This document shows, in pieces, positions 1 to 64,000 of a stretch of DNA of 64,000 nt (position 1 is its first letter; the number at the start of each line of letters is the position of its first letter). A program made the translations under genes and the position numbers. Where the stretch lies: positions 124,001 to 188,000 of the forward strand of contig NW_020290002.1 in NCBI RefSeq assembly GCF_003144195.1. The letters run 5' to 3'. This stretch comes from Ceraceosorus guamensis (lineage: Eukaryota > Basidiomycota > Exobasidiomycetes > Ceraceosorales > Ceraceosoraceae). Below the pieces are notes generated by a model. It made no database searches. It was not told where the DNA came from and worked only from the letters and a program-made list of their open reading frames with translations.

Positions 1-3
1 GAT

Positions 4-36
<33 letters not shown>

Positions 37-1721
37 GGGGGGACACAGCGCAGGAAGCAGCGGAGCATCGCGAGCGAGCTGCCAAGGCCGTAGAATGGGT
101 GTATGTACGCATGGTGGCGTGGCGCGCGCCTATTTGCTGCGAGTGCATCAGCTACACGGCTTAATTGGAGCAGCAGCATCATGCGCCACGCAGAAGGGAG
201 GCGAACAGCAGCATATATGCGCTCACTCAGCAGACTGACCCACATGCACTCACACTCAAAAAAATTCCTGCGCGTGAGTAGAGTGCCGCGAGGGCGAGCG
301 AGCGAGACAGGTGCTGCAGAGTAATCAGATCCAGATAATCAGCACGCATGTATGCATGCATCCATCAGGCAGGCAGGCCGCGGAGTCGGCGGCGTATGCG
401 CCGAGGAAAGCTTTAGGCGGTTCCGCTTCTTTGGGCGAATCAAGTGCGCAGCCAGCTGCAGAAGTCGCGCGATCTTGATGAAAAGAGTCCGGTCCGGCTC
501 GACGGCTCGGCTTGCTTTGCCTACTTAACTGCCACACTCTGATGACTGTTGCGGGTAGGTATACGCGGTGCGTGCTGCTGACCGCACGACTTCAACTCCA
601 AGACTTTTGTTTTTGCTGCTGCCATGCATCACAAGCCCGCAACGCGAGTGTCGGACGCCGCGTTTCTGCATGCATGGCTCATCGTTATGGCTCCTAGCGG
701 CTCGATCCGCTGGAGAGATCTGATCAGCCGAGAGGCGTCCGCTCCTCTCACGAGTCGAGCCTTTCGCATGAGCTCGATGAACGAAAAACATCGATCGCAA
801 CGTTCCGACTACTGTGTCAGATTCCATGGGCATGATGGGTGCGCACAGAAAGTAACATTCGTGACCGTTGACCGTGCCTCTGATCAGAGTAAAGGTAAAA
901 AATTGCTACGGCAAGCGTACCGGACCGTCGTCTTTCGGCACCGCCGCAAGGCCCAGCTCAACGACAATGGCGAATGCAGGGTGCGAGGCAGCCACACTCA
1001 GATCCCGTGTTTGATTTTCGACGTGTGCATGTTTGTGTGGAAAAAGCCACAGTGGCGTTCACTCGGGCCGAGCACGCTTCGCGATTCTGCTCTCTGAATG
1101 GCCATGCCCCCGCGGGTGAAAGCGGGAATGGTCCCCGATCGCGCAACTTTCAAAAGAGGGAGATCAAAATGAGACCCTTGCTACCTTGGAGCACATCGGC
1201 TTGTGACACCGTGCCGTCGCCAAAGGTATTTGCCGATATATAGGCCCTCACAACGACGCGCGCTTGAAAGCTCCGACACGACAGCGAGTCTTTGTCAATG
1301 TATCAGATTGGCTGCTCCATGGGCATATGCTTGTCCCGTCTGATCATAAAGAGCAAGCCACACGGTCACCTTGGCAAGCCGGGAAAAGGTGCACGCTGCT
1401 GACATGCCAGACATACGTTCAACGAGATGCTGTCACTCGGATCAAGTGCAACAACAATCTGACCTGACACTCACGCTTTGCATGATTCGGAGCCGAAGTC
1501 TGTCTTCACGCGCGCCAGGGACCTTGCAACCAGATGGAGATCAATTGACGAAGCACTCGCCGCACATGCAGGTAAGATGCCCCTTTATGTACCGCGCGCT
1601 CGTGAACTCAAGAAGTAAGTACAAGAAGAAATGGAGGGCAGACATTGGCCTGGATATCCGCACTGCGCGAATCACGCCGTCAAAAGGGCTCAAGTGTAAA
1701 CAGGGTGCTAGCAGCTTTCCA
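1..1721. other. Left-edge non-coding interval with GTGC microsatellite
   Basis: No convincing gene is seen. Positions about 8-36 are a GTGC tandem microsatellite, and around 345-375 there are short GCAT/CAGG runs. Several open frames of 60-230 codons exist on both strands, but they overlap one another, have low-complexity or arginine/serine-rich translations and show no domain. The right end is the 3' flank of the RhoGAP gene. Confidence 0.6.
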
Positions 1722-4700
1722 TCACGAAAGTGCGTGTCCCGCGGAGGCAGCAGACGACGAAATGGCAGAAGCTGGGCCATCCGAGCTGACTCGCCCCGAG
1801 GGCAAAGCGCTTTGAGGCGTGAGAAGGGATTCGTCGTTCGTCGTGCCAGATTGTCCGCTGTAAGAGGCGCCTTCCGGGTGATCTCTTCTGCGCCCGAGCA
1901 GCGGTTGACCGTCAGCTCCGCGGGGAGGTGGGGCTGGCACCTCGTCCGGAACAGATATCGAATCAGCTTCTCTGCTCCAACCCCTAGGCGTCCTCGCCTT
2001 TTCCACTTCGCCGGGGGTGACATCAAGATTCACGTTCATAGGAGAGGCATTTGCGACATGCTCTTCTGATCCGTCTGCGCCATGCGCTTCGGCGGACGCG
2101 TCTGACACGGTCCATTCCTCGCCACCAGCGCCTGGTGTTGTAGCGGCGCGAGGATGAAGGCTAGTGTTCAGAGGCGCCAGCGCAGCATGGCTTGGATGTG
2201 GTTGCAGTTCAGCCTGAGCTTCGCCACGAGCAGCAGCAGGCTTCATCGGCAAGGAAGCGGACCGGTCGTGCTCGCTCAAGCCAGAAGCAGAGAGAAGATC
2301 AGAAGGCCTAGGTGGCAGCGGCGGCCGGTCAAAGCCAAGTGAGCCTGGTTCGGCGCTGGAAGCTGCATCGTTGATGGGAGGTGACAGCGGTACGGCAGTC
2401 TGTTGATGCGACGGCAGTGTAGGGGAAAGAGCGTTGGGTGTGATAGCGTTGCTGCGCTTCAGCCCAGCAGAACTGCCCAGAACGAGAGGCGCATCTGCCG
2501 AGCTCGATACGGGCTCCACCTCGGTTGCCAGGGGATTGTTCTCTGGCACATCGAGTGGCAGTCCGGTGGTGATGGGGACGTGCGGCAACAGTGGAGCTCC
2601 AGCAGTGGTCAAATCGAAGATCTCTTTGGACCAAATAATCATGTCTTCCATCACGCGATCTTCCTCCATGGCGGCCGCTAAAGAAGTGGTCTCATGATCG
2701 GCTTCGGACAATAAGACAGGTCCAAAGACGACGGAGAGGTTGGACGCATTCTGTCAAATTCGCAGTGCCTGGGAGGTGAGAAGGCGGGGAGGCGGGGCGC
2801 ATCGAGCAATCAAAGCGCACAAGCCGCTCACCATCTTGTTGACATCCGAGCGGTCAGCGACCTTGGCGAGATGCAGTGTGATAGCCTTCAAGACAGCTTG
2901 GTTGATAGGGGGCCTGAAAGACGCAGGGGTGTGGTCAGGCATTGGGCGACCGGCGGCGCGACGATATGGAGAAGACTCACAATCGTCTGATGCGACCTTT
3001 CAGAGACGCAAAGCCATTACCGACAGCTTGCTGCCTCTCGTGAGTACTGGGCAGCGGAGATGTGGCACAGAGTGAGCCACCGCAGCCTGCTGATCTTGTC
3101 GGCATGCTTTGGCTAAGCCAACTTACTGCCGGACACGTTCTTCCCAAGGCATGGGCATAACAGGCTCAGGTAGCTGTCTGAGATACAGCTTCAAAAGCCC
3201 CGCCACTGCGCTTGGTTCAGTGTCTGGCCCGAATTGAAACCTTTCTTCATCCTTCTCGACGGCATGGGCCAAATTCTGCACAGTTGTATGCTTGGCGCTC
3301 GTTCGGTAGATGCCTGGCTGCTCAAGTGCGTGCGCCTCTACAAAATCGATGCACTTGGTGACGACTAGCGGAGGCTCCACACGCGCTGGGCCAAGAACCG
3401 GTGCCGAATGTTGTGCTCGAGAAAAAGCGTAGTCAATCAACGAAGTACCGAATCTGTGCAAACGCGGGCTTGCCTGTAAATTACCAGCTCTAGCTCCAGA
3501 TCTTTCTGACGGCGCGAGACTCACATGAGATCCTTGCATTCGCCGTGGAAGCTGCGGTGGTTGTGAGCGAAAGTACGATCAGTATATGACATACCGGTCT
3601 AGATGCATTGCCGCAATTGGGGCTCCTCACTAGTTGTGATACGCTATGGGCCCTTCATCAAGTAAGTCCAGGCCAGGCAAGCGCTGCTCGAACCTCGTGA
3701 TTTCCTGGTCCAAATGGTCATTGGCATGTGCCACAATATCCTCTGCCAAATGATGCAGGTTGACGGCTGTGGAGTGTAGCGTCAGTCCAGCCCTTTCGCT
3801 CTGGAGCCAGACAATTTGCGAAGTGTTGTAAAGCTCTTTTCTGCACTCTATGGCAGACCTTGTGGCTGCTGCCACCGTTTTCTCGCGCCTCAAGCGAAGG
3901 GTCTCTAGATCGAAGATGGCTTTCCGGTATATCTTGTCGGCCCTGGGCGGCAAGTGTGCAACAAAGGTCAGGCTGCCGAAGGAAGCCTTCGAGCTTGCGT
4001 CTTCGCCGGCATGATAAACTCACTCTTCTGCTTCTCGCTTCGCCTTCACATTCTTCAGCGCCATGTTTTGAGCGCTCTTGATCGTACCAGAAGCTCCACC
4101 AAGGCCTTCAGCACCGCCTGCGGGACTTCCTATTTCTGGACTACCACCTACGCCCCTCTCCGCGCCTTCTCTCATCCTGCTGATAAACGCGCCAAACTTC
4201 TTTGGCGCTTCTTTGCGAGCTGCTTCCCAGCCTTCCTTCGTCCGAAGTGCGTCCAAGAAGTTTGGCTTGCCAGTATTGCTGGGCGGAGAGAATCCCACTC
4301 CGCCAGCGCCGGCGGCAGCCCGAATCGCCGCCTCTTCAGTACTGGATAGGTGTTCCTCTCGATCCGACACGGCCCCGCTGCCACTGCTAGGCAACCGCGC
4401 ATGACCTCTCGCTTTGTCCTTAGTAGACTTAGTTCGGCGTGGACTGCTTCTCATCGCGGCTCCGCTCCCATCGCTGGTAGGAGGGGAAGAGCCATACGCT
4501 AAGTCTTCGTATCCCTCGGAGCCGGGCTGGGTGGAGGATGCGGAGAAATCTCGAGACATGCCGGATGATGCCAACAACATCTTTTGGTCTTCTACCGCTT
4601 GCTGCTGCAGCCTAATCTGCTCCACCTTCGCAGAGCAGCATTCAAGGGTATCATTAGTGCCAGATCTTTGCACAAAGCGACGCTGCTATATCATGGCCCA

Positions 4701-5411
4701 CTCACCTCTTCACTCTTCTTCTCGTACGAGCGCTTCGCCCTGGGAAGCGTCACATTGCGCATCTCCTCATACCGGCCGCAGCTCGTCTTGAGATCCTCCT
4801 TCACTCTCTTCCTGATCCGCTCTTGAGAGTCGCGATAATGATGCAAAGGAACAATCACGCCTTGCTTGAGTGTTTCAATATGACTTAGACGCACGTCAAT
4901 CTCTACCAGGATTGCGGGAATGACATCATGAGCGCATGTACCATGACAGGAGTGGGAGCCGGACTTGCGCAGAGTCTGCAAGTTCTCACCTCTCAAGTCG
5001 TTCTCACGCAGCTCCCTCCACGCCCTGCGAGCACCGGGAAGGTCTGACGTCCCAGGCAAAGCGCCCGCTGTTACATTGATGCGGCTGAATCAAGCAAGAT
5101 GAAGAAGAAGGGCAGATGGGAGTCAGCAGGACTGAAGCATTCTGACGAAGAAGATGTTGTACTGCGTAGACTACTGACGATTCAATGCGGACATCATTCT
5201 CCCTCTGCTTCTCCACAAGAGATCTGAGGCCCCTCGTGTAATCCTCCTCCAGCTTGACTCTAGCTTCGTAGAGGCTCAAATAGCTCTCTGCTTCGGTGAT
5301 GCTCAACCTGAAAGCTTCGACCAGAGAGCTGCTGACGTCCGATGCGTTCAAGATGCGATCCGATGGCAGCAGATCGTGGGATCTGCGACCCACTACTAAG
5401 CGAGGGTCCAT
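1722..5411 (-). CDS. F-BAR and RhoGAP domain protein, Rgd1-like
   Basis: Rho-family GTPase-activating protein with a membrane-binding N-terminus, expected at the cell cortex in polarity and actin or wall signalling. About nine exons, roughly 1,000 residues by my model. Exons from 5411 down to about 4700 give the F-BAR/FCH region (alternating acidic and basic helices around residues 1-170). About 4640-4020 is a Ser/Pro-rich linker, about 3940-3630 returns to coiled coil. The RhoGAP domain begins in the 3539-3123 exon, with arginine-finger segment GIYRTS and LKLYLRQLPEPVMP, and continues through about 3058-2990 and 2920-2830 (ITLHLAKVADRSDVNKM) into the last exon, NASNLSVVFGPVLLS. A long disordered tail ends at 1722. 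The start at 5411 is the first ATG of an open exon. Yeast Rgd1, a Rho3/Rho4 GAP, has the same order of domains. Exon edges in the F-BAR part are approximate. Confidence 0.87.
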
Positions 5412-6979
5412 CTTGTGCGCTTACGGAACGCCTCCGCGGCGATCTGTGACCTCGTGGCGAGGATGCGGAGTGCAGACTCTTGGCGTCAAACCTTCCTTAC
5501 CCGGTGTGTGTTGTGATGGTGGTGAGCAGGTGTCCGGTCGGGATGGCGAGCGGACGTCTCCGAGAGATGGATGACTGTCGCAATGCGCCGGTCGCTTATG
5601 TCTAGATATTTGGTCAGCGACATGAATCGGTGCTAAAACATGCGATGGTTGTGCAAAGACAGGATCGGCAATCGCGACTTTTGGGTCGTGACTTGCGAGT
5701 GATTTGAGTCATGACTCGTCGGAGCCTTGTCCCCTGCCCTGCTGCCCAAGATGCCTCCGCTCTCGCCTCTCGACACTCTTGACTCAGACTTGTCCCGCGA
5801 TCAGCAGCCACACCTTTACGGTCTCGGCGGGCTACCCGCCGCCGTGCTTTACAGGACGCGCGTTCGCGGCTGCGGGACGAGCGACTCTCACTACACATAT
5901 ACCTACATGGTTCCTGCCGAGTATACCGGTACTCACTCACTGTGCGCTCGACCCAGATACATTTCATACGCGGTACCGGTATACACGCTGTACGTGCAGT
6001 CAGCAGCATGCGCGCACGGACATGCGGCAACACCTCACTCTTGGCTCTGGCGCGCTGGTGGACTTGACCGATACGGGGCGGATATGCACAGCCAGGTCTA
6101 CCACACAAGTCACAGTCGTGAGTACCATTCATCATTCACATTGCGTCATAGGCTGGTTCAACGACCGCCACACCCCTCAGCATCAAGAGTCAGCCCCCAA
6201 CTCATCGCTGACCGGCAGATGTACAGGTGAAGAGGTCAACGACCATGACTCGCGCTGACACCCTGTGGCCGTCGCTCACCGAAAATGCACCACGAGCCCG
6301 CCGCGCGGCTCGCTGCACTCTGCCGACTCACGATTCACGATTGCGACACCTGAATTCACAATTCACGATTGTGCACAACGTGCCAACCGACTCACGGAGC
6401 TGTTCAAAGGCGGTGTCGCGTGTGGACTCTCCTGCCCACTTCGCTGCTATCCTGCGACACCCAGAGCGAGGCAGACGGAAAACCCTATGCATCATTGCCG
6501 TCTGACCCGAAGGTGTCCCTCGACCGACCATCCCATAGCCTCCCTGCATCCGGGGCGACTGATGTCCTCTAAAGCAATGGAAGACGGACCAGCGGGTAAT
6601 TATCCCAAGATAATTGAGCGCGCCGGCCCGAGGAGGGTGTCCACCTCTTGCCGACATCGCTTTGCACCGCGTTCAGGTCTCTCTGCGCTCGATGGAAATC
6701 AACGACAGCCTCGTTGCTCCATTCATCTGGAGGATATCGGAGTGCAAAGACTCCGTAACGAGCCAATGCGCGCCAACGCTTCCCCGTGCGACACCAGAAA
6801 GCTGAGTCGACAATCGGATCTCTCGGTGCGCCTCTACCGTATAGGTACCAATCATGCACACCACCTCACTCTGACTAGTTCTCTCCCATCCTGATCTAAA
6901 GCGGTTCTTGTAGAAGCGAAGAGACGCGTTCTCAAACATCCGAGATCATATACATACAAGCAACGACTTTTAGCACTCA
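5412..6979. other. Intergenic interval, no gene recognised
   Basis: Promoter side of the RhoGAP gene, then spacer. It holds repeated short motifs of the type TGACTC, ACTCACGA and TCACGATT (about 5705, 6245, 6325-6372). Overlapping frames of 90-210 codons on both strands look like chance; none shows a domain or a splice-consistent model. Confidence 0.5.
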
Positions 6980-7081
6980 GGATCTTTGGTGTAGTGGTAT
7001 CATGTTCGCTTAGGGTCCAAGACTCTCTTTGCGAGACACAGCTGTGTGCGTGCGACCTGGGTTCGATTCCCGGAAGATCCC
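6980..7081 (+). tRNA. tRNA-Pro (anticodon AGG) with intron
   Basis: Acceptor halves GGATCTT (6980-6986) and AAGATCC (7074-7080) pair perfectly, followed by discriminator C. The D arm has the A-box-like TGGTGTAGTGGTATCAT. The anticodon loop TTAGGG follows stem strand TTCGC (7005-7009), giving anticodon AGG at 7012-7014. The T arm is CTGGG-TTCGATT-CCCGG (7057-7073), a good B box. An insertion of about 31 nt after position 37 (about 7016-7046) is read as the canonical tRNA intron. With that placement the 3' anticodon strand GCGTG leaves one T-T mismatch, so the exact intron ends are uncertain. A TTTT run at 7083 would serve as the Pol III terminator. Confidence 0.82.
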
Positions 7082-8338
7082 CTTTTGCTGGGCGGAGCGG
7101 CTGCAGGCGGACGCGCCCAGACTCGAAATGAATAGCCGCATCAGAGTTCGGCGGTCGTGGTCCATGCAGGCGCGTACAGGGTGGCGGCACTCACACTGAT
7201 GAAATACGTCACGGAGGCTTCGCGCAGAACTCCCATCCGCACGTCTGCACACGCGTGTTTCCTGCCCACCTATGGACACACTTGAATTTTCGATCAGCCC
7301 TACCTCTCTCACCGCTTTACAACCTAGCTTCCCTGACACATCTGTCGGCCTCGCGCAGGCTGGGGCAACGATCTGCAATTCACACGACAGCCACAGCTCT
7401 CGAATTGACTCAATAAAGAACGAGTCGGACCCACGCACAACCGTGCGCGGCGCGTGCCTCACTGCTACGTGCGGCAGGACAATCGCCGGCGACGATGACA
7501 ACACCCTTGCCTACGTGAGTTAACCAATTACGTCTACGTAATTTGGGAGCCGCCCCGGCGGCTCCGCTCACGAATGCGGCCTGGCGACACATGTGGAATT
7601 GGTCGTGCCCAATACCTGCTTAGTTGAACGTGCTAGCGATACCCTCGCTATGCCTTTTCAAAAGTGCGGATCGCACTTCAGGGACTTTGGCATGCTCACC
7701 ACGGGTTTTGTGCGGTCATGCAAGTCGGATAGAGGCAATATGTCCTTTTCCAAATATACATGTGGCGCCAACATGCTGACTCTCCACTGGTCCCCTTTCG
7801 TTGGCACCGGTGGATAGTAGGGCTGAGTCGGCAAATGACTCTGCCTGCTGCGACTGGCCGGGATGCTGCTACGCTTGGCAGGAGAGAAGGGCCTGGATAG
7901 CAGGAATGGGCGTGTCGGCACACGACTCTGCCTGCTGCGAGTGACCTTGGGGGTACGACGCTCCGCGAGAGAGGGCCTGAGTATATGAGCACTGGCCCCA
8001 CCTCGAACCATCCTGCGAACGAGAATCCCGCCTGCGGCCCGTACTGTACGTTGCCGGCTTGGGGCGTCTCCCATCCCGCCGTCTACAAACGCTTCGACAT
8101 GCCTTGTCGCGCATCATATCCTCACGCCTCGCCGTAACCGTCATGATCTTGCTAGCCGCCCACGCCCTTTACGCCACCGAATGTCGCTCGATCATTGTAG
8201 ACACGACTCGACTTCCTGTTCAACCACATCACTTTGTTCTGCGGAAGTAACACTACGCTTCTCGCATTCTTTGCACCTCGCGGCGGGCCAACACGTTCAG
8301 TTTGAACGCCTCTCTACCCTGCACATCACAGCGCGAAG
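7082..8338. other. Intergenic interval upstream of the orphan cluster
   Basis: No gene is supported. A direct repeat sits here: a segment beginning TCGGCAAATGACTCTGCC (about 7828) recurs about 85 bp later as TCGGCACACGACTCTGCC (about 7914), each followed by TGCTGCGA and a GGCC/GACC end. The copy pair lies about 400 bp before the first Zn2Cys6-like gene and may be part of its promoter; that link is only positional. Confidence 0.45.
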
Positions 8339-9013
8339 ATGTCCTCCGACGACCCCCTTATTTTCAGAATCGACCACGTGAACACCGCGGCCTGGGTGGG
8401 AAATCACCGGTTCACGTCTGCCGCTGAGCACAGTGTCGGCGTCTACCTCCGAGTCGCCGGGGACCGCCAGGCGATCACCATCCTTGAGCACGACCGGCTT
8501 GGCCACACGAGTGACTTACCAGAAGATTGGCCGACCAGCTCGCCATACTGGCTATGGGGCTACCCAGTACACGAATGCTACGGCTGTACGAACACCGATT
8601 ATGCTTGCTTCATCAGCCCGGGGGCGGTATCCTGCAGCCGGTGCTTGAAAACGCATCAAGCATGCAACGCCAACAACTTCGCCATATGGCACTGGGACGG
8701 TGGCGTTGTACAGGCAGCGTGGGACGCGTTGGTAGGATACGTGGCACTGTACAACGCTCGGGTGGCCAGGATGGCATGGCCGCCCCCAACCTGTGGGTAC
8801 GCATTGCTGAACTCTATGGAAGGGATTCGTCGCCCACCGACAATCACCCACCAGACCTTCGCTGAGATACTTCGACAGGTGAAACCTCGCCTTTCGAGCA
8901 CGGAGCGCATGCTTCAGACTGGCATTCCAAGTCTCTCACTGAGCAGCGCTACCGACGAACAGGCTTCGAATCCCAGAGGCGGTCAACGCATTACATGGGA
9001 CGACCAGGCATGA
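8339..9013 (+). CDS. Orphan Zn2Cys6-like protein, paralog A
   Basis: Not a family I recognise. Single open exon of 224 residues. A six-cysteine cluster at C80, C83, C90, C99, C102 and C109 has spacing CX2CX6CX8CX2CX6C, which fits the general spacing of fungal Zn2Cys6 domains, and is followed at once by NANN. The basic residues normal between the second and third cysteines of GAL4-type DNA binders are missing (TNTDYA here). About 20 residues on comes the second shared motif, ALVGYVALYNAR then WP. No signal peptide or membrane segment is visible. It is the first of four + strand paralogs (8.3-14.4 kb) and has the most divergent N-terminus. DNA binding, zinc-mediated folding or an effector-like role are all possible; none is shown. 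Confidence 0.72.
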   Translation: MSSDDPLIFRIDHVNTAAWVGNHRFTSAAEHSVGVYLRVAGDRQAITILEHDRLGHTSDLPEDWPTSSPYWLWGYPVHECYGCTNTDYACFISPGAVSCSRCLKTHQACNANNFAIWHWDGGVVQAAWDALVGYVALYNARVARMAWPPPTCGYALLNSMEGIRRPPTITHQTFAEILRQVKPRLSSTERMLQTGIPSLSLSSATDEQASNPRGGQRITWDDQA

Positions 9014-9678
9014 CTCGCAAATTTGGGGCTGTCACTTGACGGCTGGCGGCTGCTCGAACAAGTTTGTTTCTCTTTTCTCGCTTTTCAATGAGGACTGCCT
9101 GCCCCTTGCTCTTCCGTATGAAGTCCACTTTTTCTGAAATTGAGGAGGACACATGCAGTACTCAAAGTATCCTCGATATGAATCATCTGTTTTCCTTACT
9201 CCACGACGGTGTTTTCTCTCGTCGAATGTCACGATGGTCAGCACCGCTGCCGCGTGGCCTGCGTGCACGAAGCGATGACCCTATTTCTCCCATGCGACAC
9301 CTCATGTCAATTAATCCTGACGAACCGTCCCTATGAAGCGACGCAAGACACCCTGTACCAGCCTCTACACCTCTCCCTCCCGCCAAATGAGGGCCACTGC
9401 ATTTGTTACCCACGTCGGCCCGTGAATCATGCTGGTCGGCCCATCACGAAATTATGCCCCTGCTCGCGCGACCAAATTACGCTACATGTAATTAGGATAG
9501 TCGTCCGGACACGACGGCAAACGATAAATAGGAGATGCGTTCCTTTCGTTTGGACGACACGCGCACATCAAGTATCCTCGCTTCATGATACATGTATCGA
9601 AGCCCCTCGACCTAATAAGTCGGCTCCTTTCCCTGTGCTGGTCAACCTCAACACCGATCATCATACTCCCAATCCAAC
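9014..9678. other. Spacer between paralogs A and B
   Basis: AT-richer than the flanking genes, with stretches such as TGAAATTGAGGAGGACA and ATTACGCTACATGTAATTAGG. Presumably the promoter of paralog B. No RNA gene or ORF with recognisable content. Confidence 0.4.
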
Positions 9679-10359
9679 ATGCCGCCACCTGCGTCTTCAA
9701 TTGTCAAACACGAAGAGGTCGTGCTTGCCTTGGCCAACATCGTTCTCCCCGATGCGCGACAGTGGTTAAGTGTTCAGTCTTTCCGCGATGGTCGGAGCGG
9801 TGACGCGGTCGCCTTCGTCCTCGACAAGAGTGCACAGAACGCTGCTGCTCCTTTGAACCGCGCGATTACCCCTCGGCGATACCCGAAAGCAAGCCAGCAA
9901 CACTACCCGGGCTCCGCCTTCTTGAGGTGCTGGCACTGCAGACTCTCTGGGGATAGCTGCGTCGTACCCAGGGATAGCACTCGCTGCGACTACTGTCTCG
10001 ATAGAGACCTCTGCTGCAACGCGAACCATCAGGTCCAATATTTTACCCATCCTACTCGCCGCACTGCAATTCTACATGCCCTGGTACAGTTCTCATACGA
10101 CTGGGATGCTCGTAATCGCGGGGTATGGCCACCGATGGTCCACGACCCTCGCGTACCGACCCGTCTTTTTGATCACGCGCGTGCGCCCTTCCTCAACGTC
10201 CCCGAACTCGAACGAGAAGTCCTCCAGAACAGCCTCACCACGCTCTGGCACTACACGCCTCCACTGCCAGAACGAGCTTCCAGCGCTGCACCACGGGCCC
10301 CCAGGAGCCCATTGGAAATCCGCCGCCGACTTGCGACTAGTCTACAACCAGGCCCATAG
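9679..10359 (+). CDS. Orphan Zn2Cys6-like protein, paralog B
   Basis: 226-residue single exon starting caacATGCC, the same start context as paralog D. Cysteines 84, 87, 94, 103, 106 and 113 keep the exact CX2CX6CX8CX2CX6C spacing, followed by NANH. The preceding segment GSAFLRCWHC closely matches GSAVLRCWQC of paralog D. The downstream shared motif reads HALVQFSYDWDAR then WPP. The C-terminus is proline/arginine rich with no recognised domain. The four paralogs differ over much of their length but hold cysteine spacing and the ALV/AR/WP motif, which argues for purifying selection on a folded core of about 80 residues. Function unknown. Confidence 0.74.
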   Translation: MPPPASSIVKHEEVVLALANIVLPDARQWLSVQSFRDGRSGDAVAFVLDKSAQNAAAPLNRAITPRRYPKASQQHYPGSAFLRCWHCRLSGDSCVVPRDSTRCDYCLDRDLCCNANHQVQYFTHPTRRTAILHALVQFSYDWDARNRGVWPPMVHDPRVPTRLFDHARAPFLNVPELEREVLQNSLTTLWHYTPPLPERASSAAPRAPRSPLEIRRRLATSLQPGP

Positions 10360-10829
10360 GGAGAGAACAAGGAAAGTACATGCGCTCGAAGCTCACATGG
10401 CCGTCGGGTCCGTCGTGTATCGTTGTCTTGGTCTGATGCCCTGCCCTCTCCTGCTCAGACTCCCGGCAAAAGAGTACGTGCGAGTCACGCTTCTCGATGC
10501 TTCTGCTCCTCGTTGTAAAGGGCAGGTCCCGATGCGGTTGGGAGACACTCTGGGGATACTCGCATGGGGATGGTCGCAGCTATCACTCACATCACCGAAA
10601 GCCTGCATATGGGGTTCCCTTTGACGAATTTATCCTTTTGGATGCCGGCCTACAGCGCGGCCAATGTGTGTGATCCTTTCGTAAGCTTCGGGAAGGGGCC
10701 AGTATCAAACTTGCGTGACGGTCTGTGTACGGCGTCATGGTTTGGGGAACTGAATTTATTCAAAAGTTAGCTTTCGAGTACAAAAAGTGAACGCGGCGAC
10801 ATTCGTAGCTTCGACTGCGACCGTCACCG
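10360..10829. other. Spacer between paralog B and a convergent orphan gene
   Basis: The + strand gene before and the - strand gene after converge here, so this should hold two 3' ends. A + frame continues open to 10624 in another phase, without recognisable content. Confidence 0.4.
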
Positions 10830-11390
10830 CTACTGGTACAGGTCGCGATAATAACGATGGATGACTTGGTATACTGGCCAACAATCACCCATATTCTGAG
10901 AATGACACACCCACCAAGTATTGAGTAGGCATCGAAGGTGCTCGTGGCTGCTAATCCAATGGTCGGCCCTCCACTCCGGGTTGGAATCCTGGCTGATGGC
11001 CGAATACAACCTCCCAAGTCTTTGGACCCAGATGGCATGATCATCATCGCCAGCCCATAGCATGAATGCGTCCGAAACATTCTCCAAAGCGTGTTGAGGG
11101 AAAAATGGCAGCTGACCGTTCTCGTCCCAGTCTTCAAGGTACTGCTCCACGCGAACTTTGACGGTTCGAGCGTGCTCTGACGCATTGCTGTTCCTCAGGA
11201 GTGCTGCCGCCTTGCCCAGTACATCCGGCAAAGGAAAGGATTCTAGCATCGAGCATATCTGGAACGCTCGTCGCACGCACGCTTGCTGGGCCTCTCTTCC
11301 CTCGGGGATGGGATCGAAGTTTCTCTCCCGAAGAAGATATACCCTGGCACCGCTCGCGAGAGTTATCAACATTCCTGTCATAATCGTCAT
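10830..11390 (-). CDS. Orphan alpha-helical protein, antisense to the cluster
   Basis: 186-residue open frame from an ATG at 11390. The translation is rich in Trp, Leu and acidic residues and reads as a natural helical protein (for example YLEDWDENGQLPFF and LLNTWWVCHSQN). No family is recognised and no signal peptide or membrane helix is seen. A second frame upstream on the same strand (to 11583) could be an earlier exon, but I found no clean splice pair to join them. Its length, orientation and a loosely similar ending (VIHRYYRDLYQ against EILRCYEENYA) suggest distant kinship with the - strand gene at 14889; that kinship is weak. It sits between paralogs B and C. Confidence 0.5.
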   Translation of the reverse strand: MTIMTGMLITLASGARVYLLRERNFDPIPEGREAQQACVRRAFQICSMLESFPLPDVLGKAAALLRNSNASEHARTVKVRVEQYLEDWDENGQLPFFPQHALENVSDAFMLWAGDDDHAIWVQRLGRLYSAISQDSNPEWRADHWISSHEHLRCLLNTWWVCHSQNMGDCWPVYQVIHRYYRDLYQ

Positions 11391-12134
11391 CCTCGGTCGT
11401 CAGCCTTGCTCCGCGTTCTCGGCTCATTCGCTCAACGAACTCACTTTTGATGTTTGTGCCAGCAGCCTCCAACTGGGAGAGAGTGTCTTGCGTGCTGCGA
11501 TATGACGACTGTCCCCGATTAACGTCCCTGTCAACGATGGTATTGTCAATGCCTACACCACACTCTCTATTCACGCATAACACACTCTGTAACGCACTGT
11601 TTTCTCTAGCTCATCCGTGATGATAGGGTGGTTGACGTGACGGTGGCCCTCGAATCAATGCACCCATCAGCCTGGGGAACACTGAGATCTAACACCGTGC
11701 ACGCTCATCTTCCCTGGGCGACCTTTGATCCACAGTGAGACTAGGTGTGGCATCGGGCGCCCTACACGAGCAAGACATCGCACACGGAACCTGACAGTCG
11801 AGTGCTAATCTATCTGATCCAATTTGAACGCCTTCCGTCACGTACTCTGTCAGCACCGTCAACCTGACACGCGCCTGGTTCACGACCGCCGCCGATCTCT
11901 GGCGCAGCCACTCGTCTCGCCAACCCGAGGGACATGATGGGAAATGTTCGATCGCTCACCGGACCTGAAAGAACCTGAGCCACCTCTATCGGAAAAAAAG
12001 GGATCACTGCACACGTCGAACCTTCATGAACAATTGACATCCTTCTACCAGGGGGCCCGTATGACGCTGACCTCTACTGAGCACTTGTTGATACATCAAG
12101 CCGTCTACCTCAACCGTCGTCAGAAAATCCAACG
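11391..12134. other. Spacer upstream of paralog C
   Basis: Divergent promoter interval between the - strand orphan gene and paralog C. Open - strand frames at about 11391-11583 and 11810-12040 might be 5' exons of the orphan gene, but no model could be supported. Confidence 0.4.
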
Positions 12135-12872
12135 ATGCCGTCCATAACAAAAATTGATCACCTCACCGTCCAGCAATGGCTTGGCAAGCTAACCTTTGAG
12201 CCGTTAGCCTACATTTTCATGGGCTGTTACGTCAAGACTGGCGGACCCAATCCCGCAGTTGCGTTCGTGGACAAGATGGCGGACAACCGCGGACTGTCGA
12301 GCGGTCAACCAAAGCGCTGGCCACGTCAGTTGCCCATCAGCATCCGGGGTAGAGCCGTCCTGTCATGCTTTCACTGCATGGCAATGGGACACCCATGCTA
12401 TACGAACTGGAACACCGAAAAATGTCAACATTGCGACGAATGGGGCTTCACTTGCAACGCCAACAACCAGCTGATCTGGTACGAGCATCGTGACATGCAA
12501 AAGGCATGCTTCAATGCGCTCGTGGGCTACGTCGCAAGTTGCAACGCTAGGCTGAACAATATTTGGCCAGTCCCGCCTGAAGCTGAAGCGTACCTTTGCA
12601 CTCTCGATGTGGTCGCTCCACCCACGGCGCTGCGTACGGAGGCGATGAAGGACCTCCTCCTTAAGATCTGCCACCCAACAGGCCGCATTGGATACAACAA
12701 ATATGCCACGAAGGTCAGCCTCAAGTGCATGCTACCACTCACGATATATGATCCTACGTTCGTGCCTGGAGCTGACCCTGTCCGGTCAGAAGAAATCGCG
12801 GAAGAGATCCACCAAGCGCGTCGAGCTCACTATAAAGAAACGACCACTCAGTCTGCCAGACTCGGGGGGTGA
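12135..12872 (+). CDS. Orphan Zn2Cys6-like protein, paralog C
   Basis: 245-residue single exon beginning M-P-S. Cysteines 78, 81, 88, 97, 100 and 107 show the identical CX2CX6CX8CX2CX6C spacing, followed by NANNQ. An N-terminal match to paralog B (DAVAFVLDK in B, PAVAFVDKM here) shows the homology reaches about 45 residues ahead of the cysteines. The shared motif downstream is NALVGYVASCNARLNNIWP, very near that of paralog A. The C-terminal 90 residues are polar and unrecognised. The loop between the second and third cysteines is MAMGHP, again lacking the basic residues of a classical DNA-binding Zn2Cys6 finger. Confidence 0.74.
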   Translation: MPSITKIDHLTVQQWLGKLTFEPLAYIFMGCYVKTGGPNPAVAFVDKMADNRGLSSGQPKRWPRQLPISIRGRAVLSCFHCMAMGHPCYTNWNTEKCQHCDEWGFTCNANNQLIWYEHRDMQKACFNALVGYVASCNARLNNIWPVPPEAEAYLCTLDVVAPPTALRTEAMKDLLLKICHPTGRIGYNKYATKVSLKCMLPLTIYDPTFVPGADPVRSEEIAEEIHQARRAHYKETTTQSARLGG

Positions 12873-13397
12873 CGAATGCGTGTTCGTTTGCCGGGCGCAG
12901 CTCGCCCTGCTGGCTCAGACGTATGGGCCCTTCTTCCCCTGCAATGCTACTGCTTATCGGCGCTGGGCGTCGCTGCGCCCCCTCGTGCAAGCAACCATCT
13001 TGCGCACCTCCTCGCAGCAATTCCTTACTTTCTGACCTCACACGAATTGTCTCTCTCTCTCGACGCATGGTAGCTGTAAAATGTCCCCGTGCTAGAAACA
13101 CCCCCGTTTGCTTCTTCCCTCCCGTTCGCCCAACTCCCTAGAGTGCCTCTCCCCTTGTGTCCTCTCACCTGCTGTTTTTGATTTGCGACGAGTGAGAGTG
13201 CTGGCCGCTCAGCCGTACCAACGGCGGTCCTTCCATACGCCCATGCGTGTGAAATCCACCGCCGCCCGCCGCTCTTCGCGAGCGGGCACCGGTGCCTCCG
13301 CGAAGGTCTCCCCCGGCTGGGTCACTTATAAACGCTTCTTCCCCCGCACGTACGTGGTTGCTGAATGGACCATCCAAACACATCGATCTCTGTCAAC
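12873..13397. other. Spacer between paralogs C and D
   Basis: Contains a short CTCTCTCTCT run near 13050 and a GC-rich stretch at about 13255-13320 ending in a CACTTATAAACGC TATA-like box (about 13321-13333), 65-75 bp before the paralog D start. Confidence 0.45.
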
Positions 13398-14378
13398 ATG
13401 CCTCGCACGTCCAGCGACAAAAGTCAGCCCTCTGCTCTCGACATCGTGCGGAGCTATTCTGTCCTACCGCTCTCTGTAGCGTCGCGAATCGCTTCAGGCG
13501 TAGTGGATTCTCGCGCTTACACAGAAATGCAAATCATGTACCTCAACGAAGGTAGTTTCTTTTCTGTCTTCGTCATCGACCGACACGCAGTTGCGCCGAT
13601 AAGCTACACTCGCATGAGACCTTTCAATGCCAGTCACTATCCTGCCATCACCTTGCAAGCGATCCAAGGGAGTGCCGTCCTGAGGTGTTGGCAATGTCGC
13701 GTCACGGGGGCCATGTGTCAGATCCTCGAAGGCGATACAAAATGCATTACTTGCTGCGACCGACGCGTACGCTGCAATGCAAACAATTATTTGCAAATCC
13801 ACCACGCTGCTGACATCAAAGCTGCACTACTACCGGCTCTTGTTCAGCACTGCCACAACTGGCATGCCCGTCTTCGCGGGGAATGGCCACCTAGGACATA
13901 TGATATTCTCAGTAGCCATGGCCTCCGGGACGTCATTCCTCCACCATTCGTCGACACGAAGCTACTGGGTGAAATGGTTGATTACGAATTTCCCTGCGAG
14001 GGACAGCAAGCGTTACGAGCACCATGGTCGCCGGGGATGCCGAACATTGTCATGGACAGCACTCAGCTGCTGGTGCCTGCGGGCCCAAGCGACAACCAGT
14101 CCACCTTGAGACCTTTCAACGAGCTGATGGGAGCCAGTGCCACGAATGGCGGCTCCCTCCCTCGGAGCAACCTGTCACCCCTACAGCCTGGTGAGCTGCT
14201 GTTTGAGGGTGACTTATTGATGGTCGTTACCGAATCGGATTACGACACGGAGGGAGATCACGACGCGCTTCGAAACGAATCAGATTACGACACTGAGGGA
14301 GATCATGACGTGCTTCAAAACGAATCAGGTCACGACACTGAGGGAGAGCACGACGTGCTTCAAAACGGGGGAAATTGA
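13398..14378 (+). CDS. Orphan Zn2Cys6-like protein, paralog D, with acidic repeats
   Basis: 326 residues from the ATG at 13398. An in-frame ATG at 13365 also exists; 13398 is preferred because it gives the M-P start and caacATGCC context of paralog B. Cysteines 97, 100, 107, 116, 119 and 126 keep CX2CX6CX8CX2CX6C, then NANNY. Downstream motif: PALVQHCHNWHAR then WPP. It is about 100 residues longer than its sisters at the C-terminus, ending in three near-perfect 15-residue acidic repeats of the form NESDYDTEGDHDVLQ encoded by 45-bp units (about 14230-14364). The acidic tail could act as a charged interaction or activation segment; that is inference. Upstream TATA-like box at about 13323. Confidence 0.74.
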   Translation: MPRTSSDKSQPSALDIVRSYSVLPLSVASRIASGVVDSRAYTEMQIMYLNEGSFFSVFVIDRHAVAPISYTRMRPFNASHYPAITLQAIQGSAVLRCWQCRVTGAMCQILEGDTKCITCCDRRVRCNANNYLQIHHAADIKAALLPALVQHCHNWHARLRGEWPPRTYDILSSHGLRDVIPPPFVDTKLLGEMVDYEFPCEGQQALRAPWSPGMPNIVMDSTQLLVPAGPSDNQSTLRPFNELMGASATNGGSLPRSNLSPLQPGELLFEGDLLMVVTESDYDTEGDHDALRNESDYDTEGDHDVLQNESGHDTEGEHDVLQNGGN

Positions 14379-14888
14379 TCGCCGAGCAGGGCTCTGAGGG
14401 GTCACCACTCTCTTCACGATCAGATGTCGGTGCATCAAGCGATCTACAGAGCGAACTTCCTTGCCCTGGACACGAGGTCGACCACGGTAGGCCCCAACTC
14501 ACCGAGGCTTCTGGATCCGCCCCCATCTGAGAAAGGGAAGGCATAGTCCACCGCCTCCGAGGTTACGACCATTGGCCTGGCTGTTCGTCCTCACCGACAC
14601 TCCTCGCCGACACAAGCGCAGACCACAGTAGACCACACATGTTCGCGGGAGAAAGAATTGAATGTTACAGTCCATCGGGATATAAGAACCCCGTTGGCAC
14701 TTCTTTTGATCTGAGGGCTATGCGGGGGTGGAATGCCTCGCTCGTGTGAGAAAGCCAGGGAAGTCAAGCTGCGCTGTACTGACATGATTACCCGATCACA
14801 ACGTGCATGAGCATGCACGAACACCCCCTTTTGACACGCGTTACATTTGAGATTTCTTGACTATTCTTAATTTGCCTCCCCTCCCCGA
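14379..14888. other. Spacer between paralog D and a convergent orphan gene
   Basis: Holds the 3' flanks of the + strand paralog D and the - strand gene ending at 14889. No further gene or RNA recognised. Confidence 0.4.
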
Positions 14889-15837
14889 CTAGGCGTAATT
14901 TTCTTCATAACAACGTAGGATCTCGGGATAAAGAAACACAGCGTGCAGCTCGCAAATTTCGATCACATCCATAAGGATGCGCTCGCGTTTCTCCCGGCTC
15001 TCATACTGCGCCTCTTCGTTCCATGCCCATCTCCAACATTTTGCTGCCACCGACCCCAACGACTTTGTACATAGCCCCCTTTTTGCAAAGATAGGGAACG
15101 CCCTGCACAGCTGGTCTATAGTCACCAATGGGGCTGTGAGCTGGCCCGGATGGGTGAAGCTCGAAAGTATAGCTGACGCTTGCTGAACGATGCCCTCCTC
15201 ATCCATCTCTTCCCCCACCGCTACGCACAACTGTCCACCCAACCAATCCAGCTCTGTAGGATGGACACCCTCCAGCGCACACACGAGGAAAGCGTCCTTC
15301 ACTAGGGAGTATTGCTGACGCATCGGCGGAGGCCAAATCGACCTATCTATGGGGTACCCAAGTGCGGTTTCGAACGGGATAAAGCTCACTGTCCCTCGTC
15401 GAATGCCAGTGGCCCCCACATGTAAGCTACGCCTCGACTGATGCTGACCAACGACCTGCACTCACTTGTGTGACCTTAGCTTTCCGTCCTAGGCTTGTCG
15501 TGCCAGCAAGACGTAGATGACAGCAAGTGAATGTAAACACCACCTGATTTCGGAATGACCACCGAATCGCCACTGGAACTTGAGATGGAGGTTCGGCGCA
15601 CCAAGTGGCAAATCTCCTGAAGAACACTCCACGTGCCTTCCATTCCTCCTGACCACCCAGGAGCGCCATTGTGGATATGGGATCTTCTTTGAGCACCCAG
15701 CGTAGAAAGTTGAACTGGTACCGGCAAGCTGGACAATATATCTCACCTGCTTGTATAGGCGACGGCCAGGCACAAAAATGTCTGCACAGAATGCTCTGTC
15801 TCCGGCCTCGAGAGTAACATCTCCGCCGACCACTCAT
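14889..15837 (-). CDS. Orphan two-exon protein with a CPAC motif, next to the LINE 5' end
   Basis: Two overlapping open frames suggest a two-exon gene. The first exon runs from the ATG at 15837 to about 15470; its residues include YCPACRYQ and a Trp/Arg-rich segment. The second, ending at 14889, encodes a helical protein of about 165 residues (IPFETALGYPIDRSIWPPP onward). A GTGAGT donor near 15469 and an ACAG acceptor near 15394 could join them. The first exon has a colinear relative at about 27050-27430, where the same frame is interrupted by several stops (for example Trp codons of this copy replaced by TAG and TGA), so this copy is the more intact one. Family unknown. It overlaps the region shared by both LINE units, so it may belong to the element or be a host gene caught beside it. 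Confidence 0.45.
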
Positions 15838-15937
15838 CAAGAAAGCGCCACAACGCCGCCGGCCTTATCGCTGACTTCCAAGCCACTGCAATGCTATAGG
15901 AAGCATGCTTTCCAGCGGAGATGTCTGCTCAAAGCGT

Positions 15938-16868
15938 GGGCAACGAGTGGCAACCCATACATCCTTTTTGCCGAGTCGAACACGATATGGACGCCACGCA
16001 CAATCAATCTCCTAGCGGCGGGCACCACCGATTCTGGTGGAAGGGATCGAGGCTGGGTTGCTAGCGGAGGGCCGAGTGACAACCCATTCAACTTGTTCAC
16101 CGAGTCATTCATGGTGGCGACGCCACCTTCCATAAATTTCCTGGGGGCAGTGACAACGGGGCCGGGGGGAAGGCAATTCGGTGCCTGGCACATATCGAGG
16201 CAGCAAGTCCGCCGTTCCATTTGGCTGCTCAAAGCAACGGGTGGCGAGTGCAACCCAGTCAACTTGCTCAATGAATCAATCATGACGCCGACGCAACGTC
16301 CGACCAATCCCCTGTTGGCAGGCACAACGTATCCTGATGGAAGGCAACTGTGCTTGGCATGCCTCGAGGCCGCGATTTGTAGCCGCAACGCTTCCAGGTG
16401 GAAGGCATTGCTCATGCCGCCGACACCATGTCCAGTGAATCTCCTGGCGGCAGGCTGGACGGACCGAGGCGGAAGGCGTTGACTCATGTGCCTGGCACAT
16501 CTCGGGGCTGTATCGGTCTCTGACACACGGATCGAGAACGCACACAGTGCTTCTAGAACCAAGGGTTCGCTTCCACATCGTGACGGCGAGCAAGCGTGTC
16601 CGATCGTGGTAGCGAGCGGGTGGCAAAAAGGAGATCTGCTCCGACGTGCTGTGCAAAACCGACACCATGTCCAGTGAATCTCCTGGCGGCAGGCTGAACG
16701 GACCGAGGCGGAAGGCGTTGATTCATGTGCCTGGCACATCTCGGGGCTATATCGGTCTCTGGCACACACGGATCGAGATCGCACACAGTGCTTCTAGAAT
16801 CAGGCGAACGTGTCCGATTGTGGTAGCCGGCAGGTGGCAAAAAAGAACACCTGCTCTGACGTGCTGTG
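15938..16868 (+). repeat. Tandem degenerate repeats in the LINE 5' region
   Basis: Units of roughly 130-165 bp recur, each with variants of GAGTGGCAACCCATTCAA, then AATCTCCTGGCGGCAGGC, then GGTGGAAGGC. The last part is a clear direct duplication of about 240 bp: CCGACACCATGTCCAGTGAA occurs at about 16420 and again at about 16660. The unit at 27.5-27.9 kb has only one copy of the monomer. Arrays of this kind resemble the promoter monomers of some mammalian L1 5' regions. Confidence 0.7.
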
Positions 16869-17028
16869 CAACATATTGCCGGGGCTGGCTACATGGCCCC
16901 AACACACGGCAATTGCCTCCAGTGACACGTTTACACAAGTGACATTAGCAGGTGTGCCGCCTAACACTTGCCTCGCCATGGCCCCACAACGGGTCAGATG
17001 GAGGTCACTGACGACATCCTGCAAAAAG

Positions 17029-17040
17029 CTTTAAGAAGGG
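17029..17040 (+). promoter_or_regulatory. TATA-like element before LINE ORF1
   Basis: CTTTAAGAAGGG, matched by CTTTAAAAAGGG in the same context (AAGC before it) at the second LINE unit. It lies about 240 bp before the ORF1 ATG. Initiation about 30 bp downstream would put the transcript start near 17065, inside the element. Confidence 0.4.
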
Positions 17041-17206
17041 ACAAATCTGTTGCGACCACCTGATCTTGCTCCTCCCCAGCGAACTCCCTTTGCTCTGCTA
17101 CAGGCCTCACAGCAACTCCGTCCAAAACAAGAGCTCCCGTCTTCTACTCAACGCCCCCCTGCCCCGCTAGTCTCACCTCGGCAACCCTAAGCCCTGCCAA
17201 AGGCTC

Positions 17207-17269
17207 GTGAGTAGCTGCACCATCACAACCAACCAGGTGACCACCTCGCTTACATGCTCTTCCGTACAG
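17207..17269 (+). other. Putative 5'UTR intron of LINE ORF1
   Basis: Donor GTGAGTAG at 17207, branch-like CTTAC at 17249-17253, acceptor TACAG ending at 17269, three bases before the ORF1 ATG. The second LINE unit has the same donor, the same CTTAC and the same 17-base spacing from branch A to AG. Confidence 0.5.
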
Positions 17270-17272
17270 GCA

Positions 17273-19042
17273 ATGGAGGATGAAGACTCCAACCGCCAGG
17301 TCGCCTATGATGACCAGGGTCAGGACGAGTATCTTGATGAACAGCAACAGCTCTTAGGCAACATCTTCGGCAAAGATGTAGATGAGGACATGCTTGCAGA
17401 AGAAACAACAAGCATCATCGAATCCATCCACAGTGGTCGCCAAGGGGTAGATAACGGCCAACTCGAAGTGGACGAACTCGGGGAGGACGAGCCCGGAGAG
17501 AACAACCCGCTTGCCCACAAACTCGGAGAAGACGGCATGCTTGGCCACGAACCCGTTGAGGACGACATGCTTGGTCAAGGCGGGGTCGATGGGGCACCAA
17601 TGGCATTCACGGACCCAATCCCAAGAGGTTTGATGGTGAGCCCCTCTCCTCCTCCTGATCGGGAAACTGTGGATGAAGCTGCTGCAGCAGAGGAAGCGAG
17701 GATCCAGGCTGCTCTGGACGCCGCCAAACGTTACCTATCTGCTGAATGGCTCTACAACGCCTGGACACGCGACAACACCCCACCAGCCTGGCGCGATGCC
17801 CTTACAAGCCTCTTAACAGCGAATCTGGAGCCTGGTTTCAGCAGATATGTCTTCCCCATGGGCAAGGCGAGACTTGGAGTCGATCCGGATGTTCGTGGTG
17901 ACATCCAAACGTCGATTGAAACCTATGTTAGATTCAGCGGACTCTCTGCCTCCACTGTCCGGCTATGGAGGGGTGGCCCCATGATCCTGGGGGCTGATAT
18001 CAAGTTTGCGGCAGGAACCGACATCGACCCCTCCCTGTTTAGAATCGACAACCACGAAAAGAACCTTCACCTGGAGTGGGACAAAACGTGCCTCTCACTA
18101 GGAGAAGGCATGATGGTAATCGGGCTCGATAGCGTGCTAGACGCGTCCCTCCGAGATAGGGATGGTCTCATCAAGGCGATCAAAGATCAGCTGTCTGCTC
18201 AAGGATATGCTCTGCGCTGCCTCTGGGCAATCTATCTGAATGTACGGGGCGAGATCGAGGGACCCCCCAGATACAACGACAGACTGCTCGCAGTGGTCGA
18301 GTTGGTTGGAGAAGAGAGCAAGATACACGGATTCATGAACCTCCCTGGTTCTCCTCGCTGCTTCGTCTCCTACCATGGGCGTGGATACTGGTGCACCAGC
18401 TGCATGTGGAGAAGAAAAGACCAACATCGGCAGACTGAAGCATGCAAGGAGGCAGAAGCTGAGCGGCGCAGGATCGCTCGCGCCGTAAAAGCAGTCCCCA
18501 AGCAAGAATCCAGCATCGACCCCGTCCCCCCGATGAGAGGACACAGTATAATACTCGGTCCAAGAGCTAGCAGAATGCGGGCCTCGGCAACTCCAGCGCC
18601 AGTAAGACCTCGAACGGACTCGCCACCGCCACCTCCTCCGGTTCGGGAAGTAGCATTGTCAATGCCACCACCAACAGTCCCAGCCTTCTTTCGCAGGGCT
18701 CCTGCTGGTTATCAAGATCGCGACCAACCAGCAATCACACGTCGGACTGAACCTCTTCCTTTTAGGTCTCGAGGAGACTCCAGGGCATCCAGCGTCCTCA
18801 GCTCTGCGCCGTCAATCACGGAGGACGAATCAGCAATGCGCCCTGCACAAGGGCCCTCGAATATTGCCCTCGCGGCAGGCTTTCCAGTTAAACATAAGCG
18901 TCCTGTCTCCACTCTCGGACATGACCACTCTGTTGCAGGCCCCAGTGGCAAGCGACAGAGTGTGTCGCGTACCGCATCTCCAGAGATCCAAGTTTCCCCG
19001 CACGTAGTCAAGGCCACCCCACCGAAGGGGCCTCAGAAATGA
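17273..19042 (+). CDS. LINE ORF1 protein with zinc knuckle (copy 1)
   Basis: 589 residues from the ATG at 17273; the frame stays open upstream to a GTG at 17207, but that segment looks like an intron. The acidic N-terminus (residues 1-140) is followed by a conserved central domain starting near SAEWLYNAWTRD and including GPPRY and LLAVVELVGE. Then comes a CX2CX7HX5C knuckle at C374, C377, H385 and C391, a basic stretch, and a proline/serine-rich tail. By analogy with LINE ORF1 proteins it should coat element RNA. Its TGA overlaps the ORF2 ATG as ATGA. About 55-60% identical by eye to the ORF1 at 28223. Confidence 0.85.
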   Translation: MEDEDSNRQVAYDDQGQDEYLDEQQQLLGNIFGKDVDEDMLAEETTSIIESIHSGRQGVDNGQLEVDELGEDEPGENNPLAHKLGEDGMLGHEPVEDDMLGQGGVDGAPMAFTDPIPRGLMVSPSPPPDRETVDEAAAAEEARIQAALDAAKRYLSAEWLYNAWTRDNTPPAWRDALTSLLTANLEPGFSRYVFPMGKARLGVDPDVRGDIQTSIETYVRFSGLSASTVRLWRGGPMILGADIKFAAGTDIDPSLFRIDNHEKNLHLEWDKTCLSLGEGMMVIGLDSVLDASLRDRDGLIKAIKDQLSAQGYALRCLWAIYLNVRGEIEGPPRYNDRLLAVVELVGEESKIHGFMNLPGSPRCFVSYHGRGYWCTSCMWRRKDQHRQTEACKEAEAERRRIARAVKAVPKQESSIDPVPPMRGHSIILGPRASRMRASATPAPVRPRTDSPPPPPPVREVALSMPPPTVPAFFRRAPAGYQDRDQPAITRRTEPLPFRSRGDSRASSVLSSAPSITEDESAMRPAQGPSNIALAAGFPVKHKRPVSTLGHDHSVAGPSGKRQSVSRTASPEIQVSPHVVKATPPKGPQK

Positions 19043-22000
19043 GCCCCGACAATAAGGTGGTGGGTGTGTGCCTTGCCAGCACCTACCGTTTTGCCACATG
19101 GAACGCTCGCTCCATCTCGGCAAGAACACCTGGTGAGATTCACAAGATCATGCGTGATCCTCCTACAGTTGTTTTCCTCCAAGAAACGCACGCCCCCGAC
19201 TTATGTCCCTCCAGTTATCTACAGTCTTCTGAGCGTCAGCCGCTAAAGTTCCCTGGTGCCTCGACTCTACCCAATGTTCCCAGTGGTGTGCTCACACGCG
19301 ATGCTGGCATCCTCTTGTTCGCACCCTTTGACAAGCTCCCCTTTTGTGTGCTTTGGCACGACGAACGTTTCCTAGGTATCCGACTCAAAAGTAAGGCGCC
19401 CTTCTTCAATGTGGCGCCTTTCGATCAATCTGTGTCTCCTGCTGATCAACTTACTCCCAGAATTGATGACGACTGTGACCCTTCTTACTATCTTGACTTG
19501 TGGTCCTTCCATGGTCCGCACACTGATCGAGAAGCATTCTGGCGCGATATCGCAGGCCCACCCTTCCTCGAACATACATCCAGCTCCAGACCATGCTTTG
19601 TGGGAGGTGATTGGAATGCGTGGGCAAGCGACTTTGATGCTTACAACGCGACATATAACGCACGAAGCTGGGAACCCATCGCTGCCATGCTTGATGCTGC
19701 TAATCTCACAGACGCTTTCAGGCATCTGCGCCCCATGGCTCGCGAGTACACCAGGTACACTATGGCGACAGGCGGGCTAAATGGCGGGACAAATGCTCAC
19801 CTGCGATCAGCTAGGCGCCTCGATAGTGTGTGGGCTCCAATCCGGCTCCTCACGGCTGATCTCGTGACCAAAGCGACCTTCGAGTGGTCGAGCTCAGATC
19901 ACCGTGTTGCATCGATTACATGCCACAGCTCGCCAACCATTGACCCAAGCCGAGGGCGTGGAGTCTGGCACTTACACGCAGGAGTGTGGGAGGACCCGCT
20001 GATGAAGATTGCGCTATCGCAATGGACACAGGACGTCGGGGTTGGCAATGCGTCCCCTCTGACTAGTGCAAATGCGAACGTGGCAGTGAGCTCCTGGTTT
20101 GCGGTAAAGGAACGATTGCGACACGTAACACATCACCTCTCTCTCGACATTGGCAAAAGACAGGCAGCGCTTTCTAAGCAGGTCACGGCGTTGACAAAAC
20201 AGCTTGAGCAGCTTGACCTGGCTCACAATCGTGTGCACCGGGAGCTTATGCCTAGCATGGTGCACAAACTTGATGAAGCCCTCAAAGCCGAGGCAGCACA
20301 ACTGACACTTGCGTCACGAAGCAGACTGGAAGCAGAATCTATACGACCCACATCCTGGCTTGCCTCAGCCAACAGGTCTGCCTCGCACGCTCCGGTACCT
20401 GAACTGCTTCGGCCTGATGGGAGCTATGCCACTAGCGCAAAGGAAAAGACTGCCACTGTGTGCAAGCACTTCCAACAGGCGTACGCTGCTCCGCCACCAC
20501 ATCCTGAACGAGCCGCTATGACGAAGGAACTGCTTGATGCGATTCCGGACTCACGTAAACTCACGCCAGCAGAGTCAACCACGCTCTCCAAACCCTTTAC
20601 TGCGGATGAGATGCACGCGGCGCTGCTCCAAATGTCCAAGGACTCGGCACCTGGACTTGATGGACTGACATGGCCCGTATACAATGCCACCTCTGCTGCG
20701 ACCATGCCACGGATTGCGAGACTAGCCAATGCTCTCCTGTTGGGTGCGGCATTGCCCCCTGGTGAGCCACGATTACGCGGTGTGCTTCTGCCCAAGAAGG
20801 GCGATAAGAGGGAGATCTCCAACTACCGTCCGCTGTCGATTGCCAACATGGATATCCGACTCATCAGTCGAGCGCTGTCCATCCGTCTCCAAACAGTTAG
20901 CCAGAAACTGCTGCCGTGGAACCAGGCAGGCTTTGTGCATGGCCGCTCCACGATGGACATTGGCATTCTACTGCAGGGTGTGGCTGACTTCCAGCACATG
21001 CGGCAAGCAGAGCCTCGACGACTCTGGGGGAGCACATCCCGTTTTCCGCGTAATCCCGAGAACACCAATGCGCAGCCTACACGCTTCTTTGTGATCTTGC
21101 TGCTCGATTTTATGAAGGCGTACGATAGGGTGCTGAGAGAGTGGTTGATGGCAGTACTGCGATGCTATGGTTTCGACGAAGCCTACTGCAACCTTGTGGG
21201 GGCGCTCTTATACACTGCTACAGTGAGCTATCTGGTCGAGGGCCATCTGACTGCCGCTGTGCACCTGCTGGCAGGCGTGCTGCAGGGTGCGCCCGACAGC
21301 TGTATCACGTTTGAGCTTAGCATGCAGCCTCTGCTGGATCTATTTGAGCTGTACGGCATCGGTGTACTCTTGGAACACACCACAGGCAAGACGGCGGTCA
21401 TTGCATTTGCCGACGACGAGGCGGTGCTCATTGACGTCTCGACGAGGGAGAATTGGGACCTCTACCAGCGTGCACTCAAGCAGTACGAGATTGCCTCGAA
21501 TGCCAGACTCAACCCAAACAAGAGCTCGTACTTTTGCGTGCATGCAAATGCGACTTCTAGTTTTGCGATCCCTGACTACCTCGTACAGTCAGGCTATCAG
21601 CGTGAGGGCACGCACATCACCCACCTGGGCCATCCGATTTCCATTCAGGAGGCTGTCGTACCATCCAGTTTTGAGGCTAGAATCCTCGCCATCTCTCGAC
21701 ACCTCTCCTGCATCCGCCAAGTCCACACCACCTTACACACAAGAGTGCGCATCCTCAACTCGCTTGCGCTCGGCAAACTCTGGCATGCTTTCAGCCTTTG
21801 TGGCCTGCCACCACGATACTCCCGCACTGTCCGGAACACCATCACTTCCTTCCTCTGGCACGGGAAGCGCCCTTGGGTCAAGTGGGAGATCATGATCACG
21901 CCGACGGACCGCGGTGGATTTGGACTGCTGGACCCGTACATCATGGCACTTTCGTTCTCGGCTGCGCTACTCGCCAAGCATGTGCTCAAGGACACGGTGC

Positions 22001-25000
22001 TGGGCAAGTTCCTTCGGGAAGGGCTGCACCACTTCATCACGCATCCTGGATACATGGCCTCGACGCCTGCCTCCCTACTGATCAGGCGGGGAAGCGAGTG
22101 GCGGAGGATGAGCATTCCAAACACCGCACAGCTGAGTATGTGGGGAAGGATACTCCGTGTACTGTGCGTGCTTGGGTTGCAAGTTCGACCAGATATTGAC
22201 TGGCGGGATGTGGACATTCATGAACTGCTTGCGCTGCCTTGGTTCACGCCCGCACTCAATGTCCACAAGACAAGGCCAATCAAAGAGCAGCAGATACGAC
22301 GTCGCCTCTCTCCTTCCCCTGACTTGCCGCTGCAGCCAGCAACACGGCAGGCAACACCGGATCCTGCAAGCAGAGACCCACGTCCACGCAACATTGGTCG
22401 CAACTCCATCGAGTCGGCGCACACTTCAGTGCTAGAATTCTTTGGCGTCTCTGACCTGGGAATATTGGCGCTCCTTCGTGCCAAGAACCTCACCTTTGCT
22501 GACATTTTGTGGTGGACAGATGCTAGAGGCACGTCGTATGCTGAGGGCTCCCGCCTCGCCTCTGGTAACATCAGCCCCCCCTTCCCTCGGGCCCTTCGGC
22601 ACCACTGGCCAGCCTGGCGGAACAGGCCATACCCGTTTGGCCTTGCTGAGCTGAGCACGAACACGGTTGAGGATCTGTACAAGGGGTATAACCCTGTGAC
22701 GCGCTTATGGAGCTCCCTCTGGAAGAGATTGCCGTGGCCGGTCAAGGACCAGATCCAGCGCCTAGCCAAGGAGGATTTGTACCAAGTCTCTGCCGACCAA
22801 TCCACCTCGAAGCACACCATCCCGCATGTCCGGCCATTCAAATGGGAACCAACGGAATTCAGGCTTCCGTGGCACCACCTTCTCCTTGGTGGCCGCAAGT
22901 GGCATGAGGTCACTGTGAGTAACACTCGCCAGACGATCCTGGCTCTGGCGGCAGCCAAGGACCATGTCGAACCAGACTGGCCTGACCTGCCTGACGGTGT
23001 GAATTGGAAGACGATCTGGAGGGACTTTCGTGGGTGCAGCATGCCCCCTGGTCCGTACGAAGCAGTACATCTCTTCCTTTTGCGCCGAGCCTGGGTCTCT
23101 TCTACAGGACCTGCTCATCGGCCCGAAGAGCACATGTCCATGTCTGAGAGAGTGCGTGAGCTCCTGCCTGACGATGAGGAGTGCGCAGGTGACTTTTTAG
23201 ACCTCATTGAGGCCCACCCAGATGACACCATGCCCGATCACTATAACCGTTTCTTCACGGCTGGGCTGGATGCAACTTTGACAAAGGAAGCCAAGGAGAG
23301 AAAGGCTGCGATAGCCAGGCTTCGTGCGCAGTACCTACACGACCTCCAGAACCCGCCGGGTCCAGAGAATTTGGACGATCTCTCCATCTATGCCGAGTCT
23401 GGAGCCCGCGAGCCCTCTCCTCCTCCTCCTCCAAGCAGCCCACCACCTGCTCCAACGATCTACCACAACCCCAGTACCCTCGTGGGCAAGGTCATGAGCA
23501 TGAGCCCAGATATTGCTGATGTTGATGTGTCCGAATACGTCCACTTCAGTCTTTCGTCTCACTCTGCAGCAGGAGCCTCCCAAACGGGGGTCGAGGGCCA
23601 GGGTGCCTCAGCATGGACTCACTTTGACCTATCCCCCGCAGCTCGTGAGCAACTGTGCCCGCATCCCTTGTTGAATGATGGCGCCGTTTTCCGGACGACT
23701 GATGAGGCTGGGCTGGGTGGCCAGGCGGCTCCTTCACCCGCTTCCGACCCACCAAATCCAGCGGACATTCCTGGGTTCTCTCTCACCGCAAGCACGCCCG
23801 ATGCATTGAGGCAGAGGGATTGGGAGGGAGTTGACCCGATCCACCGCACACCTGGCGGTGGCACAGATGATATCGAGCGTGCTCTCGCCGCGCTGAGTGT
23901 GGGCACATCCCGTGCGAGCCAACAGGATTGGGGAGGAAGGGACTTGTTTCGGCGGACGCCTAGCACGGAAGGTTGGGAGGTAGTTGACCCGGTCCACCGC
24001 GCACCTGGCAGTGGCACAGCTGATACCGAGCATGCTCTCGCCACGCTGAGTGTGGGCACACCCTGTGCAAGCCAGAAGGGTTGGGAAGGCACAGACCTGT
24101 TTCGGCATACACCTAGCACGGACATGTCTGCTGCAACACCACCGCCACATGGCCAGACTTGTGGAGTAGACCAGCGACCACGGGACCTCACCTGGGCTGA
24201 ACTTCGCCAGCAATACCCTTGGCCATCTAGGCATCCCAGTGAGCGCTACACGATCGAGATGGGGGTGCTGCGCCCTACAAGTCGGGCAAGGGCAACCCCA
24301 GCAGTTCCCACCAACCGCAGCCCTGTCTCCCGTCGTACGCTCTCAGGAACAAGGAGCACAACCACACCCAAGATCAACTATGCCAATCTGGATGCTGCTC
24401 TCGGTCCAGAAGGGCTTGGTGAACCTGCAGAAGAAGAGGCCTGGTCGGAGGGCTCTGCACCAAGCGATGCGGCCAGTACTCGGCCTACTGGAGGAGGGAA
24501 GAGGACGAAGAAGAGGGGAAGCACACAGCAGCGCTCCCCACATCAAGGGAAGAGCACAAAGACTAGACGTGAACAGCAACGCAGGCGCAAGAAAGAGCGC
24601 AAACGCAAGAAGAGGGAGGGCAAGCGGCGTGCCCGCTCCCCATCCTCAAGTCGGAGTCCTGCCCATGCCTCACATCGGAGGCAGCCTGCGCCGGACCACA
24701 CCAAACTCTACTCGTCCAAAATCAATGCTGCAGCGTACGAGGCTGCACTGGCCTCGTGCATACCTACCAAAGCACGGCGCCAACGCAGCTCCACTACCTC
24801 GTGGAGTTCGGAGTCTTCTGCTGCAGGCAGTACAGCAGACTCTGAAGGCGCTACGCATATCAACAGCCCGCCAGCGTCATCATCACCTGCACCAGGTGAC
24901 GATCAACATCCTGTGGACCCGGATGCAGAACACATGCCCGCTCCTGACCGCCCCAGTACAACTAACCCCTCCCCCCTCTCTCCTTCCCCCGCAGGTACCA

Positions 25001-25695
25001 GGCACAACGAAAGCCACGGCAAAGCAGCACTCACGAGTCAGGAGATTCGCAATCTCATATCAAACTCTGGTCAGACGCCGCAACGATTCCACCTCACGTT
25101 GCGCACTGCCAACCTCGCATCCCAGGATGCAGCTCTTCAAAGCGCGCATGCAGTTGACCTTTGTCCTGCAGGTTGCGCTGACGTGCACGACAGTGTACAG
25201 CACGGCTACGTACAGTGTCCCGCAGTTCAGAAGGTGTGGTCTGCTGCCTGGCCTGTACTCCAGTCGCTGCTCTCGACATCGGTAGCACTGCCTCTCCCTG
25301 TGCAGTGCCACCACGTCCTCACCTCTTGGAGAAATCCTCCACTCTTTACCAAGCAACAACATCCTCGAGTTGTCTTGTGGCGCAACGCCGTCATCACCTA
25401 CCTCCGCAATAGGAGGCACGTGCAAATTGCTGCTGCCCGACAAGCTGGCACGCATGCAATGTTCACATTTGCTGATGCAACCACTGGGGTTGCGCGCATC
25501 CTTCTGCAGCTTCTGCACCACCTGCATCAACGGTCCGACCAAAGCTCTTCGGCTTTCTCACAAAAGTGGATCAACAACGGCACCTTTGCTACCTTGCAAA
25601 AGAACAAAATTGTTCTTCGGGAACCTCCTGTTTGGGCGAGTGCCTCGAGCCTGTCTCGGCACTCGTCACCATCAGCGTCCAACTCGACCTCCTGA
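19039..25695 (+). CDS. LINE ORF2: APE endonuclease and reverse transcriptase
   Basis: 2,218 residues, very long for the class. Endonuclease motifs are complete: ATWNAR (N22), QETH (E49), GDWN (D191, N193) and SDH (286-288). Reverse transcriptase motifs: NYRPLSI, AGFVHGRSTMDI, DFMKAYDRV (D690), LQGAP and FADD (790-793). A thumb-like segment WHGKRPWVKW follows. From about residue 1455 to 1990 lies a low-complexity spacer with proline runs, two copies of a roughly 60-residue repeat (WEGVDPIHRTPGGG type, 1590-1705) and a Lys/Arg-rich block (about 1815-1880) that could act as a nuclear signal. The C-terminus has Cys2042, Cys2046, His2050/2055 and Cys2060, like the zinc motif found after many LINE RT domains. 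All catalytic residues are present, so it looks functional. Confidence 0.93.
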   Translation: MSPDNKVVGVCLASTYRFATWNARSISARTPGEIHKIMRDPPTVVFLQETHAPDLCPSSYLQSSERQPLKFPGASTLPNVPSGVLTRDAGILLFAPFDKLPFCVLWHDERFLGIRLKSKAPFFNVAPFDQSVSPADQLTPRIDDDCDPSYYLDLWSFHGPHTDREAFWRDIAGPPFLEHTSSSRPCFVGGDWNAWASDFDAYNATYNARSWEPIAAMLDAANLTDAFRHLRPMAREYTRYTMATGGLNGGTNAHLRSARRLDSVWAPIRLLTADLVTKATFEWSSSDHRVASITCHSSPTIDPSRGRGVWHLHAGVWEDPLMKIALSQWTQDVGVGNASPLTSANANVAVSSWFAVKERLRHVTHHLSLDIGKRQAALSKQVTALTKQLEQLDLAHNRVHRELMPSMVHKLDEALKAEAAQLTLASRSRLEAESIRPTSWLASANRSASHAPVPELLRPDGSYATSAKEKTATVCKHFQQAYAAPPPHPERAAMTKELLDAIPDSRKLTPAESTTLSKPFTADEMHAALLQMSKDSAPGLDGLTWPVYNATSAATMPRIARLANALLLGAALPPGEPRLRGVLLPKKGDKREISNYRPLSIANMDIRLISRALSIRLQTVSQKLLPWNQAGFVHGRSTMDIGILLQGVADFQHMRQAEPRRLWGSTSRFPRNPENTNAQPTRFFVILLLDFMKAYDRVLREWLMAVLRCYGFDEAYCNLVGALLYTATVSYLVEGHLTAAVHLLAGVLQGAPDSCITFELSMQPLLDLFELYGIGVLLEHTTGKTAVIAFADDEAVLIDVSTRENWDLYQRALKQYEIASNARLNPNKSSYFCVHANATSSFAIPDYLVQSGYQREGTHITHLGHPISIQEAVVPSSFEARILAISRHLSCIRQVHTTLHTRVRILNSLALGKLWHAFSLCGLPPRYSRTVRNTITSFLWHGKRPWVKWEIMITPTDRGGFGLLDPYIMALSFSAALLAKHVLKDTVLGKFLREGLHHFITHPGYMASTPASLLIRRGSEWRRMSIPNTAQLSMWGRILRVLCVLGLQVRPDIDWRDVDIHELLALPWFTPALNVHKTRPIKEQQIRRRLSPSPDLPLQPATRQATPDPASRDPRPRNIGRNSIESAHTSVLEFFGVSDLGILALLRAKNLTFADILWWTDARGTSYAEGSRLASGNISPPFPRALRHHWPAWRNRPYPFGLAELSTNTVEDLYKGYNPVTRLWSSLWKRLPWPVKDQIQRLAKEDLYQVSADQSTSKHTIPHVRPFKWEPTEFRLPWHHLLLGGRKWHEVTVSNTRQTILALAAAKDHVEPDWPDLPDGVNWKTIWRDFRGCSMPPGPYEAVHLFLLRRAWVSSTGPAHRPEEHMSMSERVRELLPDDEECAGDFLDLIEAHPDDTMPDHYNRFFTAGLDATLTKEAKERKAAIARLRAQYLHDLQNPPGPENLDDLSIYAESGAREPSPPPPPSSPPPAPTIYHNPSTLVGKVMSMSPDIADVDVSEYVHFSLSSHSAAGASQTGVEGQGASAWTHFDLSPAAREQLCPHPLLNDGAVFRTTDEAGLGGQAAPSPASDPPNPADIPGFSLTASTPDALRQRDWEGVDPIHRTPGGGTDDIERALAALSVGTSRASQQDWGGRDLFRRTPSTEGWEVVDPVHRAPGSGTADTEHALATLSVGTPCASQKGWEGTDLFRHTPSTDMSAATPPPHGQTCGVDQRPRDLTWAELRQQYPWPSRHPSERYTIEMGVLRPTSRARATPAVPTNRSPVSRRTLSGTRSTTTPKINYANLDAALGPEGLGEPAEEEAWSEGSAPSDAASTRPTGGGKRTKKRGSTQQRSPHQGKSTKTRREQQRRRKKERKRKKREGKRRARSPSSSRSPAHASHRRQPAPDHTKLYSSKINAAAYEAALASCIPTKARRQRSSTTSWSSESSAAGSTADSEGATHINSPPASSSPAPGDDQHPVDPDAEHMPAPDRPSTTNPSPLSPSPAGTRHNESHGKAALTSQEIRNLISNSGQTPQRFHLTLRTANLASQDAALQSAHAVDLCPAGCADVHDSVQHGYVQCPAVQKVWSAAWPVLQSLLSTSVALPLPVQCHHVLTSWRNPPLFTKQQHPRVVLWRNAVITYLRNRRHVQIAAARQAGTHAMFTFADATTGVARILLQLLHHLHQRSDQSSSAFSQKWINNGTFATLQKNKIVLREPPVWASASSLSRHSSPSASNSTS

Positions 25696-26517
25696 CTCTT
25701 GGCCTACATCTCAAGCGCCAACCTCCTCCTCGATGTCAACAAACTCAAATTCTTGACTCATGGTCTGCGTCTCGGACGCCAACTTCATCATCATTGCCGT
25801 CACCAACTTCAAAGTCTCGACGCTCTGCCTGTAATTCAGGCCCCGGCCACCGTGCCGATTTGAGTCCACCAATCATGGTCCCCCTGCTTCTCCGGTGAAG
25901 CCATCAACCACCTACGGTTGATCCATCAAAAAGAAGAAAGTGCTGCTGCCGCCTCAACCTTTTGCCACGCCTGGTACCTCCTCCCCCACCCCCTTGCACC
26001 TGCTCAAACACACTCATATATTGGCCTTCTACATTTGCGCTCGACCACAACTCATGAGTCACAACTCACGACTCAGCGCCCATGGCATGTAGCATAGCAT
26101 CTCCGCGGTGCTCCGTGGACCGGTCTCTGTAACCCTCTCGTGCAGAGGGCCCTGCAGTTACCCTTCTCCACAGTAGCCTCGCACAAACAGTGCTACGCAC
26201 GTGTCCACACATGTCACTAGACAGGCCTGTTCCGAGCAGTCGTTTGTTGTAGGTACGGTACATGAACGTACATGAGATAACGATCTTCTTAAAAAGAAGG
26301 GGGACCAGGAGTACATTGGTCCTTATGCGCAGCTGCACCTCGCCACGCGCGTCGGAGGTCCTTTGGGCATGTACATGTACATTGTCGTTGGTTCAATATT
26401 GTGGTTTCCCCGCTCGCACCCCTTTGTTTGACCCACGACTCGATCATGCAGGAATGAGTGCCGTCAGTGAGCACACGTACGTAGCGACGCTAAACAAATA
26501 CATCGTCATCGTCATCG

Positions 26518-26559
<42 letters not shown>

Positions 26560-27049
26560 GTAGGACTCTGCGTAACAGCGGGATCTCTCGGGAAGATCCG
26601 CCATGTTGCGGTAGCACACCTCGCCAATACCTGAAGCACACAGGCTAGTCGACATTATATTGCCATGGCGATGCCCGCCAGCCTAAACCTAAACCTAAAT
26701 CCCCTGGTTGGAAGCGCGGCGGGTCCGGTCTCAATCTATACCTAGATCTTTTGGCGGGAAGCGCGGCGGATCGGAGGGAATAACGATGTTCCGGGCCAAA
26801 CATACCTCTGCGACGGCCTTTTCGTTACGTTCCTCGCTCGGCTGGTGCAGTACCTACACCTGAAGCACACAGGTTGATCTACACCATGTCGGCAATGGCT
26901 CGGTCTCTTGTGAGCCAACATCGCAACCAATGAATCCCCTCACTAAAGTGCGGCGGATTGGAAGAGGCGCAGCTCCGGAATTGTTCGGCCCGTTTTGACA
27001 AGAACGCCCTTTCCCAGCCGGTTCCTGGCCCGTCCTTTGTCATTGAGGC
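25696..27049. other. LINE 3' region and repeat-rich spacer
   Basis: The LINE 3' region runs to about 25.94 kb. Beyond it: ACTCATGAGTCACAACTCAC at about 26052; a TCA trinucleotide array at about 26502-26559; three CCTAAA units near 26681-26698; and a local duplication in which ACCTGAAGCACACAGG occurs at 26629 and 26858 and GGAAGCGCGGCGG at 26710 and 26757. No gene is supported. Confidence 0.55.
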
Positions 27050-27430
27050 CCTCAATCTTTTGGCGTAGCCTCACCAAAGCACCCCCACTCCCCAGCGACT
27101 TTGTGGTTGATGGCAAACGAATGAAAGCATCAATATATCTTGGGACGATCACCGAAACGCCACTGGAACTTGAGATCGATATTTGGCGCACTAAGTCGCA
27201 AATCTCCTGTAGACTACTCCACGTGCCCTCCTTTCTTTCTGACCATCTGGGAACGCCCTCATAGGCCCTCGAGTCCCAGATGCTCTTTGGACGACCAGCG
27301 CAAATGTTGTCATGGTACCGGCAAGCAGGACAATATATCTCACCCTTTCCTACGAGCGACAGCCGGCCATTAAAGTGTCTGCCCGGACTACCTTATCTCC
27401 GGCCATGGGAGTGACATTTCGGCTGATCAC
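27050..27430 (-). pseudogene. Decayed relative of the 15.5-15.8 kb orphan exon
   Basis: Reverse-strand alignment to the first exon of the 14889-15837 gene is nearly gap-free around GEIYCPACRY and SQVPVA, but this copy has several in-frame stops and lacks the ATG (GTG at the matching place). Many differences are G-to-A or C-to-T in sense, though transversions occur too. It shows that the exon travels with, or is adjacent to, the LINE 5' region at both places. Confidence 0.5.
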
Positions 27431-27978
27431 TCACGGACCAGGAGTCACGACGCTGCCTGCTTCATCTCTGATTCCCAAACCATTGCAGTGCCATAGGAAG
27501 CAAGTCCGCCGCTCCAGTCGTCTGCTCGAAGCGTGGGTAACGAGTGGCAACCCATTCAATCTGCTCATTGGGTCAATGTGACGGCGGCGGCGGCAGGCAC
27601 AACGGATCCAGGTGGAAGGCGTCGATGTTCTGTGTCTGGTACAGCTCGGGGCTGCGTTGTTCTCTGACACATGGATTGGGACTGTACGCAGCGCTTCTCG
27701 AAACACAGGGACCCTTCCACATCGTGGCGGCGAGCGAGCGTGTCCGATTCCGATAGCCAGCGAGTGGCAAAAAAGAACATCTGCTCTGACGTGCTATGCA
27801 ACATATTGCCGGAGCCGGCTGCACGGCTCCAACACATGATGACTGCCTCCGATGACACCTCTACACCGTCTAGTGACTCTCTCTAGCAAGTGCACTACCA
27901 AACGTTTGCCTCACCCTACCCCCTTTGTCTTTCGAATGACCGGTCAAATGAAGGTTGCTAACGTCACCCTGCGAGAAG

Positions 27979-27990
27979 CTTTAAAAAGGG
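27979..27990 (+). promoter_or_regulatory. TATA-like element, second LINE unit
   Basis: CTTTAAAAAGGG, counterpart of the box at 17029, about 245 bp before the ORF1 ATG at 28223. Confidence 0.4.
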
Positions 27991-28158
27991 GCGACTTACT
28001 TGCGCCCACCTAGTTTTCCTCCTCACCAACGAACTCCCTTTTCTCTGCTAAACGAACCACAGCAACTTTAGCCAAAACAACAGCTCCCTTTTTCTACTCA
28101 GGGCTCTCCTGCGCTCAGTCGGCTTCACCTCGACGATCCTACGCTCTGCCAAGGTCTC

Positions 28159-28219
28159 GTGAGTAGTTCTACCACACCCAACCAAGTTCACCTTGTCACT
28201 TACCAGCTCTTCCCTACAG
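28159..28219 (+). other. Putative 5'UTR intron, second LINE unit
   Basis: GTGAGTAG donor, CTTAC at 28199-28203, CTACAG acceptor ending 28219, three bases before the ATG. Length 61 nt against 63 nt in the first unit. Confidence 0.5.
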
Positions 28220-28222
28220 TCG

Positions 28223-29803
28223 ATGGACACGGAAGGTCCAAGCTACAGGTCCGGCTATGATGACGAAGCTCAGCACGAGTACCTGGACCAACAGGAAGGG
28301 CTCTCAAGCACCATGCTCAACAAGGATGTGGACGAGGGTATGCTTGCAGAGGAAACGACAAACATCATCGCACCCATCCATAGTGGCGGCCACAGGGCCG
28401 CTATGGAAGGAGGAGTAGATGACGGCCAAGAAGGAGAGGACGGACTCGGAAAGGACGACCCGCTTGGCCGAAATTTGCTCTATCGTGCAAATGCAGCCGA
28501 AGGTGTCTCTGCAGGGGCTCCCACGAACCCGACCCCAAGGGGGTTGATGGCAAGCCCCTTTCGTCCTCCTGATCGAGGAAGCGGGGAAGAGTTCACTGCG
28601 AGGCAGCAGGAAATCAAGGATGCTATTGACGCCTCGCGAGTGTTACTATCTGCTGAGTGGTTATACAACGCCTGGACGCGAGATGACAATCCGCCTGCCT
28701 GGCGGGATGCGCTTGCAGCCCTGTCCACCGAAAAACTCTTACCTGGCTACAGCCGGTATGTCTTCACCATGGGCCAAGCCATGTCACCCGCTAATAAAGC
28801 CGAGGGACGCCTCAAGTCGGTAGTCGAAATCTGCCTTGACATCGACAAAATTCGTGCCTCGGCTGTCCGGCTGTTCAAGGTTCGCACCGCCATCCTTGGT
28901 GTCGACATCAAATTTGCTCCAGAAGCAGACGTTGACCCCTCTCTTTTCAAAATCAAGTACGAAGGATTCCATCTCGAGCACGACAAGACCAGCCGCAGCT
29001 TAGGAGAAGGCTTGTTGGCACTTTACTTAGATCCTGTCCTAGCAAGAAGCATCGATTACATAGATGACTTCATCCGAACCGTCATCACCCAGCTTAATGC
29101 TCGAGGATACGAGCTGCGCTGCCTCTGGTCGATCTTTACCAACCTACGGGGCGCGATCAACGGACCGCCACGATACCGCGAGGAGCTGCTGGCAGTGGTC
29201 GAGTTGATCGGTGAAGATCGCAAGGTCCATGGATGGCTGTACGTCCCTGGGTCTCCTCGGTGTTATGTCTGGTACCCTGGGCGCGGACGCTGGTGTTACA
29301 AGTGCACGTGGAGGGCAGAAGAGCAACATAAGGAGACCGCAGAGTGCAAGGCCGCAGAAGCTAAGCGGCGTAGCAAGGCTCGCGCTGCAAAGGCGGTCCC
29401 CAGGAAAGAATCCAGCATCGACCCCGTCCCCCCAATGAGAGGACACAGTATAATACTCGGTCCAAGAGCTAGCAGGATGCGGGCCTCTGCAACCGCAGCG
29501 CCAGTAAGAATCAAGACCAACTCTCCACCGCCGCCTCCTCCTGTTCGGGAGGTAGCAATGTCAATGCCACCACCAACAATCCCAGCACTTTCTCGCACGA
29601 CCCCTGCTGGCTTTCAAGATCGCGACCGACCAGCGATCACACGTGGGACCGACCCTCTTGTTTATGGATCTCGGGCTGGATCCAGGGCCTCAACCTCTGC
29701 GCCATCAATTTCAGAAGCACCAGCAACACGCCTTGTGCGTGGGCCTTCGGGCCTTGCCCTCGCGGCAGTTTCCGACCGTATAGGTCCCGTTTATCATAGC
29801 TAG
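28223..29803 (+). CDS. LINE ORF1 protein (copy 2, intact frame)
   Basis: 526 residues from the ATG at 28223. Same plan as the ORF1 at 17273: acidic N-terminus, conserved SAEWLYNAWTRDD onset of the central domain, GPPRY, and a CX2CX7HX5C knuckle at C358, C361, H369 and C375, then KESSIDPVPPMRGHS and a proline-rich tail. Identity falls away after LALAA, where this protein ends in VSDRIGPVYHS inside the first terminal repeat. The frame has stayed open despite divergence of about 40% from copy 1, implying selection or recent arrival from a second active family. No ORF2 follows. Confidence 0.75.
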   Translation: MDTEGPSYRSGYDDEAQHEYLDQQEGLSSTMLNKDVDEGMLAEETTNIIAPIHSGGHRAAMEGGVDDGQEGEDGLGKDDPLGRNLLYRANAAEGVSAGAPTNPTPRGLMASPFRPPDRGSGEEFTARQQEIKDAIDASRVLLSAEWLYNAWTRDDNPPAWRDALAALSTEKLLPGYSRYVFTMGQAMSPANKAEGRLKSVVEICLDIDKIRASAVRLFKVRTAILGVDIKFAPEADVDPSLFKIKYEGFHLEHDKTSRSLGEGLLALYLDPVLARSIDYIDDFIRTVITQLNARGYELRCLWSIFTNLRGAINGPPRYREELLAVVELIGEDRKVHGWLYVPGSPRCYVWYPGRGRWCYKCTWRAEEQHKETAECKAAEAKRRSKARAAKAVPRKESSIDPVPPMRGHSIILGPRASRMRASATAAPVRIKTNSPPPPPPVREVAMSMPPPTIPALSRTTPAGFQDRDRPAITRGTDPLVYGSRAGSRASTSAPSISEAPATRLVRGPSGLALAAVSDRIGPVYHS

Positions 29804-30045
29804 ACCTCGCCTCAGAGGCACCAGCAACACGCCTTGTGCGTGGGCCTTCGGGCGCCCTCGCGGCAGTTTGGCCCTCGCGGCAGTTTGGCCCTCGCGGCAG
29901 TTTTCGACCGTTTAGGTCCCGTTCATCATAGCTAGACCTCGACTCAGAAGAATTAGCAATGCGCCTTGTGCGTGGGCCTTCGGGCCTTGCCCTTGCGGCA
30001 GGTTTGACCATTCTGGTCCCGGTTATCATAGCTAGACATCGACGA
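29711..30045 (+). repeat. Three tandem repeats at the 3' end of the ORF1-only unit
   Basis: Units at about 29711-29811, 29812-29942 and 29943-30045 each run from TCAGARG through GCCTTGTGCGTGGGCCTTCGGG to TATCATAGCTAGAC. The middle one is longer because CCCTCGCGGCAGTTTGG is itself repeated about three times. The ORF1 stop TAG lies in the first unit. Such terminal repeats are typical of some LINE 3' ends. Confidence 0.72.
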
Positions 30046-33000
30046 CAACATGTAGTGCGTTCCGTAGTCCCTTCTGTTGCGGAGCTCTTGATGCATGATG
30101 ATCACCGCCTCCGCTCTTCACTTTCGTTTACTTCATGAGACAGGCTTAACGCTCGGCTCAATGGCTCTCTCCTTGCTGTCTCGCACACGAACGCACGGGC
30201 TTCAATCAGCCAAAGCATCTGCATCCTGTTTGAAAGCTGATTGGGAATTTGTAGCGTCACCAACTGACAGCCACATCGCGGTCCATCACCCTGCCCTCTC
30301 TCGCCAAAGTCGAAAGACAGACCTGAGCCACCTCCCATACAACGAGCGCTGCTGACGGCACGCATCGATTTCACATCGATCCATGCAAGTCTCCGAGGCC
30401 TCTCCCTTCTCTCCTCTTCTCAAACCCCTCTGAACTTCGGTGCCCTTAAGAACACGCATGCCCCACTGCGACCATCACGTCCGGACCGCCGCGTCTCTCT
30501 TCTGATTACCTCTATATCTTTGTTCGTACTTGTGTCCACGCTACTCACAGCCTGACCTTTACTGGCCGTTCCGATGACCGCCGCATTGTTCTGCACGCCC
30601 CCTACCCCCTCGCGAGCGTAAACGCGACTGCCTTTCCATGTGTACTCCGTTCTAAGTACCACCTGCGGCGGTCCGTCTTTGCGGGCAATATGAGACACTC
30701 GACGCCTGGCCATGTTCTTCATGGATCTTTTTTGGATCGGAGATTGCGGCCCGATCCTTCTTCTGGCCTCACTAGCCCACTGTAGTTGGGCGAGACGCAG
30801 TCCTGAGCTAGTCGCCTGCGACCGATGTATGCCGTCGAACCATCCCACTTTCCGACCCCGACATTTGAAGCGATAGCTACAACGATCACACTCCGTGTAT
30901 ACGACGGCTGGTGAGCGAGCTGGGTGGACGCGGTTGGCCGACCTTGATGGCACGGAGATGACGACCTATGAACGAATATTTGTCCACGCTTGGTACGAGC
31001 AGGATTTCTGCCACACACACTCGGACTCTGCTTGTACGTGGAGGGATGATGGATTCGAGCAGACTATTGACCGTACTCTTGACTGCCCTACTGCGGACCT
31101 TCGCCTCTGACTAGGTGTCTGCTTACGTGGAGCAGCATCCAAGCAAGAGGAAGCGAATGAAGGTGTGCGGTGAGTATGGTGCATCCACCGACGTCGAGAC
31201 GAATGAAGGGCATGCACCAGCATCACTCTCTCATATGTGCCCTGAAGCGCGACGACCTCCTTCGCCAGCAAGATGCCCATAAACGCGCGTGGCGTGACGC
31301 TCTATTGCCACCCGTGGTCAGCTATAACACAAAATGCTCCTCTTGTATACCGCTAATTCGTCTCACCGCTACAGGCCGCCTGCCGTCTCGTATACGGCTA
31401 CTCTGTCTTGCGGAGCGGGCCGCCAACCGGAATTTCTCTCGCAGACATTGTTGCTTTCGGCATCGGTGATGTGTCTGGCAACCGGACTGACAAGCGTGAT
31501 TGCATGGCTACCTGTGCTCGAATTGCCGGAAACCAGCATGCCGGCTTTCGCGAAAGAGGACGGCTGTTTGGGCGCAGCCGTCTCAGGGGATTTCGCGACG
31601 AGTTCCCGAGGTAAGATGATGGTAGTACTGACGAGTCAAGATGTGGGCGAGACACGCACATCGCCATCATGTAGGTAGACGCGCCGCGCGCGCACGCACG
31701 TGACAGGTATAACGGGCCCTGACGCGTTGAGCGTGCATGGGTGGAAGTTGCTGATGCTGCCACCAGATGTGCCTGAGCCTTGGATGTTGGCTACGTTGAA
31801 CGTGACGCTTCCCAGCAGTCCCCTCGTGGGCTTCCATGAATTCCCAAATTGCTCTCGGTAGTATAGCAGACCATGGCTAAGTACGACAGGCTCCAGTGAT
31901 AGCTGCGAAAATGGGAGTACAGTAGCGATCGGCAAGGAATTGAAACTCGCGCCCGAGGTGCAATTCTTGCGTGTTTGTGATCATCGAAGGCTGACTCACC
32001 TCCGAATTCGTGATACATAATTCCTATGCGGGGGCATTCTCCGACGCATATTTTGTAATAAAAAATGTGAGGAATCGTAAACATTTCTGGAGGATCGCGA
32101 TTTCATGAGTCCCCCTACTATATATATGCTGTTGCGGCGGCCGTCGTATCTGCAACTTGAATCGCGGATTAATCTTGATGAATGTCACGATCGGACCTGT
32201 TTATGTGCCTGACGGGGATTTGAAGTCATACACGTGTAATCTTCGATCGTTGTACCATCGCAGGGCCCCGCGGCGCACTGCGCGCTTACACGCTAAAAGG
32301 CACGGCAGCGCTTCTCCGGGGAAGGCCAATCAGAACTGGCGATCGCTTGGGTCGAACCGCGTCTTGACGACAATGTCCCTCAGGCCTCAGCAGCGTCAAC
32401 AACTCAAGACTCTTCACGTCGGCAGAGACCATATATTGACGAAGAGCTGTATAAAAGATGATTTCAAGATTGCAGATGGGGCCGGTCACCGCGCATATTA
32501 AGCAAGCGAGCAAGCAGCAATAGAAAATGTCGCACAGCCATGTACCATGCAGCATGCAGGCATCAGCCGTCCTTCACGATTATTCACGATTGTACACTCA
32601 CGACTGGCGGGCCATGCATGCGTCGCGTCCGTGTCTATCATGTCTTGTCATGATATCATTTTCCTTTTCGGCCCTGCAGCGCCGCGCCATGCAATTGCTT
32701 TCCTGCACGAACCAGAGCGCATCGCAATACGCCTGCGTGCTGTGCATGGGCGACGGGGGGCAGTGTGCCGCGATCGACTCACGACTGTATATCCGCATGG
32801 AGGTGCAAATCCGGCCGGGCGCACACGGCACGGTACACCAAAGCCGCGCGCTCATCCTGTTGCACGCGTACGGCAGCAGCATGCAGCAGCTGCAGCAGCA
32901 GCGCACCCATCAGGCGTGAAGGTGTATGAGCGCATGCATCGTATATGGCGCTCATCGCGCTATACCGGCTTGCAACCGACAGCCCGGCCGTGCGTGGATG

Positions 33001-33539
33001 CTCACCCGCCAGACTCGATCGGCCGTCAGCCACTGCATGGCGGAGATTACTTCTCAGGCGGGCGCGCGAAGCCGCGAGCAGGTAGTAAGCAGTCTGTGCA
33101 GCGCAGGTATATTTGTGACTTGCAGCAGTCCAAAGAGCGCACATCAATCGCAGGACGCATCGTCAGACCTGCATTTCGTGCTTATCCCAAGCCCGAGTGC
33201 ATGCTGCTCCATCATCCACTCGTCATTGGTAATCCGATCCAACTTGCAACCACCTTCCCATCTGCTTCTATATCCACTCCATTGCCCTCTTCCTTCCGGC
33301 AACACGGCGCGCCGAAAAAGGAGGTGCCACGCCGTACCTGGCGCAGTCACACCGCCGGCGATCGCCGTTTGCGCAGATCAGAATCTCCACCCATCACGCC
33401 AAACCCAGCGCGCGTCTCAGTTACCTTGCCAGTGGTCTGGCCTACAATCGAACAGCAGCAGCACCTACTTTCTGCTGCCAAGCTGGCGCAGGCGAGCTTC
33501 GAGCGACTCTGACCCTGTAGACGCTGTGGTTGGGTCAGA
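30046..33539. other. Long spacer before the flippase gene
   Basis: No gene could be supported. Open frames at 30420-30953 (-), 31636-31935 (-) and 32547-33512 (+) have unremarkable or compositionally odd translations. A possible - strand gene at about 31640-32090 has a good GTGAGT donor and TTTCGCAG acceptor, but the frames do not join cleanly. TATATATA at about 32119 and CACGATTATTCACGATTG at 32576 are noted. CAG repeats lie around 32875-32905. The last 250 bp are the flippase 5' flank. Confidence 0.45.
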
Positions 33540-36500
33540 ATGAGTGCGCAAAGGAGAGGTGGCAAGGGGCAGTCGGCCAAGCTGCCTGGCAAGAAGAAGG
33601 AGACGGGGCCTCTGAGCAAGTTTGGCAGCTTCTTCAAGTTCTTGTACCGCATAGAAACAGATCCCAGCGTGCTCTTTGCCAAGAAGCGGCCCCCGCCGTG
33701 CCCACGATCTGTTTACTTCAACGAACCGCTGCCTTCGGAGGCGTTCGACAAGAAGAACAAGCCACTCAAGGGCAAGAATGGCCAGCATAACTGGACCTAC
33801 TCCACTAATCAGGTCATCACTGCCAAGTACAATGTTTTCAATTTCGTGAGTGGTACCTCATCAGTGTCGTGTCGAGGCCTCTGAGTCCTGCAGCATCATG
33901 CTCACGGCGTCGACCCTGTATGCGCACTTTAGATCTTCAAAAACTTGTTTGAGCAGGTGAGCAGCGACAGGTGCTATCGGTAAATCCGCACGACGAGTAT
34001 GATGCTGACTTTTACCTCTTCGCCATCCAGTTCCGTCGAATTGCCAATCTCTTCTTCCTGCTGGTCGTCATTTTGCAATTCTTTCCCAAATTTGCAACAA
34101 TCAGTCCGGGCGTCGCCATGCTTCCCTTGCTAGCTGTACTTGCATTCACGGCGCTGAAAGATGGATACGAAGACATCAAGCGTCACCAATCAGATCGCAG
34201 TATCAACAGAGCCCGCGTGAGAGTGCTCAAAGGTGGAGGATGGACCAACCCGAACGTGATGGAAGCCAAAGAGAAGAGCGTCTCGTCCGCATGGAAGGTC
34301 TTCTATGATGGATGGCTAGGCGGCAAAGCTCGACAAAGTAAAAAGCTGGCTGAACAAGAAGCCGCGCGATCAGCGCAACCAGCTGCGAACGGTGCCGAAC
34401 CTTCCGCACCTCCAGCCGACGCTCCTGGTGGCGGTGCCGCCCCGGAGCCACTGTCGACGACTGGAGCGGGGACTGGTCGCAACGAGTCATCGCTTGACCT
34501 TCCTGCTCAACGACCTTTGCACCAAAGAGCGATGACGTCTGCCAGCTCATTGGGCCTTCAAGGTGGCTCGCATGTTCGAAGACAGACGTCTATCGGAGTC
34601 AGCGCCTTCGACAGTCAGTACGAAACGGGACCTGACGGCAGGGTCAGGTACCAAGGCAGGGTGCTGACGGAGAAAGAAGAGGCCGAATTCTACGCGAAGA
34701 AGGCTCCGCGCTGGAAGAAGCAGATGTGGGAGGACCTGGCCGTTGGTGACTTTGTCCTGCTGAAGAACAACGAGGCCATTCCGGCAGACATTGTGATTTG
34801 CTCGACCAGCGAGGAGGAGGATGCGTGCTTTGTTGAGACGAAAAACCTGGATGGGGAGACCAACCTCAAGTCGCGCCACGCTGTTCCGGAGCTTGCTCAG
34901 ACCCTGCGCACCGCCCAAGACTGTGCTCGCGCGCTTATGCGCGTCGATGGCGAGCCTCTCGACACGAACATGTACCGGCTCAATGGCTCAGTGGTGCTTG
35001 GCGACCGTTTCGATCGCGATGGACAACCTTTGCGCTGCCCAGTCACGCTCAACCAGTGCCTGCTGCGCGGCACTGTCTTGAGAAACACTTCTTGGGTTAT
35101 CGGTGTCGTCCTCATGACCGGCTTCGACACGAAGATCATCGCGAACTCGGGCAACACACCAAGCAAGCGTGGCAAAGTCGAGAGGCAAATGGAGCCGATG
35201 GTATTTGCAAATTTGGGTCTGCTGGCTATCATTGCCATTGCCTGCGCGATCGCAGACGCTCGTATCGAGAATTACTTCTTCGATCGCGCAGCTTATTGGG
35301 AATACCTTGCCATCTTTAGCGACGACAATCCTGACCTCAATGGTCTCGCTACATTTGGTAACGCCCTCATCACCTTCCAGAACATTGTGCCGATCTCGCT
35401 CTACATTTCCATCGAGGTTGTGCGCACGTTGCAAGCGTACTTCATCTACGATGATGCGGATATCTACTACGAGCCGACTCTTCGACGCACGACTGCGAAG
35501 TCTTGGAACTTGTCGGACGATCTTGGCCAGATCCAGTACGTCTTTTCTGACAAGACCGGCACGCTCACTCAAAATTTGATGATCTTCCGAGGCTTCGCCG
35601 TCGGTGGCATCACTTATCATGGCGATGCGCCTAGCGCTGCTGAAACGGATCGGTCGGACAGCGTCGCCGAAAAGGAGAAGGAACTCAAAGCAAGTGATTC
35701 AAGTGACTCTTCGACTTCTCAGCTCGATCCCAAACGCAAGCGCGTCAAGCCACGGAATGAGGGGGTTCCGCCATTCCGTGACAGCAAGTTGAAGGAGGTT
35801 TTGCAGGATGAACACAGCGAGCAAGCGCAGCTTCAAGGTCTATTCTGGCGTTGCTTGGCTCTTTGCCACACTGTCCTCACGTCAGAAGACCCCGAGACCG
35901 GCGTGCTTGAGTACAAGGCACAGAGCCCGGACGAGCAAGCTTTGGTCCAAGCGGCTGCCGAGGTTGGCTTCGTCTTCGTAGGCAAGGATCGCAACACGCT
36001 TACCATCCAGACGCCTTGGTCCCTCGACCTGGAGCAATACGAGCTGCTGACTGTGCTAGAATTCTCATCGGCAAGAAAGAGAATGAGTGTGATTCTACGC
36101 CGCCACTCTGACAATGCCATCCTTCTCTTCACGAAGGGAGCAGACAGCGTTATTTTTGAGCGCGCGCGAGAGGGTCAGGAAGCCATCAAGGCCAACACCG
36201 ACACTTCGCTGGAAGAGTTCGCAAATAATGGCCTGCGCACGCTTTGCCTTGGGTATAAACAAATCAGTCAGCACGACTATGAAGAGTGGGCACACCTCTA
36301 CCATGACGCGTCCGTCGCTCTCGAGCGGCGAGAAGAGCGAATGGAAGAATTGGCCTCGGAATTTGAGCGCGATTTGGAGCTCCTAGGAGCCACAGCTATC
36401 GAGGACAAGCTTCAAGACGGGGTACCCCAGACAATCGCTGACTTGAAGCGAGCAGGAATCAACGTCTGGGTAGCTACTGGAGACAAGCTGGAGACCGCCA

Positions 36501-38443
36501 TCGCGATCGGCTACTCCACTATGCTCTTGTCAAAAGACATGAATCTCATCGTCGTGCGAGGTGGAGAATATGGACAGCCGAACTCTGCTTACGATCAAAT
36601 GAGGCGGGCAATCGAGCGCTTCTTCGGCGGCAAGGAAGCTTTGCAGTCAATGACGACTCGGCCGCCTGGCGAGGAGGAGGAGGGTGCTAGCCAGCACAGC
36701 AGGCGCTCCTCTCGAATCAGTAATGCTCGGCCGTCCTTCCAGAGCCGACGCAGCCAGGTCTCCCTCGTTGGCGAGGACAATGGTCAACGTCAAGGCGGCT
36801 TCGCCCTCGTCATCGATGGCGCCGCGCTAGGTCACGCCCTCTCTGAAGAATTCAGCAAGGAGCTGCTTCTGAAGCTGTCCACGCAGTGCAAGGCCGTCAT
36901 TTGCTGTCGTGTGTCGCCTTTGCAGAAGGCGCTGATCGTTAGACTGGTCAAGGACGGTCTTAAAGTGATGACACTTGCGATTGGCGATGGCGCAAACGAT
37001 GTGTCGATGATTCAGGTGAGTTGATTCTTTGCCCAGAGCGTTTCGGAATGTTTCACTGACAACAGACTTGACATGCACTCGACCCTGCAGGCCGCCCACG
37101 TTGGCGTGGGCATTGCAGGAGAAGAGGGACTGCAAGCTGTTAACAGCTCGGATTACGCCATCGCGCAGTTCAGGTTCTTAAAACGCTTGTTGCTTGTGCA
37201 TGGGCATCAGTCGTACTACCGCAATGGTACTCTGATCTGCAACTTTTTCTACAAGAACATTGTCAACATTGGTTACCTGTTCTGGTTCCAAATCTACTGT
37301 GCTTGGTCAACAACTCAAGCCGTCGACTACGTGTACCTGCTATTCTGGAACGCAGTCTGGACAGTGGCCCTGGTCATCGCTATGGGTGTCTTCGACCGAC
37401 CGATATCTGACCGCGTTCTGATGGAGGTGCCAGAACTGTACAAGCGCAGTCGTGTAGGAGGCTACTTCGGATTCAAGCGTTTTGCGCTCTTCCTGCTGGA
37501 CGCCACCTACCAATCTGTGGTTCTGTTCTTCTTTGTCACCTATACCTACGACACGACCACTGCGCGCACAGACGGCTACGACATTCAGCTGTACGAATTC
37601 ACAACGACGATGGCGCAAGCCTCAGTCCTTGCAGCAAACTTCTACACCATACTTTGGTCCAATGCCTGGACTTGGTGGCTTGTATGTGCTGCGTGGTTTG
37701 GGCCGGTCATCTTCTTTGTCTTCGCACCCATCTACGCCGCACTGCCTCCCACGCTCAACTGGTCATACTCTTACGGCAACAACCACTATCTGTACTACTC
37801 AGCCTACTATTGGTTTGCTGGCTTCCTCACCGTCTTCCTCTGCATTATCCCTCGAATCATCTTGCGGCATGTTCGCGAGGTCTATTACCCTCACGACATG
37901 CAAGTTTTGCGAGCGATCGACAAGTACGATCCGAAGCACGACTACATTCACGATCCGGGAATGCCCGCCAGGCGTGCTGCAGAGGAGTACGGCGTCGCAT
38001 TGCCCGAAGCTGCTCCTCACTCGGCCGCGTACGGCGGTCAAGGCGATGTGGAAGCATCTTATCCCATGCACGCCCTTCAGCCTACTCAGAGCCGCGCCTC
38101 GAGCACGCATTACGATATGCTGACCGGCGAGCAGAGACCAGGGCGCGGCTACGGCTTCTCAGCTTCAGATCCGGAACCGCGGAGCAAGCCCAAACGCAAG
38201 CTTACGCTCAAGGAGCGTCTGATTCCCGGTTCCGTTAGGAGACGGAAGGAACGAAGGGCACTGGGAACCATTCAGGCCGAGCGCGAGGATGGTCTGGAGG
38301 AGGAGGAAAGACAAGATGTAGATGAGTCGGGTGTACCTGCCGATAGGAGGGCGCAGGGTCCTGGGCCCGAAGACGACGACGAAGCGCACTTGGACCCGCA
38401 AGACGACACGCAGACGACTCCTGCGACACAACCCGCCAGATAA
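33540..38443 (+). CDS. P4-type ATPase, phospholipid flippase (Dnf1/Dnf2-like)
   Basis: Moves phospholipids from the outer to the cytosolic leaflet at the plasma membrane or late secretory compartments, supporting vesicle budding and polarity. Exons 33540-33845, 33933-33956, 34031-37015 and 37091-38443 give 1,555 residues, close to yeast Dnf1. Motifs: NLFEQFRRIANLFFLLVV at TM1; actuator DGET (384-387, the P4 replacement of TGES); phosphorylation site DKTGTLT with D617; KGAD in the nucleotide domain; and GDGANDVSMIQ (D1096 region) before the C-terminal membrane block. The start is the first ATG of the open exon. The tail carries basic and acidic low-complexity segments. Exon 2 is only 24 nt. 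A CDC50-type partner is expected but is not in this window. Confidence 0.95.
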
Positions 38444-39768
38444 ACAGGCTGAAGGTGGACAATTCTTGCGTCTCATCCCGAAATTTAGTCCTTTGACCTC
38501 CCAACCTTCCTTTTTTGCAGTCACCTCCTATTTCGACTTTTCCCATCAGATGGTGCACACCGCAAAATGATGCCATCCCTGCCCGCTGCGTTGCCTGCTA
38601 AATACCTACTCGAACATCGTACAGTACATAAAATCCTTCGGTGGGGACGCCTTCTAGAGCTCGCGACCCAAACTCCCTCCCCCCCTTTCTAATCGCACCT
38701 TGGAACCGCGGGTCATTATGTGCGAGCTTGATGATCTTCTGCATGCCTTGCATTCATCCTCCCCTTCGACTTCAAAATACGCAACTCGTTCCCGTATATA
38801 GCTAGGTATGGTGGCTTTCAGGTTTACACGCGTGACGTGCTCGCTTTCGCCTACTTGATGCGTGACACCAATGCTTGCAGTGCAAGATGAGATGTCTGGG
38901 CTCGGAAGGGCTGGGCGAGCATGCACAGCCACACTCGACACTCAAACACTCGTGACTCTCTGGCTGTTGATCAGCTGCTGCGTCTGCTTATTCATGCGTC
39001 GCGCAGTAAGATGCGGGTGTAGGTACAGGGCTTCCGCACGCCACGCGGGGTCCATTTAGCGTTTGCGTTTGCGCTTCCGCCGTACGTGCAGTGCCGGAAG
39101 GGCGGCAGCGGCCTGACGAACCACACAGTGTATGCAGCTGCATCACGAAAAGTAATGTGGATAGGGGCTTCTTAGCGGCGGCTGCGATCTGCTTAATTGC
39201 TGGGCGCGCGTGTACGACGCGGCGGTCTGTACTTGCATGGTGCGATCCTAGCCGGGGAGGGAACGCTCGCTTCATTCACCTAGGGTCATACTGAGGGGCC
39301 TGTTCAAAGCATGACCGCGGTGTATGTACTCATGACTGGTATATAGCTGCCCCAGCTTGCACTCAGTCGCGACAAGCGGCTGCCTCGAATCATCGCATCG
39401 CGCAAAGAAGGCAAGGCTCGGCGTGCTGCGAACGTAGGGCGGAGCTCGAAACGATCGCGCGCGATCGTTTCAGCTGCGCGAGCGAGCAACGGGCGCGGCG
39501 CGGCGCGGCTCCACTTGAAAGTTGTGCGCGCGCACTTCAACATCCATCCACCTGGACGTCCGTCCGTCCAACGTTCATCCAACCATCATCTTGCTGTTCG
39601 CAATAGCTGAGAGCCACCACCACATCCGCACCTTCTTCATCGATTTATTTACATACATTCGTTCTTTTGAACGCCAGCGATCACCCTTCCTTTGTGCATC
39701 TCATCCTTACCACAGGTCACCCTCCCATCCGGAGCCAGACCGGCGGTCGCTGCTCTCTGGCTGCGCTG
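38444..39768. other. Intergenic spacer
   Basis: 3' flank of the flippase and promoter of the kelch gene. GCGC-rich blocks occur around 39440-39535, and CATCCATCCACC/CGTCCGTCC runs just after. No gene or RNA is recognised. Confidence 0.5.
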
Positions 39769-42700
39769 ATGACTCAAGCCATGGACGACCAGCAGCGAGC
39801 AGGGCCAAGTCGGCTCCAAGCTACTCTGCCGGCCTTGGACCCGACACTAGCAGTGGATCGTGCCGCCAGAGCCTCACATCGCTCCACAAAACGTCGAAGA
39901 CGACGATGGACGAGCTACAGCGCGAGGCGTCTCGTGAGCTACGGCATCGTCTTTGCTGCGTGTAGCAGCTTTGTAGCCCAGACGCGAGCACAGACGGTTC
40001 AGCCGGTCGATGCGACTGCATCTGCATCTGCAACGAGCGGGACTGATGCAACTGCGACGACGATGCAGACCTCATCATTAGCGGGCAGGTGAGTGGGCGA
40101 GCGTGGGTGTTGTTTGATGGGAATGTCTCTCGTATTGCGGGCTGATGGAATCCATGATTTCACATACTGCAGGTGGGGCCAAGCATCCGCTCTGTTGGGC
40201 TCGCGCTTGGTGATACACGGGGGCAAAACGCAAGGCAGTAGTCCCGGTGGTGGAGGCTACACCTACAACTCGGCACCCAACTCTGCAGACCTGATGCTGC
40301 TCGATCTCTCCAAATCCTGGTCAGGTAGCTCAGCGCCTTGGCAGGTGCTCAACAGCACTGCAGCTCCAGCTGTCAGCTTTCACTCGCTGCTGCCACTGGA
40401 CGCAGATGCATCAAGACTACTCATTTTTGGCGGTGATGCTACAGGATCTGTGCCGATTCAGACAAACAACGACTCCGCTTATACGGTCACGCTCGCCGGT
40501 TCGGACAGCGCTTCCACAGCTTCGTGGCAAGCGGTCGGTCCGAGTTTGGACCAACCAATGCGACGCATATATCACGCTGCGGAGAGTGACGCAAAGGGCA
40601 GCGTTTGGATCGTCGGAGGCGAGAGAAATGACGGATCGGGCGTCGTGTTGGACGAAGCTTGGTCGATGGACAGCACTGCGAGCAGCCCTCGCTTTGAGCA
40701 ATTGGCACCGCCTACCGGAAGCATCGTGGATGGCACAGCCACCTTGCTCAGCGATGGCACCTTGTTGATGCTGGGGGGGACTGATGCTTCCGGCACTCTT
40801 CAGCCCTTCAGTAGCGTCAGCTCCTTCTCCACTCAGAGCAAAGCCTGGACTTCGTTCAATACCACTGGCGCCAATTCGACAACAAATGGGACGCCAGTCG
40901 CTCGTCGTGGGCACGTCGCTGTGAGCTTGCCGGAGAAGCGCGTCTTCATTCATGGAGGTGCATCTGCCGATCTGGCCACCGCGTACAGCGATGCATGGCT
41001 GCTCGACTGGAGCGTCACTCCTCCAAGATGGTCAGAGGTGACTGGCGTTGGTGCACCCTCAGCGCGCTTCGGTCACTCTGCCGTGGCGTACGGCTGCCAG
41101 GTCGTCATCTGCTACGGCTGGCAAGGTAACAGTGCCGCGGACACTGCCGTCTATGTGTTTGATGCTATCAAAGCCCAAGTGACATCTGGAGGAGAGTGGT
41201 CCGGTGGCTCTTGGACGTCGTCCTACACCCCGGATCCTGCTGTTGCTTCCGGTGGCAGCAAAAGTTCCGGATCAGGGGGCAATGGTTCAAGCTCCAACTC
41301 AGGCTCTCAGTCACCTGACGGAAGCAACAATAGCGGTACTGGAACGGGCGGGTCCTTTGGTAACCCTACCAACACCTCGAAGCCAAAGGATGATAACGGC
41401 GGTGGAACGAGCGCAGGAGCTAAGGCGGGCGCCGTCATTGCGGCCTTCATCGGTGTTGGCCTCGTTGCCGGGGCAGGGTACGCCATCTATCGTCGCAGAC
41501 AAAACGATCCTTCCAACTGGCGACACGGCGATGGAGCTGCGGAGCTGCTGGGCGGTGGGGCACGTTACCGAGCTAGCGACCCGTACGACGATCCCTACAT
41601 GATGGAGAAGGGTGGAGCCGGAGACGGCTTCTATCAAGCCGGGGATCGTCCAGGAGGACCAAGAGCGATGGGAGCGCCTGGAGGCGCATGGACTGCTGGC
41701 AATGTCGGACACGCACAAGAGGGCTCTGGTCCGCATTTCCGAGAACGACTGGCTATGCTCGCAGGTCTCGGTGGCTTTGGTGCAGGTGCAGGTGCAGCTC
41801 AGCCTCGCTTCAACATGCTTGCTGATGAGGACGAACTCGAGCACGGCGATGCTTACCCCATGAACGCTCGCAACGGCCTTGCTGACCGAGACGAGCAAAA
41901 TCATTGCGCTTCTGCAGTCGACGACGTAGATGACGTCGAGCTGTTCTATCCCAGCAGACCACTACGCGAAGCCTCGTACGGCCGACTTGAACAGGACGAC
42001 ATAGACGAAGACATCTCTATGGGCGACATTGGTGGCCACGGTGGTCGTGGCTCGAATCCGATGGATTTTGTCACTTCGCCTTTTGAGGACAATGCGGAGG
42101 CGGCGGCCCGTTACGGAGTTGCCGGGCTCGGCGCAGGCATTCTTGCGTATCGAGCAGCCGATGACAGGCCTCTGGAGTCTGAAAGCGGCCACTCTGAGGC
42201 AACGACCGGCCCCTCTGGCATTGCAGGCGGTGTGTCCAGCCAGTCGCACACAGACCACTCCACCATCGGAGACAGCAGTCTTGGTCAGTCTGCAGGCGAG
42301 CACGCATTGGTCTCATTCTCTGACGCTGGCAGGGATCACCAAGGTGGGCCGAGCAGGAGATCGAGCAGGAACGTCGCCTCCCCGGGTGGCCCGCGCTCAG
42401 CCCCGGCAGCCGGTATGAAGCGGAGCGCAACGTGGTGGGATAGATTCATGGGCCAGAGCTTTCTCGAGCGAAGCGCTTCGGGACGCCTGCTACCTGGTCC
42501 GAGCGCTGATCGTCCTATTCGAGATCCTGCCGCACCTCCCGATCTGTCGACCATTCGCGAGTCTCCTCGATCTGCCAATCCGAGCGAGGACAATCCTTTC
42601 GGAGACGCCAACGCATCCATACCAAACGCGAGCGTTGGGCACGATGCTGACGATCTTGGTCGTTATGTAGCAGGTGCCAATGCCTATACGGTGGGTGGCG

Positions 42701-43623
42701 GTGCGCACGGGCGGTCCCTCTCCAGCTTGCAAAGCGCTCGCACTGCCACCAGCTCTCACTTCGAGGCACAGCTTGCGCGCATGGACGTGGTGCAACGCAC
42801 ACGCACCGGCAGCAGTAGACACACGACGAGCAGCAGCGGCGCCAGCTCCAACGGAATGGAGAGTTTAGCTCCTTCTCGAGAAGCCAGCACTCGTCGAGCG
42901 CACGTTAGGAGAGGAAGCTTGGATGAGGTCGTCACCTCACCTACGGGCTGGACCCCAGGTGACTGGGCCAGCGCCGGTGCAGCTCAGGGCATACCGACCA
43001 CCGTGCGAGAAGATGACAGCTCAGACGACTTTGACCTGCACATCCCATCAACAGACGCCGCAGGGGCAGCTTCGTTCCACAACGGGCTTGCGAGCGCTGA
43101 CCCGGGCCAATCACGCGACGAATTTGCCACCCCAGCTGGCCTGACAGAGCGCTCACGCTCCAATGCTGGGGAAAATGTTAGAGCTGCGCGACAAAGGCCG
43201 TCCGACGCACCCAGCTTTACGCCTTCGACGACGAGACGCGCTAGGGACAATCCGGTGCTAACTTCGCCCTTATTGCCGAGCTCTCGTCATGAACCGGAGC
43301 CGCCAACGTCTGGTTCTGTGAAAGATAGGGTGAAGGCGATCGAGCGTAAAGCGACGTTGGACGAAGCTTTGCCTATTCCGAGATCGCCTGGAACTTTGTC
43401 GGCCTCTCCTGCTCATAGCAGCGAAAGTCCGAGCAGCTCACGCACCGATCATTCGCCTAGACGAGGCCATGCGTCGCTGAGCCCTGTCAGTCCAAGGAAG
43501 GACGAGGGAAAGTCGAGGCCCGCATACTCACATGGACTCGCACCGAAGGCCCAACTTTTTGTGGCGAATCCCGATCGGCAAGGAAGCACGGGGAGCTCGA
43601 TCGTCAACGAACCGGAGCTCTGA
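39769..43623 (+). CDS. Membrane-anchored kelch beta-propeller protein
   Basis: Exons 39769-40088 and 40173-43623, 1,256 residues. The N-terminus has a cluster of five arginines, then a hydrophobic stretch (55-70) that could be a signal peptide or anchor ending near AQTRAQ. Residues about 110-440 carry kelch-like blades with repeated [I/F]-[H/F]-GG motifs (LVIHGGK, LLIFGGD, WIVGGE, LMLGGTD, VFIHGGA). A Gly/Ser-rich linker leads to one transmembrane helix at about 525-547 (AGAVIAAFIGVGLVAGAGY) followed by YRRRQ, so the kelch part should face outside or the lumen. About 700 cytoplasmic residues are Ser/Pro-rich and disordered. Plausibly a surface or polarity protein; the partner is unknown. The second ATG at 39781 is an alternative start. 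Confidence 0.85.
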
Positions 43624-45240
43624 GTCTTGCCGCATCGGGAACATTTCCTTTCTTGCTACTTCTCGCTTAAACATGAACAATCTTCCGAGCCTAAGATCAG
43701 TTTTGATCCATCCGATGTTCTGAACAAAGTCACACTGCTGCATCCATTGCCTCTGCTTCGACTTCCTCTTGCCCCTGTGATCTCCCTTATTCCTGGCCGC
43801 TGCTTCCTCTTGCTTGCTCGATTTGCGCTCGGCCCCCCTTCTGTCACCGCTTTCAACCTCCTGCGACTTGCTGGGAACAGGCACATCACGATCTCACGAA
43901 CAATGGACGATTTCGTACTCAACAACGCGGTGCGGTGTGGTGCGTGTGGTGCGTGCTTCTCCTCATGTGCGAGTGCGGCTTTGCGTGTGGATGATGTGCT
44001 GCACAGAGCATCTGGGCCCACTGCCTCCGAAATGTCTTTGGCTGCATCCGTTGGCCAAGCGGCCACCCGCGAATTAGCTGTCCAGGTCGAGCCTCGGGTT
44101 GCAATAAGCTCACTCAACGCCGAGGTCAATCGTGAGAACGCGCGGGTCGCACCTCTAAGTCACCGGGCTACAGTTTCATGGCCGAGGTGGAGGAGACTCT
44201 CGGCCCGACGCCGAGTTTCAGTCCCGATCCGAAGGGCCTGAGCGCTCGTTCCGCACTTCGGACTCTTTCGCGAGCCAGTCCGTGTCCCATCACGCTTATT
44301 GGGGGGCGCCGCAGCGCAGACGCTCCTGGGGGGAGGAGAACCATGACACTTGATTCACATTAGTCACGAATTGTGATGAGTAGGTACCTACAGTCACGGT
44401 GAATTGTGGCTGCGGTCCTGCGCTTCGAACATATCCGGTCATCCTATATACATCTGCGCATGCTGCAGGGGTCGGTCGCCCACCGCTTAGCGCGTGCTCC
44501 GAGTTTGGAGTGTTGTTAGCGCTGATGTCAACTGACTGCCTGCTTGGGTGGCGAATGTGGAGAAATCGCAATCACAACAATCACAACAATGTGAATGTGG
44601 GGATGCGGACCGGACCCCACTTCGGGCATCGGTGATGAGATATTCGTGATTACAATCAGACTCAAATATTGCTGCTTCACTTGTGCCTCGGATCAGCGCC
44701 CCCATCCGCATACGCGTGCGCATCCATGCGCCATACGTGATGCGGATGCGGACGGCGACTCTGTGACTCAAGTCTGCTGATTCGATTCGCGCACGTTTTG
44801 GTTGGCTGCTGCTGCTGCCGCTGCTGCTGCCCGTCGACATACGACATATGGGGCCGTGCATCGGTAGTTTTGACGGATATTGACGATCCTGATGCAAGCT
44901 TCTAGCTTTGACCCCACACACGTCCTTCACGCATACCGTCACCACGCTTAATTGGCTCTCTCATGAACCGCGAGAAAAGTCGACCCTCAAATCAGCACGC
45001 TTTCAGGCATTCTCTCCTCGCTCACCCCCCATTCTCTTTGACACACGATTCCGCGCGTCACTTGAACATTACCGAGCAAGTAGGGCAGATTCATACGCGC
45101 ATCTTACTCTACACGCTTCTCTTGATCTGCGCGTAGCAGGTTGGACAAAGCGAGAATCTGCGCGTACAAATAGGCGCACGTGCACCTTGCTTTCCTCCTC
45201 ATTCGCTCACACACACACAAGACGGAATCCATCATCCATC
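43624..45240. other. Intergenic spacer with a possible small gene
   Basis: A + strand ATG at 43903 opens a frame starting MDDFVLNNAVRCGACGAC, and a 42-nt GTGAGA...ACAG intron ending near 44180 would link it to a second frame ending at 44363. Without a family match this stays a weak guess. Other content: AATCACAAC repeats near 44570, GCTGCTGCTG repeats near 44810-44830, and the P450 5' flank. Confidence 0.3.
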
Positions 45241-47646
45241 ATGTCTGGCAAGTGTCCCCTGGGTTACTCGGGCGATCTACCCGCAGGACATCCATCCGTT
45301 CCAGGCGCATCCTCATCCTCACCCTCCTCCTTCGGCAATATGAGCAACAGCATGAGCAGCAACTTGCTCTTCGCCATTCTACCTCCTCATCTCGTCGTGT
45401 CCATCATGGAAGACTGGCAAGCTTGGGCGATGCTCCTCCTCGACTTTGTCTTTCTCGCACTGTGCGGTCTGGCCTTCGTTTACAATGATCGCTTGATCTT
45501 TACTCATCCCAGAAAGGAGGTGCCTACCATCAAGCCCGCTTTCCCCCTCATCGGGAATACGCCGTGGATCTCCAAGATCGCCAGCGGCAAGGCAAAAATG
45601 ATCGACGAGCTAGTCAAAGAACAGTGAGTTTGATAGTCTGCGGATGCTCTCTGAGGATGAGTAGTGAGGAGAGGAGAGATAAGAGTCATTGTAGACGCCC
45701 ACCAAGGAATGCATTGGTCCGCATGCCGACGCTCAGGACTGGCACAGCATATACCATTGCTGACTCGCATCTCCAACCCGATCCGCCAATCACTGCTCCT
45801 CGCCTGCAATGAAACTCCCAGACGCAAACAGCTGGATCAAGGCGGATACGTTTGCACCGCCACCTTTCCCGCTTTGGGCCATCGCGTCGTCTTGATCAAT
45901 CACCCTCTGTACATCCTGTGGGCACAAAAGACCAACTTCGAGACCTATGTGAGTGCAAAGTCAAGCAAGCACACAGGCAGAGAGCGAGGAGCCGGGGCCG
46001 AGGCGCAAGAGCACGAGCTCACCGCCCTCCACGCTCTGGACTTTCTGTCGCTTGCTCTGCAGGACAAGGGGGCTCCGTTTCGGAGAGCGATGTCGGACGT
46101 GCTGGGGCATGCAGGCATCTTCGTCGGTGAGTCGCGGGAGCCATGGTCAGCTATGCGCCTCGCAAGCTATTTTTCATTCTCATGCCGGCACGACGGTGCT
46201 CGCTTGCTTGCCCTGACAGCCGACGGAGAGATCTGGAAGAAGCAACGGAAAATGGCTTCCCGCATCTTCTCGGTTGACAACTTCCGGACACAGTGAGCGT
46301 CACCAAGCAGCGAGGCTGTGGTACGCCACGTGACTCCTCTCTGACATCTTGCTCCCTCCTGCGCGCTGCGCACTCGACAGCGTGCAACACGCAGTGCACG
46401 AAGATTTGGAGAGGCTTTCACAGTTGCTCAACGTTCTCAGCAAGACGAATCAGGATGTGGATTTGCAAGCCATCTTTTTCAGGTTCACCCTCTCCTCCTT
46501 TGCCTCTATGGCTTTTTCTGCCCAACTGGATTGCTTGCCGACTAGTCCGGAAGGCTTGGCGAACGAAGTCCCATTCGCCAAGGCCTTTGACGGTGCGCAG
46601 GGAATGATTGACAATCGATTCTTTGATCCGCTGCAAGGCGTCCTTGAGTATCTTCCTTGGAACAGGCGCGGGAGGCAGATGAGAAAGGCCATCAAGGTGA
46701 GTGGCGATCGGTGCGTTGCAGCCCTCGTGGGGTGCAGTCGTAGCTCATCGCTGTCTGCCCAATCTACGCTGCACACTAGGTCCTGGACTCGTTCTGCTAC
46801 GGCGTCATTGACAAGCGAGTCGAAGCCCACAAACAAGGCGACGTCAAAGCTGCAGAAGGAAAGAGCGGCAAGGATCTTTTGGAGCTCTTCATGGACATGG
46901 GGCTCAATCGAGAAGAGCTCCTGCCGGTCGTTCTCAATTTCTTGATCGCCGGGCGAGACACTACCGCTCAAACATTGGCTTGGCAATTCTACCAGCTTCA
47001 CGACAAGCCTCAGGTGGTGGCCAAGATTCGAGAAGAGGTGGAGAGCGTGCTAGATGGGGGCAGGAAGATGGCATATGACGACATCAAAGCTATGCCATAC
47101 ACGCACGCCGTCTTCTACGAAACGTCAAGGCTGCACCCTGCAGTGCCCAAGAATGCCAAGACGCTCAACAAGGACGATCTCATCAGGCCGTACGCCCAAC
47201 CCGGCGCTCAAGAGCTGCTGGCCGATATGCCAGAACTGAAGCACAAATTGCCGGACATTCCCATGAAAAAGGGAGAGACGGTCATTTGGAGCGATTACGT
47301 CATGGCTCGCATGCCAGAAGTATGGGGAGCAGATGCTGCGGAATTCAAACCGGAACGCTTTTTGGACATCAAAGAGGATGGCAGTCGATCGGTGAAGCAA
47401 CCTTCGCCTTTCCTCTTCCACTCTTTCAATGCGGGGCCACGACTGTGCCTGGGACAGACGCTGGCCACCTTTGAAGGCATGGCCGTCACTGCGGCCATTT
47501 TGAGAGACTTTGACGTCATCTATGATGCTCAGGCGCTCAAAAATCAGCCCCCCCTCTACGCAGAGAGCTTGACCCACCCAATCCAGCCGGATCCCTTCAC
47601 CCAGTCCGCTTACCGAGTCACCTTCAAGCGTCGCTCTTTGCAGTAG
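45241..47646 (+). CDS. Cytochrome P450 monooxygenase
   Basis: Haem-thiolate oxygenase, expected on the ER membrane with a CPR partner. Exons 45241-45623, 45822-45948, 46063-46126, 46220-46292, 46381-46696 and 46780-47646 give 609 residues. A hydrophobic anchor lies at about 55-85. I-helix AGRDTT is at 378-383; the K-helix ExxR is E435/R438 in ETSRLHP; the haem loop FNAGPRLCLG has Cys544 as ligand. FETY in exon 2 and KKQRKMASRIF in exon 4 match the usual F-E-x-F/Y and W-x-x-x-R regions. The I-helix, haem loop and N-terminal sequence style recall CYP52/CYP63-like fatty acid or alkane hydroxylases, but I cannot assign a family or substrate. The first intron (198 nt) is long for this window. Converges with MSH4. 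Confidence 0.93.
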
Positions 47647-47926
47647 CCTTGCCATTTGACGTTTGCAGCTGAACCTATTGCGCACCCTTCTCGAAACGGA
47701 GCGCATGATTTATTTGCATCGGTTCGGTTTGTAATTGTACCGTAATTGTACGCAAATGCTCGCGCTGTCTCTCTCTCTCTTCAGTCGCTATTTCATCCGC
47801 ATTTCTCTTGGCTACTCATCCTTGCACGCTTTACCATCGTGTCCGCCCGGCGCGCTAAATGATGGCGCAGTGGGGCCGGTGGGCACCGACGGCGTAAAGC
47901 CTTTCTTGGGCCTGCCATACAGGAGA
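47647..47926. other. Convergent 3' spacer between P450 and MSH4
   Basis: 280 bp shared by two tail-to-tail genes. It contains two GTAATTGTAC copies near 47731 and a CT run near 47770. No other feature. Confidence 0.5.
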
Positions 47927-50900
47927 TCAGGAAGACTTGGGAGCTGCGTAAGAAGCTTTGAGGACCTTTACAAAGTCACGTTGCATGGCAGCTAGCAAGG
48001 TGAGAGGATCGTCGACTTGGCACGTCTGCAAGAGGTGGCAAAGCTGTTTGCAGAGCTGTGAATTCCAGTGAGGCGCGCAGTCGGAAAGATTGATTAGTTG
48101 GAGTTTCTGTTGAATGAAGGTCGTGTTCAATACAATGCGACCCACCACACTGATAGCTTCGCGGCGCCGCATAACCATCCTAGCTTCGGAAGCCTCGGTG
48201 GCCGAGTTGGAAGCGCTTTCCAATTTGGCCACCATCTGCTGGGCTCTCTCTAGCAAGGAAGAAGGCAAGCCGCAGCGAGCTGCCATGTCCAGGCCATAGT
48301 GAGAGCTGCCAAGAGGACAGATTCGCATTAGAGCTCGATGAGGGCGAGTTTAAAAGCGTATCAGAAGACTCACTTTGGAAGGATTCCTCGCTCAAGATGG
48401 TGAATTGTGTCGGTCGACGCTGTGCTCACCACATTTAAGCGCTGCTGGGCATGACTTGATGAGAACCGATGGAAGACTACGTTCGGATGATGACCAAGAG
48501 TCCTACCAAGGTCCGTAAAGTGCGTTGCGAAGAGTGTGGGGGCTGCCATGGCGATGAGCTCTTCCGCCACGGCTTGAGCAACGCCGAAGCCACCGTGCGG
48601 CGAGGTGCCCCTCTGCGACTCGACATCTCAGTCAGCCTTGTCAAAGAGAGGCCACAGGTGAGACGTATTGCTCACCCCTAGCTCGTCAATCAGCACAAGG
48701 CTGTCTTTGGATGCTAGTGATAAAATGTACGCCGTTGAACGCAGTTCACTTGCAAAGGTACTCAAATTCGTCTCTTGGTCGTCGTTATTCGAAAGCCGCG
48801 TCAGAATGCTGTCGGTGTGTAGCCTGAATGAAGCATACACCGCAGGCACGCTGCTAGTCGGAATTAATCAGCTGGCGCTGCTCAAATGGCGCTCCCCAGC
48901 GAATCACGCGACTCACAAACTGCCGACACATGCCATGACGTGTAGCAACGCTGTCTGTCGCAGGTAGGTGGTCTTGCCAGAGTGATTTGCTAGCGTGTTG
49001 GCGTGTTGGGAAGGCAGATTGAGACGAGGGGCATATATGGCACACGACTTTGCTTACTGCTACCCACGTCCAGTGATGATGAAGAAGTTCTCTCCGCCTG
49101 ACACAAGAAGATCCTGAGGCACCACAATTTTGTTGCGCATGGACTTCTCCAATACTGGATGTCTTCCAGCTTTGATGTGGATGGTGCCGGTAAATTCAGG
49201 ACGCGTGAATCGAGCGCTGCGAGCGCAAATCGCGAAAGAGTGGATCATATCCAGGAGCGCTAGGGCCTCGGAGACTTTGTAAAGCGCTCCCACCCGCTGC
49301 ACTACATCTGCTCGCAGCTCTTCGATGATGCCGGTGGACATCAGCAAGATCTACAAAATAGCAGTCTTAGCCCAGAGTTGCAGTGCCGAGCTCGAGAGGT
49401 GACTCGCCTCATTGCTAGAGTCGATGACGCGCTGATTGAGCTTTTTCAAGGTCAGCGTGGTGAATGAGAAGCTCTTGTTATTGTGGCTCCTGACAACGTT
49501 TGTAAAGGTGTGCGGCAGATCGCGGGAAGTCATGCCAGGAGTCGTTGCCAGACGCAGCTGGTTACGCGAGCTTAATCTTCAGCGCAACAGTTGCCACATA
49601 CCGTCCCTCATTGTCATGACTCACCGAGTAGCTGCTGTCGTTGCACGCAAGCTCGATGTCAAGCTTGTACTCCTCCACATATCGATTGAGAAGCCCATGG
49701 ATGTCTCCAATGTTCTGCCAGAGGATCAGCGAGTCAGTGGCAGAGTTCGAAACTCGACGAATGCCAACTCTAGAGAGCAATTATCACCTCTCTATAGGTG
49801 TCACGGGCGATGTCCAAAAGAGGCGAGCGGGATGCCTTGACAGCAAAGAGTCGTGTGTTGCGATTTGCAAGGTTGTGCTTACTACTGGAGACCATCAGGT
49901 CTGGGTTGATGCAACTCTGTATTTTGTCGACAATTTCATCAACCATCGGATTGCTGAGAAAACTTTCAATGGCCCGCAACAGTCCCGAGCGAGCTCCTTT
50001 GAGAGCTGTGCGGAGCGAAGTGACTTGGCGCAGCAAGGCGGAGAGCTCAAGCACCTGGCCAACCTTTGAGAATGTGTGGCTCGGGTCGCCGATACTATGC
50101 TTCCCTCCTGGTTCCAAGAGCTGCCTGATGAGCTTGTCGAGGTCAATGTTAGTTTGGGCAAATGCTTTGAAACTGCTTTGCAGAGCCTCGTGACGATCTT
50201 CGTCTTCTATCAGCTCGGCGACCGTGTCAAGGCGGGACTGGATGGTGGATTGGTCCGTGAGCGGCGCAAGCAAATTCATGACAAGCAGACGCCGCGCCAT
50301 CGGTGTGCGAGTGCAGTCAAGAACGCCTACAAGATTGCGTCAGGACGGCGATATTCAGCTTGAGACGAAATCTCGGCCCCTGAAAAGTTCCTACCTAGCA
50401 GACAGTCTGTGGACTTGCGATCCACCCCGTTGCAGACCAACTCGAGGTTTCGAGCGGATTCTGTGTCAATTAACATGGTTCCTGAAGAACCCAACGGCAC
50501 ATATGAGCGCTCAGTGTGGCTTTGCCGATCGCTGCTTACGTACCGTCAGGAGGACTGTAGCGAACGCGTAACGAACGATGGATGAGGGCATAGTTGCTGC
50601 TGCGCTCTACGTATCTGAAAATGTACGGAGAGGCTGGTGTGAGCTCTACTTCTAGGCTACTGCGGCCACGAGATCGGGGCTGTAAGGCGTGCAATTCCAC
50701 GCACTTGAGTAACGCGCCGCACGCTCCAAGGGCATAGTAGCGGTCTCCAATCGCCTTAAGTATCGCGACCCGCGACGTAGCTCCCGCAAGCAACTCCGTA
50801 CCAGCGTGAGCAGAACTGTCTACCGAGTTCGAGCTTTCGCGCTCTCTACTCATGGACTCTGTGAGCACATCGTCCACGAGCACTTTATCCAAAACCTTGG

Positions 50901-51984
50901 CTGCGTGCTCAGGGTCAGCCACTGACGCATGCATCTTGGCGCTTAACAGTCTCTCACCGCCATCCTCGTGATTCCAAAACTTTCTCGCAAAGGGTAGAAT
51001 TCCCATATCGAACGTGTCTTCGATTGTGCACACAAGGATCGAAGACTCGATCGCTGTGCCGTTAGATCCGGGATCTGGATAGTCCGCGGAAGAGGCGCAT
51101 GTATCCGGCACGAGTACAGTAGCTGGAGGATGAAGCATCAAGTGATGCACGGTCCTCACGTATGTCTGTAGGCAGAACGAATGAAGACCTCTGAGCTTAC
51201 TCTCGGTATCACGATGACGTACACATACCTGCGTATCCGCAAACTGCGCATCGGAACCAATGTCTCGAGACTGTCAGCAGCTGCCTACGCTTCTCATGCA
51301 GGGAGAATGAGTGTGATTGATTACCTGCGTAACGATGACTTGGCCAGTGTCTTTCTCCATGGCAGCTATGCCAACCTCACGCCCGACCCCTCGATTCTCC
51401 AGAATGGCACATATCCACGAGCTTGGAGGCACACCCAGCTCGGAGGCAGCAGTGTTCGGCCTACCAGCACTCTGCGCCGTGGATGGTCTGGCACGCCCGT
51501 GGGCAGAGGTGAATGCCCGAGCGCTCCGTGACAAAGCGGAGCTACTTCTCTGTGCGTCCGTGCGAGAGCTTGCGGGCAAAGCATTTAGTCGAATCGTCGC
51601 GCTGGCAGGTCCACTGCGTACAGTCACATCACTGGGTGCAGGTGAGAGGCTACGAAGGGAGGGAGTGAGCGGTGCCTGGCTCATAGCGGAGACTGCAAAT
51701 TGGTCGGAGCGATAACGAGCAAATGTATGCGCACTGCCAGGACGCGCTGTCAAGGGAGTCGATGCATCCGATGGGTCGCCTTTTTCCGCAACGCGTCGCG
51801 AAGAAGGCTGCGATGCTTTGCTGGAGGCTGTGCCAGCTGAAGACCCACGGACGACAAGGTTCGGAATGCGAAAGGGCTGACCAGACAGGGGGCCAGGCAG
51901 CGAGAACGGCGCCGCTTGCGCAGCATCCAGCCGGCTGTGGACGTCGGAGGATTCGAGGCGATCCATCGTGACACTCTCGAACAT
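47927..51984 (-). CDS. MSH4: Meiotic MutS homolog MSH4
   Basis: Forms the MSH4-MSH5 clamp that stabilises meiotic recombination intermediates and promotes crossovers. Twelve exons (- strand): 51984-51325, 51243-51229, 51165-50544, 50481-50395, 50326-49788, 49714-49598, 49557-49408, 49350-49068, 48989-48917, 48850-48676, 48612-48374 and 48305-47927, for 1,112 residues. Signs of MSH4 rather than MSH2/3/6: FADTQTYVRT near residue 225, TMLIDTESARNLEL, RPEFTGTIHIKAGRHPVLE and an ATPase segment with AYIL. Walker A is GPNHSGKTT (824-832), Walker B LVLIDE (900-905), then LGRGTSP. There is no MutS mismatch-binding domain I, as expected. The N-terminal 200 residues are Ser/Ala-rich and disordered, longer than usual. 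Exon 2 is 15 nt, and intron 7 has a GC-AG border. Confidence 0.93.
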
Positions 51985-52605
51985 TCAATCTGTGAATGAT
52001 ACGTTTGGATCTGGGTGTGGTCTGTCATGATGTGATGGGAGGGATGCGAAGACCGGCCGGTGCTATGAGTGAAAGACGCCAATCCATGCGTGCAGCTGCT
52101 GTTACAACCGAACCGACGACGCAGTCACGTGGGTGGAGATGGTTGTTCGCAGGGCGCACTCACCCACCATGAGTCGCGACGAATCACTTCTTCTTGTTGT
52201 CGCGGTGAGCGCCCCTGCTCCTTCCTTCCCTTGTTCTCACCTGCATGCCGTCACAAAACTGACGAGTGGTAATGAGCGCGGCACAAAGTCGAATGCTCTT
52301 CCTCAATTAAGGCAGCCGTGACTGCCCCAAGACCTTTTCGTGCTGCTGCTGATGAGGCTCGCGGTGATGGGCTGGCTGCACGCCCGCCCGCCCGAGATCA
52401 AGCTAGGTGTACCGGTATGGCTGCTGTAGATGTGTGTGGCTTGCTTAGAGCTTGTTCGTATGGGCGTTGCATGGTTTGGTAGGCACAGCAGCAGCAGCAG
52501 CAGCCGGCTAGGTCCCGCCAAAAAGAGCCAGAAAGCACAGCACACCTCCACACACGCGCGCATGATTTGCAGCACAAAGGAAGGATCGAGCTGTGGCAGC
52601 TGCAT

Positions 52606-52648
<43 letters not shown>

Positions 52649-52979
52649 CTATATGGATGAGCAGGCAGGCACACACCTCATTGGCAACCCGTTCAGCTCA
52701 AATCCTGACTTTCTCCTCGACCCGCGCTCACACTCACCACTCTCCACTCACCACTCTCCACTCTCCACTCTTCCTCATCACTCATCTTCGCGGCTCACCC
52801 TCGCCAACTGCTCCACGTCCGGAAGCAAGGTGAAAAGGCGAACAGGCTACAAAGGCAGGCCCCATTCGCTGGCTCTCCGACGTTTGCCCTCCACGACTGT
52901 ATCACAGGCGCGCACCCACTCGCACACCACCCACCATCGCCCTCCTCACACCGTTACGCGCTCCTCCGTATCCGCAACA
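51985..52979. other. Divergent promoter region with microsatellites
   Basis: Separates MSH4 (-) and the farnesyltransferase gene (+). It holds AGC repeats near 52486-52503, a CAGG array at about 52606-52647, and a CACTCACCACTCTC minisatellite at about 52735-52775 in what is probably the farnesyltransferase 5'UTR. Confidence 0.55.
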
Positions 52980-54912
52980 ATGTCGGTGATTCACCAAGCA
53001 GCAGTGCCTGCTCCCGACGATGATGTGCCCACATCCACATCGAGGGAACAAAGAGAGACGGAAGACCAAATTAGCGACCTGTTCACCCCTTTCAGATCAT
53101 CCTCATCCTCGTCAGCTTCAGCTTCAGAACCTGCGCAGTCCGCTCAAGCAGGCCTGTCGTTGCCCTCCCTGAGCAAATCAAAACACTTGGCATTCCTCAA
53201 AAAGGGACTTCAACCTCTACCCGCAGGCTACGTCGTGTTCGACGCCACTAGACCATGGTTGATCTACTGGGCCTCTCAAGCCAGTCTCCTCTTGTCCTCT
53301 CCCTTTGACGCAGACATGTCGGCAAGAGCCACGAGCACGCTATTGTCCTGTCAAAGTCCCATGGGAGGATTTGGTGGAGGTCCTGGTCAGATTCCCCACT
53401 TGATGGCCACGTACGCTGCTGTACTCGCTCTGGCCATCGTCAGCGGACCTGGACATGCACCAGACATCGCAGACGCAGCGGGCCCCAGCAGTAGCAGCAG
53501 CGGCGGCGGCGGCGGCGGCGGCAAGAGCGGATGGGACTCGATCGATCGGTGAGTGGGACTCGCTCCGACATCTGCTCCTCCTTGATCTGACCTCGTAGCT
53601 ACATTCCCAATTGGGATTTGGTGTCGCGCTGCGCTCATCAGCTCTGCAATGTACAACATGTTCATGTCCCTCAAACAGCCCGATGGATCTTTTACCGTAC
53701 ATCACGGAGGGGAAATCGACGTGCGTGCGGCGTACTGTGTGGTCACAGTCAGCCTGTTGTTGGGGATCGCGACTCCAGAGCTATTTGAAGGCTTGCCAAG
53801 CTTCTTGGGCAGGTGAGTCGACCCCTCACGAGTCAAAATGCATCGCCAATCTCTTTGGGCTCATCGTGTTGATATCCTCGCTCTTGCTCCCTTTGCTCAG
53901 CTGCCAAACGTACGAAGGCGGCCTAGCGTCCGCTTCGCATCCCGCATACAAGACTTCTTCGAATGGCAAAGTCACCATCGACCCGAACGCACCTCGGCCC
54001 ACTCTGGGAGAAGCGCACGCAGGCTACGCTTTCTGCGCCTTGGCTTCTCACCTCGCCCTCTCTCTCTTACCGCTGCCAGCATCAGAACCTTCAGAGCCTC
54101 GAATAGACGTGTCCGCGCTCGTCGCTTGGTCTGCTTCGTTGCAGGCCAACGCGGCGGATGGAGGTGGCTTCAGAGGCAGAACGAACAAGCTGGTGGACGG
54201 GTGCTACGGATGGTTCAGTGGTGGTGGCATGTTCACTTGCCTGCAGGCTGCAGTGGAGATGGAAGCAGGACAATGGTGGAAAGAGGCCGAGACGGGGAGC
54301 ATTCCTGCTCAGAGCACGGGCGAAGCAATGGAAGCTGATGACGTGTGGCAAGCAGATGACGGTGAGTCGTCCTGTTAGCGCTTTGAAGAAGCATACCAAT
54401 GCTTGTTTGGGAGGAAGTCCCATTGACTTTTCCTTTCATTCTTGGCAACAGACCCGCTATCTCTTCCTGCCGATGGCGTACTGTTTGACAGGGCAGCCCT
54501 TCAAGAGTACGTCTTGGTGGTGGCGCAAGAAGCTTTGGGTGGATTGAGGGACAAACCAGGAAAAAGACCTGATCTCTATCACACCTGCTACAACCTCTCC
54601 GGCATGTCCTTGGCTCAACATCGACTTCGACTAGACCTGGACGGTCGATCCGAACTAGCAGCCTCTTTCAAATACGGAACCAATTCCCCCGAGCCTAGCG
54701 ACGCGCGACACGCCGCGCCTTGGGAGAAGAAAGATTTGCACGAATGGAGAAGAGCTTGTTACGCTTCTTCCCTATCTTGGAACGCCGATGCTGAAAAGGT
54801 CAATGTGGTCGGCGACGGAGGCAAGAATTGGTTGTTGCCTACGCATCCCATCTTCAACATCCCGTTTCCTTGCGCAAAGTCCATGATGGACTGGTCTTAC
54901 GGTCAAAGCTGA
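52980..54912 (+). CDS. RAM1: Protein farnesyltransferase beta subunit
   Basis: Catalytic subunit that, with the alpha subunit, attaches farnesyl to CaaX cysteines of Ras, Rho-type and pheromone proteins. Exons 52980-53548, 53642-53812, 53901-54361 and 54452-54912 give 553 residues. Prenyltransferase repeats: GGFGGGPGQ, SLKQPDGSF, HGGEIDVRAAYC, YEGGLAS, GGFRGRTNKLVDGCYGW and GGLRDKPGKRPDLYHTCY. Zinc ligands correspond to D346 and C348 (VDGCY) and H444 (YHTCY). GGLRDKPGK and the YHTCYNLSG end distinguish it from geranylgeranyltransferase betas. The N-terminal 60 residues and a Ser/Gly-rich insert before the first intron (about residues 163-186) are extra to the fold. The start is the first ATG after the stop-rich 5'UTR. 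RAM1 is the yeast name. Confidence 0.95.
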
Positions 54913-55287
54913 GTGACTGAAATGTACAAGTAGAAGCCCGAATGGCATTCAAGCTGTGCTAACCGCACTCGTGAGACCTATCGAAGGCGCTCCTACGCGA
55001 GCTGTCAGCGCTGCGCAAATTTTGTGCAACATGGCACGTTGGAGAACAAATCGTGCATCACGCCGGTGAGAGCATGCAAGATGTATTGGTCAGGATTGGT
55101 ATGACCAGAGCGGGGAGAATGGGTATCAAATGAAGAGGAATTTTGAAAAGAGGTGCTGTGACGGTCACGTATCCTGCTTTGCACGAAATCAACGCCGCGT
55201 GTATGAAGCTGACTCGAGATGAGAGCCTGCGGCGGGCGTGGAAGGGCGAGCACGGTGGGTGTGTGGGTGGAAGAGAAAGGGATAGCC
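54913..55287. other. Convergent 3' spacer
   Basis: Between the farnesyltransferase and velvet genes, tail to tail. Nothing else is recognised. Confidence 0.5.
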
Positions 55288-57760
55288 TTAGATTCGTCGA
55301 CAGAGATCTTGCGCAATCAGGATGTGCTCGCAAGGATTTGGAAAGCGATCAACCTCACCGTCTTGCACGTCTGCGTCTCCCTCTCTCCGGCTTTGATCTC
55401 GAAATCGATGGCTGGCATCGAGGGTGTGCTCGAAATCTTGCGGTCTGGTCGAAGATCCTCCTGCTCCTTTCATTTCCGCGGCAGCAGGAGGTGCCATGGA
55501 GCCTTCTGTCCGAGCGTGGAATAAGCGTCGAGCATGCACTTCGTCGTCTGACAAGTCCGCCCGTCGAGCATCGTCATCAGCAACCTCATAGCGGCCTAGC
55601 TCCCTCATTGGACGCGCGATCACTCGAGAGAAGATGGACGATGGTGGAGGTAATGTGTCTGGGCCGATGGAGGCCCCATCTCGCATGCTGAGTGGATCAG
55701 CAGGCCGGAGCAATCCAGGTGGTGGCATCGGACTCGGAAGGGCATCCATCTGGCGTTGCAGCCTTGACGGTGGTAAGCTGTCATGTCTGTCTGCATCCAA
55801 GCTGCTGCTACTGCCTCGGCGATCCTGGATTGCCACGTCCGACGGGGGTCGTCTTTCGTAATCTACGAAGGTCTGACGACGAGACCCGCTGGCACTGGTC
55901 TGAGGATGTCCACTGAGGCCGGTGGAGCCCAAGAACTCCTCTCGAGCGGAGAAATGAGAGATAGGAGCGCTAAGCCGGCCTCCGTCCAGATCAGTCGATG
56001 CTCGCAGCAGAGGCGTTTGCGCATAGCGGGGCACATGCTGATTGATCTTGTAAGGATTGGGAGGAGGCAGCTTTACTCTCTCGAGCTCTTCAGCGCCAAT
56101 TGGAGCGGAGAAGCGACCTCTGTTGCGATTAGAATTGGCTTCCGAAGTCCTCTCCGAACCGGGAAAATCGGCAGGGCCCCTCGACGCCAGGTCTACCGAC
56201 CGCAGAGGGTCACCGTGCATTTGTGGGATTGCCCTCGTATCCACCATCGGCCGAGGTGAGGACTCATATGAGACGTGTCTTGTCGTCTGAAGATCCTCCG
56301 CAGAGTGCAGTAATGGTGGAGGGAGCTGGTCAGACTGGCGCTGCCGCGGATAAAAAGCGGGCGCCTGCATAGACGAAACGGGGGCCGAGATGTTTCGAAA
56401 GGCTGTTGCGGCTGCTTCAGTCTTGCGTCGTTTGAATGCTCTGTTTCTAGAACAAAGCTTGGTGTCAGACGCATCTACCACATCATCAACTCCCTCTAGC
56501 TTTGACTTACAGCGGAAGAACGTCGACGATGCGGACTTTGAGACCTCTGCGAGCTACTGCGCGCAGCAGCTCGCTAGACCTCTGCAGGCCAGAGAACTGG
56601 TTGCGGTCGCTGTGCGCCGTGAAAGGGTCTGTGTAGACGGAGGCGACATGTTTAAAGGAGAGACCCGCTCGATCCACAAGGTCGAAGCGTATGCGAAATT
56701 GACCAGAGGGTCTGATCCCGATCTCGGTGAAGATGAAGAAGCTCCGCGTGACGCTATCTGTGATGGGTGCTACAAAAGCACCCTCGTGGATGCCATTGAT
56801 GAGAGCACCTTGCTCTCCAGGTCCGGCAAGAAGCTCTTTGTGCGGTGCGGCGGCTGCCACGAGGTGAGCGCGCAGACTCACTTCGGGTAGATGCAAAAAG
56901 TTTGCAAAGGTATCGTCGCGCGTGACCAACTCGCAGACCGGCGGTGGGTCTAGGGGGAGATTGCGGGCCTGTTTGTGCACATCTGTGGATTCACCAACAG
57001 CCAGCGCTTCTTGCGGTTGCTGGATGATTCGAAGTTGGAATTTGACTTGTGTTGCGGGGGGCAGACCTTGATGTATGCGTAGGGTATGATCAACGCTGGG
57101 ACACGTGAACCAGGGCGAGGCGGAGGAGGGCGCCAACGCGGAAGACGACCCCATCGCTGGTGCTACATTTGTGTTTGTCCTCGACCCGGAGCTTTCTCCG
57201 GAAGAGGCGGAAGTCTTCTGCGTTGCTAGTGTTCGCGACTCCTGTGAAGTCCCTGGAAACTGACTGTTCCACGATGTTGATGGAGTCGACAGGCCGTGTG
57301 CTGGAAGTCCACTGGGCCGTGGCATGACGCGCGCCGTCGAGGGACGCGGAGGTGCCATTGGTAGACCGTGGTCGAGAGGGCGTGGGCTACTGGTCAAATT
57401 TGTGGATTCACGTTCTCTTTTTGATGACAGATCTGTAGTCAGCAGGGCTTGAAGTGCCATGGGTGTCTGGGACATGCTTCGTGTATGCCAATCCGTTTCA
57501 ACTTTTGGCTGATGTGCGACTGGCGATTCGCGGTGCTGACGGCGCTTCTCCTCCTCAACAGACCGCCTCCAAGCATTTGGAGGAAGGCCGGAGCTCCCGA
57601 AGACGGCGGCCGGAGCACGTTGGCTAGGGGCGAGCATTGCAGAGGGTGCTTCGGCTTCATCTGCTCGAGGTAAGATTGGCGGCAGAAGTGGTCGTTTCGT
57701 ACTTTCGGCTTGAATGTCAGGCACTGGCGTTGACTGTGATGTTTTTGTTGGCTTGTTCAT
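55288..57760 (-). CDS. Velvet-domain regulator
   Basis: Fungal developmental transcription regulator. Exons 57760-56511 and 56446-55288 give 802 residues. The velvet fold lies at about 240-415: FQLRIIQQPQEALAVGE, LPLDPPPVCEL, FFIFTEIGIRPSGQFRIRFDL, YTDPFTAHSDRNQFSGLQRS and ARRGLKVRI, in the order of VeA/VelB/VosA proteins. The intron (GTAAGT...TTCTAG) falls right after the fold and leads to FKRRK, a possible nuclear signal, then a long Pro/Ser/Arg-rich tail. The domain sits mid-protein after about 240 disordered residues, whereas in VeA and VosA it is near the start. Which of VeA, VelB, VosA or VelC it matches cannot be told by eye. The chosen ATG is the first in the open frame; an upstream exon is not excluded. 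Confidence 0.87.
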
Positions 57761-59496
57761 GCTGAGATGCCCGTGAACGGCGAGGTGGATACGACCTCGG
57801 ACGAACAATAAGGGTCAACAAAAGTCTGACTGACTGGCAGTCAAGGACTGTCGAGCCGGCCGCAGCCGGCGAACAATTGTTATTCGATGAAGTCGCCTGG
57901 GACAGCTTGGTAGGCGCTTTGTCTTCCTGATCCTCCATTCGCCCCTGCGCAAGCCACGAGGGTGGACTGAACGGTTTGTACAGCGGAGCGCGTGTCTGCT
58001 TCGATGCGAGGCAACTCGTCGACCATGAGTGTAACTTGGTAAGGACGAGCGAGCGTTGTACAGTGGTGTGCAAAGCGCGGAAAGCCAACGGCAAGGCGAG
58101 TAGGAGGCGGCGGTCCAGCAACAGAATCCTGGCGAAGCGCCAGAATGGCGGGGTCGTTGGGGTACGGGAGCGCAAAGCTTGATGTACACCCGCTTTGCAG
58201 ATCAAAGACGTCTAAATCTACAATCGAAGTTGCGTGCGGGGATGACTAGGCCTGTGAGAAATTTCGGCGAAGAGGGCTGGGGCACGCGGCTGACGTGTCG
58301 ATGAGCCCCAGACAGCGGCTTCTGGGAGTTGTGAGACACGCAGGCGTAAGCTAGCAACTCGGAGTCGCAATGGTAGGGCTGCCAGACGAGCTGGAAACGG
58401 CCTCTTGCCCATCCGCCCGCGTTGTCAAGCTGGGCTTGAATTTGGAAGTCGTACTTGCAGGTTACACTCGAGCTGGTCGCAAGCAACAGGTGTGGTCGAA
58501 GGACAGATGCAAGGCTTCACCCCAGGCGACGGCAGGTCGAAGCATGTCGCGAGGAATGGCAGAGCGGTACGACGGTGGCCAAATGTCCGATATGACAAAT
58601 CCGAATCAACGAAGCGGGAAGAAGGTGAGAGGTAAGGGTGTGCGAAGGTCTAGCCAGGTCGAAAGCGCGCAACCGACTTGACGTCCAACGACTCAAATGA
58701 CTCCCTTCGTCGGAGTCTTCGCCTTCAGAAACACTAAAAGGCACATCTGTCGCCCACAAGCAGCCATGCCAGATGCACCCACAAGCTTGCGGAAGAGTTG
58801 CATCACACCCACCACACCGCCGCTGAAACCAAATGTGAATGCATGTATGTCATCTTGCTCTCCGACGTGCATGCGGCATTTTGCCATTCCTTGCTTCGCG
58901 CCATTCCCGATTGTTGCTGATGAGCCGCTTGCCGTGTACAGTAGTCACGAGTAGTAGCAGCAATCAAGCGCTGAAGCTGACCTGCCGCCTGTCGGAGCTT
59001 CGATGCACGCGACGCTAAATGGCGAGGAGGAACATGTCCGGTGCCTCACACGCGACCTGCCCTTGATGCCCTTCAGACGGTGGTACGGTAACGGCCTGTC
59101 AACACGGGCTTTCTGCACAAATAGAAGATACTGTACGGCAATTCGATCATTGGTGGTGGCGTGAAGCATCAGACGAGCAAGGGAAGCAAAATCCCGTCCC
59201 GTCAGCCAGCCTCCATCGAGCCCGACTCGAGCATTTATCAGCGAGCGATACAAGACCGAAGTTTGGCAGTGTGGGAAGCCAGCTGTTCCGTGGTCTCGAA
59301 CGACTTTTCACAGACTAAAGCAAGAGATGTGCGCACCAGCTGAATCTTCTGATCTGCCTTGGTGCAATCAAAGAAGCACAAGTATACTACCGAGTATATA
59401 GTCCCGGTGGCCCGGTGGGCGGGTGTGGTAGCAAAGCTTCAAGTGCTGCTGTCAAGGAACCCAGATGCGCTCCGAGCGACTTGGCTTTCTGGAGCA

Positions 59497-59530
<34 letters not shown>

Positions 59531-62500
59531 CAGCGGTGAGTCCGCTCTCTGCATGCAAGCATCTGGCAGCACAATTAAGTCGATCTGAGTACCGCGTGTG
59601 CTGCCTCGCCTCTGATGACAACGATGCAAGTCAAGAGCGCATGAATTATTATTGCCGCGTGCATCAAGCCCGATCGCTTGGAGCTGGGGCCCGCTTATGT
59701 AAAAGTATGCGAGAGCAAGTCCTCAACAACGCGCGGTGTTGGCCCGCTTCGCATGCATGGGAAGGATGCTGCATGTCGTACGCGTGCTGGTTTCTCCATC
59801 AGGGCACAGCGCGGCGCATCCATCGAAGCGGTCACGAGTCACGATCGAGCAGCAGCGACGAGCAAAGCAGCGATCGAGCGACAGCCGCGGGCGGCTCCGC
59901 GGGGCTGGAATGGATCAAAGGCCCGTGTTGGCCGAGCCCTTTCGGATGCTTGCAGGATATCCAGCATCCCACATCGGATGCGAGCCTTCCGAGGAGCCGC
60001 CGAAGACTTGCGCAACTTTTGGCGGACATCAAGCCATTTGAGAGATAGGATTGTGACCTTGGCAAAAGTCGTCCTCGCTCATCGCCCTTTCCCGGGAGAT
60101 GCCCACGTGCATGCTCGCATTGCATCGCGCTGCAGTCCTCCTGCTCCTGCAGCCTCGCGACACTTTACTGTGACGAGTTTCAAGCGCCGCTCGTTGCCTT
60201 CTACTACTCGAGATCATGGGGGAGCATTGGCACCGTTCTGGCTTCCTGTACTGTACCGATGTACCGTATGCCGTGAAAGCGCTCCACGTCAGCGAGATGC
60301 AGCAAGCATATGCCTGCAGCGCAAGGGTACTTGACTGCAGTCTCACACGTGCAAGCGGCTTCCATCTCATGACTCACGACTGCCTCGGTACTTTGGCCTG
60401 TGTCAGCGACTGCACGTCGATCATCTCGCGTCGCGGATGTGCGCGCACCGGCGAGACGGTGGCTATAGCTTACGGCCGTGAGAGGAGGGGCCCGTCTGCG
60501 CACGCCTTCGGGGGCCCATGCAGTCTCGTCTAGCCTTCTCGAAGCAAAGCAAGGCACGCTTCAGATCGACCCGACGAAGATCGTAGCTGTTCGCATTCCC
60601 ATTGTTGTGAGGCAATGAGCTGAGAGTGGGAAGGTACCGTTCTGCTGGCCAGCTTGAGCAATCTTCGGCAAAGGGTGCAAACATCCGGCAGAACTCGTCT
60701 CCGCACTCTACCACAACGTGCGTGTACGGTAAGCCACGGAGCAACAAAGCGCACGTCGTCGTCGATCTGGCTCGACTGCAGCCTGCATGTGCCAGTGGAC
60801 ACAACATGGCACATTCATGTCTCCTGTCTCTGGACCTCTCGAGATTACTCGCTGCCTCGGTAAGCGGGATGAGGAACGCATCGAAGATGTCGAGAAATTG
60901 TTTCATGCAAGCTGTGCGCATAGCCGCTTTTCATCTCTGCACCTCAACTGCCTGCCCTTGGCTGGATGCCTGTGGCAGAGGAGCTGGCGAAATCGAATGC
61001 CATTCGTTATACATGTTGCAGTCTCTTTCATTCACGCTCGCCATCGCTTCGAACAAAGTCCGCTGCCGTGCATACAATCATCACGCAAACACTCCCATTG
61101 AAGATTGACGCTGTTGTCTCAAGACGCTCGTAGACCTGCTGGCTCGCTCGCTCGCTGCACCGCAGCTCCAGCAACCGCTCAGCGGCACCTGCCCTCGCTC
61201 GACAAGGCTACAGCGTGTGGTCTTGTAGGTTTCCCATGGACACGAATGCTGGCTTGGCTGTGGCAGGGTGTGTCATCGCACCGAGTGAGGGAACCGGATA
61301 CCTGCTGTTGTGTCTGTGAAGTACCGCTGCAAGGGGAGCACCGGTACACAGTGAAATAGAGGCTTGAGACAGGACGACAGCAACCAAGCGCCTTCACTGT
61401 GAGCGCGACCAATTTCAAATTCCCAAAAGTGATGGTTGAACGCATGAATCAGCTTGCTTGGACACTTAGGTACACTTGGCACCTACAGTGCAGTTGAGGG
61501 GCCAATTCGTTAGAGAAGGGCCATTTGTACCTGTCACACCAGCTTCGGCTAAACGCTCATGATCAGTCTCTCGAACACTTACTTCAGCAGCAGGCATCTT
61601 TGTTCCGCAAACAACTACTGCTGTATCCTCTCGAGCCAAGATTGCAAATGGACTTCATGATACCACTAGCGGATGCTAAGCAGTGAGCTTGGAGGCGCTA
61701 CTGCACGTCGACGGGCCTTCTGCGTCGCGTCCTGGAGCTTCCGCTGCAAGACAGGACAGCCCTTTCCATCGATCACGGACCTCACGGTGCCGGTGAGGTG
61801 CCAATCCTCCGACGGAGCGGTAGATCTTGCCCTGGTGCGGGGTGTGTACTTCCTGCCCCACCCACCTCTTGCTTTCTCACTTGACTTTATTAGAGGCAGG
61901 GTCGACGCGTGGCCATTTCTTGGCTGTCGCCGTTGGGCCAGACATCGTGCAGTGCGTGTCATTTCGACATTGACGATTGCAAGCCAGCGGTCAGATTTCA
62001 TCCGCCTGGGCTCAGAAGCACCGCAAGAGGTGATCGAGCACCGCGTGCCCTAGCCGATGGAAGAGCGGCGGTCTCCCGAGCCTCAAACAAGACTGTTTGT
62101 GCTGGCATGGGAGCAGCCAATCAGACATTCGTCTTTTCAAAGCACTTCAGTTGCTGCAAACGGCGAAGAGGAAGAGAATTTGCGAGTGCTTCTCGACAAC
62201 GATCGACGGTCAGAAGTGTCCTGGACGGCGCGGGGCAAGTGCCTCGACAGCTGAGACCCGAGCATTGGCATGTCAGATGCGAAACCCCACAGGACGATCA
62301 AGAAGATAAGGTACCTAAATGCGAGGCGTCTTGCTTACGGCAGAGCGCGACTGATCTCGGCTAATTCCTTTCGCAAGTGCACGTACGCTGCTTTGCTTCC
62401 GTTCCGACGCTGAGCCGAGCGACGCCGGCACGTCGCGTCGTGTCCGTCTCGAGCGAGCCACGCCCGGAAACGGAACCGAGCTCAAGTGACTCTGTGATGC

Positions 62501-63375
62501 TCTGCACCGTTCGAATCGAGATGGCAGTCTTGTCTTTGAGCAGAGTTCAATTCAAGGCGACAGGGCGACACGACGCTCAAGAAAGCCGTCGAGGGAAATG
62601 CCATCGAGCCTACAAGCTTGCTGATCCGCGCCGTCCACACAGAATTGCGCTTTCGGCACGTTCGCGATCCTGGCAGAACTCGAGCGGGGGTCTCGAGGCT
62701 AGGGGAGCACTCGTGTCGGTGACGGACCGATAAAGGGTGCTTGCTTTGTGCCAGTTGCTCATGACGAAGCTCACTGCTGCACTTGAAAAGTCATGGTCGG
62801 GGTGGGGCAGCGGTTCTTGATAGCGGTGCCTAAAATCGGCCAGTGGAGGTCCAGATCGGCGTTTCCTGCGAGAAATCTAGGCTCAAAAGCGATTTCAGTC
62901 GGAGTTGGAAACCACATTGAGCGGTGCTTTGGATGTGGCGATACCAGCAGGCGAGCGGGTCGGGAAGTGAAGTTGATCGAGGGCGAACCTCAGATCGGGT
63001 CGCCGCATGGCCTGATCACCCGTCTCACTTCATCCTTGGGCGATGGTGACAGTCGAAGTTCTTTCCCATCGCTCAGCCGACGTAGCTCCGCACTTCAGAC
63101 GTTGCCGATGCAGTCGAGCGGCCTTGCAGCCGCGATGACGGACGAGGGCTGGGCGGAACCGTGGCGTGCGACACTCACAACACAGTAGAAGGGGATCACA
63201 ATGACACCAAGACTCAGGCGAGCCCCCCGGCGGGCCTTACCAGCGGTAATATGTACAATTACACGCGAGGAGAAGGAAAGGTACGCCGTCCCGAGACTTC
63301 TCGCACCAGCGATGATATGTACAATTACACGCGAGGAGAAGGAAAGGCAGGCCGTCCCGAAGACTTCTCGCACTA
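57761..63375. other. Gene-poor interval, 5.6 kb
   Basis: No complete gene is supported. There is a GT dinucleotide array at about 59495-59522. On the - strand, short helical, coding-like pieces lie at about 59510-59390, 59345-59240 and 59253-59040 in different frames without clean joins. Another - frame at 60463-60921 also reads plausibly but is opposed by an open + frame. A 65-70 bp direct repeat occurs at about 63245-63375 (ACAATTACACGCGAGGAGAA at about 63255 and 63321). The left end is the velvet promoter, the right end the Dop1-like 3' flank. Confidence 0.4.
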
Positions 63376-64000
63376 CTAGGCAACATGGAGATCGAAAAAT
63401 TCGCTCCGCAAAGCATCGTCGATGGCCTCGAAATCAACAGATGTGCACGCCCGTGTTGACTCGTAACTGGCCAAGCTGACATGCGCGAAGAAATGCTGCA
63501 GCGCCTCAATGCTCTGTACACTGCGTGTCGAGCACAAAAGAGGTCGGCGCAAAGGCCCTGCACGAGAATTTTGCTTCTGTAAACGTCGCACAGCCCCAGC
63601 CAAGTCCGTCGCAGACGTCTTGAGGACGCTCGATGTGGTTTGAGAGCCTCTCTGGAGCTGCACACAGACACAAGCCCCAGCGTGAGCGCAAGACGGGCTT
63701 AAGCTCTCAAGTGCAGGTTTGTAAACTTACCGGGGCAGGTCTCCGCTCTTCGATGACAGATGCAACGCGCTCCATGACGGACTCCGGAGCCCAATCGTCG
63801 CTTGGGTAAACAACGTCCGAGGTGTCGGTGATGAACATCCATTGATGTCTAAGCCACTCGCAAGAAGAGGAGCAATTAGTACCAGCTACATCCAATCGAA
63901 TGCTCACTAAATCAAACGCACATCTGAAAGTCGTCTGTTTGTAACGTCAGAAGCAGGTCCAAGAACTTGCAGGCGGACAGAACTGAGTGCAATGCGTCGG
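63376..64000 (-). CDS. Dop1/Dopey-like protein, C-terminal end (partial)
   Basis: Only the last three exons are inside the window: 64000-63922 (cut by the edge), 63848-63731 and 63657-63376, with introns of 73 nt each (GTGCGT...CTTAG and GTAAGT...TGCAG). Joined residues read ACKFLDLLLTLQTDDFQ, then IHQWMFITDTSDVVYPSDDW, and end with ALQHFFAHVSLASYEST and DDALRSEFFDLHVA. From memory this matches the conserved C-terminus of fungal Dop1/DopA, a large Golgi/endosome protein acting with Mon2 in membrane traffic; the flippase at 33.5 kb belongs to a class linked to that pathway in yeast. The identification rests on recalled sequence style only. Confidence 0.6.

Follow-up and report, generated by a model that had tools for sequence, protein, structure and literature searches.

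In fungi, the Zn2Cys6 proteins form one of the large families of regulators, and their fold is usually equated with DNA binding. Described members of the Pfam family Zn_clus (PF00172) include Gal4, Put3, Leu3, Ppr1, AlcR, Pho7 and Hap1. In Pleurotus ostreatus, 8 of 66 zinc-cluster proteins are of type I, with the spacing C-X2-C-X6-C-X8-C-X2-C-X6-C, and an arginine at motif position 5 and a lysine at position 8 are conserved in several types, according to excerpts of that survey (PMC7295025). PacX of Aspergillus nidulans (661 aa) has a consensus-fitting cluster towards its C-terminus and an N-terminal coiled coil; its homologues lie within Leotiomyceta, and the excerpted study raises protein partners as a possible mechanism (PMC4832277). 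The CxC cysteine clusters occur in 44 and nearly 60 copies in two Pleurotus genomes, as excerpted from PMC7641404.

The window analysed here, a 64,000-nucleotide stretch of the Ceraceosorus guamensis genome, contains four genes whose products resemble Zn_clus proteins in a compatible six-cysteine spacing and, in a core model of one of them (D), in predicted short helices after Cys1 and Cys4 and weak top matches to PDB folds. They differ from Zn_clus in falling below the Pfam cut-off, in a nearly neutral loop 1, in a mid-protein cluster, in an additional NAN[N/H] turn and ALV..AR..WP block, and in having no transcription factor companion domain among the Pfam models listed. Their X8 spacing is identical to that of the P. 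ostreatus type I, whereas, comparing by description with the excerpted text (PMC7295025), lysine 8 is absent from all members and arginine 5 from three of five. As in PacX, the zinc cluster is not at the N-terminus, but the length, C-terminal-side cluster and coiled coil in the excerpted account of PacX (PMC4832277) differ from the family here. Like the CxC clusters associated with KDZ and Copia elements, as far as the excerpts describe them (PMC7641404), these are cysteine-rich fungal ORFs close to transposable elements, but the family has six copies and the CxC Pfam model was not listed for it. Our tentative preference is for a lineage-restricted family with a Zn2Cys6-like fold, in which the canonical DNA contact is altered or lost and the two protein types perhaps act as partners; the function is what we infer.

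Gene array, motif and constraint

All four ORFs (A–D) are present on the plus strand, each uninterrupted, and together with the repeats in gene D they are arranged as follows.

8339..9013, + strand, gene A (type I), 224 aa; six-cysteine core 8576-8665
9679..10359, + strand, gene B (type II), 226 aa; six-cysteine core 9928-10017
12135..12872, + strand, gene C (type I), 245 aa; six-cysteine core 12366-12455
13398..14378, + strand, gene D (type II), 326 aa; six-cysteine core 13686-13775
14231..14365, + strand, three 45-bp direct repeats coding an acidic tail, in gene D only

Gene D can be read from 13365 (337 aa) or from 13398 (326 aa); the start is most likely 13398 and not 13365, with a caacATGCC context as in gene B and a protein database entry of 326 aa. 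The net charge of protein D is −17. The highest mean hydropathy over 19-residue windows is 1.24, and therefore the proteins contain no membrane-like stretch.

The original prediction of four plus-strand genes with an exact cysteine spacing followed by NAN[N/H] was borne out in all four ORFs. Across the window, six-frame stretches of at least 60 aa contain the pattern CX2CX6CX8CX2CX6C four times, once per ORF; 20 mononucleotide shuffles, read in frames of at least 30 aa, did not contain it. The looser pattern CX2CX6CX5-12CX2CX6-8C returned the same four ORFs and no others (frames of at least 60 aa), and is also matched by a type I copy on contig C145, which was included in comparisons as a fifth member, E. 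All six cysteine columns are invariant in the five members. Cys6 is directly followed by NANN in A, C and D and by NANH in B, and the predicted downstream block was likewise found, with ALV 16 residues further on, then NAR, DAR or HAR, and then WP.

Two types can be told apart among the members, and they alternate along the array as I-II-I-II, which is the pattern expected if a two-gene unit had been duplicated. The claim of a tandem family of four thus holds for the family and its four genes, but the arrangement is not a plain tandem. The best partner of every member within the window is of its own type (A–C ~1e-22, B–D ~1e-23). Core identities within types are 31% (A–E), 35% (A–C), 50% (C–E) and 40% (B–D), and those of the six pairs between types are 22–34%, so that the ranges overlap slightly (A–E 31%, C–D 34%).

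The genes are old, since their synonymous sites are saturated (NG86 dS 1.56–5.3 in the 6 of 10 pairs that were computable, the other four being not computable), and for the same reason dN/dS is taken as a sign only. Constraint is visible at the protein level: dN is lower than dS in all six computable pairs, conservation is lowest at codon position 3 in all ten pairs, and a dN/dS near 1 was not seen, albeit at saturation. With copies of this age under evident constraint, the proposed fast evolution is not upheld. In a crude simulation of neutral decay, in which ~40% identity was kept, the ORFs acquired a mean of 5.3–7.7 stops each, and runs with no stop made up 0.3% for A, 2% for B and 0% for both C and D (300 runs each). 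All six cysteines were retained in 0.08% of 1200 such runs.

Two minus-strand ORFs (10830-11390 and 14889-15461) were considered as a second interleaved family and rejected, with a best mutual E of 0.02 over 29 residues; each has a single place in the genome and no Pfam match at E 0.01. For a farnesyltransferase beta fragment, the Cryptococcus enzyme was the best match among 17 PDB sequences, which makes a basidiomycete source likely.

Relation to the Zn2Cys6 domain

None of the four proteins reached the Pfam Zn_clus cut-off of 21 bits (best, C at 11.4 bits), and no fungal transcription factor companion domain was listed for them at E ≤10. A match of A to HTLV Tax lay below threshold (12.5 bits against 27, E 0.1) and was taken as chance. 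When scored against genuine Zn2Cys6 domains of the same genome, the members reached 5.3–12.1 bits, compared to 41–56 bits for the 19 training domains. Shuffles that preserved the cysteines attained the real score in 289 (A), 51 (B), 64 (C), 18 (D) and 39 (E) of 400 trials; similarity beyond the cysteines is therefore within the shuffles for four of five members. This result, along with the lack of any Pfam match above cut-off and of any PDB sequence match at E ≤10 (search with alignment A2), speaks for zinc proteins with a non-nuclear role, such as RNA or protein binding, in which the spacing arose by convergence and not through homology to Zn_clus. We regard such convergence as unlikely: the proteins have two CX2CX6C modules joined by a linker of usual length, D scores slightly above its own shuffles (18/400), and the top fold matches are Zn2Cys6 domains only.

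Those fold matches were obtained with a core model of D, which has a mean pLDDT of 60 and 61–77 in the cluster blocks (medium-to-low confidence) and places short helices directly after Cys1 and Cys4; the model of full-length C (pLDDT 43) was left out of the fold search. Foldseek against the PDB ranked Put3, Leu3, Pho7, AlcR, Ppr1, Gal4 and Hap1 domains at positions 1–12 of 29, all as weak matches. A second look with VIA-align listed 14 entries of the same kind, all Zn2Cys6 domains, among them 1cld. The proposal that the zinc-cluster fold has been kept is accordingly likely as far as the model can tell, its matches being specific but weak.

Between Cys2 and Cys3 (loop 1) there are 0, 1, 0, 1 and 0 lysines or arginines in A, B, C, D and E, whereas the 19 genuine domains of the same genome have a mean of 3.5 (range 1–5). 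The basic residues were said to be absent, which is correct for A and C, with no lysine or arginine in the loop, but not for B and D, which keep an arginine right after Cys2. That arginine, the second-loop basic residues of D and residues around the cluster are candidate DNA contacts if the proteins are ordinary but divergent sequence-specific Zn2Cys6 transcription factors that bind DNA via other residues. The ordinary spacing, equal to the type I excerpted for P. ostreatus (PMC7295025), and DNA-binding domains as top fold matches are consistent with such factors. Against them stand the score of none in four at the Zn_clus cut-off, the unlisted companion domain (E ≤10), the 0–1 basic residues in loop 1 and the location of the cluster at residues 78–126 of short proteins, that is, mid-protein and not at the N-terminus. 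Ordinary factors appear to us rather unlikely, and the altered-contact family remains the preferred reading.

The second locus, its flank and mobile elements

Searches with tblastn, using the five member proteins as queries, located the family at six places in the 23.8-Mb genome. Contig C145 has two further members, both apparently broken, adjoining telomere-type repeats, and one family copy carries a hairpin insert. The two loci share a flank.

7560..7814, strand not assigned, 255-bp flank with 73% identity to the flank upstream of the C145 copies

This flank occurs genome-wide at two places only (E 1e-5), next to the window array and the C145 copies. Its alignment contains several gaps that are not triplets, and the 381-bp pieces have a stop in every frame; one frame on the minus strand nevertheless reads through ~66 codons in both copies, with like ends (..CDPH[F/S] stop). 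No Rfam match was found for it, and its folding z-scores on the two strands are −2.0 and −3.1 in the window and −0.7 and −1.1 in the C145 copy. We lean towards a non-coding flank, with a small coding remnant possible in the shared open frame.

The array had been described as lying beside LINEs. A LINE (ORF1 and a reverse-transcriptase frame) does exist at 17171-25695, as does a second ORF1 copy at 28163-29803, but they lie ~3–15 kb downstream of the array. The reverse transcriptase has relatives at at least two other places in the genome (E 1e-5). Involvement of LINEs in the array is not supported: self-comparisons gave no LINE match to the array, and the flank shared with the C145 copy is non-LINE. 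The nearby LINE, the second locus with its common flank on another contig, the hairpin insert and the telomere-type repeats might mark genes of an undescribed mobile element, or genes domesticated from one, similar to the CxC clusters with KDZ or Copia in mushrooms; in the excerpted report, Pleurotus CxC5/CxC6 ORFs are found together with Copia elements (PMC7641404). We consider this very unlikely, as only six copies were found, with core identities of 22–50% among the five compared, and the flank is confined to two places. Moreover, the only inverted pair of at least 20 nt within 7500-15000 is one of 21 nt (86%) around gene B, no CxC-type match was listed at E ≤10 for the four proteins (such models are presumably in Pfam), and 24 pattern matches in viral contigs, searched with alignment A2, yielded no confirmed relative.

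A profile search with alignment A1 against 5.8 billion proteins returned only A, B and D of the window at E ≤10. Single-protein searches found nothing for C and only itself for D, and a plasmid search with C alone found none. These collections are mostly not fungal and include few fungal proteomes if any, so the lack of an outside relative is weak evidence; within them, the family is lineage-specific, as proposed, with no relative beyond this genome.

Possible roles of the two protein types

For the favoured family with altered DNA contact, we envisage small, probably intracellular proteins in which an N-terminal region of ~75–95 aa precedes the six-cysteine Zn2Cys6-like cluster; after the cluster come the NAN[N/H] turn and then a predicted helix (ALV..AR), which is conserved and closes with WP. 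The six cysteines would hold two zinc ions in a Gal4-type fold. The canonical DNA contacts are presumably gone because the loop that normally bears the lysines and arginines for DNA contact is nearly neutral, and the cluster may serve as a scaffold or make altered contacts. The two types of protein, retained as pairs, may act as partners, most likely nuclear, as regulators or cofactors, and the acidic tail of D could serve as an activation region. A more specific version would make the array a two-protein module (I + II) that retains the Zn2Cys6 fold for a non-DNA task, with the 255-bp flank, which is conserved above the silent sites of the genes, as a control or target element belonging to the module; this version seems to us highly improbable.

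The paired arrangement makes a clear prediction, namely a partnership between type I and type II proteins. A Zn2Cys6 cysteine frame that has long been kept without most of the contact residues would offer a test of the roles of this fold besides DNA reading.

Four genes with a common cysteine core

All four plus-strand ORFs of the original prediction were found as given, and the exact cysteine spacing assigned to them, CX2CX6CX8CX2CX6C, occurs in these four alone among window frames of at least 60 amino acids, with no occurrence in 20 mononucleotide-shuffled windows.

8339–9013, plus strand: gene A
9679–10359, plus strand: gene B
12135–12872, plus strand: gene C
13398–14378, plus strand: gene D

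The six cysteines are invariant across the family alignment, which also bears out the predicted NAN[N/H] directly after the last cysteine and the ALV..AR..WP block. The start of D is probably at 13398, because B, C and D then all open with Met-Pro, the caacATGCC context is common to B and D, and the protein database entry is the 326-aa form. Gene C was not found in a protein database containing A, B and D of the same genome, possibly because its gene model differs there.

Under a codon model fitted to five further ORFs of the same genome, the annotated frame was the highest of the three forward frames in all four genes; for B, one reverse frame scored slightly above the annotated frame (0.005 versus −0.055). 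The coding signal was modest, at −0.06 to 0.02 bits per codon, similar to that of a LINE ORF1 (0.04) and a velvet gene (−0.05), below that of a P450 (0.20) and of the P4-ATPase, itself one of the training genes (0.21), and above that of two decoy frames (−0.29 and −0.24).

Copies on a second contig and the conserved flank

Searches by tblastn with A–D and a further copy, E, revealed at least six family places in the 23.8-Mb genome: the four window genes plus two copies on contig C145. A weak match on C98 containing a stop (E 0.09) and a short match at C145 1544–1624, where the second C145 member ends (E 0.09), were left out of this count. The C145 copies and a 255-bp flank are carried by the sequence piece L024.

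C145 1065–1565, minus strand: E, with C as its nearest relative (43%)
C145 1555–2133 (frame), minus strand: type II copy, matching B alone among window frames at E 1e-4
Window 7560–7814 and L024 3196–3450: flank, 73% identity (194/267 columns)

The best tblastn partners inside the window were A with C and B with D. Core identity was 31% for A–E, 35% for A–C, 50% for C–E and 40% for B–D, versus 22–34% in the six between-type pairs, a slight overlap with the within-type values. We read these sequences as two types, type I (A, C and E) and type II (B and D), giving the window order I-II-I-II, the order to be expected if a two-gene unit had been duplicated.

In our judgement, both C145 copies look like pseudogenes. 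E has no ATG-started frame across the family region among the frames listed, carries NIN for NAN, AII for ALV and AK for AR, and ends close to short, telomere-type CCCTAA repeats (C145 1029–1060); a 31-bp self-complementary stretch (L024 1061–1091) lies at the repeat junction and overlaps the end of E. Neither terminal 10 kb of contig C7 contains TTAGGG in runs of at least two units, so a subtelomeric position of the window array is unsupported. The type II copy, 30.5% identical to B over 118 columns (32% in tblastn), contains a MITE-like 144-bp stretch with an 89% match to its own reverse complement (L024 1743–1886), which by eye falls in the cysteine region.

At both loci the flank lies ahead of the genes, so C145 resembles an ancient duplicate of the array's left portion, comprising the flank, a B-like and a C-like gene; a search with A returned nothing further on C145. 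At E 1e-5 the flank is confined to two places in the genome, the two family loci, and it was the sole match at E 1e-3 when the window was compared at the nucleotide level with 30,000 C145 bases and four 10-kb C7 pieces. At the nucleotide level it is more conserved than the coding cores, which, for C versus E, agree at 63% of first, 66% of second and 37% of third codon positions. Its alignment includes several non-triplet gaps, and one minus frame of about 66 codons, with a similar ending, is open in both copies; its conservation may reflect constraint or a later exchange, or it may be what is left of a small gene.

Two open minus-strand frames (10830–11390 and 14889–15461) lie inside and beside the array; each has a single place in the genome and no Pfam match, and their mutual relation is unconvincing. 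A LINE at 17171–25695 comprises an open ORF1 plus a reverse-transcriptase frame of 2256 codons; relatives of the reverse transcriptase occur in at least two other genome places, and a second LINE ORF1 copy, 54% identical, is located at 28163–29803.

Selection and age

Codon position 3 was the least conserved in all ten pairs, and dN was below dS in six of the ten, those with computable dS (1.56–5.3, NG86). In a crude neutral decay simulation, run to about 40% amino-acid identity, the ORFs acquired a mean of 5.3–7.7 stops each; zero-stop outcomes for A, B, C and D made up 0.3, 2, 0 and 0% of 300 runs, and all six cysteines were retained in 0.08% of 1200 runs. Together, these patterns suggest that A–D are constrained proteins of old divergence, and the fast evolution originally proposed gives way to an old separation with no recent burst.

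Relation to Zn2Cys6 domains

A Pfam search of A–D listed the Zn2Cys6 domain Zn_clus (PF00172) for C alone, with 11.4 bits where the cut-off is 21. Genome-wide, Zn_clus matched 51 times with E no higher than 1; 46 of these matches exceeded the cut-off, four of them only together with neighbours in their frame. From 20 of the 51, taken as a reference set, pattern matching extracted 19 domains; L038, which gave none, was excluded. The resulting profile scored its own training domains at 41–56 bits and the family at 5.3–12.1 bits, and cysteine-preserving shuffles equalled A, B, C, D and E in 289, 51, 64, 18 and 39 of 400 cases. These counts suggest that the likeness to genuine domains lies in the cysteines, with a hint of more for D. 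The predicted lack of basic residues after the second cysteine holds in full for A and C, and for E as well (no Lys or Arg), and in part for B and D (one each); genuine domains have a mean of 3.5 between the second and third cysteines (range 1–5), with two of the 19 having one.

Excerpts of published work indicate that X8 is an ordinary spacing in the basidiomycete Pleurotus ostreatus, whose own type I zinc clusters (8 of 66 proteins) the family resembles in this spacing (PMC7295025), that a zinc cluster distant from the N-terminus has precedent in PacX (PMC4832277), and that about 20% of basidiomycete regulators are Zn clusters (PMC5415576). Among full-text literature matching the spacing in four spellings, the X8 form appeared in the Pleurotus paper alone, and the papers listed on zinc-cluster families that are lineage-specific, degenerate or non-DNA-binding did not name this one in title or abstract. 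The family fell short in both its Pfam score and its basic loop, so we keep A–E out of Zn_clus; they are best called a real, old, Zn2Cys6-like family, so far observed in this genome only.

The cysteine core likely binds zinc in a Zn2Cys6-type fold, and canonical DNA contact has plausibly been lost or altered. The proteins would be intracellular, given that they have no membrane-like stretch; type I and type II proteins may be partners, a possibility raised solely by the paired gene order, and the acidic tail of D could, speculatively, be an activation-like region. The A–E family is unusual and open to experimental test, with its function put forward here as a proposal.
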